A stretch of DNA of 64,000 bases. Origin: Lampris incognitus. Lineage: Eukaryota > Chordata > Actinopteri > Lampriformes > Lampridae. The position numbers and the translations under genes are program-made. The DNA lies in the NCBI RefSeq assembly GCF_029633865.1, contig NC_079219.1, positions 14,735,046 to 14,799,045 of the forward strand, given 5' to 3'. The notes below the pieces were generated by a model. The model was not told the DNA's origin. It saw only the letters and a list, made by a program, of their open reading frames with translations, and did not search any database. Below are positions 1 through 64,000 of the stretch, in pieces (position 1 is the first letter of the stretch; each line of letters opens with the position of its first letter).

Positions 1-2454
1 TTCAAAGTCCAGTTCTGGACCATCCTGCTGTTTTTGGTTACTGCAGGTCTGTAACCTGCACATGTCTGTGCATGGAAGTCCATTTGACAGGCACATGCAG
101 CTTGGCATTTTGCATGAATGCACACACTTGCATGTTAGCATTTCCAAGACCACATCTGGTGCAGGTGGGGAGCGCATCCAGTAAATGGCCAGCTTGCCTT
201 CATCGTCTGTCCATCCATACTCAGTAGGGCTTGGCACCACAGGGTTAGCCTGCAGACAGCACTTCCATATTGCTGCCTGATAGTTGGCTCGTTGAACATG
301 CATAGAGAGACAGTCTCTACATGGTGGCAGCTGGCTGGACTCAACCTCTCCCCTTTTGGTGCAGAAGAGCTGGTAACGCAGTTTGTTCACCTCAGCAGTG
401 CTGCTATTAGCAACATACATCCGACAGGTGAACTGCTCAATTTTCTGGAACAGCTCATCACTCACATTCCATGTCTGTCCCAGTTGACTAAAAGTCTCTT
501 GGCAGGAAGTGTGCTTTCTCACTATCTTCAGGGCATTCAGCTTCCCTCGACCAGCGAATGCACTGACAGTGTCGCAGCCTGTGAAGGCATGTAAGCCAAT
601 TAGGCTGTCACAGATGCTGTCTCCAAGTGAACTTGCCAGTTTGGTGATGTCGACAAACCGTGTGCGGTTCTGAGTCCCATACTTCTGGTAGATGGGACAG
701 GTGATGTCCTTCTGGAAGCCAAGACAAAGCACCATGACATCAGTGTCCTCAGCTGTGATGATAACTGACTTTGAGCCCGCATTTGCTGCATGCAATGCAT
801 GCAGGAGCAGACGGGTGTCAGCTTCTTCATGTGTGGAGTGCAGTTCTGCTGCTTCCTCACACCCATCTTCTGTCAACTTGTAGCAGGTTTCCTCACAGGT
901 CATGTACAACACCTTGCCATGCAGCATAGCTCTGTATCGTGGGAGTTTCCACTCTTCCACCAGAAACTTGATGAGACTGGTCTTGTTGGAGGAACTGCAC
1001 AGAAATTTTCTCCACTGCTGGACATGGTGTCCCCCTGCAAGACTCTTGTACTGGAGAGTGATGTCTCCACCCCGGTTCAGTCGTTCAGCATCTTTGATCG
1101 AAGTCTGGTGACAGACATCAAAAACAACATCAATCCTCCCACTCTGTGCTCCCTCATGGAGGACCTGGGTCAAGGCTGACTCTGCCACCTGTGCAAAGGT
1201 TTTGTTGTTGCCATTCATTTTTTGGACCAGGCTCATCCCATCAATGATGGAAGTAGATGGGATTGGGATGTCTTCTGCCGGAGATACATACTTTTCAAGC
1301 TCTCTGGCAAGTGCAGCCTTGTTTGTTTTTCGTAAGGACCCATCAGCATTTGCCAGTGCCCATGGTAGTGGGCCCAATGGGTAGGCAAGGACATCCTTCA
1401 GATTCACCTTCTTGCTTTCAGCCACCAGGATCATGTGACTGAAAAGGTTTCTATCTGCCTTCAGAACCACATCCTGTGCTTTCTTTCCATGAGCTTGTTT
1501 TGTGCTGACATTGGAGAATGTTTTCAGACTTTGCTTGGTCATCTTGTCGTGGAATTTCACAGGTGGTGGGTCTGCATCTAACCTTGTTTGCTGGAATGCT
1601 TGGTAGGCCTCTTCTCCTTTCTCAAGAGCTCTCAAGAGATCTATGGTCACATCAGGTGGAGCCATGTTGCCAGTGGAGAGGCTAACCAAATCAATCTCAT
1701 CAGGGGACATAGGATTGAGCCAGTTATTCTCCATAAGGTCCATGAGAGACTGGACATCTGCTTCATCTCTCTTGATCCTTGGACTCTGTAGATCTGGATG
1801 AGACCATTTGCACCTGCCTTGACCTGTCAGGTCTCTCAGCTGTCTGAGGTACATGCTTCTATACTCAGCTGTGAGATAATATTTGGTCACAGCTCCTGGC
1901 TTCAAGCTGAATCCCTTTGTCCCTCCAGCTGTTTGGGTGTCTTTGTTCACCGTTTCTTCTATAGCTTGGTCAACAGGGATTCGGCCAAAGGGATTGGTGG
2001 AGCCCAGTTGGACTGAGAAGCCTCCTTCCATGAATTCTGTGTACACATCTGGGTGTGTGATGGGCAGCTCAGACATCTGGGCGTAGTAGTAGGGGAGGTA
2101 GCGTGCATAATTCATCCTGTCATAAGCAAAGCACCATGGGATCATTGCTCGAATGCTAGCCAAGTGTAGCATCCAGTCTCCCTCTCTGGATGCTCGGATG
2201 AGCCCCAACAAGATTTCAACCATGTCCAAATAGGACATCTAGAAGTTCGAGAGGCTGCCGTTTCCACCTCTAAGGAACTCACGGTAGACTTCAAATAGAT
2301 CCATGATGCGTGTACAAGAGCTGTTCTCGAGGACCTCCTTCAAAGCATGTTGTGAGACTTCTTTCCCAAGGCTGTCAATGGTCTTCAGTGTCTCATTCAG
2401 GTGAACCATGTCATTCCTGTGAGTTTCTTCCAACCAGGACAGGAAACCATTCAA
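1..2454 (-). CDS. C-terminal half of unnamed large zinc/PIN-like family protein (open at left edge)
   Basis: This continues the reading frame of the 2461-4632 ORF. With about two breaks, the single minus frame covers 4632 down to base 1 (about 1544 codons) and has no stop at the window edge. From 2238 to 1 it is open throughout (746 codons). Visible parts: a tyrosine-rich segment (RYLPYYYAQM) near 2060-2110; a set of acidic motifs, HEEADT (about 825-840), AEDTDVM (about 737-760) and GCDTVSAFAGRGK (about 545-585), spaced as in PIN/FEN1-like nucleases; and a cysteine-rich tail near 48-135 (CKC, CKMPSCMC, CTDMC, C) resembling CXC/tesmin-type modules. I recognise the sequence as a repetitive, unannotated family of fish and marine invertebrate genomes, but I know no name for it. 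The nuclease reading is inferred from motif spacing only. It could be a mobile element protein or a domesticated multicopy gene. Confidence 0.6.
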
Positions 2455-2460
2455 GGTCAG

Positions 2461-4632
2461 TCACATGAGAGCCTCATACAGGAGCTTGTGTAGTCGCACT
2501 GCCCTGTTGTACTTGCGGCCATCCATAACACCAGCAATTGAGCCTTCTGCAATCATGCCAGACTCAATGCAGAGGTCTTTGAGTCCAGCATCTTGGAAAC
2601 GCTTTCCTATTATTGCCAGCAGTGTGCAGATGGTGTGGAATACCCCAAGCCTAACGATGATATCATGGAACTTGTCATGGTGTTTCCATGTGATCTCGGC
2701 AGCCTTCGCATACAGGGCTTGGTCAAAGACACAGACAATCTTCCTCAGGCCTAAGCACTGCATGATGCTCAGTGACTGGTTAAGCACCTCGTTGACAGTA
2801 GACATTTGTGTCGCTGGAGCATTGATGGTAGGCAGATAGCCTATATTGTCGGGGATGACCGTCATCTCTCCTCGAGTCAGGATGTTGAAGCCTGTCCAGC
2901 TGCTGACTGACTGTTCTTCTTGTTGTGACATGCGTGCTAGGACCCAAAGGAGGTTTTTCTCTCTGGCAAGCTTAGTATTGGCTGCAGTATCGGCATCTGA
3001 CTTTTTGCTTTGTGGTGGCCCTACCCGTTGTCCAGCATTGTAAGTTGGTAACATTGGTGGGGGTCCATCAATGCTTCTCTTCTTTGTTTTGGGAACAGTG
3101 GGCATGGGTTGGACAGGAAGTGGGTTGACTGGCTTTGCTTGCACAGCAATCCCATTGACTCTGTGAGATGTTCCCTCACCACTGACAGTTTCTTCAAGAC
3201 GGTCGATATTGTCCCAGGCTAAAGTTGTGAATATGCCAGAATGGATGTTAGCTGGAAGGGCAATGCCACTCCCTGATGATGAGAGTTTCTGGAGACACAG
3301 GGCAGTGTTGATCTCTTCCATCTGTGAATAGGACACACTGTGACCAAGTCGGTTGAGGATGTTTATCAACTCTACATTTCCTGTCAACGATTTGACACTG
3401 AATGGCAGAACAATGTGCTTGGAAGGCTTGGTACTTCCACATGTCACTGCATATACTATGTCATGGCCAAATGACTGCAGAAGGCACTGCCCTCTCTGGG
3501 ATGCATGATCAGGATCATTTGAGCCTGTGAGTAGAGAGTACAGGAAGATAATGAGCGACTCTGGAATGGTAGGACATTCTGCTTCTGGTTTGACTTCAGG
3601 CGGCCAGGTTTGAGGAACATCTTGACTTTTAATGTCTGCTCTCAATTTGATGGCTGCTTTGGCTATAACATCTTGTGCACTGACACTTTTCAGGGTCTGC
3701 AGCTCCCTTTTGAGAGACTGATTTTCTTTGGCAAGTTCCCTCATGGACAAGTTATCAGGATAGAGGAGGAATTTTCCTTTCTCATCAGGGAATATCTGCA
3801 AGGCTCCAGCAAACTCACTCTCCAGGTTTCGCCTTATGTGCTTCTTGGTTGATTCCTTGACTTGGGCAATGCCTTGGGAGTTCATTGAAGCTACCAGTCT
3901 AGAAGAGAGATCAGTCATTGTCATCACTTGAGGATTGCCAAAAAGCTCCATCCTGATGAAGAGGAACAGCTCATTGTATGCCTTATTCACAGCAGCTTCA
4001 TACTGGGCTGCAGCATCATCATCTTCATTGCTGGCAACCTCTCCTTTGGAAACTTCTTCTTTGGTGTAAAGTCTATAGCATGACCTGTGGTAGTTCCCTT
4101 CAGCTGCTACAAGGTCTCTACTCACAATGGCAAGGATTCTGCTGTCCCTTTTCTTTGTGGCTGCACTCCTGATCTTTGCATCAGCTCGCAGTTCTCGACA
4201 CTGCACCAGTACTTCTCTCGTATTCTGTCTCTTGGAATATTTGCTGTTTTTCTGACAAAATGTGCACTCTGCATCATAAGTCCTAGATGTACTTGGAGCA
4301 TGTCGAGCTACTCTCTTAGATGGTTTCTCTTCAGCAGAGACACAACTTTTCTTTTCTTTTGCAAGGAGGCCATCAAGAATTTGCTTCATAGTGAAGATAC
4401 TGCGACACTTTCTGTGGTAGTAGATTGCTGGAATCTGTCCCTCAGGAATGTCTTTTGCCAGTTTCAAAACTGGTGCATGATTTTGTATCTGAGCTGCCCT
4501 GTGCAGAGTTCTCCATGAGTCGACACTTTGTAGTGAAACCAGCTTATCTGTATCATCAGAACAGTGGATAATGCACTCCACCCGTGGGCGCTTTGGTATT
4601 GGGTAAAAACTTGCTTGTTCACCAGTGGCCAT
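2461..4632 (-). CDS. N-terminal half of the unnamed large family protein (723 codons)
   Basis: This single-exon 723-residue ORF starts at the ATG at 4632. Two similar metal-binding-like modules are visible. In the first, C20, H23 or C24 pair with H73 and C76 in a YHRKC motif. In the second, C123 and C126 pair with H182 and C185 in a YHRSC motif followed by YRLYT. Both share the pattern C-x2-C ... YHxxCxxxxT, which suggests a duplicated zinc module. A Lys/Glu-rich stretch of about 45 residues near residue 300 (ENQSLKRELQTLKS) looks like a short coiled coil. No reverse transcriptase, tyrosine recombinase or classic DDE pattern was seen. The same frame continues in the 1-2454 segment after a break. 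The lack of introns over more than 4.6 kb, next to intron-rich genes, suggests a mobile or retrocopied origin. Function is unknown. Confidence 0.6.
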   Translation of the reverse strand: MATGEQASFYPIPKRPRVECIIHCSDDTDKLVSLQSVDSWRTLHRAAQIQNHAPVLKLAKDIPEGQIPAIYYHRKCRSIFTMKQILDGLLAKEKKSCVSAEEKPSKRVARHAPSTSRTYDAECTFCQKNSKYSKRQNTREVLVQCRELRADAKIRSAATKKRDSRILAIVSRDLVAAEGNYHRSCYRLYTKEEVSKGEVASNEDDDAAAQYEAAVNKAYNELFLFIRMELFGNPQVMTMTDLSSRLVASMNSQGIAQVKESTKKHIRRNLESEFAGALQIFPDEKGKFLLYPDNLSMRELAKENQSLKRELQTLKSVSAQDVIAKAAIKLRADIKSQDVPQTWPPEVKPEAECPTIPESLIIFLYSLLTGSNDPDHASQRGQCLLQSFGHDIVYAVTCGSTKPSKHIVLPFSVKSLTGNVELINILNRLGHSVSYSQMEEINTALCLQKLSSSGSGIALPANIHSGIFTTLAWDNIDRLEETVSGEGTSHRVNGIAVQAKPVNPLPVQPMPTVPKTKKRSIDGPPPMLPTYNAGQRVGPPQSKKSDADTAANTKLAREKNLLWVLARMSQQEEQSVSSWTGFNILTRGEMTVIPDNIGYLPTINAPATQMSTVNEVLNQSLSIMQCLGLRKIVCVFDQALYAKAAEITWKHHDKFHDIIVRLGVFHTICTLLAIIGKRFQDAGLKDLCIESGMIAEGSIAGVMDGRKYNRAVRLHKLLYEALM

Positions 4633-4776
4633 ATTCAGTCAGTTTTCACCTGCCACATACAAACAAATACATGTAACTTAGGTGTATGAACACTACTAAA
4701 ACAAAGTTTACTTTGCTTCACCAGCGTCATATTACCATTATTTATCTTACATAGCCACAAATAGATACATTACCTA

Positions 4777-4789
4777 GTTGCTATGCAAC
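4777..4789. promoter_or_regulatory. RFX X-box-like inverted repeat
   Basis: GTTGC-TAT-GCAAC is a perfect 5-bp inverted repeat with a 3-bp spacer, about 145 bp upstream of the ATG of the unnamed gene. It resembles the X-box bound by RFX factors. A 10-bp palindrome can occur by chance, so this is only a candidate. Confidence 0.2.
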
Positions 4790-4914
4790 AGCTGTATTTT
4801 GTCCACATGAGGCCGCTAAAATCAACACAAGATGAAAGTTCCTCGTAGCCACTTTAACTAATCATATTAACATATACATTAAAAGAACATGCTAACATTA
4901 TGGGAAATTAGCTT

Positions 4915-5230
4915 ACAATCTTCTCCAGAGTGAGACAAGAAGATAGATACCAGTTTCCTCTATATGTGTTTAGTAGAAAGCTATCTGGCTGCACGTTAGC
5001 CTAGCTTAGCACAATGAATGGAAGTACACAGTACTGGTTATCCTTGGTTGTTGGCCAACTAAGAACTGTCCCAGAGTTTAAGCTAGGCTAATCAGTACCA
5101 GGGGTGTTGAAATGCTATATTTGTAAAAATCTGGGCAAATACACAATCGTGAGAGGCACAGAAACAGGTTTCCTGAAAGAAAAATGAAATAGCTGCTCAT
5201 TTGGAAAGGTTATCATGTATTATTTTACTT
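4915..5230. repeat. Fish-type interspersed repeat (short non-coding)
   Basis: The phrases 'tctccagagtgagacaag', 'gttagcctagcttagcacaa' and 'gctaggctaatcag' are typical of short interspersed repeats common in teleost genomes. Recognition is from memory of such sequences. The boundaries are approximate and the class (MITE or SINE) is not settled. Confidence 0.3.
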
Positions 5231-5920
5231 CTGTTAGTGTACCAAATAAAATGGCACCAGTGAAGTTGTGTCACCTTGGGTGATATCGATATCTGGTCTG
5301 ACCCATGGACTAACTGGCTTTGGTCTAGTTAGTTTCTTAGTAATAATGCCCTTCTAATTTAAGGTTCACAGTCACCTCACACAATGAAATAGTATGGGTA
5401 TATTATACATTTCCTGAATCTTTACAGTCCTGTGAGTATTCCAGTTTTTGTGTTTTGTGTCCCTGATATTCCTAGATGCCACAGGGCTAAAAGAAAGTGT
5501 ATAGTTTAGGCGAACATTGCAGAAAGATGTGTGTTATTGACGGGTTGAAGAGCTCAAGTGACCTCTATATTTGTGAGAAATATCCACAACAGGGCTTGAA
5601 TGAAAGCTAAGAAGGTCCCCTTTAAAATGATACCAAAGACAATATTATAGAACATTGAAAAATGTCCTGACCATGAGGCTAAACCAGGATATGCACCAGC
5701 GTCTAAAATGCAATTTACTTTAGGGGGTGGTTAACTTCATGAGCTGATAACTGTGATACAGCTGCCACTCAGGAATGGTTATCATACCAAAATATCATCT
5801 ACAGACATGGATCCTTTCAAAAATTATAAGTAAGTTTTGCCACCTTGAGTGTACCGAAATAGGAAATTTTGGGCTCTGGCCCATGGACTATATGAGGTCA
5901 GCTCCTTAACCCATGAACAC

Positions 5921-5968
5921 TGCAGTGCTGAAACGATCGGTCGGTTAATCAGTCAGTCGACAGAAAAT
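5921..5968. mobile_element. Terminal fragment of hAT-like 'AATCG' MITE
   Basis: The stretch reads gctgaaacgatcggtcggtt followed by aatcagtcagtcgacag. It matches the end of the hAT-like MITE seen more completely at 41262-41637, which ends in attaatcgactgatcgtttc. Only one end is present. Confidence 0.4.
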
Positions 5969-6020
5969 AAAACTATATCAAAGGAAGTCTGTGAATGTTC
6001 CCATTCATCCAGGTCATGGT

Positions 6021-6129
6021 TATCCAAAGGAGTTGAATCCAGTGCAACTGGACTTGGTATATATCCGTGATGGTATATATCACGGATATATACCAAATCC
6101 AGTTGCACTTGATTCAAGTCCTTTGGATA
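6021..6129. repeat. 51-bp-arm hairpin (inverted repeat)
   Basis: The left arm is 6021-6071 and the right arm 6079-6129, separated by a 7-bp loop. The arms differ at only about five positions. The arm core (gttgaatccagtgcaactgg) is related to the Penelope terminal motif gttgaatcagttcatctgga found nearby at 6143, 8066 and 53113. The hairpin therefore probably arose from a head-to-head Penelope end. Confidence 0.7.
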
Positions 6130-6333
6130 TATCAAAGGAAGTTGAATCAGTTCATCTGGACACAACGTTTATTGAGAGAGAAACGTTTCATCACTCATCT
6201 AAGTGATGTCCCGATGTGCACATCCTTGATAGGAGGGCCGCTGGTTTGAACGGGGAATCAAAGAGGCCAGCTATGTGAAGAGGGAATGACCATCACTGAA
6301 CCGGGGGTGGGCTAAGAGTGCATCTGTCACTAT

Positions 6334-6820
6334 TGTAGCGAAGTCGGAGGACAACGCAACCACAGGAACTGCCGCGGCCGGGAAGCAAACAAGTATCGCC
6401 CGCACCGCAGGAGACATCGCTAACCGCTCGACTAAAGGGTCAGACCCGCCACCCAGCGGCCAACGTGTCTTCTTATCCATGCACGTTACACTACCGCCCT
6501 CCTTCGGGAGGCGCGTCCCCGCGCTTAAGCGTATCAGCTCCTTCACGCCGTAGGGCGCATGCGCTTCCGATGGCCTTACGGTCTTTCCATCCCACTTCTG
6601 ACACCAATGTAGCGAATACGGGGGACAACGCAACCACAGGAACTGCCGCGGCCGGGAAGCGAACCCGTATCGCCCGCGCCATTAGACACGCTGGCCGCTG
6701 ATTGGCGGGTCTGACCCTTTAGTCGAGCGGTTAGCGATGTCTCCTGCGGTGCGGGCGATACGGGTTCGCTTCCCGGCCGCGGCAGTTCCCGTGGTTGCGT
6801 TGTCCCCCGTATTCGCTACA
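6334..6820 (-). mobile_element. LTR miniature (TRIM-like), rearranged copy
   Basis: Read on the minus strand, this contains a 157-bp LTR (6334-6490), a 117-bp internal part (6491-6607) that begins with the tRNA-Leu primer site, and part of a second LTR (6608 to about 6680). That second LTR is fused to an inverted LTR in plus orientation ending at 6820. The unit is flanked by ctat at 6330-6333 and ctac at 6821-6824, a likely 4-bp target duplication inside the Penelope 3' tail. It has no coding capacity. It is a non-autonomous fossil with one inversion-type rearrangement. The LTRs carry tRNA-like A and B boxes (see the 21921-22321 copy). Confidence 0.65.
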
Positions 6821-6929
6821 CTACCTTACAATGATGTGATTGGAAATATTCCCAAATCCTCTGTGAATAGTACACATGGCCATTGTAACTCTAGTTAATG
6901 GTCACAAAAATGTGCATACCCTGTAGGAA

Positions 6930-7196
6930 GTGGAAAAGAGGGCTCTGATGTCCTATCCAGGGACAACACTTGGCCATTGGCTCAGATTTGTGGACGACAC
7001 CTGGGTTAAAATTAAAGCTCTTGATGTACCACCTTTCACCGACCACATGAACTCTGTGGACAACCACATCAAGTTCACCAGGGAGGAGGATGTGAAAAAT
7101 GGCAGGTTAGCCTTCTTAGACTGGGAAATTGCAATTGGTGATGGGGGACATTTGATTGCTGACGTTTACCGTAAACCAACACATACTGATCACTAA
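6930..7196 (+). pseudogene. Penelope reverse transcriptase fragment
   Basis: The 88-residue ORF contains FVDDTW (the RT catalytic YVDD-type box), DNHIKFTREED, LAFLDWEIAIG and VYRKPTHTD. These are hallmark strings of Penelope-like RT C-terminal domains. The RT N-terminal part is missing. A short direct duplication of about 18 bp, ttaagtgtggttatccta, follows near 7325-7372. This is a dead fragment. Confidence 0.75.
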
Positions 7197-7568
7197 AGTT
7201 TGACTCTCATCATCCACTGGGGCACAAACTAGGAGTCATCAGGATGCTGTACCACCGAACTCACAACGTCCCCATCAACACAGTGGCCGGGGAAGAGGAG
7301 AAATCCCACATTAAACAGGCCCGGGTTAAGTGTGGTTATCCTAACTAAGCATGTTAAGTGTGGTTATCCTAAGACAGGAGAAGGACAACAGTTGCCTAAG
7401 CGTTAAACCAGTGGTGAGTCCATAAGTGGCGGAAAAAATCAGATGGGTATTTTCAACACACCGCGTCTCAGTTGCTTTCAAACCCCAAAACACACTGTGC
7501 CAGAAATTAGTCTACCCCAAGGATCGGGTCCCCCGGCACAAACAGAGCAATATAGTGTACACTGTTAA

Positions 7569-7881
7569 GTGCTAGGAGGAATGCCGTGACTTGTCCATTG
7601 GGGAAACTAAACAGACGCTGGCCAAGAGGATGGCACAACACAGGAGAGCTAACACGTCAGGCCAGGACTCCACCGTCTACACCCATCTACAGGCCAGTGG
7701 CCACTCTTTCAAGGATGAGGCTGTGCACATCCTTGATAGGGAGGAACGCTGGTTTGAACGGGGAGTCAAAGAGGCCATCTATGTTAAGAGGGAACGACCA
7801 TCCCTGAACCAAGGGGGGGCTAAGAGTACATCTGCCACCATCTTACAATGCTGCGATTGCAAACATTCCCAAATCCTCTGA
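7569..7881 (+). pseudogene. Penelope GIY-YIG endonuclease domain remnant
   Basis: The protein reads SIGETKQTLAKRMAQHRR ... ILDREERWFERGVKEAIYV. This matches the GIY-YIG-type endonuclease that follows the RT in Penelope-like elements, including the conserved RM.QHRR helix and the ERGVKEAIYV motif. The GIY part upstream is degenerate. It follows the RT fragment in the expected order with a collapsed linker between them. Confidence 0.7.
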
Positions 7882-7979
7882 ATAGTGCGCATGGCCGTTG
7901 AAAACTGTACTTAATGGTCAGATGCATATTTGTATATGAAACTAGTCGGTGGTTTCGGTCGTTATACCACTGTGTTGTT

Positions 7980-8167
7980 TATAAGGGTGAGGATACCTGC
8001 AGTCAGTTTAGACTGAAGAGGTCACTTAGACGAGTGATGTCCTGATGCATGCTCAATAATAAGGTTGAATCAGTTCATCTGGATACGTTTATTGACAGAT
8101 ACATTTCATAACTCATCTACGTGACCTCTTCAGTCTAAACTGACTGCAGGTATCCCCACCCTTATAA
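7980..8167. repeat. Penelope terminal inverted repeat pair
   Basis: Arm 7980-8032 (contains cctgcagtcagtttagactg) is the near-perfect reverse complement of arm 8115-8167 (contains cagtctaaactgactgcagg). The short stretch between them holds the gttgaatcagttcatctgga end motif. Mixed inverted and direct terminal repeats are known for Penelope-like elements. Confidence 0.65.
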
Positions 8168-8640
8168 ACAATAGTTTCATATGCAAATGTAGGCGTGACC
8201 ATTAACTAGAGTTTCAATGGCCATGTATTCACACAGGATTTTGGAACGGTTGCAATCACAGCATTGTAAGATGATGACAGATGGACTATTGATTGTACCG
8301 ATTGTTGATGTTTACCATAAACCAATACATACTGGTCAGTCCTTAAGGGTCTGACTCTCATCATCCACTGGAGCACAAACTAGGAGTCATCAGGACGCTG
8401 TGCCACCGAGCTGACACTGTCCCCACCGACACAGCAGCCGGGGAGGGGGAGAGGGGTCACTTAGATGAGTGATGAAGCATATCTGTCAATAAACGTTGTA
8501 CCCAGACGAACTAATTCAACCTTCTTTGATTAGATGAGTGATGAAACATTTCTCTCAATAAACGTCGAGTCTAAATGAACGGATTCAAATTTCTCTTGAT
8601 TTTCTTACCTGGATTATTGAGTGTGCATAAGGACATAATA

Positions 8641-8984
8641 CAATTACAATTTTGGCAACTAATCATTTAATTTAGTCATTGATCAAATGAAAAAAAATGT
8701 ACTGTTACAGCTTCACAAATGCAGAATTTGCTTGCCTTTCTCAGATTCATATCATGACATAACAAATTGAATTATACACATTCATATGACATCATTATGA
8801 AAACGGATACAAGTTTTGTCTGGCTGCTGGTCTTAGTGGAACAGTTTGAAGATATCCCTTTCAGTTCTTGTTTAGGCATTTGCCATTATTTTTGACATTT
8901 TTTTTTAGACCAAATGATTAATTGGCCAATTGGGTTGGGGGGGGGGATCAATATTGAAAATAATTGTTAGTTGCAGCCCTAGAA
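8641..8984 (-). mobile_element. hAT-like MITE (reverse orientation)
   Basis: The right end reads aataattgttagttgcagcc. This is the reverse complement of the family end seen at 41262-41637, where the element opens with tgtaactaacaattattttc. The interior contains the typical gattaattggccaattg stretch and a G run at about 8938-8946. No coding capacity. Confidence 0.5.
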
Positions 8985-9102
8985 TACGTTTCAGAAGCCA
9001 GGGAGCCCAAACACATTGAAAAAGCTCTTAGAACAATGTCAGAATAATTTTACTTTCGTAGGACATATGTATCGATATCTACATGGGTCAGTTCATCCTG
9101 GT

Positions 9103-9108
9103 TTTATT
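9103..9108 (-). terminator. Candidate poly(A) signal AATAAA of the tpbg-like gene
   Basis: AATAAA on the minus strand lies only 6 nt after the stop codon at 9115-9117. If it is used, the 3' UTR would be extremely short. Another downstream signal may be the real one. Confidence 0.3.
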
Positions 9109-9114
9109 GATGGA

Positions 9115-10615
9115 TCATAGGTTCATGGGAGGCGGGGTAGTCACCTGTTTGAGCTGTGTGTCTGTTGGTATCTGAGCAATACAGGTGTCAGATGGTAGCT
9201 GGGGTGAGGTAGCTGGTCTAAAATGTCCTGGTACCCTCCCCACAGTGCTGTTTGTGGACAGGTGCCCCAGACGAGGGTCCGAGTCGATCTCATAACGGTA
9301 GTGATACCCCTCCATCACATCCCGACAAGCATCTCTTGTGTCTATGATCCACTTTTTCATGCCTTTGCGGTTGAGATAGAGCACCAAAAGAAAGACCATG
9401 CCGACAAACCCCAGCACCAGCCCCAGGAAGACGTAGGATGTCTGTAGGGAGAGGTCAGTCACCTTGGCTGGGGCAGCTACACTGCAGCCAATGGCCTGGA
9501 TCCCAAGCCCTCGCAGACTAGCATTGTGCAATCCTCTGGGTGAGGCGCACCTCGCAGCTTCTACATCTGTCACCTGGGCCCAGGAGTTGTTCAGCCAGGC
9601 CACCAAGTCACGAATCTCACAAGAGCACATATAGGGGTTGTGACCCAGCAGAATGTGGCCGTGTCCCAGCCTCCCAAGCTCTCCCAGCGCGTCAGCCCCA
9701 AAAGTCCTGAAGGCATTGTGGGTCAGGTCCAGCACCTCCAGGTGCTTCAGCCCAGAGAAGGTGCCATTATAGACAGCTGCCAGATAATTACTAGTGAGGA
9801 GGAGGTGCTGCAGGTTGTGAAGTTGGGAGAACATTCCTGGAGGCAATAGTACTAGATGGTTTCCAGAAAGGTCCAGGCGGAGAAGACCCCCAAGGCCACC
9901 CCAGCGCAGGGCAGTGGCGAGGTCGGTCAAAGAGGTGGAGTTGTACAGTGACTGGCTGAGGTTGAGCTCCTGAAGAGGACTGCCTGGTATACTAAGAGCC
10001 TCTGGATGGATCAGTGCCAGCTGGTTCCCGCTGAGATCCAGAAAGCGCAGGTTGGACAGGGCAGAGAAGCTGTGGGACGCCACCTCTGAAATACTGTGAA
10101 AACGGCTAGACACTATAATAATCTGTCTTCAAACATTCAGCGTTTATTACTTTTATGTTTGGATTACATTTTAAAGATCAATAAAAATCTTTAGTGTTTA
10201 CCAGTAACAGGGTCAAAGTAACACACATTCACAGAAACACAGCACTTATTTCTTCAGATACATATCAGGGGAAGCTACAATCATATTATTTGAACGCCAG
10301 TCAAATTTCAATCAAGACATATTTTGAATGATAAACAAACAGACGATATCCTCACCTGTTATTGCTTAAAACGAGATTGGTGACATTCTCCAGTTCTGTG
10401 AATGAACCAGGTCCAATCCCATAAATTTTGTTTCCTGTGACGATTACAGTCCTTGCATATCCTGGGATACGTTGCGGCATCGTGCGTAGGTCCTTACGGA
10501 TACATTTCACCGTGCGTGTGGCAGCAAAACACTCGCAGCCAAAAGGACACTCCGTACACTGGTATGGTGCACAAAGCAGTACACCCAAAAATACATGGAT
10601 CACAAAAAAGTACAT
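9115..10615 (-). CDS. Trophoblast glycoprotein-like (5T4/Waif) LRR membrane protein, 2 exons
   Basis: Exon 1 is 10356-10615 and exon 2 is 9115-10093 (GT-AG intron, about 260 bp), giving 412 residues against 420 in human TPBG. The start at 10615 begins a signal peptide (MYFFVIHVFLGVLLC), and an acceptor-like ttgtttacag just upstream supports it as the first coding exon. Order: signal peptide, cysteine-rich LRR N-cap (CPFGCEC), leucine-rich repeats (LRFLDLSGNQL, LLRLDLSGNHL, LEVLDLTHNAF), LRR C-cap (NPYMCSCEI ... LVAWL), a TM segment at about 305-327, then a cytoplasmic tail with the family signature TRDACRD and MEGYHYRYEI. Mammalian TPBG ends in SSNSDV, a PDZ-type end. Here the equivalent STNSTV is followed by about 40 further residues. 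TPBG/Waif1 is known to inhibit canonical Wnt signalling at the plasma membrane. Which paralogue this is cannot be decided from the sequence alone. Confidence 0.85.
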
Positions 10616-11811
10616 ATTTAGACTGTAACCTGTAAACAACAAAGACCTTTTTTTTTCCAAGTTCAGAACAGCAAAATATGACCCGAAATGTAAGAAATCT
10701 TTACTACCAAGCAAAAAACAAAAAACTCCAAACCTAAATGTTGTCAGATTTTTCTGTAGGAAACAGCTTTTACACTAAAAAATAAATGTATAGTGGCATG
10801 GGTGGAAAGTGCTTTGCTTTCATCCTTCTACATCTGCTGTGCTGTGGAAATAAAGATCCCAGTAAGCTGATGGTAGTTCATATCACACTGAATCCTGTGA
10901 AGGCACAAAAAAAAGTGTGGTTCTCTTAAAGGTACAGCGTATGAGAGCATCACCGGTGACCGACCGACTCAAGACGGGGTGAACATAAAAAGAACTTTGC
11001 ACAGAGTACTTCCCATAATGATCGTTCCACAACGCAACACCAATCAATTGATATGGCATATGTATAAAACAATAGTTTTATTTAGAAATACACAACACCA
11101 AAATAAACACAATACATACTCAAAAACACAATACTGCAATGTAGTATTGCCCATTGTTTGCAAAACTCAACGCGACAGGCAAACGGGCTGCACGTTTCCC
11201 AAGCACAGAAGTTCTGTGTGGAAAACGGCTAACAAATATTTGGTACAAAAAGGGGACATGGGAGTCAATTTCACAAGACAAAACTGGCATTTTTCAGATG
11301 TGGGTATTTTGATAGTGTTCCTTTGATAGTGTTCAGATGTTAACTGTCAATACTTGAGATGCATATCCATTTTGTGCTGATATAACACCGCTATAAAGAT
11401 CCAGTTTACCTTAAACTATACAATAGATTTAAAAGATCACTGCAGCCTGAAAAAGCCTTGCTAAACTCAACAGCGTTGCTTTTCCTCTGAAGGGTTTGGA
11501 TTTTGTGATTCAGCATCTAGTGGGGAGGCCGTTCCCAAGGTTTCATGTTATCAAAGCTAAGGATGGCGCCTCGCTGTTGCAGCGGCTCCTGTTGTGTTTT
11601 CATTTTTCATCACTTTATTTTCTTGTTCATGTGTTTTTTTTGTTTGTTGACTTTTGTTTCAGTGAATTAGCAGCAATGGGTACTTTTTGTTTTGCCACTT
11701 TTCTCATGGTTCTACTGTTAGTTTTTACACTCTTTGTAACGGAGAGCCATGCGGAGAGAAGTGAGGGGATTGTTTACTCATGAGACCAGCTGATCACATT
11801 GAGTAAACCAC
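10616..11811. other. Intergenic, no gene recognised
   Basis: This is the 5' flank of the tpbg-like gene, probably including a non-coding first exon. The rest is AT-rich with only short, unconvincing ORFs. The 95-codon ORF at 11496-11783 is hydrophobic and resembles no family I know. No promoter element could be assigned. Confidence 0.4.
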
Positions 11812-14135
11812 ACAGGGGAGACAAAAACAACTTGACAGACTGCATCAAATTCTGTGAACACACCGCCTTGCTGGCCTAGACTATTCGCTGCTTCCCTAAC
11901 AATAAGCCCTGGGTCACCGGTGACCTGAAAGTACTTCTTAACAAGAAGAAGAAAGCCTTCGGGTCTTGGGATAGGGAAAAACAGAGGAGTGTACAGAACG
12001 ACCTGAGGGAGTTCAAGGACTCCTACAGGGGGAAGTTGGAGGCCAGACTCAAGCAGAACAACGCGAGGGACGTGTGGCCTGGAATGAAGGGTTCAAGGTG
12101 AGAGACAGACAACCAGTTGGCAGACTGGTGAAGGCAAATGAGCTTTACCATTTGTTCAACATTACAAAGTTGAATCAGTTCATCGGGACACAACGTTGTC
12201 TCCCGATGAACTGATTCAACTTTCTGTGATTTTCTTACCTGGATCATTGAGCATGCATAAAAAAATAAAGATTTTTTCAACAGGTTCAAGTTCACAGCCC
12301 TCAGCTGTCTCCTCCATCACACCAACACACATCCAGACTTCCACACACTTCCACTAATGCTTTCGGCCTTTCGCCCTCAACCCCCCCCCCCCCCAAGTGA
12401 GCTCCTTGGACCCAAACCCCCAACTTTTGAAGTACCTTTCCTCCACTGAGACAACAAGCACCCTCCCCCGCCTGACTGTGACTACTGGTCAGGTGAGGAG
12501 ACAGCTGGAGACTCCACCAAGGCAAGGCCACAGGCCCCGATGGTATCGACCAGCTGTCCTTACATCTCATGTGATGAAGGTGCTTGGAGAGGCTGGTCTT
12601 TGCCCACCTTTGACCCCAGGTGAAATCATCACTGGACCCTCTTCAGTTTGCCTACCAATCTCATCTGGGAATGGAGAATATCATCTACCTGCTGCAGCAA
12701 GCTCACTCACATCTGGATAGAACCAGTTGTACCTAAAGAATAAGGTTCTTTTGTTTTTCCAGTGCATTCAACAGCATCCAGCCACTGCTGCTGAGGGAGA
12801 AGCTGCAAGCAATGGGGGCAGACATGTCCCCCCCCCCCATCTCCTGGATTACAGACTACCCGATAGGCAGACCTCTGTTTGTCCAGCACTGTTCTGTCCG
12901 AAATGGTGGTGAGTAGTACAGGCGCTCCGAAGGAGACTGTGCTGTCTGTCTCCCTTCCTTTTATACACCACAGATTTTCAGTACCACTATGGGCTCATGG
13001 CACTTGCAGAAGTTCTCTGATAACTCTGCAGTGGTTGGGTGGGAGGAGGAAAAGTACAGAGCAGTGGCGGATGATTTTGTGGAGTGGGCTGGAAGAAACC
13101 ATCCGTTTCTAAAAGTGGCCAAGACCAGGGAGATGGTGTTCGACTTCAGAAGGAAGAAGCTTGCTACACAACCACTGGGAAAGAATGTTGACGTGGTGGA
13201 GGACTAGAAGTTACATGGGCGACTACATCGACAACAGACTGAACTGGAAGACCAACACTGAGGCTGTATATAAGAAAGGAATGAGCAGATTTTTTCCTGA
13301 GGACGCCAAGATCCTTCAATGTGTGCAGCAAGATGTTGGAAATCTTCTACCAGTCTGTTGTGGCCAGTGCACTGTACTTTGCTGTAGTCTGCTAGAGAAG
13401 CAGCATTGGAACTGGTGACACCAACAGATTTAATAAGCCGATTAAGGAGGCTGGCTCCGTAATTGGCTGCAAATCTGACACCTTTGAAGTTGTGGTGGAG
13501 AGGAGGACACTGAAAAAAAAAACAACTGATCATTATGGACAATCCTTACCACCCTCTCTACCACCTACTGGACAGACAGCGGTGCTCTAACAGACTGGTT
13601 CAGGTTCACTGTCACAAGGATCGATACAGGAAATCTTCCCTGCCCAAAGCAATAACTCTCTACAACACCTCACCTCTGTCTAACAGAGAACGCTCAGAAC
13701 TCAAGTTTTATGGCTTCTGTCTCAACCAAACTCCACCCTATTTTGCTCCTTCAGTAACTTTGCTCATGGTGAATCTGCACATCTTTATACTCCTACTTTA
13801 CCTCATTGCATTTTAAAAACGTTAACTACTTTGCACACTTGTCTGATGTTTACAGTATGTTATCCTATGTTTATATTTTACAGTGTATTCTAATATATTT
13901 ATATTGCGTATTCAAAAGACATATCCTGTATTGAGCCATTTAATTTTAGTTTATGTTGTTTACTTTTCCCATTGATATATACTTCTTTCTTCTAGTGTTG
14001 ATATGATTATTTATTGTGTATTTACTGTTCCCATGCAATGGCTGGATAACCTGCTGCTGTAACAAGAATTTCCCAATTTGGGATCAATAACCCAAATTTC
14101 CCCTCGGGGATTAAAAGTATTTTTGATTCCGATTA
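11812..14135 (+). mobile_element. CR1/L2-type LINE fossil with Penelope end inserted
   Basis: The 5' part encodes strings such as NKPWVTGDLKVLLNKKKKAF and YRGKLEARLKQNNARDVW, typical of the pre-RT region of fish CR1/L2-superfamily LINEs. RT-derived pieces follow at 12470-12720 and 13030-13420, and a tail near 13600-13690. The 3' end (aatttcccctcggggattaa, then an ATCT-type microsatellite) is typical for such LINEs. The frame shifts many times, so this is an old copy. A Penelope terminal piece with a hairpin (12168-12225) interrupts it. Confidence 0.65.
12160..12262. repeat. Penelope terminal fragment inside LINE
   Basis: gttgaatcagttcatcggga at 12170 is followed by its near reverse complement tcccgatgaactgattcaac, forming a short hairpin. 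Then comes the shared tail ttttcttacctggatcattg that also ends the fragments at 8600 and 53240. Confidence 0.6.
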
Positions 14136-14140
14136 CATAC

Positions 14141-14156
14141 ATCTATCTATCTATCT
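14141..14156 (+). repeat. (ATCT)n microsatellite at LINE 3' end
   Basis: Four tandem ATCT units sit directly at the 3' terminus of the LINE. This is as expected for LINE families that end in a simple repeat. Confidence 0.7.
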
Positions 14157-14159
14157 TAT

Positions 14160-15010
14160 AGCACAACTTCATAACTGTTAGCGTCACATTTAAAATCACA
14201 TTGAAATTGTCTACAGACATCGGTATGGATTTTAAAGGGTTTAAGGTAAATTTTCAGGTACAATGAAATCAAGTGGTAGTGACATCAACACAAAGGAAAT
14301 AAATAAAAAAACATAACAGCAATATTGACATTTTAACTTATCACTGTTTAAATATAGAATACATTATGCAAAAAAACAATATTGCACTTGAACAAAGGAG
14401 ACTTCTGAAAGTAGGTTCATGCAACAGGTTAAATATAAAGTAATTTGAGCAGTTCTGCAGTATTCTAAGAAAATCAGTCAGCTAAAGAATCACATTCACC
14501 TGCTTTCTGAACTATGAAAGTACGATGATTTTATATTTTTATTTTAGTCTGTCATTTTCCTTCAGGCACTTCACACACAAGCAGGAAGGGGTTCCTATAT
14601 TCATTCATTTCTCTCAAACTGCTTGTCAGCATTTTAGCAGCTAGTTGTGTTCATTACCTGGAATTCAAAATGCCAAGTTATTTTAGCTATTATAGGAAAT
14701 GAAGGGTATGTGTACGTGTGCATAATAATCCCTACATGTGGAATGCCCAGTGAAAAAAAAATAACCCACTAAAAACTTCAAACGTAAAATCATTGTTATT
14801 ACGAGTTTCCAAATGAGCCACAAGCAGCTGGACCTCGCCCACTTCAGGCAACTGGAGATGAAAATGAAGTCCTACATCTGGTATATTTCTGTATGACGAC
14901 GCATCCCATCAAAACGTTTCAGTCAGTTCGAAATTCAATGACATATCTTGTGTATGAAAAAAAAAGTCTGTGTCATTACTTCTCTCTCCGGCCCCATGTC
15001 TCCTTAAGGA
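14160..15010. other. 3' flank of tmem222, non-coding
   Basis: AT-rich, with no coding signal. A minus-strand AATAAA lies at 14538-14543, about 470 bp beyond the tmem222 stop, and could end its transcript. Nothing else was recognised. Confidence 0.35.
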
Positions 15011-18000
15011 TTACTGTAGGTTGAATGTGAGTATGAAGGTGGCAATGACACCAGAGAGCATGAAGAAAGGTAGCCAGGTCTTGAGGAACGCCGCACAACT
15101 GAGGGAAAGAGAGAAGGAGGATTACGGGTGTGAGCCACAACAATCATTAAAACCTGGAATTCTGGTGTAAGTGAGCATCAGAGAGGGTAAAAATAGATTC
15201 CGCTACATACTGAAAAAAGACTAGGACACAGGAAGTAATGTTGAGGCGTCGCATTGTGAAATCGCTCCTCTCTCTCCGTGGTAACCCGCCTTTCCCACCA
15301 TCCCCACGGCTATGCCCTAGCCTGTGTCCTATTGCCCTTCCCACCTGCTCTCCCGCTGCACACACAGCAAAGGGAGCCCCAGAGGCAAGGTGACCTCCAG
15401 CGGTGACTTAGAGAGGAGTGTTTCTGTCAGTGATGAATTACATGACTAACCCCTGAACTTTGAAGACGCAGTGCCTTGGGAGAACAACGCAGAGCCAGCA
15501 CAAACTGCGATGGCAAGTTTTTTTTCTATGTGGGTCAACAGAGAATAATGAGGGGTTTTCTCAGAACCATATGTCTCTTAATTCACAGTGCAAGTACCCT
15601 ACAGCAGAGCACATGTATAGGAGCCTTTAACACATCCAAACTTGTGCCTCTGATCCAGGATTGTCTTTGGCACAAATATTGTTGGCAAACAATGTGCTAC
15701 TAACAATACAATGTATAGCAGGATGTCTCTCTTGAGACGGCTCAGGTCCTTTGATGGATATAGCAAAATATTGCACATGTTTTGATCAGTTTCTAGAGGC
15801 TGGTGTAAGATCTTACACTTTTATGTGGGGGCGGGCTACATCTGTGTAAATGATGTCTACATAATGAACAAGGTCGACAGGGAGGCGAGTTCAGTTGCTA
15901 GACTTGACCTTGGCTTACTACAGACAGCGGTGGAGAAAAAGATGGTAGCCAAGTTGCTGGCCATCAAGGACAACGCCTCCCACATCCTTCATGACATGCT
16001 GATGAAGCGATGCAATTCTTTTAGCAAGACTCCAATAGCTAAGGCGTACCAGAGAGTGCTTTGGGAAGTTTTTATACTTACCACCAACAAGCTTCTAAAC
16101 TTCCTCCTGTGCCAGGGCTTTGACAATTGTACTAATGCACCCGTCTACTACACTAGATATACTACTCTTTATTCTATGTACTAGGGATTGCACGAATGCA
16201 TAATTTTACAACTCGAGTACTCTTTTCCTGTAAAACTCAAGTTCTCAAGTAGTCGGGGGGGGGGGTGCAGGAGGTGTCTTGCACCAATTAAAAAAGACTA
16301 TGCAAAAATGATGGGGTTGGTCTCAGCATATAAAGCAAAGCAAAGATAGAAAGGTCAGTCGACAAAGTGGGTTTTTCACTAAGTGTTCTTATTGTGTTTA
16401 GATATTATTTTGTAAATTCAATGAAACCTGGTCAACATTAGTAAGCCTGACTTAAAAATGAGATTATTCATATTTGCTTGCATCCATTTTTTAACAACAT
16501 TAATTTGTTTAGCTGCGTTAGTGTAGTAGCCTAGTTTATTACATGAAAGACTCGATGTTAGAGCCATCCTTGAGAAATCCATCAACAACTCACAGTTGTC
16601 GGACGTTTATTTCACCACAACCACCTTGGGAAAGAAAATCTGCAGTGAAATACAACAATAAAGCAAACACACATTCAGTAACCTACGATGTGAAGAAACT
16701 GAGCGTGCACGTGTTCTAGCATCCCGTGATTGGAGTACTTGATGTTAATATATAAACTCAAGAATTGATGCAACTGCTCGAGAAATCGAATGCTCGAGTA
16801 CGCTGTGCAACCCCTACTACGTACTGCTCTATCTACCGAATATTGAAAATTAATTCAGTTGTGTTCCTTTGAATCATGACCATGATGCTTATTCTGTTGT
16901 TTTTCTCCTCTAAAACTATTCATATTTATTTCGCTGATAACACCTCTAATTTTTTTATTTTTGACAAGTGTTGACCATTTATGGCTATTAGATAGGATAT
17001 TTTATAGTAGGTTAATTTCAGTGACACCGTTTAGTGTCTCTTCATTACTTTAGTACAGACAACACACTACTCTATGAATAACTTGTGCATTAGCCGTGTG
17101 TTATTAGACATTTTTTCAGTCCAAAAGAAGACTAAGAAAAGTCGCCCTATTTTGACTCTTGCTTTCCCCAAAGAGATTATAAAGGTTTATTATCCCTAAA
17201 CATATTCCTCCTGCTGTAACTTGAACACAGGATCTAACAATGAAACTCAACTCAAGAAACTAACTGTAGCACATATTGTTACAACTTCATTTAGCAGATG
17301 CTTTTATCCAAAGTGACATATCTGAGCGTTAATACAACACAAGCAAGGATCAATGCATAGGGTGCATAGAAGCGATTTTTTTTGTATTTTATCAATACCA
17401 TCAGGTGTGGAGGTGTTTGTGAGAGAAAAGAGCTGGTTCTTTAGCTTCATCTTACAGATAGAGAGGGAGTCAGCAGATCGAATGGAGTTTGGTAACTTGT
17501 TCCACCACCAGGGAACCACAGAATAGAAGAATCTGGCTCGTGACTGAGGACCCCGTTGTGGTGGAAGTGCCAAGGACCTTTCATTGACAGAGCACAGTGA
17601 GCGAGACTGAGTGCAAACCTGAATGCGAGAGCTCAGGTAGGCGGGAGCCATTTCAGTTGCTGTTTTGTAAGAGAGCATCAAGGTTTTGAATTTGATGCGG
17701 ACAGCAACTGAGAGCCAATGGAGGAATATGAACAGCAGAGAGACATGTGCTGATTTGGGTTGGTTGAAGACCAGACACACCGCTGCGTACTGGATCATTT
17801 GCAGACGTTTGAAAGTGCACGCAGGGAGACCTGCCAGTAAGAGTTGCAGTAATCAATGCATGATATTACAAAAGCCTGTACCAGGAGTTGTGCTGTATGC
17901 TCAGACAGGTAGGGTCTAATATTCCTGATGTTATACAGGGCAAATCGGCATGACCGAGCAATTGAGGCCACGTGAACCTTAAAGGTTAGTTGGTCATCAA

Positions 18001-21000
18001 TCATGACACCCAGGATTCAGACAGACTTTGTGGGCACAAGTTTGGTTGATCCAAGCTGAATATTGATCTGTTGTTGTAGGGATGGCCTGGCTGGGGTGAC
18101 AATGAGCTCAGTCTTAGATAGGTTAAGCTGAAGGTGGCATTCTTTCATCTATATAGAGATATCAGCCAAGCATGACGATATCCATGCCAAGACTGTGAGG
18201 TCATCTGGCAGGAATGATAGGAAGAGCTGGGTATCGCCAGCATAGCAATGGTATGAGAAACCATGGCAGTGAATGATTGCACCAAGTGAGATAGTGTATA
18301 TTGAGAAGAGAAAGGGACCGAGCACTAATCCTTGAGGCACCCCTGTGGATAAACCATGCAGTTTGGACACTTCTCCTCTCCAAGATACTCTAAAAGATCT
18401 CCCTGAGAGGTAGGACATGAACCAGCTGAGGGCAGATCCTGAGATACCAAGCTCAGTGAGCGTGGAGAGGAGGATTTGGTGGTTAACCATGTCAAAGGCA
18501 GCTGACAGATCTAGCAGCAATAAAAGATGAGGACTGACCAGCAGCTCTAGCCAAATGCATCGATTCTATTACCGACAGGAGTGCAGTCTCGGTAGTGACC
18601 CCGTTTAAAGCCAGACTGATTCGGATCGTACAGATTGTTCTCAGAAAGGAATTCAAAGACTTTGTTAAAGACCTTGCACTCAGGGACGTCCAGGTAGCAT
18701 AGCAGTCTTTATTCCATTGCCTACCAACATGGGAATCACCGGTTCAAATCCCTGTGTTACCTCCAGCTTGGTCAGGCGTCCCTACAGACACAATTGGCCG
18801 TTTCTGCAGGTGGGAAGCCGGATGTGGGTAAGTGTCCTGGTCCCTGCACTAGTGCCTCCTCTGGTCGGTCGGGGTGCCTGTTTGGGGGGGAGGGGGAACT
18901 ATGGGGGAATAGTGTGATCCCCCACATGCTATGTCCCCCTGGTGAAACCCCCCACTGTCAGGTGAAAAGAACGGCTGGCGACTCCACAGGTATCGGAGGA
19001 GGTATGTGGTAGTCTGCAGCCCTCCCCAGTTCAGCAGAGGGCGTGGAGCAGCGACCGGGACAGCTCGGAAAATAGGGTAATTGGCCAGATACAATTGGGG
19101 AGAAATCCCCCCCCAAAAAAAGACTGTGCGCTCAATATTCTTGATAGAAAGGATAGGAGTGAAACAGGTCTGTAGTTTTCAACCTGGGTTGAGTGTAGGT
19201 TTTTTGAGCAGCGGGGTGACCCAAGCTTGCTTAAATGCAGTGGGGAACACACCCATTGTAAGTGAGGAGTTGATGTGTGTGACTGTGGGGTCAAGTACGG
19301 GGGAAATAGTCTGTAGGAGGTTTGATGGTATCGGCTAAGAGACAGTGATAGTCACTGAGGTCAGTGAACGCTCTGGTTTTACACCATTTTCTCCGCCACT
19401 CTGAGCCTCGCCCTTTGATGACCTCAGTGAGCCATGGACTGGGGGGGGGGGTTATGAGCAGGTTTGGATGCTAGAGAGCAGAGATTGTTAAGAAAGGGTG
19501 CTAGTGAGGAACAGTGTGTCTATGATACATACTATACAAACAATGTGCACATGGACCAAAAATATTTACCTGACATGTTTTCCATGAATGAGAGAAAGCA
19601 GACAGAGGTTAACCATGTTCCAGGATGTACTGTTGTCGTAGCGCATTAGGTTGAGAGCCATGGCTACATGGGAGTGGCAATTATCACAGCACAGATTGTG
19701 CTAGAAAAAGAAAAACACATAAAACAAAGGAAGCAGCGATGCTGTACATATTTAAATAATTATACTTAATATTAAATTATCATATTTCTAAGGACATCAA
19801 AATACAGTTCTAAGAATTACCCCAAAAATAAAAGTACATTTATGGTTGTAAACACCATGTCAGAAGACAATCTTTTACATGAGATACGCCATCATACCGG
19901 CCGGCATTTGTATTCCTCAGAAGCATCATGGATGGCTTTATCCCATGTTGCAGGACCACTGCCACAGACCTTGTCCACATCGAGCTTCCAATACCTTTGC
20001 AAAAATAATTTTTCTCATTTAGATTTTTTTTAAAGCTTTGATTAAATTCATAGATCTGATGTTGAAATGCAACCAATATGCTGGATAGAAACAATTTTAA
20101 AAACTTACTTTGTTGGTCTACCGAAGCCCATGTTATCCTCCTGAGAAAAAAAAAAACAACCTGAAATTAGTTAACAAGAACGTTTTAATTTAGGATTTTA
20201 CCTTTGCTTGAATGGATCTCACCGATTACTGTATCTACAGGTCAAATGGATATCACAAAAAGAGTTAGAGTGTAAAAAAATTAATAAAGTAAACAAATGA
20301 TAGATTAAGTTTGTTTGAGTTGGCGTCCACTATCTTTCATTGGGAATACACCAGCTCTTGCCTTTACATTACAAATCAGACTGATGGCAAGTGGCCTTGG
20401 TACTTGGAAAGCTTTCTTGGTGGACCCACTTCAGCCAGTGGAATAAAGGGTGGTGTTCCTTTCCAATCTACTATGCACAATAGGTGCACATCATGCTTGA
20501 CTCACCGAGACAAAGTATGATCCTGCAAAGTCTCGTATGACGCCGGAAGAGGTACAGATACCCATGTGACCGATAAAGGGGAGCAGCCACCTGCATGACG
20601 CATTCACAAAAAATAAGGGGGGGGGGCAGCGGTTAAGTGTCAGTCAACCTGTAGACTTCATTGTTAAGCCCAGTGAAAGACGGCGTCAACGCTATTATAG
20701 TCACACAAAAGTTTTCAGATTTGATATTTGCATTTTCTGCCACAGTCTGCTAGTCAACGTGTGATGTTAAAAATCTTAATTTATCTAGCAGAGTGCTGGT
20801 CTTCCGTCTAAGCAGCTAACGTCGTCGCATTCAATGACAAACAATAACAGCGACCCAATAGCAACAGCCAAAAAGGAAAGAAAAACCGGATAAAATACAC
20901 TTACGATAAAATAGGAATAGGTGTCCAGACCACGCAATAAGGATAGCGGCTATTTATGCGGTCGATTTTCTCGAAACCCCCGTGGTAATTCATCATTACG

Positions 21001-21023
21001 TCGACGTCGTCCGCCTCCGCCAT
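15011..21023 (-). CDS. tmem222: TMEM222 (DUF778 membrane protein), 6 coding exons, complete
   Basis: Exons: 20905-21023, 20506-20590, 20109-20140, 19898-19994, 19570-19700, 15011-15098. All introns are GT-AG and the phases agree, giving 552 nt and 183 residues. The protein matches human TMEM222 nearly throughout: [81 protein letters not shown], and [17 protein letters not shown] as the last TM segment, ending in FNLQ. Hydrophobic segments lie near the FIGHMG region and at the C-terminus. The family (DUF778) is a small multi-pass membrane protein of poorly known function. The last intron (4.5 kb) is swollen by LINE, hAT and SINE insertions. The gene lies downstream of wdtc1 on the same strand, the same order as in human. 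A solo LTR in the sense direction sits 250 bp upstream of the start codon. Confidence 0.93.
15836..16110 (+). mobile_element. LINE ORF2 C-terminal fragment
   Basis: The protein string includes [32 protein letters not shown] and [11 protein letters not shown]. This is typical of the post-RT tail of fish CR1/L2-type LINEs (the 'NASHPLHDML' region). It lies in the last tmem222 intron, antisense to the gene. It is heavily 5'-truncated. Confidence 0.55.
16182..16816. mobile_element. hAT-type MITE with 8-bp target duplication
   Basis: The ends are inverted: tagggattgcacgaatgc at the left, and ...gctgtgcaacccct at the right with final 'a' at 16816. Flanking 8-mers ctatgtac (16174-16181) and ctacgtac (16817-16824) form a one-mismatch 8-bp duplication, as expected for hAT. 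Subterminal ctcgagtactc motifs lie near both ends. It is 635 bp, non-coding, in the last tmem222 intron. Confidence 0.7.
17285..19480 (-). mobile_element. L2-clade LINE fossil (minus), split by a SINE
   Basis: Minus-strand proteins include [20 protein letters not shown] (RT), [30 protein letters not shown] (RT box, YADD degraded) and the post-RT block [20 protein letters not shown] ... [10 protein letters not shown]. Upstream pieces lie at 19130-19300 ([15 protein letters not shown]) and 19330-19440 ([14 protein letters not shown]). The 3' end matches the common fish tail gcagatgcttttatcc near 17295. The copy is broken by several stops and frameshifts, is 5'-truncated, and is interrupted by the SINE at 18683-19118. 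It lies in the same orientation as tmem222, within its last intron. Confidence 0.75.
18683..19118 (+). mobile_element. tRNA-derived SINE (about 435 bp), copy 1
   Basis: The head has an A-box-like gtagcatagcagtc and a B-box-like ggttcaaatcc. The body is shared with copies at 41850-42283 and 62003-62422 (e.g. ctgtcaggtgaaaagaa, ggcgactccac, ggggtggag/ggcgtggag). The target duplication is aaagaccttgcactca (18667-18682) versus aaagactgtgcgctca (19119-19134), with three mismatches, so this copy is older than the 41.8-kb one. It is inserted inside the L2 fossil. Confidence 0.7.
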
Positions 21024-21175
21024 CACTGGATGAGTCTGTCCGAGTAAAGCGGTGGCAAAACGAAAGCGGAAACGCGCCTTCGTCACCACCGTCGATCTAC
21101 AAACTATGTAAACCGGTGTATCCAGGAGTTCTTTCTCCAAGGAAACCGAAGCACTAATATATATACATAGTGCTT

Positions 21176-21176
21176 C

Positions 21177-21218
<42 letters not shown>
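21176..21218 (+). repeat. (TA)n(TG)n microsatellite
   Basis: About 8 TA units run directly into about 14 TG units, roughly 155 bp upstream of the tmem222 start codon. It probably lies in the promoter or 5' UTR. Alternating purine-pyrimidine DNA can adopt Z-form. Confidence 0.85.
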
Positions 21219-21221
<3 letters not shown>

Positions 21222-21272
21222 CGCAAATATATGGGAACCTTTTCCGTGTTTTGTTATTTTCGGTATTATTAT

Positions 21273-21429
21273 TGTAGCGAATTCGGGGGACAACGCAACC
21301 GCAGGAGCTGCCGCGGCTAGGAGGCGAACCCGTATCGCCCGCACCGCAGGAGCCGTCGTTAACCGCTCGACTAAAGGGTCATACCCGCGAGCCAGCGGCC
21401 AGCGTGTCTTCTTATCCGTGCACGTTACA
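21273..21429 (-). mobile_element. Solo LTR of the TRIM-like family, sense to tmem222
   Basis: This 157-bp unit, from tgtagcga to cgttaca on the plus strand (TGTAACG...CGCTACA on minus), is the same length and sequence class as the LTRs at 6334-6490 and 22165-22321. It includes the tRNA-like box region. No convincing target duplication was found. It lies 250 bp upstream of the tmem222 ATG in the same orientation. Confidence 0.65.
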
Positions 21430-21920
21430 TTGTTTTATTTTCAGATTATCAACACGGTTTTACACACTAGTACCACTGCAATCACGAGAGGTGCTTGATC
21501 ATACAGTCATAACTGTGCACAAAAATTGTTAGGCTGACAGGCCCAGTAATATGCGAGATTAGCTGCGGACAGACACACACGGACAGAAAAAAAAACTTTT
21601 TCCTGCCATTATCAGACTTTGGCCAAGTCGATTGAACGAGAAATGTGGGAGGAAAGGTTGTTACTATGCAGCACTCAAGCTGTAAATGACATTTAATGTA
21701 GCCCAGCATACTCCCCGTATCTATTACATTTCATGTTTACTCATTTGTAAGTTTAAATAATTATGTCATTAGTTTATATATCAAGGTCGACGGTCTTAAA
21801 ATAAGAACGTCGACATAATGCCAAAACCAGTTAAATGAACTGTAAAGGGGTGGAAAAGACCACAGAGGAACTCTTAGGGACTTCAGAGAAAGCCCAGCAT
21901 ATCAGCATTTTAAATGCTAT

Positions 21921-22321
21921 TGTAACGCCCATGGATAAGTAGACACGCTGGCCGCTGGCCTGACCCTTTAGTCGAGCGGTTAGCGATGTCTCCTGCGGTG
22001 CGAGCGATACGGGTTCGCTTCCCAGCCGCGGCAGCTCCTGTGGTTGCGCTGTCCCCCGAATTCGCTACATTGGTGTCAGAAGTGGGATGGTGAAGACCGT
22101 GAGGTCATCGGTAGCGCGTGCCCCCTGAGGCGTGAGGGAGCCGATATGCTGAAGGACGGGGTAGTGTAACGTGCACGGATAAGTAGACACGTTGGTCCTT
22201 AGCTAACAATTGTTATCCTTTAGTCGAGCGGTTAGCGATGTCTCCTGCGGTGCGGGCGATACAGGTTCGCTTCCCGGCCGCGGCAGTTCCTGTGGTTGCG
22301 TTGTCCCCCGGATTCGCTACA
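21921..22321 (+). mobile_element. LTR miniature (TRIM-like), complete copy with tRNA-like LTRs
   Basis: Two LTRs (21921-22069 and 22165-22321; TGTAACG...CGCTACA) flank a 95-bp interior. The interior opens one base after the LTR with tggtgtcagaagtgggat (22071-22088). This is a perfect 18-nt complement of the 3' end of tRNA-Leu including CCA. It closes with a purine-rich gaaggacggggtag. The flanks ctat (21917-21920 and 22322-22325) form a 4-bp target duplication. Each LTR contains a tRNA-like block: A-box-like tagtcgagcggttag, a stem-like ctcctgcggtgcggg, and B-box-like gggttcgcttccc (aggttcgcttccc in the right LTR). It is whole in structure but non-coding. The LTRs differ mainly in one block, so it is not recent. 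Confidence 0.75.
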
Positions 22322-22356
22322 CTATATTTAAGCCCTTTCATTTAATAATAATAATT

Positions 22357-22781
22357 CTGGTAACACGTTAGTATGGGGAACGTAGTCACCATTAATTAGG
22401 TGCTTATTAGCAACATATTGGCTCTTAATTGGTCATTATTACGTACTCATTAATGCCTTACTCTGCATGGCCTTATTATACAACCAGTAAGCCATTAACT
22501 ATGAGTTTTCCCTCTATAACCTCAGAATTATTGCTTATTAGTAGTACCATCTCAATATGCTTTGCTTAGAATGGACTTTATAAGGTGGTAATACCACAAG
22601 AAGAGTTATTCTCCCTTACTAACACTTAATGAATATGGTCTGTTCTTACATAACAAAACTACAAGTGTTAAATTAAGTTTTTGTTACTTAGAATATGTTC
22701 CCCATATTAAAGTGACATCTTGATCATTACTAATTCACTAGCAATTACGTTTTTTATGTTCCCCATACTAAAGTGTTACCA
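22357..22781. mobile_element. MITE with 24-bp terminal inverted repeats
   Basis: The left terminal repeat (22358-22381, tggtaacacgttagtatggg...) matches the reverse complement of 22758-22781 with one mismatch in 24. taatt lies on both sides (22352-22356 and 22782-22786) as a possible target duplication. The interior is AT-rich and repeats 'ttccccatattaaagtg' near 22697, a subterminal echo of the ends. Non-coding. Confidence 0.7.
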
Positions 22782-23219
22782 TAATTATCTCTTCTAATTT
22801 CAGCCCTAGTTTCTATCAAGTTTGCTTTCGTAATGAAAGGGTTACTGTCCTGAAACCATGAAAATCGAGTTATCCAATCAGATTTTGTTGTTGTCTCTTG
22901 GCAGAGAAAGGGTTAGCTCCCTCATTGGTTAGGACTGCTAGAAGTCCTTGTGCTTATACGTTTATTTAGAAAGTGACAGGTAAATCAGCCAATCATATTT
23001 TGCTGCTGTAGTGGGTGGGATAAAAAAAAAAATCGCCCTAGGACTTCTAGAAGTCCAGACAAGGGCTCACTTATATAAAAGAAAGATGTGCGGTTGCTGA
23101 GGAGTCATTACTTGTGACTGACCAACTCTTTCACATTGGTGATCCAAATCTACTGGTTCACTTAGAGCACTTTGAGTGGCTGTTGCAGCTAGAAAAGCGC
23201 TATAAAAAATGCAGCTTGA

Positions 23220-23650
23220 TTAAACCAATCGAACCGCACATCACTAACGTTAGTCTGTGTATTAGACGAGTGCAATGAAGTTTACGAAGCATGGCTACAG
23301 GAGGAGATGAGAGCGATGTTGTAGCTAGCTTGTTAGCGTTACCCTTCTCAAGATGTGCTTTCAGGGAAAAGCAACAAGTGATTGGAAATGGAAGGCCAAC
23401 TCCCGCTCTTGTCTCACCTATGCTTCACCTCATCGGTCTGGTGTTGACCATCCCCGTATCCACCTCTTCAGTTGAGCGGTCTTTCTCGGCCCTATCAATA
23501 CAATGAGACAGGATGGACTGGGAGCTTTGGCACCAATGTCCATAGAAAAAGGCCTTCTGATGGAACTTAAATCCAAGGACAAACTGCATCATGCTGCCAT
23601 TGCCCACTTCACAAAGAAGGACCGACAGATGGACTTTGTATTCAAATAGC
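23220..23650 (+). mobile_element. Internally deleted hAT (ZMYM1-like) transposase remnant
   Basis: The N-terminal piece reads DVVASLLALPFSRCAFREKQ then GRPTPAL, starting at the ATG at 23291. It is joined directly to a C-terminal hAT dimerisation piece (LTIPVSTSSVERSFSAL). After a frame change the usual ending follows (GALAPMSIEKGLLMELKSKD ... MDFVFK, stop near 23647). The catalytic middle is missing. The perfect palindrome ggacttctagaagtcc at 23041-23056 and the matching aagtcc motifs near 22940 may mark the element's 5' side. Confidence 0.6.
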
Positions 23651-24230
23651 CTAATAAGGTAAGCTGCCTCATTTTGTTTTACTCCAAATCAAAGCTGGCA
23701 TCATTTTACATATTATGATGGCACTTCATAGCTGGTTAATACCACACTTTGCTCATGTAACATTAGGCCTACTATACTCAATATTATGGCGTAAGATTTG
23801 GCATATTTTGCATACGATTGTATTGCGACTTTGCTCATGGCATATTCTGCATGTAAAGGTTGATTTTATCGTTATTTCTATTCTTTGCTCATGAATTGTT
23901 TTGACTTGGTCTGGTCAGTTTGTAAAGAAGGGGTTTTATGATGCTGCATGCTACCACTGTCCATGGTGCTGTTGTAGGCCAGAAGCAGAGGCCATGTCAT
24001 GTACATTTTCATTGTTTTTCCAAGTATGGAGAGAGACAAGGGCTATTTGATACCCAATGGATTTGATTTTGGTGGATCTTGAGGCACTGAGTTACTGGCG
24101 GTGTGTTTGTGTGTGTCGGTGAGCTGTGTGTGTCAGAGGTTTTCACATGTGGTGCTGCGATGGGTGCACTTTGTGTGTGTGCGTTAGAGCCGTGTGTCGG
24201 AGCGGTTCACATATTAAAAGATAACCCCAA
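23651..24230. other. Non-coding stretch within the mobile-element nest
   Basis: No coding signal. A GT-rich, loosely duplicated segment lies at 24100-24215 (gagctgtgtgtgtcagaggt and gagccgtgtgtcggagcggt). It may belong to the hAT or the BEL/Pao unit. Nothing else was recognised. Confidence 0.35.
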
Positions 24231-25148
24231 AATTTGGCTGATTACAATATCATTGCGCCGGTAAATGCCCACTGCCAGACCCCACGGTTCACTACTGGAT
24301 CCAGCCAAAGGATGCTGTGGGATTCAGGACATTTGCTGATTTCCTGAGTGCATGTCAGGAAGCTATGCCTCATATTAAAGGTCTGGACATTTTGAATGAC
24401 TGAGGAGAATCAGAAATTGGTTCAAAAATTACCTGACTGGGCGGCATCAAGGTGAAACCGTCAAGCTACTCAAGTCATGAAAGAAAAGGAGAATTCCCAA
24501 AATTTGAAGATTTTGCCAACTTCATGACAATGGAAGCAGAGGTTGCATGTAATCCTATCACATCCTTTCCCGCTCGCCGCTCCTCAGACTCCACTACAGG
24601 TAAAAACTATCTCAGAGAGAAGAAGTCTACTTCTAATGTTCTCCACACACAATCAGAGACTGAGACTCAAGGCCACATAAAAACAAGTTTAAAGACACAA
24701 TGCATGCTTTCTCACAACAGTAAGCATCGCCTGCACTGCTGTCCAGAGTTTGAAAGAAAATCTCTTGATGAACGATGAAGGTATGTTAAAGAAAAGAAAC
24801 TATGCTTGCCTCAAGCCAGGTCACAGTGCAAAGGACTGCTGACACAGGCACACACGCAAGAAAAAAACATCCTGTCTCCAAGATGACAGCTACTCAAAAG
24901 TTGAACCAGTGGCAGTCCCAAACCTCAGGAACACAGAGGAAGCAGCAACCATACTGTCTCTTAGTACAAAGACTGAGAAGCCATCTTCCAACACCTCCAT
25001 GATTGTGCCAGTATGGGTTTCTTCGGAGTCATCCAGGTATGGAAATGCTTGTTTATGCTCTTCTTGACACACAGAATGACAGTTTTTATTGACCAAGAAG
25101 TTAGCAACAGTCTGAAAATCAAGTTAACTCCTGTAAGGCTAAAGCTAA

Positions 25149-27362
25149 TTACTACTACTACTTCCAGCTGCTCCGATTAGGGGTTGCCACAGCGGATCAG
25201 GTTTCCATCTCTTCCTGTTCTCTGCATCCTCCTCTGTCACACTAGCCACCCCCGTCCTCTCTCACCACATCCATAAACCTCCTCTTTGGCCTTCCTCTTT
25301 TCCTCTTCCCTGGCAGCATCCTCCTCTCAATATACCCAGCATCTCTCCTCCATGTGTGTCCAAGCCATCTCAATCTTGCCTTTCTTGCTTTGTCTTCAAA
25401 CGTCCAACCCGAGCTGTCCTTCTAATATACTCATACCTAATCCTGTCCTTCATCACTCCCAATGAAAATCTTAGCATCTTCAACTCTGCCACCTCCAGCT
25501 CTGCCTCCTGTCTTTTCATCAGTGCCACTGTCTCCAAACCACATAACATAGTTGGTCTCTCAACCATTTTGTAAACCTTCCCTTTAACTCTTGCTGGTAC
25601 TCTTCTGTCGCAAATCACTCCTGACACCCTTCTCTACCCACTCCACCCTGCCTGCACTCTCTTGTTCATCTCTCTTTTCTGCACTCCCTGTTACTTTGTA
25701 CAGTTGACCACAAGTATTTAAACTCGTATGCTTTCGTCACCTTCACTCCTTACATCCTCACCATTCCACTGTCCTCCCTCTCATTCACGCTTATGTATTC
25801 CGTCTTGCTCCTACTGACTTTCATTCCTCTTCTCTCCAGTGCATATCTCCACCTCTCCAGGCTCTCCTCAACCTGCAACTTACTCTCACTACAGATCACA
25901 ATGTCATCCGCAAACATCATAGTCCACGGAAACTCCTGCCTGATCTCGTCTGTCAACTTGTCCATCACCACTGCAAACAAGAAAGGGCTCAGAGCCGATC
26001 CTTGATGCAATCCCACCTCCACCTCTTACCCATCTGTCATTCCAACCGCACATCTCACCACTGTCACACTTCCCTCATACATATCCTGCACCACTCCTAC
26101 ATACTTTTCTGCAACTCCCGACTTCCTCATACAATACCACACCTCCTCTTTTGGCACCCTGTCATATGCTTTCTCTAAATGCACAGACACAATGTAACTC
26201 CTTCTGGCCTTCTTTACACTTTTCAATCAACATTCTTAAAGCAAACATCACATTTGTAGTGCTCTTTCGTGGCATGAAACCATACGGCTGCTTGCTAATC
26301 ATCACCTCTTCTCTTAACCAAGTTTCTATTACTCTTTCCCATATCTTCATGCTGTGGCTGATAAACTTTATACCTCTGTAGTTGCTACAGCTCTGCACAT
26401 CACCCTTATTCTTGAAAATCGGTACCAGTATAGTACTTCTCCACTCCTCAGACATCCTCTCACTTTCCAGGATTGTGTTAAACAATCTAGTTAAAAACTC
26501 CACTGCCATCTCTCCTAAACATCTCCATGCCGCCGCAGATATGTCGTCTGGACCAACTGCCTTTCCACTCTTCATCCTCTTCATAGCTGCCCTCACTTCC
26601 TCCTCGCTAATCCACCGCACTTCCCGATTCACTATCGCCACATCATCCAACCTTCTCTCTCTCTCATTTTCTTCATTCATCAGCTCCTCAAAATACTCCT
26701 TCCACCTTCTCAACACACTACTCACATTTCCATCTCTATCCTTGATCGCCCTTATCTGCTGCACATCCTTCCCAGCTTGGTCCCTCTGTCTAGCTAATCG
26801 GTACAAGTTCTTTTCTCCTTCCTTAGTGTCTAACCTGTCATACAACTCACCGTATGCCTTTTCCTTTGCCACCTTTCTCTTCACTTTATGCTGCATCTCC
26901 TTGTACTCCTGTCTACTTTCTTCATCTCTCTATCCCACTTATTTTCCAACCTCTTCCTCTGTATACTTTGCTGTACTTACTCATTCCACCACCAATTCTC
27001 CTTGCCTTCCTTTCCTGATGACACACCACGTACCTTCCTAGCTGTCGCCTTCACTATTTCTGCAGTGGTTGCCCAGCCATCTGGTAACTCTTCACTACCA
27101 CCCAGTGCCTGTTTTAACTCCTTCCTGAACTTCACACAACAGTCTTCCTTCTTCAACTACCACCATTTGATCCTTGGCTCTGCCTTCACTCTCTTCCTCT
27201 TCTTGGTCTCCAAAGTCATCCTACATACCAATATCCAATGCTGCCTAGCTACATTCTCCCCTGTCACCACCTTGCAGTCTCCAATCCCTTTCAGATTGCA
27301 CCTTCTACATAAGATATAGTTCACCTGTGTGCACTTTTCTCCACTCTTATATGTCACCTTGT
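25149..27362 (-). mobile_element. RTE-clade LINE, 5'-truncated, inserted in the BEL/Pao fossil
   Basis: Minus-strand translation gives [78 protein letters not shown] (RT box FADD) and AELKMLRFSLGVMKDRIRYE, as in fish RTE (BovB/Expander-like) LINEs. The 3' end is the short tail (AGT)n. The flanks ggctaaagctaa (25137-25148 and 27363-27374) are the target duplication. The upstream endonuclease half is missing. A 244-codon piece at 26162-26896 is still open and other parts are frameshifted. Confidence 0.8.
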
Positions 27363-30300
27363 GGCTAAAGCTAACTACAATGCTCAGATAGGATGCTTTA
27401 ATGCACAGTGAAAGGGTCTCAGAGTGACGTTACAATTCCAAAATCATCATTGCTTTCCCTCCTGCCACACCAAAGCCTGTATACCAGTGAATCGAACACA
27501 TTCCTACCTGTGACACGGCAAGGCACTGGAATCATCTCAATACAATAGCAGATGAAATTCCACCACAGCTGGAGTGTGAAATTGGCCTATTAATAGGCTA
27601 CAATTGCTCAAGGGCACTAGCACCACAGCAGGTAATCTTAGAAGGAGAAGGGAAACTATATGCAGTTTACATAGAAATATGGAGTATTGTTGGTTTTTCC
27701 TCACCACATCATGACTCAACAAGCATCACAAACGTGCCAGAGTCGCTGTCAAAGAGCTCCCTCTAGTGACTACAGCAGATGCTATTAAGGTTCCTGAGTC
27801 TGATTTTAAGGATGACAGCAAAGATAGCAAGACAGTTTCTCAGGGCGACAATCTTCCTGAACATGTTAAAGGAAGGAATCTACAAAAACGTGAATGGATG
27901 CTATGAAATGCCACTCCCCTTCAAAGAGAGACCCTACCTCCCAGACAACAAGCAACTAGCCATTGTCCGGCTCAGTCATCTCAAAAGAAAAGTGTTAAAA
28001 AATTACATGTATAAGGAACGGTACGTGAAATTTATGAATGAGGTCATTGAAAAGGGTGATGCAAAGGAAGTTCATGAAGAGGGGAAAAATTATATATTCC
28101 TCACCATGGGGTCTATCACCCTAAAAAAAAACTCCACATGGCCTTTGACTGCTCTGCTCAGTACATGGGAACAAGCCTGAATGATCACCTATTGACAGGC
28201 CGACCTGCTAAATAATCTGAATGACGTTCTCATCAGATTCAGACAGCAACATATTGCCCTAATGTGTGATACTGAGAAGATGTTTCACAAATTCCATGTT
28301 CATGAACCTGACAGAGACTATCTACTTTTCCTCCGGTGGAAAAATTTAGTCCTGAATGCTGAGCCACAGGAATTTCACATGAAGGTTCATCTATTCAGTG
28401 CTGCGTCATCACCCGGATGTGCCAATTATGGATCGAAACATCTTGCTAAAGAAAATAAGGCTCCGTTTCCCCTTGGCTCACAGTTTATTATGAAAGACTT
28501 CTGTTGATGGTGTAACAAGCACGGCAAACACAGATGAAGCCATTCAGCTTGCAATGAAAGCCAAGAAGATCTGTGATACAGGTGATCTGAGACTGCACAA
28601 GTTTGTGTATAACAACAAGGCAGCGTTAGAGACTGTACCTCCATCTGAGCTTGCCACTGAAGCAAAAGCCCTTGACCTGGCCCTCAATGATTCAAATTTC
28701 GAGAGAGCCTTAAGAATCCATTGGCACATTAAATCTGACATTTTCAGATATTGTGTTCACCCTAATGGCCAACCAGCCACAAGGCGTAGCATGCTAGCCA
28801 CAGTTGCACCCCTTTAATCAGAAAAACATGTGCTCCAAGAAACACAAACAAGGCACAGGCTGGGATGACCCTCTCCCCAGTGAACTGAAACCAGTGTGGG
28901 AAAACTAGAAAAGTGATATTGCAAATTTGGGGGGGGGGGGGGGGAAATCATCATACCCCACTGTTACTTGCCTCCTGACTTTGGACAAGTTGTGAAAAAG
29001 AGCTCCATCACTTATCTGATGCAAGTACATATGGTAATGGCCAAGAAGGAAATGTACATTGCGTTCTGGTGATTGCAAAGTCCAGTGTAGCTCCCATTAA
29101 GGTCATAACGATACCCAGATTAGAACTGACAGCTGCTGTTGTCTCAGTTGCAGCAAGCAACACCTTAAAAGATGAGCTTGGACTGTCAGATATAGATGAG
29201 TACTTCTGGATGGACTACAAGGTGGTTCGGGGGTACATAAACAACGAAGTTCGCCATTACCACATATTTGTGTCTAACAGGGTGCAAAAGATACCTCTCA
29301 GTACCTCTCCTCAGCAGCGGAGATACATCCCTACTGATCAAAACCTTGCAGACATTGCTTCAAGTGTAAGTGAGCTTGCTACATCTAACTGGTTTACAGG
29401 ACCTCAGCTCTTTTGATAGAAAGAGATACCTCCAGCTGCGGAAGTCATCACAGGAATACCAATCGGGGATCCAGAAGTCAAAAGGATCCAGACACCAAAT
29501 ACACTGAAAACAGAACATGCAAGTCTCTCACACCGACTGTCAAAGTTTTCTTGTTGGTATAGAGCCACTCAAGCCATAGCACAGCTCGTCAGTTGCATCA
29601 AGGAAGACAAATCAGCATGTCACAGCACTGTTCAAGAAAGTGAGTGTGTATGGAACATCCTCATAAGAGATGTACAAAGACAATGAAGAGGAGATAAGGA
29701 TGCTCAAAAAGAGGACTCCACTTCCATCTCAGAGCAAACTGTTTCAGCTTGATGCTTTCCTTGATCAAGATGGACACCTCAAGGTGGGAGGAAGATTGAA
29801 AAATGCATCACTTCCTTCTTCTTTGAACCACTCAGTGATCATCCCATCACCAGAATAATAATAGCTTATTATCATGAAAAGGTCCAACATCAAGGTAAAG
29901 GCCTAACTATTAATGAGATAAGAGCAAATGGATTCAGAGAATGAACAAGAGCTATTGCATCATATGTGCATCAGCGTGCTAAATGTCGAAAACTGAGGAA
30001 ATACACAGAACATCAGATCTACCGTCAGAATGGATAGCTCCATCATCACCATTCACTTACTGTGGAATGGACTGTTTGGTCCTTTTCTCACGAAGCAAGC
30101 ACACAAAGTTCACAAGCGATATGGCGTTCTTTTCACATGCTTTCTTTGTCGAGCCATTCACAATTGAAATGTTGGATGATAGGTCGACATATGCCTTTAT
30201 TAATGGACTTCATTGCCATAAGAGGGGCAGTATGTCAAATAAGATGTGATCAAGGAACTAACTTCGTTGGAGCTGCAAATTAACTTTGTGAGGCTTTAAG

Positions 30301-31035
30301 TCAAGTGGACACGAGTCATCTCAACACATTTCTGGCTGAAAAGCAGTGTGATTTCAACATGAACGCTCCCCATTCAAGTCATGCAGGTGGTGTATGGGAG
30401 GCAAATTAGAACAGTGAGGAATGTTCTTCGTTCCACTCTCACTTTCATCTGGCAGGCTGGACAACGCCTCTCTGCAGACATTCTTCTATGAGGCTATGGC
30501 TATTGTAAATAGTCGTCTGCTCACAGTTGATCACTTGAGTGATCCAGACTGTCCGAAACCACTAACTCCCAATCACCTGCTCACATGAAGTCTATAGCAG
30601 CCTTGCCACCTCCCAGCAGATTCATCAAAGAGGACATGTATGCTCCTAAGAGGTGAGGTCATGTTCAATATCTTGATGAGCAATTCTGGAATTGTTGGAA
30701 GGAATATGTCCATGTTACAGCCAAGGGATGTAACGGTCTAATATCGCCACCAGACAACGATGACATAATCCAAGGAGAAACCTCAAGGTTGGGGACATCG
30801 TCATGAAGAAGACGGATGACCTCCCACGGAACAAGGGAGGTTAGCCAGTGTTGTGGACACAGTGACTGGTAAAGATGGACTTGTAAGAAAGGTAAAGATT
30901 ATCTTGGAGACAAGAAGTTGGGTAAGGAGGGACAGCAATCCAGTGCAAAAGCTGGTCCTGCTCTTAGAAACTGTGAATTCCCTCTTCACTTCACAACCGT
31001 ATCCTTAACAGTTTGAAAGTTTGTTTTTTGGACAT

Positions 31036-31568
31036 TGTTACGGCTGACCTAAAACCGAAAGACCCAACAAGTGGTGCAAGAGCCGTACCATAAGAAAGCC
31101 ACTAAAGAAAATGGTTCAGAGTCACTTTTACCATATAATTATGGGTTTATTACAATCTTGGCCAAAGCTCATGAACAACTAAGGCAGGGCAGCCATAAGG
31201 GCAAACTATGATGACTAAAGATGAATGCACTAAACACAAACAGACAAGGGAAACAATACTCACCGTCCTGCCTGGCAAAGCCAAATAAAAATGAAGGGGG
31301 GTACTAACCCCAAGGTCAAAAAAGGGGTCTAGAACATAAGCATGAGTGCCAGGCAAAAGTTAACTAAAGTTTATAAAAATCAAACAAACAGCATTCAGCA
31401 ATGTGAGAGGACCTCTCCCTGCCCATGGACTTTTGAGCTTTTATAGGAGTCAGTAGGGGAAGGCCTCAGGTGCAGTCCGTCTGCAATCAGTGCAGCAATT
31501 AGCGCCACTTCACTGGCCCCGCCTTCCCAGGCACCACCTCAGATGACAGAATGGGCAGGGGCGTAACA
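31036..31568 (-). mobile_element. Solo LTR (Gypsy-like), 533 bp
   Basis: It begins tgttacgg and ends gcgtaaca, and is flanked by perfect 5-bp duplications gacat (31031-31035 and 31569-31573). Read on the minus strand it starts TGTTACGCCCC, contains TATAAAAG near 31441 and AATAAA near 31150, and ends CCGTAACA. This is a normal LTR layout of promoter then poly(A) signal. No internal part remains. It sits at the 3' side of the BEL/Pao fossil. Confidence 0.7.
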
Positions 31569-31910
31569 GACATTCTTATAGACTCTTGCATAAAAGCACT
31601 GACAATGTTTAATAAACCTTACCAGTTAAGAGGTCACTGTAGAAATAATTTGAGCTTTACATTCCATACTGTCATTTAAAGTCCCTAATGATTTGGTGGG
31701 AGTGTAAATTACCTTTAATGTAGCCCAGCATACTCCCAGTATCTATTACATTTCATGTTTACTCGTTTGTGTTTTTGTAAGTTTAAGTCATTAATTATGT
31801 CATTAGTTTATATATTAAGGTTGACGCTCTTATTTTGAAAGGTTAATGTCACGCAATGCCAAAAACCTGCTCAATGAACGTAAAGGGGTGGAAAAGGGGT
31901 GGAAAGACGT

Positions 31911-34001
31911 AAACAAAGCAAGGTGTAAATATCGCCATGTGTCTGCTTAAGTGAATGCATACAAAAATTTGGTTCCACTACACTACAACCGTGTTAAGCT
32001 CATTCAAGTTAGATGCTGTGTTACTACAAAGTTTTTATGCAAATAAAAAATAAAAAAATCAGATAATATATCCAAAGTAACTCTGATCCAATGTTTGAAG
32101 GAGCATGAGAGAAAGTTGACATGGCCTGCTCTAGATAATGGTCTGCAGAGTGCTTTATCACTGAAACCTCTATTTCTCTTCAAGCTGGGTCACCTCATTA
32201 GTGTATGTGGGTCAGGTGATGAAATCCCATATAGTTATTATGCATATGATATATTGCATGCATTTGATTTCAAGCTCAACACTCAGCAAAAACAGGGGTG
32301 GAGGAAAAAAATTACCAATGAAATTAATTATAACTTAAGCATCCATACTGTAGCCTAAGGCATCATAGCCCATATCCTTACAACTTTGTTAGTGAAGCAT
32401 CACATATGAATGAATCACTCTAACTGTGGGTATGTGCTGTGGAGTGACTTGCATACCAAGAGACAAAATTCACAAATGAGTAACAATCAAAGAGTGGGAG
32501 TACAGGCAAGGTGTTTAACAATAGTCTTTTATTTTCCAGCAATGGGTTTTACAAGTTTTCTCAAAGAAAAATAAACAGAATATCTCATAAATGATTTTAA
32601 CAAAGTGAACACATGGAAGCCTATTATTGCGAAGATAAATCATTCTATTTATTCTATTTTGGGCCAAAAGGGCCCAAAGGGTTGTTTTGGGCAAAGGATG
32701 AAACCTTGTCCTGTTTGCCCAAAACTATGGTTAAAGGAACCTTAACATAAGGAGGCCTCCTCAAACATCTGACTGCAGCAAAGGAACAGTGATAGGGCCA
32801 AACTGCTATTAGGAGGGAAAATCCTAACCATATCTCCCCAAAACACTTAGATCTGTTTGAAAGGAAAACTAAAAATGCATATACGCTCCTATGTTCCCAA
32901 ATACCACTATTTAGCATCTGTGCTCCTAAGACATTTCTGAGTCTATATTTAGGCCCAAGCTTCTCTTTCTGGGCCCAGTATAAGTTTCACATTGGTGGCA
33001 TTTGCAATCAATATGACTGTACTTAATCTAAAAAAAAAAACAAAAAAAAAACAGTCATGGTAAGTTATTAATTTCCAAACATTTCCCCAAAATGAATAGA
33101 GAAAAGATGTTGACCAAAGTCAACATTTTGTAGTACAGCATCCCTCCCAATTATAGTTAAGTATAACTCAAGGACAGAATGCCAAAAGTATGTTTTCACA
33201 AAATATAGAGAATAAATAAAACATTAATCCTTGGCCACTTAAATTACATAAATTTAAAACGTTTGACAGGGGAAACAACTCATTCTGCCACATGCTTAAA
33301 AAAAAGTGCCACAATATCATTAACACGTTTTTGTTTTTTTTTCTGAGCAACACTAACAACTTTCGAGACTGAAGAGAGTGATGCTTACTTCTAAGCTTCC
33401 TGTGATCAAAATTTCAACAAGTGAAAATATGATCAGGTTTAAATTAATGATATAGCTGTGGAGCCTGTCAGAGATGAGTGGGCGTTGTGACTGCTGTGCT
33501 CCACCTGCAGATCAGCCAAGAGATGCCACAAAGCACCATCTGTATGGTTCTCCATAGTGGAGAGTGTGGCTGTGGGGCTGCACTCTGACCTCAAACTAGG
33601 TCACCCGACGTTGGGCTTCACCTTCTACTCAATATTTCTCTCTCGCACAAACCCGAGGAGGGATAAGTGCTCGACTCCTCTTTCTCTGCGAGAGATCGAG
33701 GAGCGACGTGGAAAGTGCTGTCCTCTTCGTCAAAGGTGTATCCACACCACACGAGGGCACAGGAAGAGGTTGAGAGCTGAGGTGTTGTTGGTATTTTGAA
33801 GGGCTGAGAGGGGCATCTCCACCCCAACTCCACCTGTTGGATTCCTCTCCCCAAAGTAGCCTCCACCAATCCTCTCTTAGGACAGGGGAGGGTGGTGCAT
33901 AGTGCAGAGATGTGACATGACATTCACTCAATCAATGTTTCTCTCAGTAAGAGGGGGTAATTAACACTGAAACAGAATATCTATGGTGCGTTCCCCTCTG
34001 T

Positions 34002-34054
<53 letters not shown>

Positions 34055-34170
34055 GACACACACACACACGCACACACACACACACACACGCACGCACGCA
34101 CACACACACATGGGGAAGTTGGGAGAGTGCTTTGCTTCCTACCTCAACTCTATAGTGTTCTAGTGCTCAT
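31911..34170. other. Intergenic DNA and probable wdtc1 3' UTR
   Basis: No coding signal. The part nearest 34170 is presumably the wdtc1 3' untranslated region, but its end could not be fixed. It contains A- and T-runs (e.g. 33031-33050) and a long CA microsatellite. Confidence 0.4.
34004..34110. repeat. (CA)n microsatellite
   Basis: About 100 bp of CA repeats with occasional CG interruptions lie 60 bp beyond the wdtc1 stop codon, hence probably transcribed in its 3' UTR as GU repeats. Confidence 0.9.
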
Positions 34171-37100
34171 TTAGCTAGGTCGACACTGTACTTGTCCCTC
34201 TGAGCTGTCCTCATCATCTGAGCCTTCTGGGCCAACACCCCGCAGGCCTGTGATGCGATAGCCCATGTTGAGCAGCATGACCTCCAGGGGATCTGCATTC
34301 ATACGCCGTTGGTTGGCCTGAGCAGCACCCTCCATGTCCTCCACCACACGTCCGTTTTCACTCTCCGTCTGGATTATGAGGAAACAGCAGTGAGAGTAGC
34401 AAGGCAACAGTGCTGTGATGGTATATAGAACTGATGCTAAGACTCCTGGAAAAACACCAAGGTAGACTTTCTGAGGGCCAAATTATATTAAAAAGGTATA
34501 CTTTTGTAATATTGGCACCTTTGAATGTGCAAGGGATCTGAATCAAAACAAAACAGAGCCTGACCCCACCCACCGCCCAGTTCCGCTCTCCAAACAGTGC
34601 CATGAACGGAAAACATTATTGAATATACGCAACAGAAAGAAAAACATGTCCTTCTTCCCTAAACTGGAAGTACTGTGTCATCTTTGGATTTTGCCTTTAT
34701 TGATTATTTTGGCTGCACATTAGCTCGTAACTGACAATACAATTAGATAGCTCATATTAGCCACCTGTAGAGCTATACTTTAGCAATGTAACGGACGTTA
34801 AGTAGTCAGTCAGTTAGCAGAGCGCTGGTAGTGAGTAGCAGGCATTAGTAGTGCCAACACTCCCTTGAGACAGCTGAGCAGCGTGTTCTCTCATGCTATC
34901 AAAGCCCTTCCTTTGTCTGAGGCTATTTGGGAGGCATACTGGGTTTGATTTGCCATCTGATGACAAGCTTCTCTTCAGCAATTCTCACAACTCACACTTC
35001 TCTTTTGAACTGGATATACTTGAACGCTTATGAAGGGTGGGGGTAATTCATTTATAGTCTGACATTCCAAATACAGCCACAATAATAAACCAAATTGGGG
35101 TGAATGGGACAAAGCTTCACGCCACAAACATATCATTACACCTATATGGTCAAATACAGGCTAGTCTAGATTGATTTGAAAGTCTTCCATAGTAGGCCTT
35201 TAAAAACATCTTTTATTAGCACGGGTAAATTTCATCTATAAGATCATTTAAAATGGGTGTCTGTACTAATATACCTAAAGTTATTGAACCAATAATGACG
35301 ACGATGACAGTGGCAAAAGCTATAGCTTAACCAAGCTACAGCCTGGCTATGGACTATGGCCATGCCCGATGCAACAGACTACTGCTGCATTTGAGAGAAC
35401 TCAGAAATAGAATAGAATACTCCTTGTTAGTAATTTTGTACATACTTACACATTAAATTTATTCTCTGCATTAGACCCATCCTAGCTATGTAGCTAGGAG
35501 CAGTGGGCAGCCACTGTGCAGCACCCAGGGACCAACTCCAGTTATTTCTTCCTATTGCCTTGGTCAGGGGCACAGACAGGAGTATTAACCCTAACATGCA
35601 CGTCTTTTTTGATGGTGGGAGGAAACCGGCGTGACCAGAGGAAACCCATGCAGACACAGGGAGAACATGCAAACTCCACACAGAAAGGACCTGGGACAGC
35701 CTGGGGTTTGAACCCAGGACCTTCTTGCTGTGAGGCAACAGCGCTAACCACTGGGCCACTGGGCCACCCAAAGTTGAAATATCCAACTTCCTACTAGGAA
35801 AACTGCAACAGAACACCACTTGATGGTAGAGTTCCAACTATGAAACTGGGGTGGAATTGAAGATGGTGATATGCAGGGAAAAGTACACTGTGAATAATGA
35901 AAAATCATCTTAAGACAATTTGAAAGCTTTTAAAATGTACAGTTGAGTCAAATTTCCTATATGGCATGAAAATAAACCTGTTATACTTGTAGAGACAGGC
36001 ATGTAACCACACAGGTAAATTACAAAACATTAGCATTTGCTTAGTAAGCAAGTGGATATCAATTAACAATATCATTTAGCCTGTATGTGGCGTAACCATT
36101 TTCTTTTAGAACTCCGGACTGGAAAGCTTTGTGGGTCGGAAGTTGAAAATAGCAAGAAGGAATTTCCCACATTTGACTTTGGAACACAGCATAAGGCACC
36201 AGACACACAGGACACGTCACGTCACGTCGCCATCAACATTCCGTCAACGTTACTTTTGACCTGCCTCACAGCGCACGTCGCATCACGTCATGTTCAGCCC
36301 ACGCGCAGCCGACAAACGGCTGTAAAAACAGCATCTGCGCAGCAGAGACATGGGTAGAGCGCGAGAGGACGGAAAACAGTATCAGCGTGCGGCAAAAGGC
36401 ACAAAAAGGTAGGTAAAAACAGCACGAGCACGCGGCAGAGAAAGCAAAATTACCAACAAGATACTAGTCAATTTCTGTAGGCCCGATTATGTTTTGCCTC
36501 GCAAAATACTTCCTTTGACTTCGTATTGTAATATTGTAATAAAATCGGGCAGATTGACAGTAGACCTATTGCATTGGGATGAGAGAACAAAATTATTTTG
36601 AAACAGTAGTCCGTAAACAGCAGAACCAATATCACTATATCAACTTTATTTCTCATTATTACAATGTACTACGCTGATTGACGGATCCGTCAGCCATCGA
36701 GAATTCAAACTCTAATTCTTGACGTTGAACGGAGCCATCAGACGTGACGGAATGTGGCTAGTGTGACACCTCTCATTGCTTCCAATTAATAATTTACTTG
36801 ACGTTCGACGGAGGACGTGACGTGACGTGTCCTGTGTGTCTGGTCCGTAAGGCCATGCTCAATATCACTTTTTGCAATTAAACTAACAGGACAAAAACAT
36901 CCATCCATCCATTATCCAAAACGCTTATCCTGCCCTCAGGGTCATGTTGATGCTGGAGCCTATCCCAGCAGTCACTGGGCGGAAGGCGGGGAGACACCTT
37001 AGACAAGCCGCCACGCCATCACGCAGGGCTGACATACACACACACATACATTTATACATAGGGACAATTTAGTACGGCCAGTTCACCTGACCTACATGTC

Positions 37101-40100
37101 TTCGGACTGTGGGAGGAAACCGGAGCCCCCAGATGAAACCCACGCAGGCAAGGGGAGAACATGCAAGCTCCACACAGAGGACGACCCCCAAGGTTAGACT
37201 ACCCCGGGGCTCGAACCCAGGACCTTCTTGCTGTGAGGTGACCGCACTAACCACTGCGCCACCGTGCCACCAGGAGGACAACAACAATCAGGATAAAACT
37301 AAGCAAAAGTTTGGCATGGGTTTGTGTTTGTTTTCTATTTATGTTTTTTCAGGGATAACGAATGACTCAAGCCAGCGCCACAGTGGAACACAGCCACACT
37401 CTCACTGGCTCCACCTAACTCCAAAGACCAGGAGAGAAGTGTTTCCCCACAATTTGTAAAGGAGCTTTAGCAGTGTGATAGAGAAATAGAAAAAAAAAAT
37501 ATATATACACTACCGTTCAAAAGTTTGGGATCACCCAAACAATTTCGTGTTTTCCATGAAAAGTCACACTTATTCACCACCATATGTTGTGAAATGAATA
37601 GAAAATAGAGTCAAGACATTGACAAGGTTAGAAATAATGATTTGTATTTGAAATAAGATTTTTTTTACATCAAACTTTGCTTTCGTCAAAGAATCCTCCA
37701 TTTGCAGCAATTACAGCATTGCAGACCTTTGGCATTCTAGCTGTTAATTTGTTGAGGTAATCTGGAGAAATTGCACCCCACGCTTCCAGAAGCAGCTCCC
37801 ACAAGTTGGATTGGTTGGATGGGCACTTCTTTGAGCAGATTGAGTTTCTGGAGCATCACATTTGTGGGGTCAATTAAACGCTCAAAATGGCCAGAAAAAG
37901 AGAACTTTCATCTGAAACTCGACAGTCTATTCTTGTTCTTAGAAATGAAGGCTATTCCATGCGAGAAATTGCTAAGAAATTGAAGATTTCCTACACCGGT
38001 GTGTACTACTCCCTTCAGAGGACAGCACAAACAGGCTCTAACAGGTACTATTTAATGAAGATGCCAGTTGGGGACCTGTGAGGCGTCTGTTTCTCAAACT
38101 AGAGACTCTAATGTACTTATCTTCCTACTCAGTTGTGCAACGCGGCCTCCCACTTCTTTTTCTACTCTGGTTAGAGCCTGTTTGTGCTGTCCTCTGAAGG
38201 GAGTAGTACACACCGGTGTAGGAAATCTTCAATTTCTTAGCAATTTCTCGCATGGAATAGCCTTCATTTCTAAGAACAAGAATAGACTGTCGAGTTTCAG
38301 ATGAAAGTTCTCTTTTTCTGGCCATTTTGAGCGTTTAATTGACCCCACAAATGTGATGCTCCAGAAACTCAATCTGCTCAAAGAAGTGCCCATCCAACCA
38401 ATCCAACTTGTGGGAGCTGCTTCTGGAAGCTTGGGGTGCAATTTCTCCAGATTACCTCAACAAATTAACAGCTAGAATGCCAAAGGTCTGCAATGCTGTA
38501 ATTGCTGCAAATGGAGGATTCTTTGACGAAAGCAAAGTTTGATGTAAAAAAAATCTTATTTCAAATACAAATCATTATTTCTAACCTTGTCAATGTCTTG
38601 ACTCTATTTTCTATTCATTTCACAACATATGGTGGTGAATAAGTGTGACTTTTCATGGAAAACACAAAATTGTTTGGGTGATCCCAAACTTTTGAACGGT
38701 AGTGTATATATATAATAGATTATCAATTCAAATTACGTGTTAATATGAAACTTGTCATAATATTTATTCAAAATAAACACACACATGGGGTGTCTCTGTA
38801 GCCGAATGGTTATAGTGCATACCACACGGTCACAGGTTCGATTCCAGCCGACGACATTAACTGTATGTCATACCCCTCTCTCCCTCCCATTTCCTGTCTG
38901 CCTTTCACTATCACTGTCCAATAAAAGGGGGGAAATAAATAAATAAATAAAACACACAAGTAAACACAGCTGTTACAAAATGAGGTAACTGCAGCAAACT
39001 TCCTAAACATGTGGTACGCCTTCAAATACAGTAGTACGGCAGTTATTGTCGCAGCCCAACTGGTGAGATCACCAACGCTTCTCTCTCAGATCAATCACTC
39101 ACATATGAGTGCTAACGTTTTAACTGTGCGTTGCTTTAAAAAGTCAAGATAATACAGGGGAGAAAAAGACCCATCTTTTACCTCTGGTCTGGGGTTCCAT
39201 AGCCGTACCACAGGATCAATGCCACTCGTAGCCAGGAAGCAGTAGCTAGGATGAGGCTGCAGGCAGTTGACTATGGACTCGTCCCCCTGCAGGATCCTCA
39301 CCAGATTAGTTGTCTCCTTTTCCCAGATGAAGAAAGAGCCATCATCTGAGCCACTCACTATGTACTGGCCTTTGCTGTGGCAAGAGAAGGCAAAAGTTCC
39401 AACCTACCATAGTCTTTGGCTGCATGTAAAAGATACATGTATGTGTTATTTCAACTGTATAGCAAATTACACTAATATCAGAACAATTTCAGATTCCACA
39501 CCTTCACAATGGACCAACAACCCAGAAATACCGTCAATGTTAAAGTTTGACCCTGAAAAATGATCCAGACAAATTCTAGGGAGTCAAACTCTGGTTTGCG
39601 TCATGTTTATTTCAATGTTCAAACCTGGTTATGGGGCTAAAAGTCCTAAGCTTATTTTCCTTCTGCAAGATTGTGACATAAAAAAAGCATTGTTGGCAAA
39701 AGAGATAATCAATAAATCATGTATGTACACTACCGTTCAAAAGTTTGGGATCACCCAAACAATTTTGTGTTTTCCATGAAAAGTCACACTTATTCACCAC
39801 CATATGTTGTGAAATGAATAGAAAATAGAGTCAAGACATTGACAAGGTTAGAAATAATGATTTGTATTTGAAATAAGATTTTTTTTACATCAAACTTTGC
39901 TTTCGTCAAAGAATCCTCCATTTGCAGCAATTACAGCATTGCAGACCTTTGGCATTCTAGCTGTTAATTTGTTGAGGTAATCTGGAGAAATTGCACCCCA
40001 CGCTTCCAGAAGCAGCTCCCACAAGTTGGATTGGTTGGATGGGCACTTCTTTGAGCAGATTGAGTTTCTGGAGCATCACATTTGTGGGGTCAATTAAACG

Positions 40101-43100
40101 CTCAAAATGGCCAGAAAAAGAGAACTTTCATCTGAAACTCGACAGTCTATTCTTGTTCTTAGAAATGAAGGCTATTCCATGCGAGAAATTGCTAAGAAAT
40201 TGAAGATTTCCTACACCGGTGTGTACTACTCCCTTCAGAGGACAGCACAAACAGGCTCTAACCAGAGTAGAAAAAGAAGTGGGAGGCCGCGTTGCACAAC
40301 TGAGCAAGAAGATAAGTACATTAGAGTCTCTAGTTTGAGAAACAGACGCCTCACAGGTCCCCAACTGGCATCTTCATTAAATAGTACCTGTTAGAGCCTG
40401 TTTGTGCTGTCCTCTGAAGGGAGTAGTACACACCGGTGTAGGAAATCTTCAATTTCTTAGCAATTTCTCGCATGGAATAGCCTTCATTTCTAAGAACAAG
40501 AATAGACTGTCGAGTTTCAGATGAAAGTTCTCTTTTTCTGGCCATTTTGAGCGTTTAATTGACCCCACAAATGTGATGCTCCAGAAACTCAATCTGCTCA
40601 AAGAAGTGCCCATCCAACCAATCCAACTTGTGGGAGCTGCTTCTGGAAGCGTGGGGTGCAATTTCTCCAGATTACCTCAACAAATTAACAGCTAGAATGC
40701 CAAAGGTCTGCAATGCTGTAATTGCTGCAAATGGAGGATTCTTTGACGAAAGCAAAGTTTGATGTAAAAAAAATCTTATTTCAAATACAAATAATTATTT
40801 CTAACCTTGTCAATGTCTTGACTCTATTTTCTATTCATTTCACAACATATGGTGGTGAATAAGTGTGACTTTTCATGGAAAACACGAAATTGTTTGGGTG
40901 ATCCCAAACTTTTGAACGGTAGTGTAGATCTGTCCCTGCTATGTGCAAATGTGAATGTTAGGGGCACAGAACATCCCTATGTAAAAACTGCCAATAAACT
41001 GGCTTCTACACAAGGGGCACCTGGATCAGCATACTAATATCATTAAAGCTAGAATCCTGAAGATGATCCTTTTTTTTTTTGTTAACTTACTGACAGTTAT
41101 GGTGATAGTGGTAATTACACTGTTGTTTGATTATTACGCAGCCACGTAATCCATTCAAAATGCAACAAGAGTTGCCAGTGCTATTTGTACTTGCCCCATT
41201 GCCAAACAAAAACATGGTTGAACCTGGGTTTTAGTTATCGATGTTATAGTATCTGTTGTAGCACTGTAACTAACAATTATTTTCATAACTGATTCGTCTA
41301 TTGGTTATTTTTGATTAATCTCTTAATCATTTAGTCTGTTAAAAGTAAAAAAAAAATACTGATGAATGCCCATCTTACATTTTCAGAATCCAAAGCAATG
41401 TCATAAATCTGTTTACTTAGTCCGACCAACGGCCATAAAAAAACTCAAATATTAATTTCATAATGATATAAATCAGAGGAAGGCAAGACAATCTTAGCAT
41501 TTATGAAACTGCAATCAACAAATGTTTGGTATTTTTACTTGATGAATGACTCAAACGATTAATCATCTTCCAAAATAGTAAGCCATTAATTTTCTGTCAA
41601 CTGATCAACTGATTAATCGACTGATCGTTTCAACAATAATCTGTTGGAAAAGGTCTTCAGTGAGATTTGCCTGCCATATCTGCTTGTTAGCCACAACTTC
41701 ACCTCCATCTCAAGCTCATGGCTACTGGCCTTATTCTCCCACATTTGGCTGCTTTGGTAAGGATATAAAAATGATAAGTGCTGTCATTGGAAAGTCATTC
41801 CCAAAAGTATCTGTCAAAATGAGCAACTTTAAAAGTATTCATGATTTGGGGCATCTGGGTAGCGTAGCGGTCTATTCCGTTGCCTACCAACACGGGGATG
41901 GCAGGTTTGAATCCCCATGTTACCTCCGGCTTGGTCAGGTGTCCCTACAGACACAATTGGCCATGTCTGCGGGTGGGAAGCCGGATGTGGGTATTTGTCC
42001 TGGTCGCTACATTAGTGCCTCCTCTGGTCAGTCGAGGCGCTTGTTCAGGGGGGAGGGGGAACTGGGGGGGAATAGCGTGATCCTCCCACATGCTACGTCC
42101 CCCTGGCGAAACTCCTCACTGTCAGGTGAAAAGAAGCAGCTGGCGACGCCACATGTATCGGAAGAGGCATGTGGTAGTCTGCAGCCCTCCCCAGATCGGC
42201 AGAGGGGGTGGAGCAGATATCGGGACAGCTCGGAAGAGTGGGGTAATTGGCCGGATACAATTGGCGAGAAAAAGGGAGGAAAAAAAAGTATTCATGATTT
42301 GGATATTTATGAATTAGCTATGGTCTTAAATACGCCAGTGATAGGACATATCAAAAAGGGAATATGTTTGCATCTAAACCTTAAGCACTGCAAGTATAAG
42401 TATAACACTACTATTTGACTTTTATGTGAATTACACAACAATGGCTTTGCCCTGACATTCCAATTGAACGCTCAAACGCTGTTCACAGGAAGGGCTGGTC
42501 ATTGTTTAAATTCAAATTGTTTTGTTAATAATAATAATAATAATAATAATGGGTTTTAAAATGAGGGTGGTTGAGCAGTGTTTTCATGTGCAACAGGAGG
42601 ATGAAACCAAATGAAGGTAAGGAAAAACAACTGTGGAAAGAGGGGAGGAATCGCTCTTGAGCAGTAGGATCCACTTATGTTCCCGACAACATATCCAACT
42701 AGTTCCAGAGGAAGACCAAATATCTTGTCACTTACTCAACTGGTGAGTCGCTGTTATTCGTTTCGTCCTGTTGTAAGCAAATCTACATTTCAACTCACTG
42801 AACAATTAGTATGCTCTACCTTAAGGCAGAACCTGTCCACACAACAGTTGGCCACAGAGACGAGTCACACATTGGACGAAGAGTTATGTATGTTACTTGT
42901 TAGATTTGAATTATTAAGGAGTACAAACGCTCTCTCGGTTTATGTTTCGAGAACATAACACTGCTGGTCTTTTCAGCAGACCATGCAGGCCGGTCATTTC
43001 ACCAGAGCTCATGGAAATGTCTCATGTGCACACTTTATTTAAAGTGAGGGGGTGACTGTACTTTATAAATATACCTTTTGTGGTACTGGTTTGTGCAAAA

Positions 43101-46100
43101 TGTTTACCTTACTGCATTGGGGGATAAAAATTAAACAAAGGTGGAAAAATCAACCAATTTGTCCATCTACTATATTAAAAATATGGTCGTTTCTTTCATA
43201 CTTTTAACAAAACACTATCAATATCTACATACTGTATGTCAATTTCCTCAATCGATCTGTGGTCCACTATGTATCCTGAAACTGGTTCCAAAGTCACAGT
43301 GCTGACGACTGCCCCCTGCTGACAGTTCTGGGAATGTGAGATCTACTGACCTTCCAAAGAAGTTGGCCTCTTTGATGTCAGTGGTGGTGTTGCAGTGACC
43401 ACAGTAACGGTGCTTATAGTCAAAACTTCGCTCTCTCAACACTATCTCGTCCTCAGGGATGGACTCCTTCCGGCTGAATGAATGGAAGCGAATGGCGCTA
43501 TTGGTCTTTTTGTCTTCTGCTAGAAAAGACAACAAAAAAGTTAGTTCATCATGTGAACATGAGATAAACAGAGTTTGGGATGGGCAAATTTATTCTTCAA
43601 GCACAAAATGGAATATTTACTTGACCACTTACTGAAGCCAATGTAGATTTGAGTACTGGAATGACCTTGAGAAATTGGTTTGGCTCATGACACTGACAAT
43701 TTATTTGATTTCAAACTCCAATGTGAAGGCTCCATATGACAGCTGTATTCGCGCCCATATCTGAAGATACCCAAATCATCTCTCTCTGCCTTTTGGGGGG
43801 AAAGGTAATAATATCTAAAGAAAAAATAGTTAAGATGACTGCTAAAATCTAGTATAAGATAAATTGACTTGATTGAAAAGTTTCCAAGCTTAATCAAACT
43901 GTCAAAGAGACTGCAAAGACAGATTTTGATTTTGGCAAGCTGAAACAATACGGATTTTATTTTGCAGTGTTTAGTATTCAATAATCCAGCCACTGAGAAT
44001 GCACAAGCCAGTGCATTCCTAGTGCTGGTCCCAAGCCCGGATAAATGGGGAAGGTTGCATCAGGAAGGGCATCTGGCGGAAAACTTTTGCCATATCAAAT
44101 ATGCAGCTCATAAATCAAGATTTCCATACCGGATCGATCAAATGACCACCATCGGTACTGTTGGCCAGCAGCGTGCCAGTGGAAACTATGCTACTGTTGG
44201 GTGAAGGAGAAGGAGAGGGGAAAGGCAAGTCCAAAGGGAGCGGGAGAGGAGAGTCAAAACTTCAAATGTTGGCACTATGACTGGTAAAGGGAGAGAGCTG
44301 GCTGATATGATGGAGAGTGATGATACGGTGTATGTAAGAGACCAGGTGGAAGGGGAGCAAGGCCAAGAGCATCGGAGGTGGGATCAAACTCTTCTACCAT
44401 GGTGCAAATGGGAGGAGAAATGGAGTAGGAGAAATTCTGAATGAAGAGTATGTCAAGAGTGTGTTGGAAGTGAAGACAGTGTCAGACAGAGCGATGAGTA
44501 TGAAGCTGGAAATCGAAGGTGTATTGATGAATGTTATCAGCGCATATACCCCGCAAGTTAGGTGTTAGCTGGAAGAGAAAGAAAAATTCTGGAGTGAGTT
44601 GGATGAAGTGGTCGAGAGCGTATCCCAAGGAGGAGTGGTGACTGGAGTGAACTTCAATGGGCATGTTGGTGAAGGGAACAGAGGTGATGGGTAGGTATGG
44701 TGTCAAGGAGAGGAATGTGGAAGGACAGATAGTGGTGGATTTTGCGAAAAGGATCGAAATGTCTGTGGTGAATACATATTTCAATAAGAGGGAGGAACAC
44801 AGGGTGACGTATAAGAGTGGAGGAAGGTGCACACAGGTGGACTATATCTTATGCAAGAGGCATGATCTGAAAGGGATTAGAGACTGCAAGGTGGTGACAG
44901 GAGAGAATGTAGCCAGGCAGTATCGGATGGTGGTCTGTAGGATGACTTTGGCACTCAAGAAGAGGAAGAGAGTGATGGCAGAGCCACGGGTCAAATGGTG
45001 GAAGTTAAAGAAGGAAGACTGTTGTGTGGAGTTCAGACAGGCACATGGTGGTAGTGAAGAGTTGTTGGATGGCTGGGCAACTGCTTCAGAAATAGTGAGG
45101 GAGACAGTTAGGAAGGTACTTGGTGTGTCATCTGGACAGGGGAAGGAAGACAGGGAGACTTGGTGGTGGAATGAGGAAGTATAGGAAAGTGTACAGAGGT
45201 TGGCAAAGAAGAAGTGGGTTAGTCAGAGAGATGAAGAAAGCAGACAGAAGTACAAGGAGACACAGCGTAAAGTGAAGAGAGAGGTGGCAAAAGAAAATGC
45301 ATATGATGAGTTGTATGACAGGTTAGACACTAAGGAAGGAGAAAAGGATTTGTACCAATTGGCTAGACAGAGGGACCAAGCAGGGAAGGATGTGCAGCAG
45401 GTTAGGTTGATGAAGCATAGAGATGGAAATGTGCTGACAAGCGAGGAGATTGTGTTGAGAAGGTGGAAGGAGTACTTTCGAGGGGTTGATGAATGAAGAA
45501 AATGAGAGAGAGAAGGTTGGATGATGTAGGGATAGTGAATCAGGAAGTGTGGTGGATTAGCAAGGAGCAAGTGAGGGCAACTATGAAGAGGATGAAGAGT
45601 GGAAAGGCGGTTGGTCCAGCTGACATACTGTGGAGGCATGGAGATGTTTAGGAGAGATGGCAGTGGAGTTTTTAACTAGATTGTTTAACGCAATCTTGGA
45701 AAGTGAAAGGATGCCTGGGGAGTGAAGAAGAAGTATACTGGTACCAATTTTTAAGGATAAGGGTGATGTGCAGAGCTGTAGTAGCCACAAAGGTATAAAG
45801 TTGATTAGCCACAACATGAAGATATGGGAAAGAGTAGTGGAAGCTAGGTTAAGAGGAGAGGTGATGATTAGCGAGCAGCAGTATGGTTTCATGCCATGAA
45901 AGACCAATACAGATGCGATGTTTGCTTTGAGAATGTTGATGGAGAAGTATAGAGAAGGCCAGAAGGAGTTACATTGTGTCTTTGTGGATTTAGAGAAAGC
46001 ATATGACAGGGTGCCAAGAGAGGAGGTGTGGTATTGTATGAGGAAGTTAGGAGTGGCAGAGAAGTATGTAGGAGTGGTGCAGGATATGTATGAGGGCAGT

Positions 46101-49100
46101 GTGACAGTGGTGAGGTGTGCGGTTGGAATGACAGGTGGGTAAGAGGTGGAGGTGGGATTACATTAAGGATCAGCTCTGAGCCCTTTGTTGTTTGCAATGG
46201 TGAAAGACAAGTTGACAGACAAGATCAGGCAGGAGTCTTCATGGACCATGATGTTCGCGGATGACATTATGATCTGTAGCAAGAGTAGGGAGAAGGCTGA
46301 GAAGAGCCTGGAGAGGTGGAGGTATGCACTGGAGAGAAGAGGAATGAAAGTCAGTAGGAGCAAGACAGAATACGTATGTGTGACCGAGAGGGAGGACAGC
46401 AGAATGGTGAGGATGCAAGGAGTAGAGGTGATGAAGGTGGATAAGTTTAGATACTTGCGGTCAACTGTTCAAAGTAATGGGGAGTGTGGAAGGGAAGCAA
46501 AGAAGAGAGTAAAGGCAGGGTGGAGTGCGTAGAGAAGAGTGTCAGGATTGATTTGCAACAGAAGGGTACCAGCAAGAGTTAAAGGGAAGGTCTATAAGAT
46601 GGTAGTGAGATCAGCTATGTAGTATGGTTTGGAGACAGTGGCACTGATGAAAAACAAAAGGCGGAGCTGGAGGTGGCAGAGTTGAAGATGCTAAGAATTT
46701 CATTGGGAGTGACGAAGGACATGATTAGGAATGAGTATATTAGAGGAACAGCTCAGGTTGGATGGTTTAGAGACAAAGCAAGAAAGGCAAGATTAAGATG
46801 GTTTGGACATGTGTGGAGGAGAGATGTTGGGTATATTGGGAGAAGGATGCTGAAGATGGAGATGCAAAGCAAGAGGAAAAGAGGAAGGCCAAAGAGGAGA
46901 TTTATGGATGTGGTGAGGGAGGACATGCAGGTGGCTGGTGTGACAGAGGAAGACACAGAGGACAGGAAGAGATGGAAATGGATGATCCACTGTGGCAACC
47001 CCTAAAGGGAGCAGCCAAAAGTAGTAGTAGTGTTTAGTATTCAATGTGAGTATTTAGTATTTAGATCAGTCCAGTAAGAACAGCATTGACGCTGTGTACA
47101 CCGGTACTCATTAATCGAGCACCTTGCCCCTGTTCCCCACCTGACTCTGTCTTGGAGAATAGGGCAGCCTTGATGTCTTTATCCAAGGCATCGCAGGCAC
47201 TGCTATGGGCTTGCTCTGGGAACTTCCCCTTGAAGTCGTCTAAGCACTCCAGTGCCTCAGGCACATACTTCAGCTCAAACAGGCAGCGTGCCAGCCTGAA
47301 ATGAGCCTTGAGATGCCCAGGGTTGAGAGTCAGGGCTTTCAGACAGTCCCTGAGTGCATCATAATGGTCACCATCCCTATGAATCACAAATACACACACA
47401 CACACACTTACCAACTTCATTACTGCATTTAAAGGCTTTTCACAGAGGAATTTGAAGCACCCCTCTGAGGAGTTTTAACAACATCAGGACCTGATGTGGC
47501 CTACCATTTACGTTTCATGTAGGCTGCAGCACGGTTCCCGTATAGCATGGCATTGCGGCTGGCCTGATGGATCCCTAAACTATAAAGCTGGATTGCCTGG
47601 GTCCACTGCTGCCGTGCAAATGCGTCATTAGCTTGTTGTTTTATTCTCTCCAAGTGAGGGGGGAGCTCGCTAGACCTAAGAATAAAAGACAGGTATGGGA
47701 AAGACAGGCTATACTGAAAACGAAACCCCTTAAACATGATTATAAAATCTACATACACACAGCCTCCCACCCATGATCATGTATGTCGAACATCCCTTGT
47801 GACCTCATCTTGTCAGTGCTACTGTTTCATTTCAATATACTTTTATGCATTTGGCTTTTTAACCATTTTCCATATATTTCTTTAAATCATTAAGATTCTG
47901 TTAACCATTTTTGATGTCTTTCATGTTAAAGTGGGGCTTTTTGGGGGGGAAGGTTTCATTTAATTTCCTTTCTGTGTTTGAAGCCAAGATGTTTTTACAA
48001 GAACTGCTTTTTATCTCACTTGTAGTAATTCATCCTTTACTTCTTGTGTTTTCAATCATTTTATTTTTATCATTAGATTTTTAAATCTATATCAATTCAA
48101 TGTTTTATCACTGTGCAAATAAACAACTAAACAGTTTCTGAGAGGTTGGAAAGACAATGGTTACCCAGTGCAGATCTTGCTTTCAGCTAATCGGAGGCGG
48201 CTGGCAGGCAAGTGAATTCCATTTGATACTCCATTGGTTGTCTTACCATTCTGTACATCTGTCAGGATATCAAAGTTATACAAAGGGACAGATATAATTT
48301 TCTATACAATTCAAAGTAAGGTTGCCTGTGCTATCTATCAGGTATAGATGGTACTGTCCTACCTGTTGATGATTGGCACTTTTTTGGAAGCAGCAAGGTA
48401 TATGGCCTCTGTTTAAATGTCAAATCAAACAGATACACCTGCAGACCCCACAAAAAATAAACAAATATCAACCATTATAATACTATAAGAGAAACTAAAT
48501 GACAGCCCCCTGACTCTATTCTCCTGTTTTTCCAATCGGGCAGTACCTGTTCGCCACCCATGTTAACTAGCAGTTCAGTACCATCAGGACTGAAGGTGAC
48601 ATAAGTGGCAACCAGCACCCTCAGGCGGTTGCTGTAGTCTGGGAGTTTCACTGGGAGGTGTCCTGGGAAAGAGTGGAAGAAACGGAGGGAATATTATTTT
48701 ATCAACTCTTTAAAAGCCAGTTTATATCTGCACATATCACTGTGCTGTACTTTTGTACATGGTGCAATTTAGACAATTAAGAAATATTCACACCTGCAAC
48801 ATAATACTGTCCAGCTCCATCTGGAATGGGCTTCTGCCTGTCACAGAAGGTGTGCACAGCAGCCGATGTGCTCTGACTCACTGATTTCCTGCAGAAAGAA
48901 AGATAATCATGTCCCATTACAAAATATCCATTTGTGCATCAATGTCAAAACCTGGACTAAAGAACTTTGAAAAAGCCCATGGCTGTTAAATGACAAGGTC
49001 TGAGCTCCTACAGATCTTCTCATTCAACATCCCAAAATGTTCCAACTCTTAAAATTCTTGGTTCACTATGAAGCGTTTAGTCAATATTCAGTATCATGTA

Positions 49101-51668
49101 TGCTAACAGGGGCTGGGCAATTCAACTGGTTTGTAAGATTTTGCTACACTATAACAGAAAAAATGTTATTTGCAGCAACATAATTGCAGTATGAAACATG
49201 ACACAGTAACTGGTCTACAACTGACTAAATTGTGTAATCATGTACATTGGGACAACAGTAGTTTGCATGCCTTTCCATTTTTGTTCCAAACTCTGAAGGC
49301 TTAAATATTATGTGTCATTTTCCAAACTTTCAAACCCTTCCAGAGTTATGCAAGACTTCTGAAAGCCTATCACTTGCATTATATAAAAAAAGTCTAATGG
49401 CTATGTGATCACTAGTGTTTGTGATTAGACTAACCTGTGGTTGTGTATCATGCGGATGTCATAGAGGCGTACAAAGGGGCCATTGGACCCCACTGCCAGA
49501 TAATTGTTGTCCCGTGGATTGACAGCTAGACACTTGGCTTCAACCAGCTGACCGCAGAACTCGGTCAGATCAATGAGCACCTCAGAGCGTTTACTGTTCT
49601 CCCTTAAATCATACTGCCTGTAGGGGACAAGAGGAGTGAATATACCCAGAGTGCAGCTTCACTGTAGAAATAAAACATGAAATAACTTTTGAGGTTCTTC
49701 AACATGTAAATGGTAATTTTGGATCATTGGGTTAAGACCTGATGATGCCGTCCTCTGCGGCACTCCAGAAGGTATTAGGCCACATGGGTGCTGTGGCAAT
49801 CCGTTTGACTCTATTCGTGTGGTCAGAAAACATGTGGATAGTCTCCTTGGCTGTTAAGTCATGCACATGGACCTTTGTATCTGCCGCACCAGTCACTAAG
49901 ATTCGGTCTCCAGAGTGGGGGAGGAACTGCATAGGCATGACAAAATTTCAGATTCATAACCCCAGGATAAAGTGATGTCCAACACCCCTTTAAAAATATG
50001 TGACCTACTTCCCAACCTTGTGTTCAGTAGTCATCCTACCTTTACAGAGAAGATGTTTGCTGCATGTCCTGTGTGAATAGTAGTGAGCTTCTTATGTTTG
50101 AAGGGATCCCAGATAATTGCATGTTGATCATCTGAACCCGAGGCCAGCAGACTGAAAATTAAAAGAAGGACCAGAGAAGACAAGACTCATTCTTTGGTGT
50201 CTTTTCACTACCTCATTCCACTAAAAAAACAAGGCTGACATATTTTTTGATGTGAAATGACTGGCAAATTTCATAAACTTGCCTTCAACACTATAGTGAT
50301 TCAAGCCTCATGAGTTGTGATTGAAATGCATCTTCTCATAGGAGCTCTGGTCTGAGAACAGTTTGACCCTTTTTTCATTTATCACATTATATAATGCAAC
50401 TTGTGATCCCAAATTAAGAACATAATTCTTAAGGGTGAAGGTTGTAATTCTACTTGAATCCTGACCTCTGTTGTTCAGGGATATGCATAATAACAACAAA
50501 ACAAAGCATGTAAGAAAAACAAATCAAGCATAAAGGTTGCGAATACACAACACAAAGGTCAACATCTACAATTTTTGAAAACCCTGTGTGTAATGTTCAA
50601 TACAACTGCTGTATAGTTAGAGTTTGAAACAAGTCCTTTAGTGGGCAGGCCATAAAAAACCAACAAAAGTAGTCGATCCAGCCCTTGTGTTGTTGAATGC
50701 AGCAATCTGGGGAGTGTGTGTTTGTGTACATCTAAGTGCATTTGTGCGGATAAATGCTAACCATTAGGTATTCCACCAAGTGACTTCTGGCTCTTTTAAA
50801 GGCCGTCTACATCCAGACCATGTTCTGCAAAAAACTTCAATATAGGAGGTACTTTTGGTGTCAAGTTTACACTTACTCTCCTCGTTCATTCCATTCCAGA
50901 CAATTCACGCACCCAGTATGGCCCTGTTAACACAATTAATATAAACTGTTAAGAGAACAATGTTTGGTGATAATTCATTGATGCCTGCATTCTCTTACTC
51001 TCTCCCTTTGAAACACACATGTAAATTTGCTGATCACCTGAAGCTCAGCTTCCAGTCCCAGTCTCTTGATGAAGGGGTCAGTCACATGATGGAACCTTTG
51101 GAAGCCCAATGCTCTCTTGTCCTGATGACATGAATTAAAGAATCCATCATATTTCACCAAAAACATCTCCTATGCCATTACTGGGTATGGTCATGTTTCA
51201 GAATACTTCCCAAAAGACACCCTATTGCTTAAGAAAGTCAGAATTCTGATTGAAGTGGCTTTAAACCGTGATAATAAAAATCTTTCTAAACACTAGTCAC
51301 AGTATAAAATAGAGGTTCTGGCCAAAGTCCTGCACAAATTTTCCATGTTTATTCAACTGGGCCAAATTTGAATACCATAGTATTTTTTTAAGTATAGACT
51401 TAAAGTGAAATGTTCTTTGTTTTCCTTATAAGCAGCACCACTTCATAATGTCATCCGTTGTTGTTTTGTTTCTGTTTTGTCTTTTTCCAAAATAAAGTGC
51501 AGAGAGAAATTGAAAGTTAGGAGAGGCGTTATGGAATAACATAAACCAGGCTTTTATCCTGGGATGTTGCATGCACTGGCAGATTTCGTCTCCAGGTTGC
51601 CTATGTAATTATCTACTTACTCTGATCTGCCTATGCAGGACATCTCTGGTGATATTGACGGCAGACAT
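34171..51668 (-). CDS. wdtc1: WDTC1 (WD40 + TPR, DCAF9), 15 coding exons, complete
   Basis: Exons: 51621-51668, 51038-51121, 50877-50923, 50040-50151, 49739-49926, 49435-49617, 48794-48888, 48547-48662, 48363-48438, 48165-48258, 47505-47675, 47141-47376, 43351-43519, 39182-39374, 34171-34368. All are GT-AG and in phase: 2010 nt, 669 residues (human 677). Order: N-terminal WD40 repeats to about residue 300 ([41 protein letters not shown]); a TPR block at about 350-480 ([44 protein letters not shown]); [17 protein letters not shown]; a last WD40 pair ([29 protein letters not shown]); and the conserved end [17 protein letters not shown]1 (adipose homologue) is a DDB1-CUL4 ubiquitin ligase adaptor linked to fat storage. 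An RTE LINE, four SINE-type repeats, MITEs and two palindromic Tc1 derivatives lie in the introns. Confidence 0.95.
35480..35772 (-). mobile_element. tRNA-related SINE (minus), copy in last wdtc1 intron
   Basis: On the minus strand it reads ggcccagtggttagcgctgt (A-box side), ggttcaaacccc (B box), then tttgcatgttctccctgtgt and ggtttcctcc. It is the same family as 36898-37272 and 60547-60835, with the classic fish body 'gcatgttctcc...tgggtttcc'. Confidence 0.7.
36198..36845. mobile_element. MITE with perfect 31-bp terminal inverted repeats (ACGTC-rich)
   Basis: 36198-36228 (accagacacacaggacacgt then cacgtcacgtc) is the exact reverse complement of 36814-36844. The flanks cataaggc (36190-36197) and cgtaaggc (36846-36853) look like an 8-bp duplication with one mismatch, suggesting hAT-type or similar mobilisation. 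Subterminal cgtcacgtc-like motifs recur inside. Non-coding, in the last wdtc1 intron. Confidence 0.7.
36898..37272 (-). mobile_element. tRNA-related SINE (minus), longer copy
   Basis: The minus-strand head (gtggcgcagtggttagtgcg, ggttcgagcccc) and body (gcatgttctccccttgcctg, gtgggtttcatctgg) match the 60547 family. The far end carries catccatccattatccaaaa and cttatcctgccctcagggtc, a tail common to long fish copies. Confidence 0.7.
37508..38704. mobile_element. Palindromic Tc1/mariner derivative, copy A
   Basis: This 1197-bp unit is flanked by TA and opens with cactaccgttcaaaagtttg, repeated inverted at the other end. The two 535-bp arms (37508-38042 and 38170-38704) are nearly perfect inverted copies around a 127-bp spacer. 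Each arm holds a Tc1 terminal repeat, leader and the start of a transposase ([20 protein letters not shown], a helix-turn-helix DNA-binding domain). In this copy the right-arm reading frame extends further (RKRSGRPR, the AT-hook-like motif). The DDE catalytic domain is absent from both arms, so the element cannot encode its own transposase. It sits in the last wdtc1 intron. Confidence 0.85.
38788..38953 (+). mobile_element. tRNA-derived SINE (about 165 bp)
   Basis: The tRNA-like head has tgtagccgaatggttatagt (A box) and caggttcgattcc (B box). A body of tatgtcatacccctctctcc, tttcctgtctgcctttcact and ccaataaaa follows, then an (AAAT)n tail (38935-38950). A related copy lies reversed at 61868-61990. 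Confidence 0.65.
39728..40924. mobile_element. Palindromic Tc1/mariner derivative, copy B (inverted relative to A)
   Basis: It has the same 1197-bp length and TA flanks (39726-39727, 40925-40926). The arms are 39728-40262 and 40390-40924, and the spacer 40263-40389. The spacer is the reverse complement of copy A's, so the same element is inserted in the opposite direction. The longer transposase start is on the plus strand (40107-40394: HTH, then [20 protein letters not shown]) and stops before any DDE domain. Near-identity with copy A suggests recent mobilisation by a transposase supplied elsewhere. It lies in the wdtc1 intron between exons 13 and 14. Confidence 0.85.
41262..41637. mobile_element. 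hAT-like MITE, nearly full copy
   Basis: It opens with tagcactgtaactaacaatt, ends with attaatcgactgatcgtttc, and repeats AATCG/GATTAAT motifs near both ends. The layout resembles the abundant fish non-autonomous hAT whose ends read 'gctgcaactaacgattat'. Non-coding, in a wdtc1 intron. Confidence 0.55.
41850..42283 (+). mobile_element. tRNA-derived SINE (434 bp), copy 2, with perfect 19-bp duplication
   Basis: The head is tgggtagcgtagcggtctat (A box) and caggtttgaatcc (B box), with the body as in the 18.7-kb copy and an A-rich tail. The target duplication aaaagtattcatgatttgg is identical on both sides (41831-41849 and 42284-42302), so this is a recent insertion. It lies in wdtc1 intron 13. Confidence 0.85.
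42525..42550 (+). repeat. (AAT)n microsatellite
   Basis: About eight tandem AAT/TAA units in wdtc1 intron 13. Confidence 0.8.
43983..47028 (+). mobile_element. RTE-clade LINE, near full length, in wdtc1 intron 12
   Basis: A perfect 17-bp target duplication, agtgtttagtattcaat, lies at 43966-43982 and 47029-47045. The 3' tail is (AGT)n. The single ORF is split into pieces: endonuclease from about 44270 ([17 protein letters not shown]) and 44657-45184 ([20 protein letters not shown]), linker 45200-45496, RT 45540-46530 ([39 protein letters not shown]), and C-terminal 46673-47005 ([24 protein letters not shown]). Several frameshifts and stops break it. It is antisense to wdtc1, and its 3' end lies only about 95 bp from exon 12. 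Confidence 0.85.
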
Positions 51669-52299
51669 AGCCTCGCCGCAAATCATACGGTGGGGTCTGG
51701 GTTTGAAGGTCCAGAGGTCAGAGCTCCGATGACATTTATTCCGCTCCTCTCGTGGAATAGGCTGTAATTTTGTTTACATCATTGTAGACATGTGTGAGGC
51801 GCGACGTATAGCCACGTACCTAACGTCAGTGGCAATCTTTGTGGTAAACGGCGAGAATGTCGACAAAGCTTTGATTTCTCGAAACCAGGTGTTTTCAAAA
51901 ATCGTGGCAACGATTGTTGAAACCAGCAGTCTGACCATCTAGCAGCTGGCCAGGTAACATCAGCTGCTCAGACCAGCGTGGTCCGCCTGACTTAGCTCAA
52001 CACTGTGAAGAGACTGAAATGACAATCCTCCGCTCAGGGTTAGCAAACAACCCACGAGAAAGCGAATTACTTGTCCAAATGACTTCAGCAGCTCCATCAA
52101 GTGTTACGTTCAGACTAATCGGCGAGAAAGACAGTCAACAAATACACAAACACGAAGACACTGGTGGCGTGAAAGAAATGCTAGCCACCAGTGTGTCAGG
52201 CCTTCACAGCGCATTAGCCTTAGCTCGCTAGCTAAACAAAACGGCCATTCTGTGCCGACTCGCGTAATTATCATTTACGACTGCGTATGAGAACTCACC
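51669..52299 (-). promoter_or_regulatory. Probable wdtc1 5' UTR with a non-coding first exon
   Basis: The ATG exon probably begins at 51761, after the acceptor aattacag on the minus strand. A good donor (acagcg|gtgagttctc) ends a candidate first exon at 52299. Both splice sites are read from consensus only, with no transcript support. The 5' UTR also holds short upstream ORFs. Confidence 0.4.
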
Positions 52300-52859
52300 G
52301 CTGTCCAAGTACTTGCTGTCAAGAAATTCCCATTGAATAGGCGTGTTATAGCGCATAGCACGAGTTTGTTTACAAGGTTCTCGGCAATTCCTTCTCTTGA
52401 GTTAACAAACCCTCCCAGTGACAATATCCATTTTAAGTGATTGGAATAACGCAATTGGTTTGAGGATCGGTTACGCAAAAAACGCGCGTATAGTAGTTTT
52501 GTGAATTTCAGTGCTGGGTTTGTTTCGTCGTAACCTGCTTTGGCTTGTTCAGGTAACATGACATGAATGACATGAATGACATTTAAAGGAGAACTTTTGA
52601 TATTTTGCATGGACGTGCCGTACACAGTTTCACATACATTTGATTTAATAATTCTAATTTTTTTACATTCAGATGCAGATTTATGTCATTGCGTCACCAA
52701 CAAATTTGTGACAAGTTTACGTTTTTTTTTCTTAATGTTCAATGGCTAGTTTTTGGTAATTTTGTAATGTTCAGTAAACATACGTGTCAGGCAAAGCTTC
52801 TGCCGATAAAACATGAAATTATAGTTACTCTTTCGCTCCCGCTAAATAACCAAAACCTC

Positions 52860-52925
52860 TTCTTATTATTTCGACTGCTTCAGTTAGGGGTCGCCACAGC
52901 GGATCATCCGTGCATACCCAGCGGC
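52860..52925 (-). mobile_element. RTE LINE 3'-terminal scrap
   Basis: cttattatttcgactgcttc followed by gttaggggtcgccacagcgg matches the 3' end of the RTE LINEs at 25149 (ttaggggttgccacagcgga) and 47000. It is extremely 5'-truncated. Confidence 0.5.
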
Positions 52926-53109
52926 TGGGTTTTCTAAATCACCAACACTAAAGGTTGTTATTTTAGGGTCTGGGAGTTCATTTAACCATTGGACCTCTGC
53001 TTGGTTTCCCATTAAAACCTGAGTATTTTTGTTGCCTTTTATTGTCTCCACATTGATAACCTTTTAATTACTGAATGACACAAGTACGTTATAATCTGGT
53101 GTGTCACAG

Positions 53110-53250
53110 AAAGTTGAATCAGTTCATCTGGACACAACGTTTATTGACAGCAACGTTTCATCACTTGTCTAAAGTGGCCGAGTGGCCTCTCTGAAGCGTT
53201 CATTTAGATGCGTGAACACTGATTTCCTTACCTGGATTATTGAGCATGTA
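53110..53250 (+). repeat. Penelope terminal fragment
   Basis: gttgaatcagttcatctgga, acgtttattgacag and aacgtttcatcact, then the tail ttacctggattattgagcat, match the element ends in the 6-8.6 kb cluster. Confidence 0.6.
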
Positions 53251-54760
53251 TTATGACGTCAATGTTGATCGTTTGACCCTCTTTGGAAATGGGCGGGTTC
53301 TATTTATCATGGGCGGGATTTTGAAATGCGCCCGAAGGCTGGTATGCGCTCGTTTTGCATCAACGTGTTTTTATTTGGGCATATGACTGGATGTTTTGAC
53401 TGGAAGTTTTAAGATGTCTTTATTTGTCACACGGGGACTATTTAATCCAAACACTGTACGACGACCTTTAATGGCAGACAATAACCGGGAAAGTCATCCA
53501 CATTTTCTTGTCTTGACAAGCTGGGGCAGCAAAAAGGCAACGGTTTCCGCATGAATCGTGTCGTACCGGGCAATAACGGGATATGAAAGGAGCGCTCCCT
53601 CCTGTCCCTGAAGGGTCGCGATCGGTTGGCCAGTGTAGTATTGCAACAACAGCGGCAGCTGGTGACGGTTTGGCGTCGTTCATCTGTATTTTATATCTTT
53701 GTAAAAGGTAAAGAAAGGTTAACGCCATTGTCTAGTTTGCTTCTTCCGACTCCGCCGGCTAACTTGGCTAACTCGGCTCACAAGCTAATTTAGCTAATGT
53801 TAATTTAGCGGTAGGTAGCACTGTCAAGTATTGCTAAGTAACCTAACGCTAAACACGAACGTCAGCTTGGGCATACGATGTGGTAGTTAGCGTTACCGTT
53901 TCGAGCTAATTTCGCTCCACATAAGTGAGAAAAGAGATTTTCTCACCGACTTTAACGCGTAATGAGATGTGAGCACTATTCATTTTGAAATAGCCCGCAT
54001 TTACCGCAACCTAATTTGCGTTTCGTTTCGCGTTAATACCGTACAGCCGATGCTCTTTCAGCCACCGTTAGCGACTAGCATGTGTTAGCTGGTTTGCGGT
54101 CAAGCCAACACAATTGAAGATACATTTGCTCAAGGGCACTTGGCGCTTGCACCCAACAAGACTGACCGATAGAGTCTGTAGTCGGTGTTGAATCGTCGGT
54201 TAAAAAAGAAGAAGACGAAAGCATGCCAACCGACTGCATTAAGTTTCTTTGAAGCTACGGAATGGCACAAGTGTATGTGTCAACAGATTATGTAAGATGA
54301 GCACATGTGCTCTTGTTGGTATTTTTGTTAGGGTAACTGCCCCGAAATGTCCCTTGAGGTTGTCTGTTTAATGTTATCTGGCAAAGAGTAAATCATATCA
54401 GTTGCACCTCCGGACAACATGTTTTCCCGTACCAAGAGGACAAATCTCTTGTCCAGCGGCCGCTGCGATTGGTTTACCTTTTAAATTGATTAGTTTCATA
54501 CTGATGTATATATTTCATACTGAAACTTTTCAGATAACGCGATTTGTTTTTTAGATTAGAATAGGGCGTGTAAAGGATAAAGAGGCTAAACCCTGAAATG
54601 CTACCAGCATCCGTGTGATGGTAATTTACCAAACTCAGTAATTTGTCCTCAAAATGGACACATCAAGGGCATCTCCTTTGTGTCTATGCTCCACAGGAGG
54701 ATCAACGATTTGTAATTCATGTCCTTTTCTCCTACCTCAGGTCACACTCTGTTGTGTGCA

Positions 54761-57700
54761 ATGACCACCCCGCAAAGATATATTGAATCCAAACCGTCAG
54801 GTAAGTCAGAACTCACAAGAAATCAAACTACATTGCCCATGTGTCAGTTGGCTCGCCAATTGTTCAGTGTTTAACATCAAATGTATTTTAGTTGGGTTCA
54901 CTGACACGGAGTGGCAGACACCAGCTGTGTCCGAGAAGTTCAAGAGCTGGATTGGCCGCAGGCCTGGAACAACAAACAGTGGGGACACTGGTCTCGGCAC
55001 CTCAGCATCTGATGGCACAGAAGGTGACAGCCTTTTCTTCCTCTGTGTTATGTAATATGTGGACGTATGTTTAACGTGTCTGTCCTATCAGCAATTATGT
55101 GCCAGTTAACAATAAATTCATACTGTCAAAGTTATGTGACTTAATGGTGGCAATATTCTTGTGAGCTACCTGTATACAAGGTATTGATATTAAGGAAGCT
55201 CCAGCATTACATATACTATCGGATATTTTGATTAAAACATGCTTTTGTCAGTGTGCAATATTAAGTCAGTTTTGTTTATATAGCCTTCAATCACAGTTAT
55301 TGTCACAGAGGGCTCCCCATTCCTACAATGAGAAACAGGTAGATGGAGCAAAACAACACCTCAGATCCTCAGACCTACTATTTGGATGATGAAAAACTCT
55401 ACAGAAAATCTATTCAAGATAAAAATAGGAGAAACCTTAATAAGATTATCGAAAGGAGTTATCATTCTTCCAGGAGGGATAGGTGTACAACAGATGCCGA
55501 ACATTGCTGAGTGGGTACTGTCCTTTTATAGGCTGTGAGAAGTGACTCTCTCGAACACATATGCACATACACAGATCAGCCAAAACATTAAAACCACCTG
55601 CCTAATATTGTGTAGGTCCCCCTTGTGCCACCAAAACAGCTTTGACCTGTTGAGGCATGGACTCCACAAAACCTCTGAAGATGTCCTCTGGTATCTGGTA
55701 CCAAGATGTTAGCAGCAGATCCTTTAAGTCCTGTAAATTGCGAGGTGAGGTCTTCATGGATAGGACTTGTTTTTCCAGCGCATCCCACGGATACATGATT
55801 GGATTGAGATCTGGGGGATTTGGAGGCCAAGGCAACACCTTGAACTCTTTGTCATGTTCCTCAAACCATTCTTGAACTATTTTTGCAGTGTGGCAGGGTG
55901 CATTATCCTGCTGAAAGAGGCCACTGCCATCAGGGAATAGTGTTGCCATGAAGGGGTGTACCTGGTCTCCAACGATGTTTAGGAAGGTGGCACGTGTCAA
56001 AGTAATGTCCACATGAATGGCTGGACCCAGGGCTTCCCAGCAACATTGTCCAGAGTATCACACTGCTTCCACCGGCTTGCCTTCTTCCCATGCATCCTGG
56101 TGCCATCGCTTCCCCAGGTAAACGATGTGCACACACCTGGCCATCTACATTATGTGCAAGAAAACATGATCATCAGACCAGGTCACCTTCTTCAGCTCCA
56201 TGGTCCAGTTCTGACGCTCAAATAACGATTGTAGGTGCTTTCATCAGTGGACAGGGGTCATCATGAGCACTCTGACCAGGCTGTGGCTACACAGTCCCAT
56301 ATGCAGCAAGCTGCGATACACTGTGTGTTCTGACACCTGTCTTTCATAGCAGCATTAACTTTTTCAGCAATTTGAGCTACAGTAGCTCTTCTGTAGGATC
56401 AAACCAGACGGGCCAGCCTTTGTTCTCCACAGGCATCAATGAGCCTTGGGCACCCATGACCCTGTCACCGGTTCACCAGTTGTCCTTCCTTGGACCACTT
56501 TTGGTAGGTGCTGACCACTGCATACTGGGAACACACCACAAGAGCTGCTGTTTTGGAGATGCTCTAACCCAGTCGTCTAGCCATCACAATTTGGCCCTTG
56601 TCAAAGTCGCTCAGATCTTTACGCTTGCCCATTTTTTCTTCTTCCAACACATCAATTTCAAGAATTTACTATTCACTTGCTGCCTAATACTATATCCCAC
56701 CTCTTGACAGGTGCCATTGTAATGAGATAATGTTATTCACTTACCTGTCAGTGGTTTTAATATTTTGGTTGATCAGTGTATATAACACAATACAATATGC
56801 AATAGGATCACTACATTTTCTGTGTTGTAGTTGGGAAAGCAAACATCATCTTACAGTTTTTGTTGTTGTGTCATAGACTATATATAGAGTGAGAAATATA
56901 TTCATGGTCCTCGGATGCACTGGAGATTTGCAGGGGTGGATTATATTCCCAGCCAAAAATGCCCCAAGGCTCTGTTCCATTGCTGTGGTGCTGAGCCTAA
57001 TTAGGTGGTTGGGCATGTGGGGTAATGGGGAGGATATCAGGATTGGACAGCTAAATGGAAACCATGAATCTTTCCCGAGTGTCATATGGAGAGGTTTTAA
57101 TACTATCATGGTTTCAAATGGAACATTAGTTGAATGCTTCATTTAGAGATGTAAAATCCCATTGGAAACTCTGTTTCTGTTTCCATTCATAAATGAGTAT
57201 TATAAATTGGCGTATATTTTGTTAACGGATAGTTGTATTCCATTCATGCAAGTTGGTGCTGTTGGTACTGCGTTTATAGTTGCAGCACCGTAACCAATAA
57301 GTGTCTTGAAACATGAGTCTTGACTCCTACTTGAGATATAATGCTGACCCTACAATCATTGATATTGCATACTATAATCATTTGGATGGAAATATTAAAG
57401 GGGACTCAAGATCCCTTTTCTAGAAAAGCAAATTGATGTCAGTTTTATGTAATCTGTGTTAAGTTTTCAGAGGCAGGAAGGTTGGCAGGATAAGCAGCAT
57501 GCATGTGAGGGATGTTCTTTTTCTGAGCGAGTAGTTTAGACTTGTTCTAGCCAGTCTTGAATCACATGAGCCCGGAGGCAACTTTTACACTCAAGGTTTA
57601 CATGGAACTTGATGATATTGCCAGAATAATTTTGCATGTGTTCTGTAATTGCTGTTTTTCCACAGTAGTTGCAAAGATCTACAGGTTCTTCTGAGGTTAT

Positions 57701-60700
57701 TTAGGTCCAAGATGAACAGCAAAAAATTTAGCTTCACCTCTTGTTTTTGGATGTACACGTGTATGACGTGTGATATGGTGGGAGTGGGAAAGGTGCTTGA
57801 ATAAGCGGCTTCCACAGATCACCCTGTAACTCGAGAGGTGGGCTATAAATACCCCTAACCTTTCCTGTGTGTGCCTGTTGGTGTGTGGTTGCACAGAGCT
57901 TGGTACTGGGTGGTTTGCTCATTCCTTAGGACAATAGTCTTGGGCAAAGAGCCTGCTTACTGCACTGCTGCCAGTCTTTACTTCAGAGATCTTTTTTTGG
58001 TGGTGCTCAGAAATGAAGAGAAAAGAATTTGGTGCCGCTCTGAAGCTTTCATCCGTTGACTTCATGGCAGCTGTGAAAAAATGCCTCGGCTAATAACCAG
58101 TTTTTCATGCTCAAGTAAATTCCAGGTGTCCAGACTTCTGCAGGTGTCTCAGGTTTGTACTGGGGTTTTAAACTTGAGTTATGTAACGTGTCCATGACAA
58201 GACTTGTGGAGGTCCTATTAGCTGTCTTTAAGTGATTTTGCTATTTGTTTTCATGTTGTTAGCTTAAAGTCATTTTGGGGCTCTTTTTGCATTCCCTCTC
58301 CCACATAAAGGGAGCATAGCTTTTTGTGAATGCTTGAAAGAGAGGTAGGGTGTGTACCTTGGTGATATGAGGTTGCTTGTCTGTTCTTGCATGTTGTTAA
58401 GGAGTAACCCAGCTATAAGTCTTTTGCTTTAGTGAACAGAGGATATTTCAGGCACCAAACAGCAAAACTCTGGTACAGGTAATTTCAGTATTGTAAACAT
58501 AATAATCAACAAATCTGTAAATTTGTTTGTAAATTTGATACATTTTAATACATTAGATTTTTATACATTTAAATACATCTAATCTACTTAGAGGCTATGA
58601 AAATAGCATTGTACTGCAGGCATATTGCTATAAATCAAGCCAAGTAAATAGCCCATTTCTAAGTACTGGTTAAATATCTAAAATTCAACTAGGTAGTCAG
58701 TCTGTAGTAGCTCACTTGTCAATGTCGACACATGATCAACATCAGAGTAGGCCCCCATAAACACCGTTGTCTGTATTTTACATCGCAACCTGAAAATATA
58801 GTAAATTGGCTGTACTATAATGCTCCAGATATTCTGCTCTGATTTAACATAGTCAGAGTGCATCCGTCTATTGAATAGTGAAAGCGTCTTATGTGGCATA
58901 ATTTTTAATTACTTCTCTCTTTTTAATGTCTATCTTTGTGTCAGATTTCTGCAGTTCCAGTAGCAGCCCCTCTTTCCAGCCTATCCGCAGTCAGATCCCC
59001 ATTCCTACTGCACATGTCATGCCTTCCACGGCCAGTAAACTGGCCTCCAAGACTCAGCCACGTACCCAGGAGGAGTCTCAAGCCTCTGCGGAGGTTCACA
59101 GGCCTTCTTCTGGCTCCAGAACATCCAGTGGCTCCAGCTCAAAGTCTATTTCACTTTCCAAATCAGCATCATCACCCAACCTGGATGCCCAGGCTGGCGT
59201 TGGAGTGGATCTTGCGGAGCCCAAGCCAGACTGCTTGAGCCGTTATCGCAGCCTTGTCAACGGACTGGACCATTCACTTTTCCCCACTGGGGACCATACA
59301 CACATGGACGACGGCCAGAGGTTTGACACTCCTGCTGTGGAACCTACATTAAATCAGTCAGCTCTGCTGGGGGGTATGTGCCCCGATGTCAGACTCAGAC
59401 TACAGACTACTGGGCTCGGGGACACCTTGGACTGTGTGTCTGAGGCCTATAGAGGGGGATTGGATCACTCCTATAAGGTGCTTCCTGAGGCCAGATCTGG
59501 GGTTCCCGGGGCACCTGACCCCGGCACCCAGAGAGGAAACCAGACTAGTGGTGGTAGTTCAGCGAGCATTTATCCAAGCTCTCTGGGCCTGCAGACGCAG
59601 GTTTTGCTGAGGGAGCATATTGGGGCCAAGGTGTATGAGCCCTTGCTGCAGGACAGGTGTACTGAACTGCCTAGCTGGCAGCAGCAACAGCAACATAAGC
59701 AGCAACTGGAGAGTTTAAGGGTACAACTGGAGCAAATGCAGGTGAGCAATAATTATACAGTGGAAACCACCTATGGTGATCACGGTTATGGTGGTTTATA
59801 GTGATAAACTGCTTATACAAAAGTCACTGAACGGAATCTTTCCTATACTAAAACTGTTTTAAATAATCTGGTTATTGTGATCGAACAGTCCTTTTTAAAG
59901 TTTTGGGTTTTTCATTTTGGGTCCTTAATTCATGGGAAATTATAAAATTGTTTTAAAACCAGTAGAAATCAGGAAGTCTGATGTTAAAATTTTTATTTTT
60001 TCACTTACTGCCATGATGCTGAATTGTGCTACCTCTGCTCCAAAAATCTGCCTCTAAAATCACTAGATAGCCTGAAGTGGCACTGGCTTACTTTCATTTT
60101 AGGCTTTGGCCTACTGTTATTAAAAATGTACTTTAAGCAACCCTAGGTGATGTTACTGTAACCCATAGTCTATTTTTATATTTCTGTTTGAAGTGTTTGA
60201 AGCAGCTGATATTTTAATATAGTACAATAGCTGACAGTAAGGCTACTGTTGTGGAGTCAATTAGATTGAGTAAAATAGAAAAGGTTTCTGTTTGATTATA
60301 TTTGTTAAGTGTGCACTTATCAGTTGATGTCATGAAAAAAAAACCAAAAAACCTTGCCTTAGTTTTAAACTGATCGATTGCTTATGGTGATCACGCCGAC
60401 CTGAATGGATGTGATCACTATAAGCAATTTCTCACTGTAAATATGATTTTAGACTTGGGCAGCGCGAGAGAGAGACAGACTCCAATTTGTAGAGTTTGTC
60501 CATTTCATCCATGATTGTTCAGTTGGGTTTTTCATTTTGGGTCTTTAAGGTGGCATAGTGGCCCAGTGGTTAGCACTGTTGCCTCACAGCTAGAAGGCCC
60601 TGGGTTCGAACCCCAGGCCATTCCAGGTCCTTTCTGTGTGGAGCTTGCATGTTCTCCCCATGTCTACGTGGGTTTCCTGCCACCATCAAAAAGACATGCA

Positions 60701-63700
60701 TGTTAGGGTTAATACTCCTGACTGTGCCCCTGACCAAGGCAATGGAAAGAAGAGCTGGAGTTGGTCCCAGGCACTGCACCACAGCTGCCCACTGCTCCAA
60801 GCATAGGATGGGTTAAATGCAGAGAACGAATTAGTTGTAAGAATACAGTGACAAAATGAAGTGGCTTTCTTTCTTCTTTCTTCAATACATGTGCACTATA
60901 AGTATCCTGTTTTATATATTTCTTTGGGTGACAGGTATAACCTGCGCTATGAATAAGTCCTTTGACATGGAAAACCTTTTAATAGCAGTGACCTTTCTCT
61001 GAAAAGTGTAATTATACAAAGTTAGATTTGATATGGTATGTTGTTGACAAACAGAATGACAAAGCCAAAACTCAGAACCACGTTTACATTTTTTTTTTTG
61101 TGGGATGACATCACATTGAATTTCATTGATAAAAACATCTCAGAAATTATTTGTCACTTAAATGTAAGCGCTAATCCTCATTTTATCTAATTGCATTCTG
61201 AAACTTAACTATAACTTTTACTTGAGTTCAGAATTCGGTGTGGATGGGATCATGCTTGAAAGCATCAAAACACACATGCACGCGTTGCGGTGCCCTTTAA
61301 TAAATATACATGTTTGAATGAGACCTGTAGTAGTTGGGAGTAAACAAAGTCCTACAGACTGGTTTCAACACTGCGTTAAGAGAGAGGAGGGCAAGTACTC
61401 ACGCACTTATCTTCTTTGTCATACTGCTGCCAAGTTTGTTTGCCAGCCAATTTCTATATGCTATAAAGGTTGAATGGCTGTAGCTACATCTTATTTATTC
61501 TCTCTTATTTTTCTGTCACTGGTGGTATAGTTGATGAGTGCTGGAGTGGGTCAGTACCCATCTTTATACTCAGGCCCGCTTCATTCTGAGACCAGCAGGT
61601 GGGATGCTCTTGTGAAAGCCAATGAGAATCTGCTGAAGGAGAAGGAGCTTGTAATAGAGAGGTAACTATTGCAGGGCCATTTCATTTTTGCTTCTTCTGA
61701 AGGGATAGGGTTCAAGGTAGTGGTAGGAATATGCACAGAGCCCCCTGATATTACCATATTAAATAACATTTATGTCACAATGTGATTATGTAATCCCTAG
61801 TGCTCTCCAATACAGCATGCATGTTTAGTTTTGTATTTTCTCCAAGGTGTTCTTTAGCATTTTTAGACTTAATCTGACAGGACAGTAAAGATGTATAGGA
61901 AACACAGGGTAAAGAGAGTAGGGGAAGACATGCAGCCAAGGTCCTGTGGCTGAATTTGAATCCTGGACACTGCGATCAGGTCTGAGCCAAAATGGTGCAC
62001 AACTAGCGGTCTATTCCGTTGCCTACCAATATGGTGATTGCCACTTCGAATCCCCGTGTTACCTGTGGCTCGGTCGGGCGTCCCTACAAACACAATTGCC
62101 CGTTTCTGCGGGTGGGAAACTGGTTGTGGGTATGTGTACTGGTCACTGCATTAGCGCCGCCTCTGATCGGTCGGGGCGCCTATTCAGGGGGGAGGGGGAA
62201 CTGGGGGGAATAGCGTGATCCTCCCACGCGCTGCGTCCCCCTGGCGAAACTCCTCACTGTCAGGTGAAAAGAAGCGGCTGGCGACTCCACATGTATCGGA
62301 GGAGGCATGTGTTAGTCTGCAGCCCTCCTCGGATTGGCAGAGGGGGTGGAGTAGCGACGGGAACGGCTTGGAAGAGGGGTAATTGGCCGGATACAATTGG
62401 GGAGAAAATCCACAAAAAAAAAAAGAAAAGGTATGCAACTAACTGACCGAGTCACCAGGATGCCCCAGAGCATGCATGTTAATTTGTTTTAGTTTTGTTT
62501 TTTAAAAATCGTTTTACTTTTTTACTTAAAATTAAGTAATTAATGAATTATTAGATAAAGTTCTAGAGTTTATGAATCATGTATACCATCTTGGTTTGGT
62601 TTTATTATTGCAGTATTATATTACTATTACCCGCTGCTAGGTACTGCACAACATTCTTGGACTGTCTGAATTGTTTACAGTGTTGCTGCATGGGATGTGT
62701 TTATATCATCTGTGCTATTAATAAATCTGTGGACATGGTCATATTTCAGGCAGAAGCAACATATGGCACAGCTTGAGCAGCATCTGAGGGAAAGTGAGCT
62801 GCAAGTGCATGGGGCTCTGCTGGGCCGCGGGGCACCGTTTGGAGACATGTGCATGCTCCGACTGCAGGTCAGCAGCACAAAAGATAAGATGGAGACAGTG
62901 TGCCACACATCCGTCCATGCCAGCTGAAGAACTTCACACCATTGACTAATCATGAATCATAACTTTTCTTGCATGACTGTCTTATAGGAGGCTCAGAGGG
63001 AGAATGTGTTCCTGAGGGCTCAGTTCGCTGAGCGCACCGATTGCGCTGTCCAGGAGAAGGCTGAGGCAGAGCGCAGGTTGGGGGTGGTGGAGGCTGAGAC
63101 ACGTTGTTTGGCTGACAAGCTGAAGGAGAGCACCGAGAAGCATACAGAGGAGATGAAGAAACAAGAAGAAAGGGTTTGTTCACACATTAACATAGCAACA
63201 ACAGGTCAGACGGAGACCACAAATTACTGCAGCTATGATCTATCTCCCCGTGTGTATTTCTACAGATCCGCAGTCGAGACAAACATATCAACAATCTGAA
63301 GAAGAAGTGTCAGAAAGAGGCAGAGCAGAACAGAGAGAGGCAGCAGCGAATCGAGACCCTGGAGCGCTACCTAGCCGACCTACCCACCATGGAGGATTAC
63401 CAGAACCAGAACAAAGAGGTAGGAAATGTTCTGCTTTAATTTCCCCCTTTCTTATTGAGCTGATCGTGATCTTCATGGGGTGATAGTTATGGAAATAAGC
63501 ACTAGCTAAACATATCTTGGACATGGGCATGTGTCCATCAGCTTTTAGAGTCTGAACAGCGGGCTGCCCAGCTACAAGGCAGGGTCCGAGAATTGGAGGT
63601 CTGTCTGGAGGAGGCACATTCGCACACCCGGGAAAAAGATGCACAGCTAGAGGAACAGAGACGCAGGGAGAGAGAACTGCTCACCACCGTTACCAAGTAT

Positions 63701-63943
63701 GAACACACATGCACTCACATACCCACGTCTACAGTCCTCTGATTTAGATGTACCTACAGAATTTCTCTTCATTGCCAGTGCATATTCATAGATGTAAGCT
63801 GAACACAGCCTGATGTCTTTATTAGTTTGCAGGAACGTGTACAAGAAGGCCTTGAGGATGGAGCCAGACTCCCCTCTTTGGACATTGAGAAGCTTAAAGG
63901 AGAGAATAACACCCTAAGAGAAGAGCAGCAGAGACTGAAAAAG
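54761..63943 (+). CDS. cep85: CEP85 centrosomal coiled-coil protein, exons 1-9 (3' part beyond window)
   Basis: Coding exons: 54761-54800, 54892-55023, 58945-59741, 61531-61661, 62750-62867, 62988-63173, 63266-63418, 63542-63696, 63826-63943. All are GT-AG and in phase; 1830 nt, 610 residues so far (human total 762). Matches with human CEP85: [98 protein letters not shown]. The N-terminal third is Ser/Pro-rich and of low complexity. From about residue 315 onward it is predicted coiled coil, rich in Glu, Gln, Lys and Arg heptads. CEP85 localises to centrosomes and is known to bind and restrain NEK2 in centrosome disjunction and to act in centriole duplication. The first coding exon is short (13 codons) and preceded by a good acceptor, so a non-coding first exon is likely upstream. 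Confidence 0.93.
55570..56778 (-). pseudogene. Tc1/mariner transposon with decayed transposase
   Basis: TA-flanked ends cacagatcagccaaaacatt and its inverse (aatattttggttgatcagtg), about 1.2 kb. The minus-strand transposase runs from the ATG at 56632 ([20 protein letters not shown]) to about 55602 and ends [15 protein letters not shown]. The DDE-domain string [20 protein letters not shown] and [13 protein letters not shown] are clear, but several stops and at least two frame changes break the protein. The longest intact stretch is 136 codons (55602-56012). It lies in cep85 intron 2, antisense to the gene. Confidence 0.85.
56779..58944. other. Remainder of cep85 intron 2
   Basis: Ordinary AT-rich intron. 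No coding signal, RNA gene or clear repeat was recognised. A loose TAAAT/ATACATTT-rich stretch lies near 58500-58580. Confidence 0.4.
59758..60437. mobile_element. pogo/Tigger-like MITE beside the cep85 exon 3 donor
   Basis: TA-flanked (59756-59757, 60438-60439). The left end is cagtggaaaccacctatggt then gatcac. The right end, inverted, is cagtgagaaattgcttatag then tgatcac. A second internal tatggtgatcac motif lies near each end. It is 680 bp, non-coding, and begins only 16 bp after the exon 3 splice donor. The CAGTG start and TA target suggest the pogo/Tigger branch of Tc1/mariner. Confidence 0.55.
60547..60835 (+). mobile_element. tRNA-related SINE (plus)
   Basis: ggtggcatagtggcccagtg (A-box region) and gggttcgaacccc (B box) are followed by gcttgcatgttctccccatg, gtgggtttcctgccaccatc and the end ataggatgggttaaatgcag. 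Same family as 35480-35772 and 36898-37272. It lies in cep85 intron 3. Confidence 0.75.
61868..61990 (-). mobile_element. tRNA-derived SINE fragment (minus)
   Basis: On the minus strand it contains a decayed B box (aggattcaaattc), then gcatgtcttcccctactctc and ttactgtcctgtcagatt. It is related to the complete copy at 38788-38953. The A-box end is lost at the junction with the next SINE. Confidence 0.5.
62003..62422 (+). mobile_element. tRNA-derived SINE, copy 3
   Basis: Same 430-bp family as 18683 and 41850 (tagcggtctattccgttgcc, acttcgaatcc, gtgaaaagaagcggctggcg, attggccggatacaattggg). The head is slightly shortened. The flanks aaaatggtgcacaact and aaaaggtatgcaacta may be a decayed duplication. 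It lies in cep85 intron 4. Confidence 0.7.
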
Positions 63944-64000
63944 GTCTGCCCTTCTCTGCCCACTAGAGTTTTTATTCCCCATGAATGCTCACAAGACTGT

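Follow-up and report, generated by a model that had tools for sequence, protein, structure and literature searches.

A recently amplified DNA transposon, probably of the AcademX lineage, whose protein looks like a transposase joined to a repair-type nuclease

The Academ superfamily of DNA transposons is known mostly from sequence, the nuclease of its AcademX lineage is XPG-like, and we know of no test of an accessory nuclease role for any Academ element. As far as the accessible text of PMC10045372 describes them, with Repbase and Kojima 2020 as the source for AcademX, AcademX elements encode a nuclease and generate target site duplications of 3 or 4 bp, and AcademH elements carry a helicase in its place and duplicate 9 or 10 bp. 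Accessory enzymes also occur in Kolobok lineages, which, according to passages of PMC9587614, possess several unrelated nucleases and helicases, the nucleases of KolobokD, KolobokE and KolobokP being of the DEDDh, lambda-exonuclease-like or His-Me type. The element reported here is itself not described in the accessible portions of PMC10045372, PMC10294476, PMC10799480 and PMC12730594, nor in those of PMC9004415, PMC5753468, PMC9587614 and PMC4705583, and accounts that escaped notice may exist.

The window, a stretch of 64,000 nucleotides from contig NC_079219.1 of Lampris incognitus, begins with a long minus-strand frame, and the genes and repeats in its neighbourhood look like those of a fish. 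The frame is the only gene of a ~6.8-kb DNA transposon, of which this genome has many almost identical copies. It encodes what resembles a cut-and-paste transposase fused to a nuclease of the DNA-repair type. We are fairly confident that the window copy, itself decayed, belongs to a cut-and-paste DNA transposon that amplified recently and falls, by description, in the AcademX lineage of the Academ superfamily. The initial annotation had drawn attention to a minus-strand frame of about 1544 codons with about two breaks, and this stands: positions 4632..1 (minus strand) read as a single frame of 1544 codons that is interrupted only twice, by TGA (codon 724) and by TAG (codon 798), leaving codons 1-723, 725-797 and 799-1544 open, the last up to the window edge. 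Such a frame is far beyond what 300 dinucleotide shuffles yielded when the best of six frames was scored, namely a minimum of 38 stops and a longest open stretch of 256 codons, as compared to 2 stops and 746 codons observed. The one-exon gene (1..4632, minus strand) is broken in this copy by the two stops, and its final 14 codons lie beyond the window.

Whereas the frame at 1..4632 is real, the element is larger than this segment. Alignment of 20 genomic copies located the transposon ends and assigned 1..5890 (minus strand) to the window copy, with the right-hand ~900 bp of a total of 6790 bp falling outside the window (C12:14734146-14740935). Copy comparison delimits the left terminal inverted repeat of ~540 bp, with the tip TAGTCCATGGGCCAGAG, at 5351..5890 (minus strand); it is 97.7% identical to its right counterpart and has 10 additional bases near the tip. 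Terminal inverted repeats measure ~530 bp in general, with within-copy identities of 97.4-99.3% (19 copies), and both ends together with the inverted repeats were found in 19 of the 20 copies fetched whole. A relic inner terminus, in which the tip recurs in diverged form, lies at 5191..5312 (minus strand), its low coordinate being estimated from the alignment of copy L014, where the relic occupies element positions 579-700 and matches the right end at 66% (E 1e-6).

Adjoining the left end is the 3-bp target site duplication ATA (5891..5893, flanks ACCTCATA / ATAAGTGC), the partner of which lies beyond the window. Among 34 copies with both ends recognised, 27 show a 3-bp duplication, as compared to 0.91 in re-paired flanks; a perfect one is missing in the other 7, and lengths of 4 bp and 5 bp occur in 0/34 and 1/34, respectively. 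Similarity between copies ends exactly at the transposon termini, and since one copy has inserted into another, this nested insertion provides an exact empty site. Terminal inverted repeats, a duplication of fixed length and an empty site are the features of a DNA (class II) transposon, and the mobility that had been suspected from the outset is borne out by them.

In total, 60 copies were scored, the window's own and 59 others whose C half is at 99% identity, which agrees with the multicopy nature claimed initially. For 29 of the 60, the frames listed include one of 1558 aa or more; three of these contain an internal TGA, which leaves 26. The 19 further copies that were read had been selected for long frames; all of them are intact and consist of a single exon, in keeping with the proposed absence of introns, and encode proteins of 1558 aa (18 copies) or 1573 aa (copy L025). 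Divergence between copies is star-like and amounts to 0.24-0.52%, and the amplification burst is therefore recent. Nearly all minor variants (381/401) are private to one copy, and private changes are near neutral, with an N/S of 0.90 of expectation. The window copy is unable to encode the full protein, yet it keeps both ends and, for this reason, might be mobilised by protein from other copies.

The motifs named in the initial annotation are all present, while a DDE-like block, IIDG, VVFDV and the transposon ends had been overlooked. At the N terminus, motif positions define two zinc-like modules (4078..4575, minus strand; residues 20-76 and 123-185), CIIHC at 20-24 with YHRKC at 72-76 and CTFC at 123-126 with YHRSC at 181-185, so that both expected modules exist but the first is of the C-x3-C and not the C-x2-C form. 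The YH..C and C..C elements recur in the upstream stretches of two diverged families (L087 and L091). At the other end, the cysteine-rich tail noted before was recovered as CKCVHSCKMPSCMC at residues 1501-1514 (91..132, minus strand), which is CXC/TCR-like, scores E 0.36 against Pfam TCR (under the family cut-off) and has cysteines 1503, 1507 and 1525 invariant among the alignment rows reaching them.

Between these parts, motifs and conservation point to a DDE-like transposase block at residues ~470-725 (2467..3216, minus strand), comprising WDNID (473-477), D637 within VFDQALYAKA and GVFH (663-666). Of the three catalytic acids that an RNase-H-like fold would need, two may be aspartates in conserved motifs, with E696 or E720 as candidates for the third. 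Four rows cover the block (the query, L089, L091 and L092), and in these D637, K643, A644, R661, G663 and H666 are invariant, as are G676, D681, G683 and L684. The block was recovered in three of seven upstream stretches of diverged families and was not found in full in the remaining four (L086, L087, L088 and L090); a profile of the block, built from only 4 sequences, had zero matches in the PDB. We take the DNI..LEET.SG.GT.H signature of this protein to be Academ-like.

The putative nuclease region (541..1248, minus strand) looks to be of PIN/XPG type, as judged from the alignment of diverged families and a weak profile match to Exonuclease 1. Its motifs appear in the order IIDG (1129-1132), VVFDV..SIK..ER (VVFDV at 1169-1173), NK..L, HEEADT (1268-1273), AEDTDV (1294-1299), TGCDT (1351-1355) and GRGK. 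Diverged families, which are 29-54% identical to the query, have the nuclease and tail motifs in common, whereas the zinc modules and the DDE-like block occur in only some. In alignment A1 (8 rows), D58 (VFD), D182 and D184 (DTD) and D240 (GCD) are invariant; exceptions concern the IID aspartate, lost in L084, and EEAD, disrupted in L080 and replaced by NDAD in L083. When a profile of A1 was searched against the PDB, Exonuclease 1 came out on top, accounting for the 4 best of 10 sequences, with a weak whole-sequence E of 0.01 (26 and 6.1 for its two stretches alone), and VFD..K..ER and GCD..S.L.G.G occur in order in this match. The PIN/FEN1-like motif order read from the window is thus retained in diverged families, with Exonuclease 1 as the best weak PDB match. 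Two single-sequence AlphaFold models were unusable (mean pLDDT 33.3 and 35.6).

Searched with single sequences, Pfam, PHROGs, NCBIfam and the PDB returned nothing above noise, and Pfam showed no helicase match in the element protein. Searching the 8 A1 members against Pfam gave four families with one member each (E 0.098-0.27), one of which, 5_3_exonuc_N (E 0.26), was given no weight because unrelated families score equally. Scans of viral contigs confirmed no virus relatives, the C half had no match in phages and the N half none in plasmids. Four stretches from a genome-contig scan were discarded as being at noise level by tblastn, apart from L002, whose E of 0.001 came from a tiny database and from pieces lying out of order and which was likewise rejected; its frame presumably resembles fumarase.

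As to how the parts may cooperate, binding of the terminal repeats would fall to the zinc modules, perhaps together with the cysteine tail, the DDE-like domain would cut and join the transposon ends with a 3-bp stagger, and the XPG-type nuclease domain may trim DNA branches or flaps at either the donor or the target site. We offer it as no more than a tentative idea that this is a vertebrate Academ transposon, active or very recently stopped, which needs its built-in flap/5'-nuclease for DNA-end processing in cut-and-paste transposition. Since no part of the protein is easier to recognise than its nuclease motifs, and the DDE assignment is made from motifs, one could imagine that the nuclease itself performs transposition, as in the element of undescribed type envisaged initially. 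We consider this highly improbable. DDE enzymes typically go along with inverted repeats, a duplication of fixed length and clean insertion, all of which are seen here, and D637, R661, G663 and H666 do not vary across the four covering rows. Least credible of all, to the point of being negligible, is a host repair or defence gene family spread by segmental duplication: many copies with long intact frames would suit it, but the copies have exact shared ends with no match outside, 3-bp duplications and near-neutral private changes. A host gene, a repair-gene pseudogene and a retrogene are excluded by the exact ends, the 3-bp duplications and the empty site.

The Academ assignment itself is one by description, which leaves some room for a non-Academ cut-and-paste superfamily with an XPG-like nuclease acquired on its own, in the way that Kolobok lineages came by other nucleases. 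This is unlikely in our view, given the presumably Academ-like signature. The several unrelated accessory nucleases and helicases of Kolobok lineages (PMC9587614, as far as accessible) lend it some plausibility. Against it, the 3-bp duplication together with a nuclease matches the description of AcademX in the available text of PMC10045372. With AcademX as the preferred placement, and with a DDE-like block in the protein, "undescribed type" is probably wrong and a captured defence or repair gene finds no support.

A long unannotated frame can thus be a transposon protein that Pfam fails to recognise, and this one is probably a further member of an already known kind of transposon. Because many near-identical copies carry intact genes, the purpose of an XPG-type nuclease on a DDE transposase becomes testable. 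XPG/Rad2 nucleases such as EXO1 and FEN1 are alike in the order IID, VFD..K..E, EEAD, DTD, GCD..S...G.GK, which is that of the acidic motifs of FEN1; the element protein differs by its fusion to a transposase-like half, and its score to Exonuclease 1 is weak. KolobokD, KolobokE and KolobokP likewise combine a DDE transposase with an accessory nuclease, but, going by the same passages of PMC9587614, none of PIN/XPG type. AcademH would share the superfamily only if the Academ assignment is right, and its helicase and duplications of 9 or 10 bp (PMC10045372, accessible text) contrast with an element that lacks a Pfam helicase match and duplicates 3 bp. Closest, in a likeness by description and not by sequence, is AcademX, which in the same partial account has a nuclease, here suggested by conserved motifs and the weak Exonuclease 1 profile match (E 0.01), and duplicates 3 or 4 bp, of which the present element uses exactly 3 bp (27/34, as compared to 0/34 for 4 bp).

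Positions 4632 to 1 of the window, on the minus strand, form a single frame of 1544 codons that is interrupted only by a TGA at codon 724 and a TAG at codon 798; in 300 dinucleotide shuffles, the best of the six frames still contained at least 38 stops. The motifs quoted in the initial annotation were all found in this frame, with the correction that the first zinc module reads C-x3-C and not C-x2-C. The frame belongs to a DNA transposon, of which, by comparison of copies, the window holds positions 5890 to 1 (minus strand), a further ~900 bp lying beyond the window edge. The unit is 6790 bp long both here and in another copy, L014. It begins TAGTCCATGGGCCAGAG and finishes TCTGGCCCATGGACTA, and the similarity between genomic copies ceases beyond these ends.

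The host genome comprises 1.48 Gb in 537 contigs (the window being C12:14735046-14799045). A search with the C-terminal half of the protein gave 3644 first-look candidates, 60 of which were scored and proved to be the window copy and 59 others at 99 % identity, so that the copy number is at least 60. A frame of at least 1558 aa was listed for 29 of these 60, three of which carry a TGA within the matched part, leaving 26. Twenty copies were fetched whole, namely the window copy and 19 picked for their long open frames; in this sample, all 19 non-window copies carried an uninterrupted one-exon frame upon our own translation; 18 of these frames encode 1558 aa, and that of L025 encodes 1573 aa.

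Both ends are present in 19 of the 20 whole copies, L017 being without the left one, and they form terminal inverted repeats of ~530 bp whose left and right versions are 97.4–99.3 % identical in each of the 19, with 10 additional bases at the left tip. Just within the inverted repeat, at window positions 5191–5312 (element 579–700 in L014), lies a relic inner tip, which is 66 % identical to the right end and gives the impression that the outer repeats had been acquired later, outside an older end. In the copy L049, a right-type tip sequence, CCATGGGCCAGACGATATTTCGG, sits at the left end, which looks as if it had been converted by the other end.

Target duplications were surveyed in 40 of the 60 scored copies (20 fetched whole and 20 via their ends), and the count is based on the 34 in which both ends were recognised. 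Six were left out, namely L017 and five pairs that begin with L037, L043, L047, L049, and L061; a changed-tip end is visible in three of them (L037, L049, and L061). Of the 34 copies, 27 lie between direct repeats of 3 bp, as compared to a mean of 0.91 copies when left and right flanks were deliberately mismatched, while longer flanking repeats were found in none (4 bp) and one (5 bp) of the 34. The seven copies that lack the 3-bp repeat are L014, L015, L027, L030, L045, L051, and L069. In the case of L027, the surrounding repeat also occurs uninterrupted in the window, and these copies point to a 3-bp duplication in which one base has been altered. In L051, the left flank lies within the element and the right flank does not.

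An empty site is provided by the copy with ends L053 and L054 (G000:C2:98359808), which has inserted into a second copy of this element, close to the gene start of the receiving copy. When its flanks were joined with the 3 bp kept once, the junction was spanned in 20 loci at 97.4–99.5 % identity, the window copy (L013) among them, and without gaps in all three alignments inspected (L032, L014, and the window). Junction-spanning matches to repeats elsewhere were likewise obtained with the joined flanks of L021, L025, L027, and L029, these matches being of lower identity and less clean.

The 19 full copies diverge by only 0.24–0.52 % from the majority base and by 0.66 % in mean pairwise comparison, and 381 of their 401 minor variants are private to one copy, as expected for a recent amplification out of one source sequence. 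With vertebrate neutral rates of a few per 10^9 per year, we infer a burst on the order of one million years ago or less. Private changes within the gene comprise 163 replacements, 70 silent changes, and two stops; the window copy carries both stops, and the remaining 18 copies had been picked to be stop-free. The replacement-to-silent ratio is 0.90 of the no-selection expectation, a value that is biased downward because all copies were chosen by protein score.

Adjoining the element, inverted and repeated stretches are densely clustered at window positions 6221–8290, together with a frame that we take to resemble a Penelope-like element; no Pfam match was obtained at 6927–7193. Elsewhere in the window, Pfam matches mark a leucine-rich-repeat gene in two frames (9115–10774, minus; presumably trophoblast-glycoprotein-like), a tetratricopeptide-repeat exon of a host gene (47061–47474, minus; perhaps WDTC1-like), and fragments of a reverse transcriptase (18149–18565, minus), a Pao retrotransposon peptidase (28979–29416, plus), and a DDE_3 (Tc1-like) transposase (55602–56057, minus).

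Diverged relatives were sought with a degenerate HA(F/L)TGCDT pattern that excludes the element family's own alanine codon, yielding 122 genome matches and none reading backwards. Thirteen places, fetched from 100 listed matches, all matched the C half in tblastn at E ≤1e-3 with a fixed search space of 100 kb. Of these, L076 belongs to the same family (98 %), L078, L081, and L085 are 45–69 % identical, and the other nine ~24–37 %, with frame breaks in several of the 13. Nine entered the nuclease alignment (L073, L075, L076, and L079 did not), most rows of which keep IIDG, VFD..S.K..ER, NK..L, EEADT, DTD, HA.TGCDT.S...G.GK, and the tail cysteines. L073 and L083 lie on different contigs and are both only ~30–36 % like the query, yet are nearly identical to each other over 84 aa around HAFTGCDT; among the matches listed, five places on G000:C6 (61.2–62.6 Mb) have 23 bases in common with L083.

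DNA upstream of seven relatives was checked for the N-terminal half, which was matched in six; no such match was found in the upstream stretch L090. L089, L091, and L092 cover the DDE-like block with its aspartate D637 and R.G..H, at tblastn identities as low as 22 %. L087 matches residues 94–191 and 794–918, L088 only 763–960, and L086 only 387–511, too short for alignment; YH..C and C..C modules recur in L087 and L091. Judged from these per-stretch matches, zinc modules, DDE-like block, nuclease motifs, and tail are all present in one further locus, L091 with L083, and in partial sets in the others.

A nuclease profile of the query and seven of the nine aligned relatives (the frame-broken L078 and L085 excluded) retrieved 10 PDB sequences at E ≤10. 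The best four are weak matches to Exonuclease 1 (E 0.010–0.028), at VFD..K..ER and then GCD in this order; singly, the two stretches give E 26 and 6.1. TDP2 (0.084), polymerase alpha subunit B (0.11), and RimO (0.14) follow, which we take as chance matches. A four-sequence profile of the DDE-like block had no PDB match, and two AlphaFold models built without relatives reached mean pLDDT values of 33.3 and 35.6, too low for use.

The element combines a 3-bp duplication upon insertion with inverted repeats, a single fused frame, and low, star-like divergence. In the mechanism that we envisage, DDE chemistry would cut and join DNA, the zinc modules would bind the element ends, and the nuclease may process branched DNA, the last being the least certain step. 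The nuclease of AcademX elements is XPG-like. AcademX is described as having 3 or 4 bp duplications and an encoded nuclease, AcademH as having 9 or 10 bp duplications and an encoded helicase (PMC10045372). Our element shows both AcademX traits, a 3-bp duplication and a putative nuclease, and is, by these described traits, probably an AcademX element. Academ elements have been reported from Xiphophorus fishes (PMC4705583) and from bivalves (PMC10294476).
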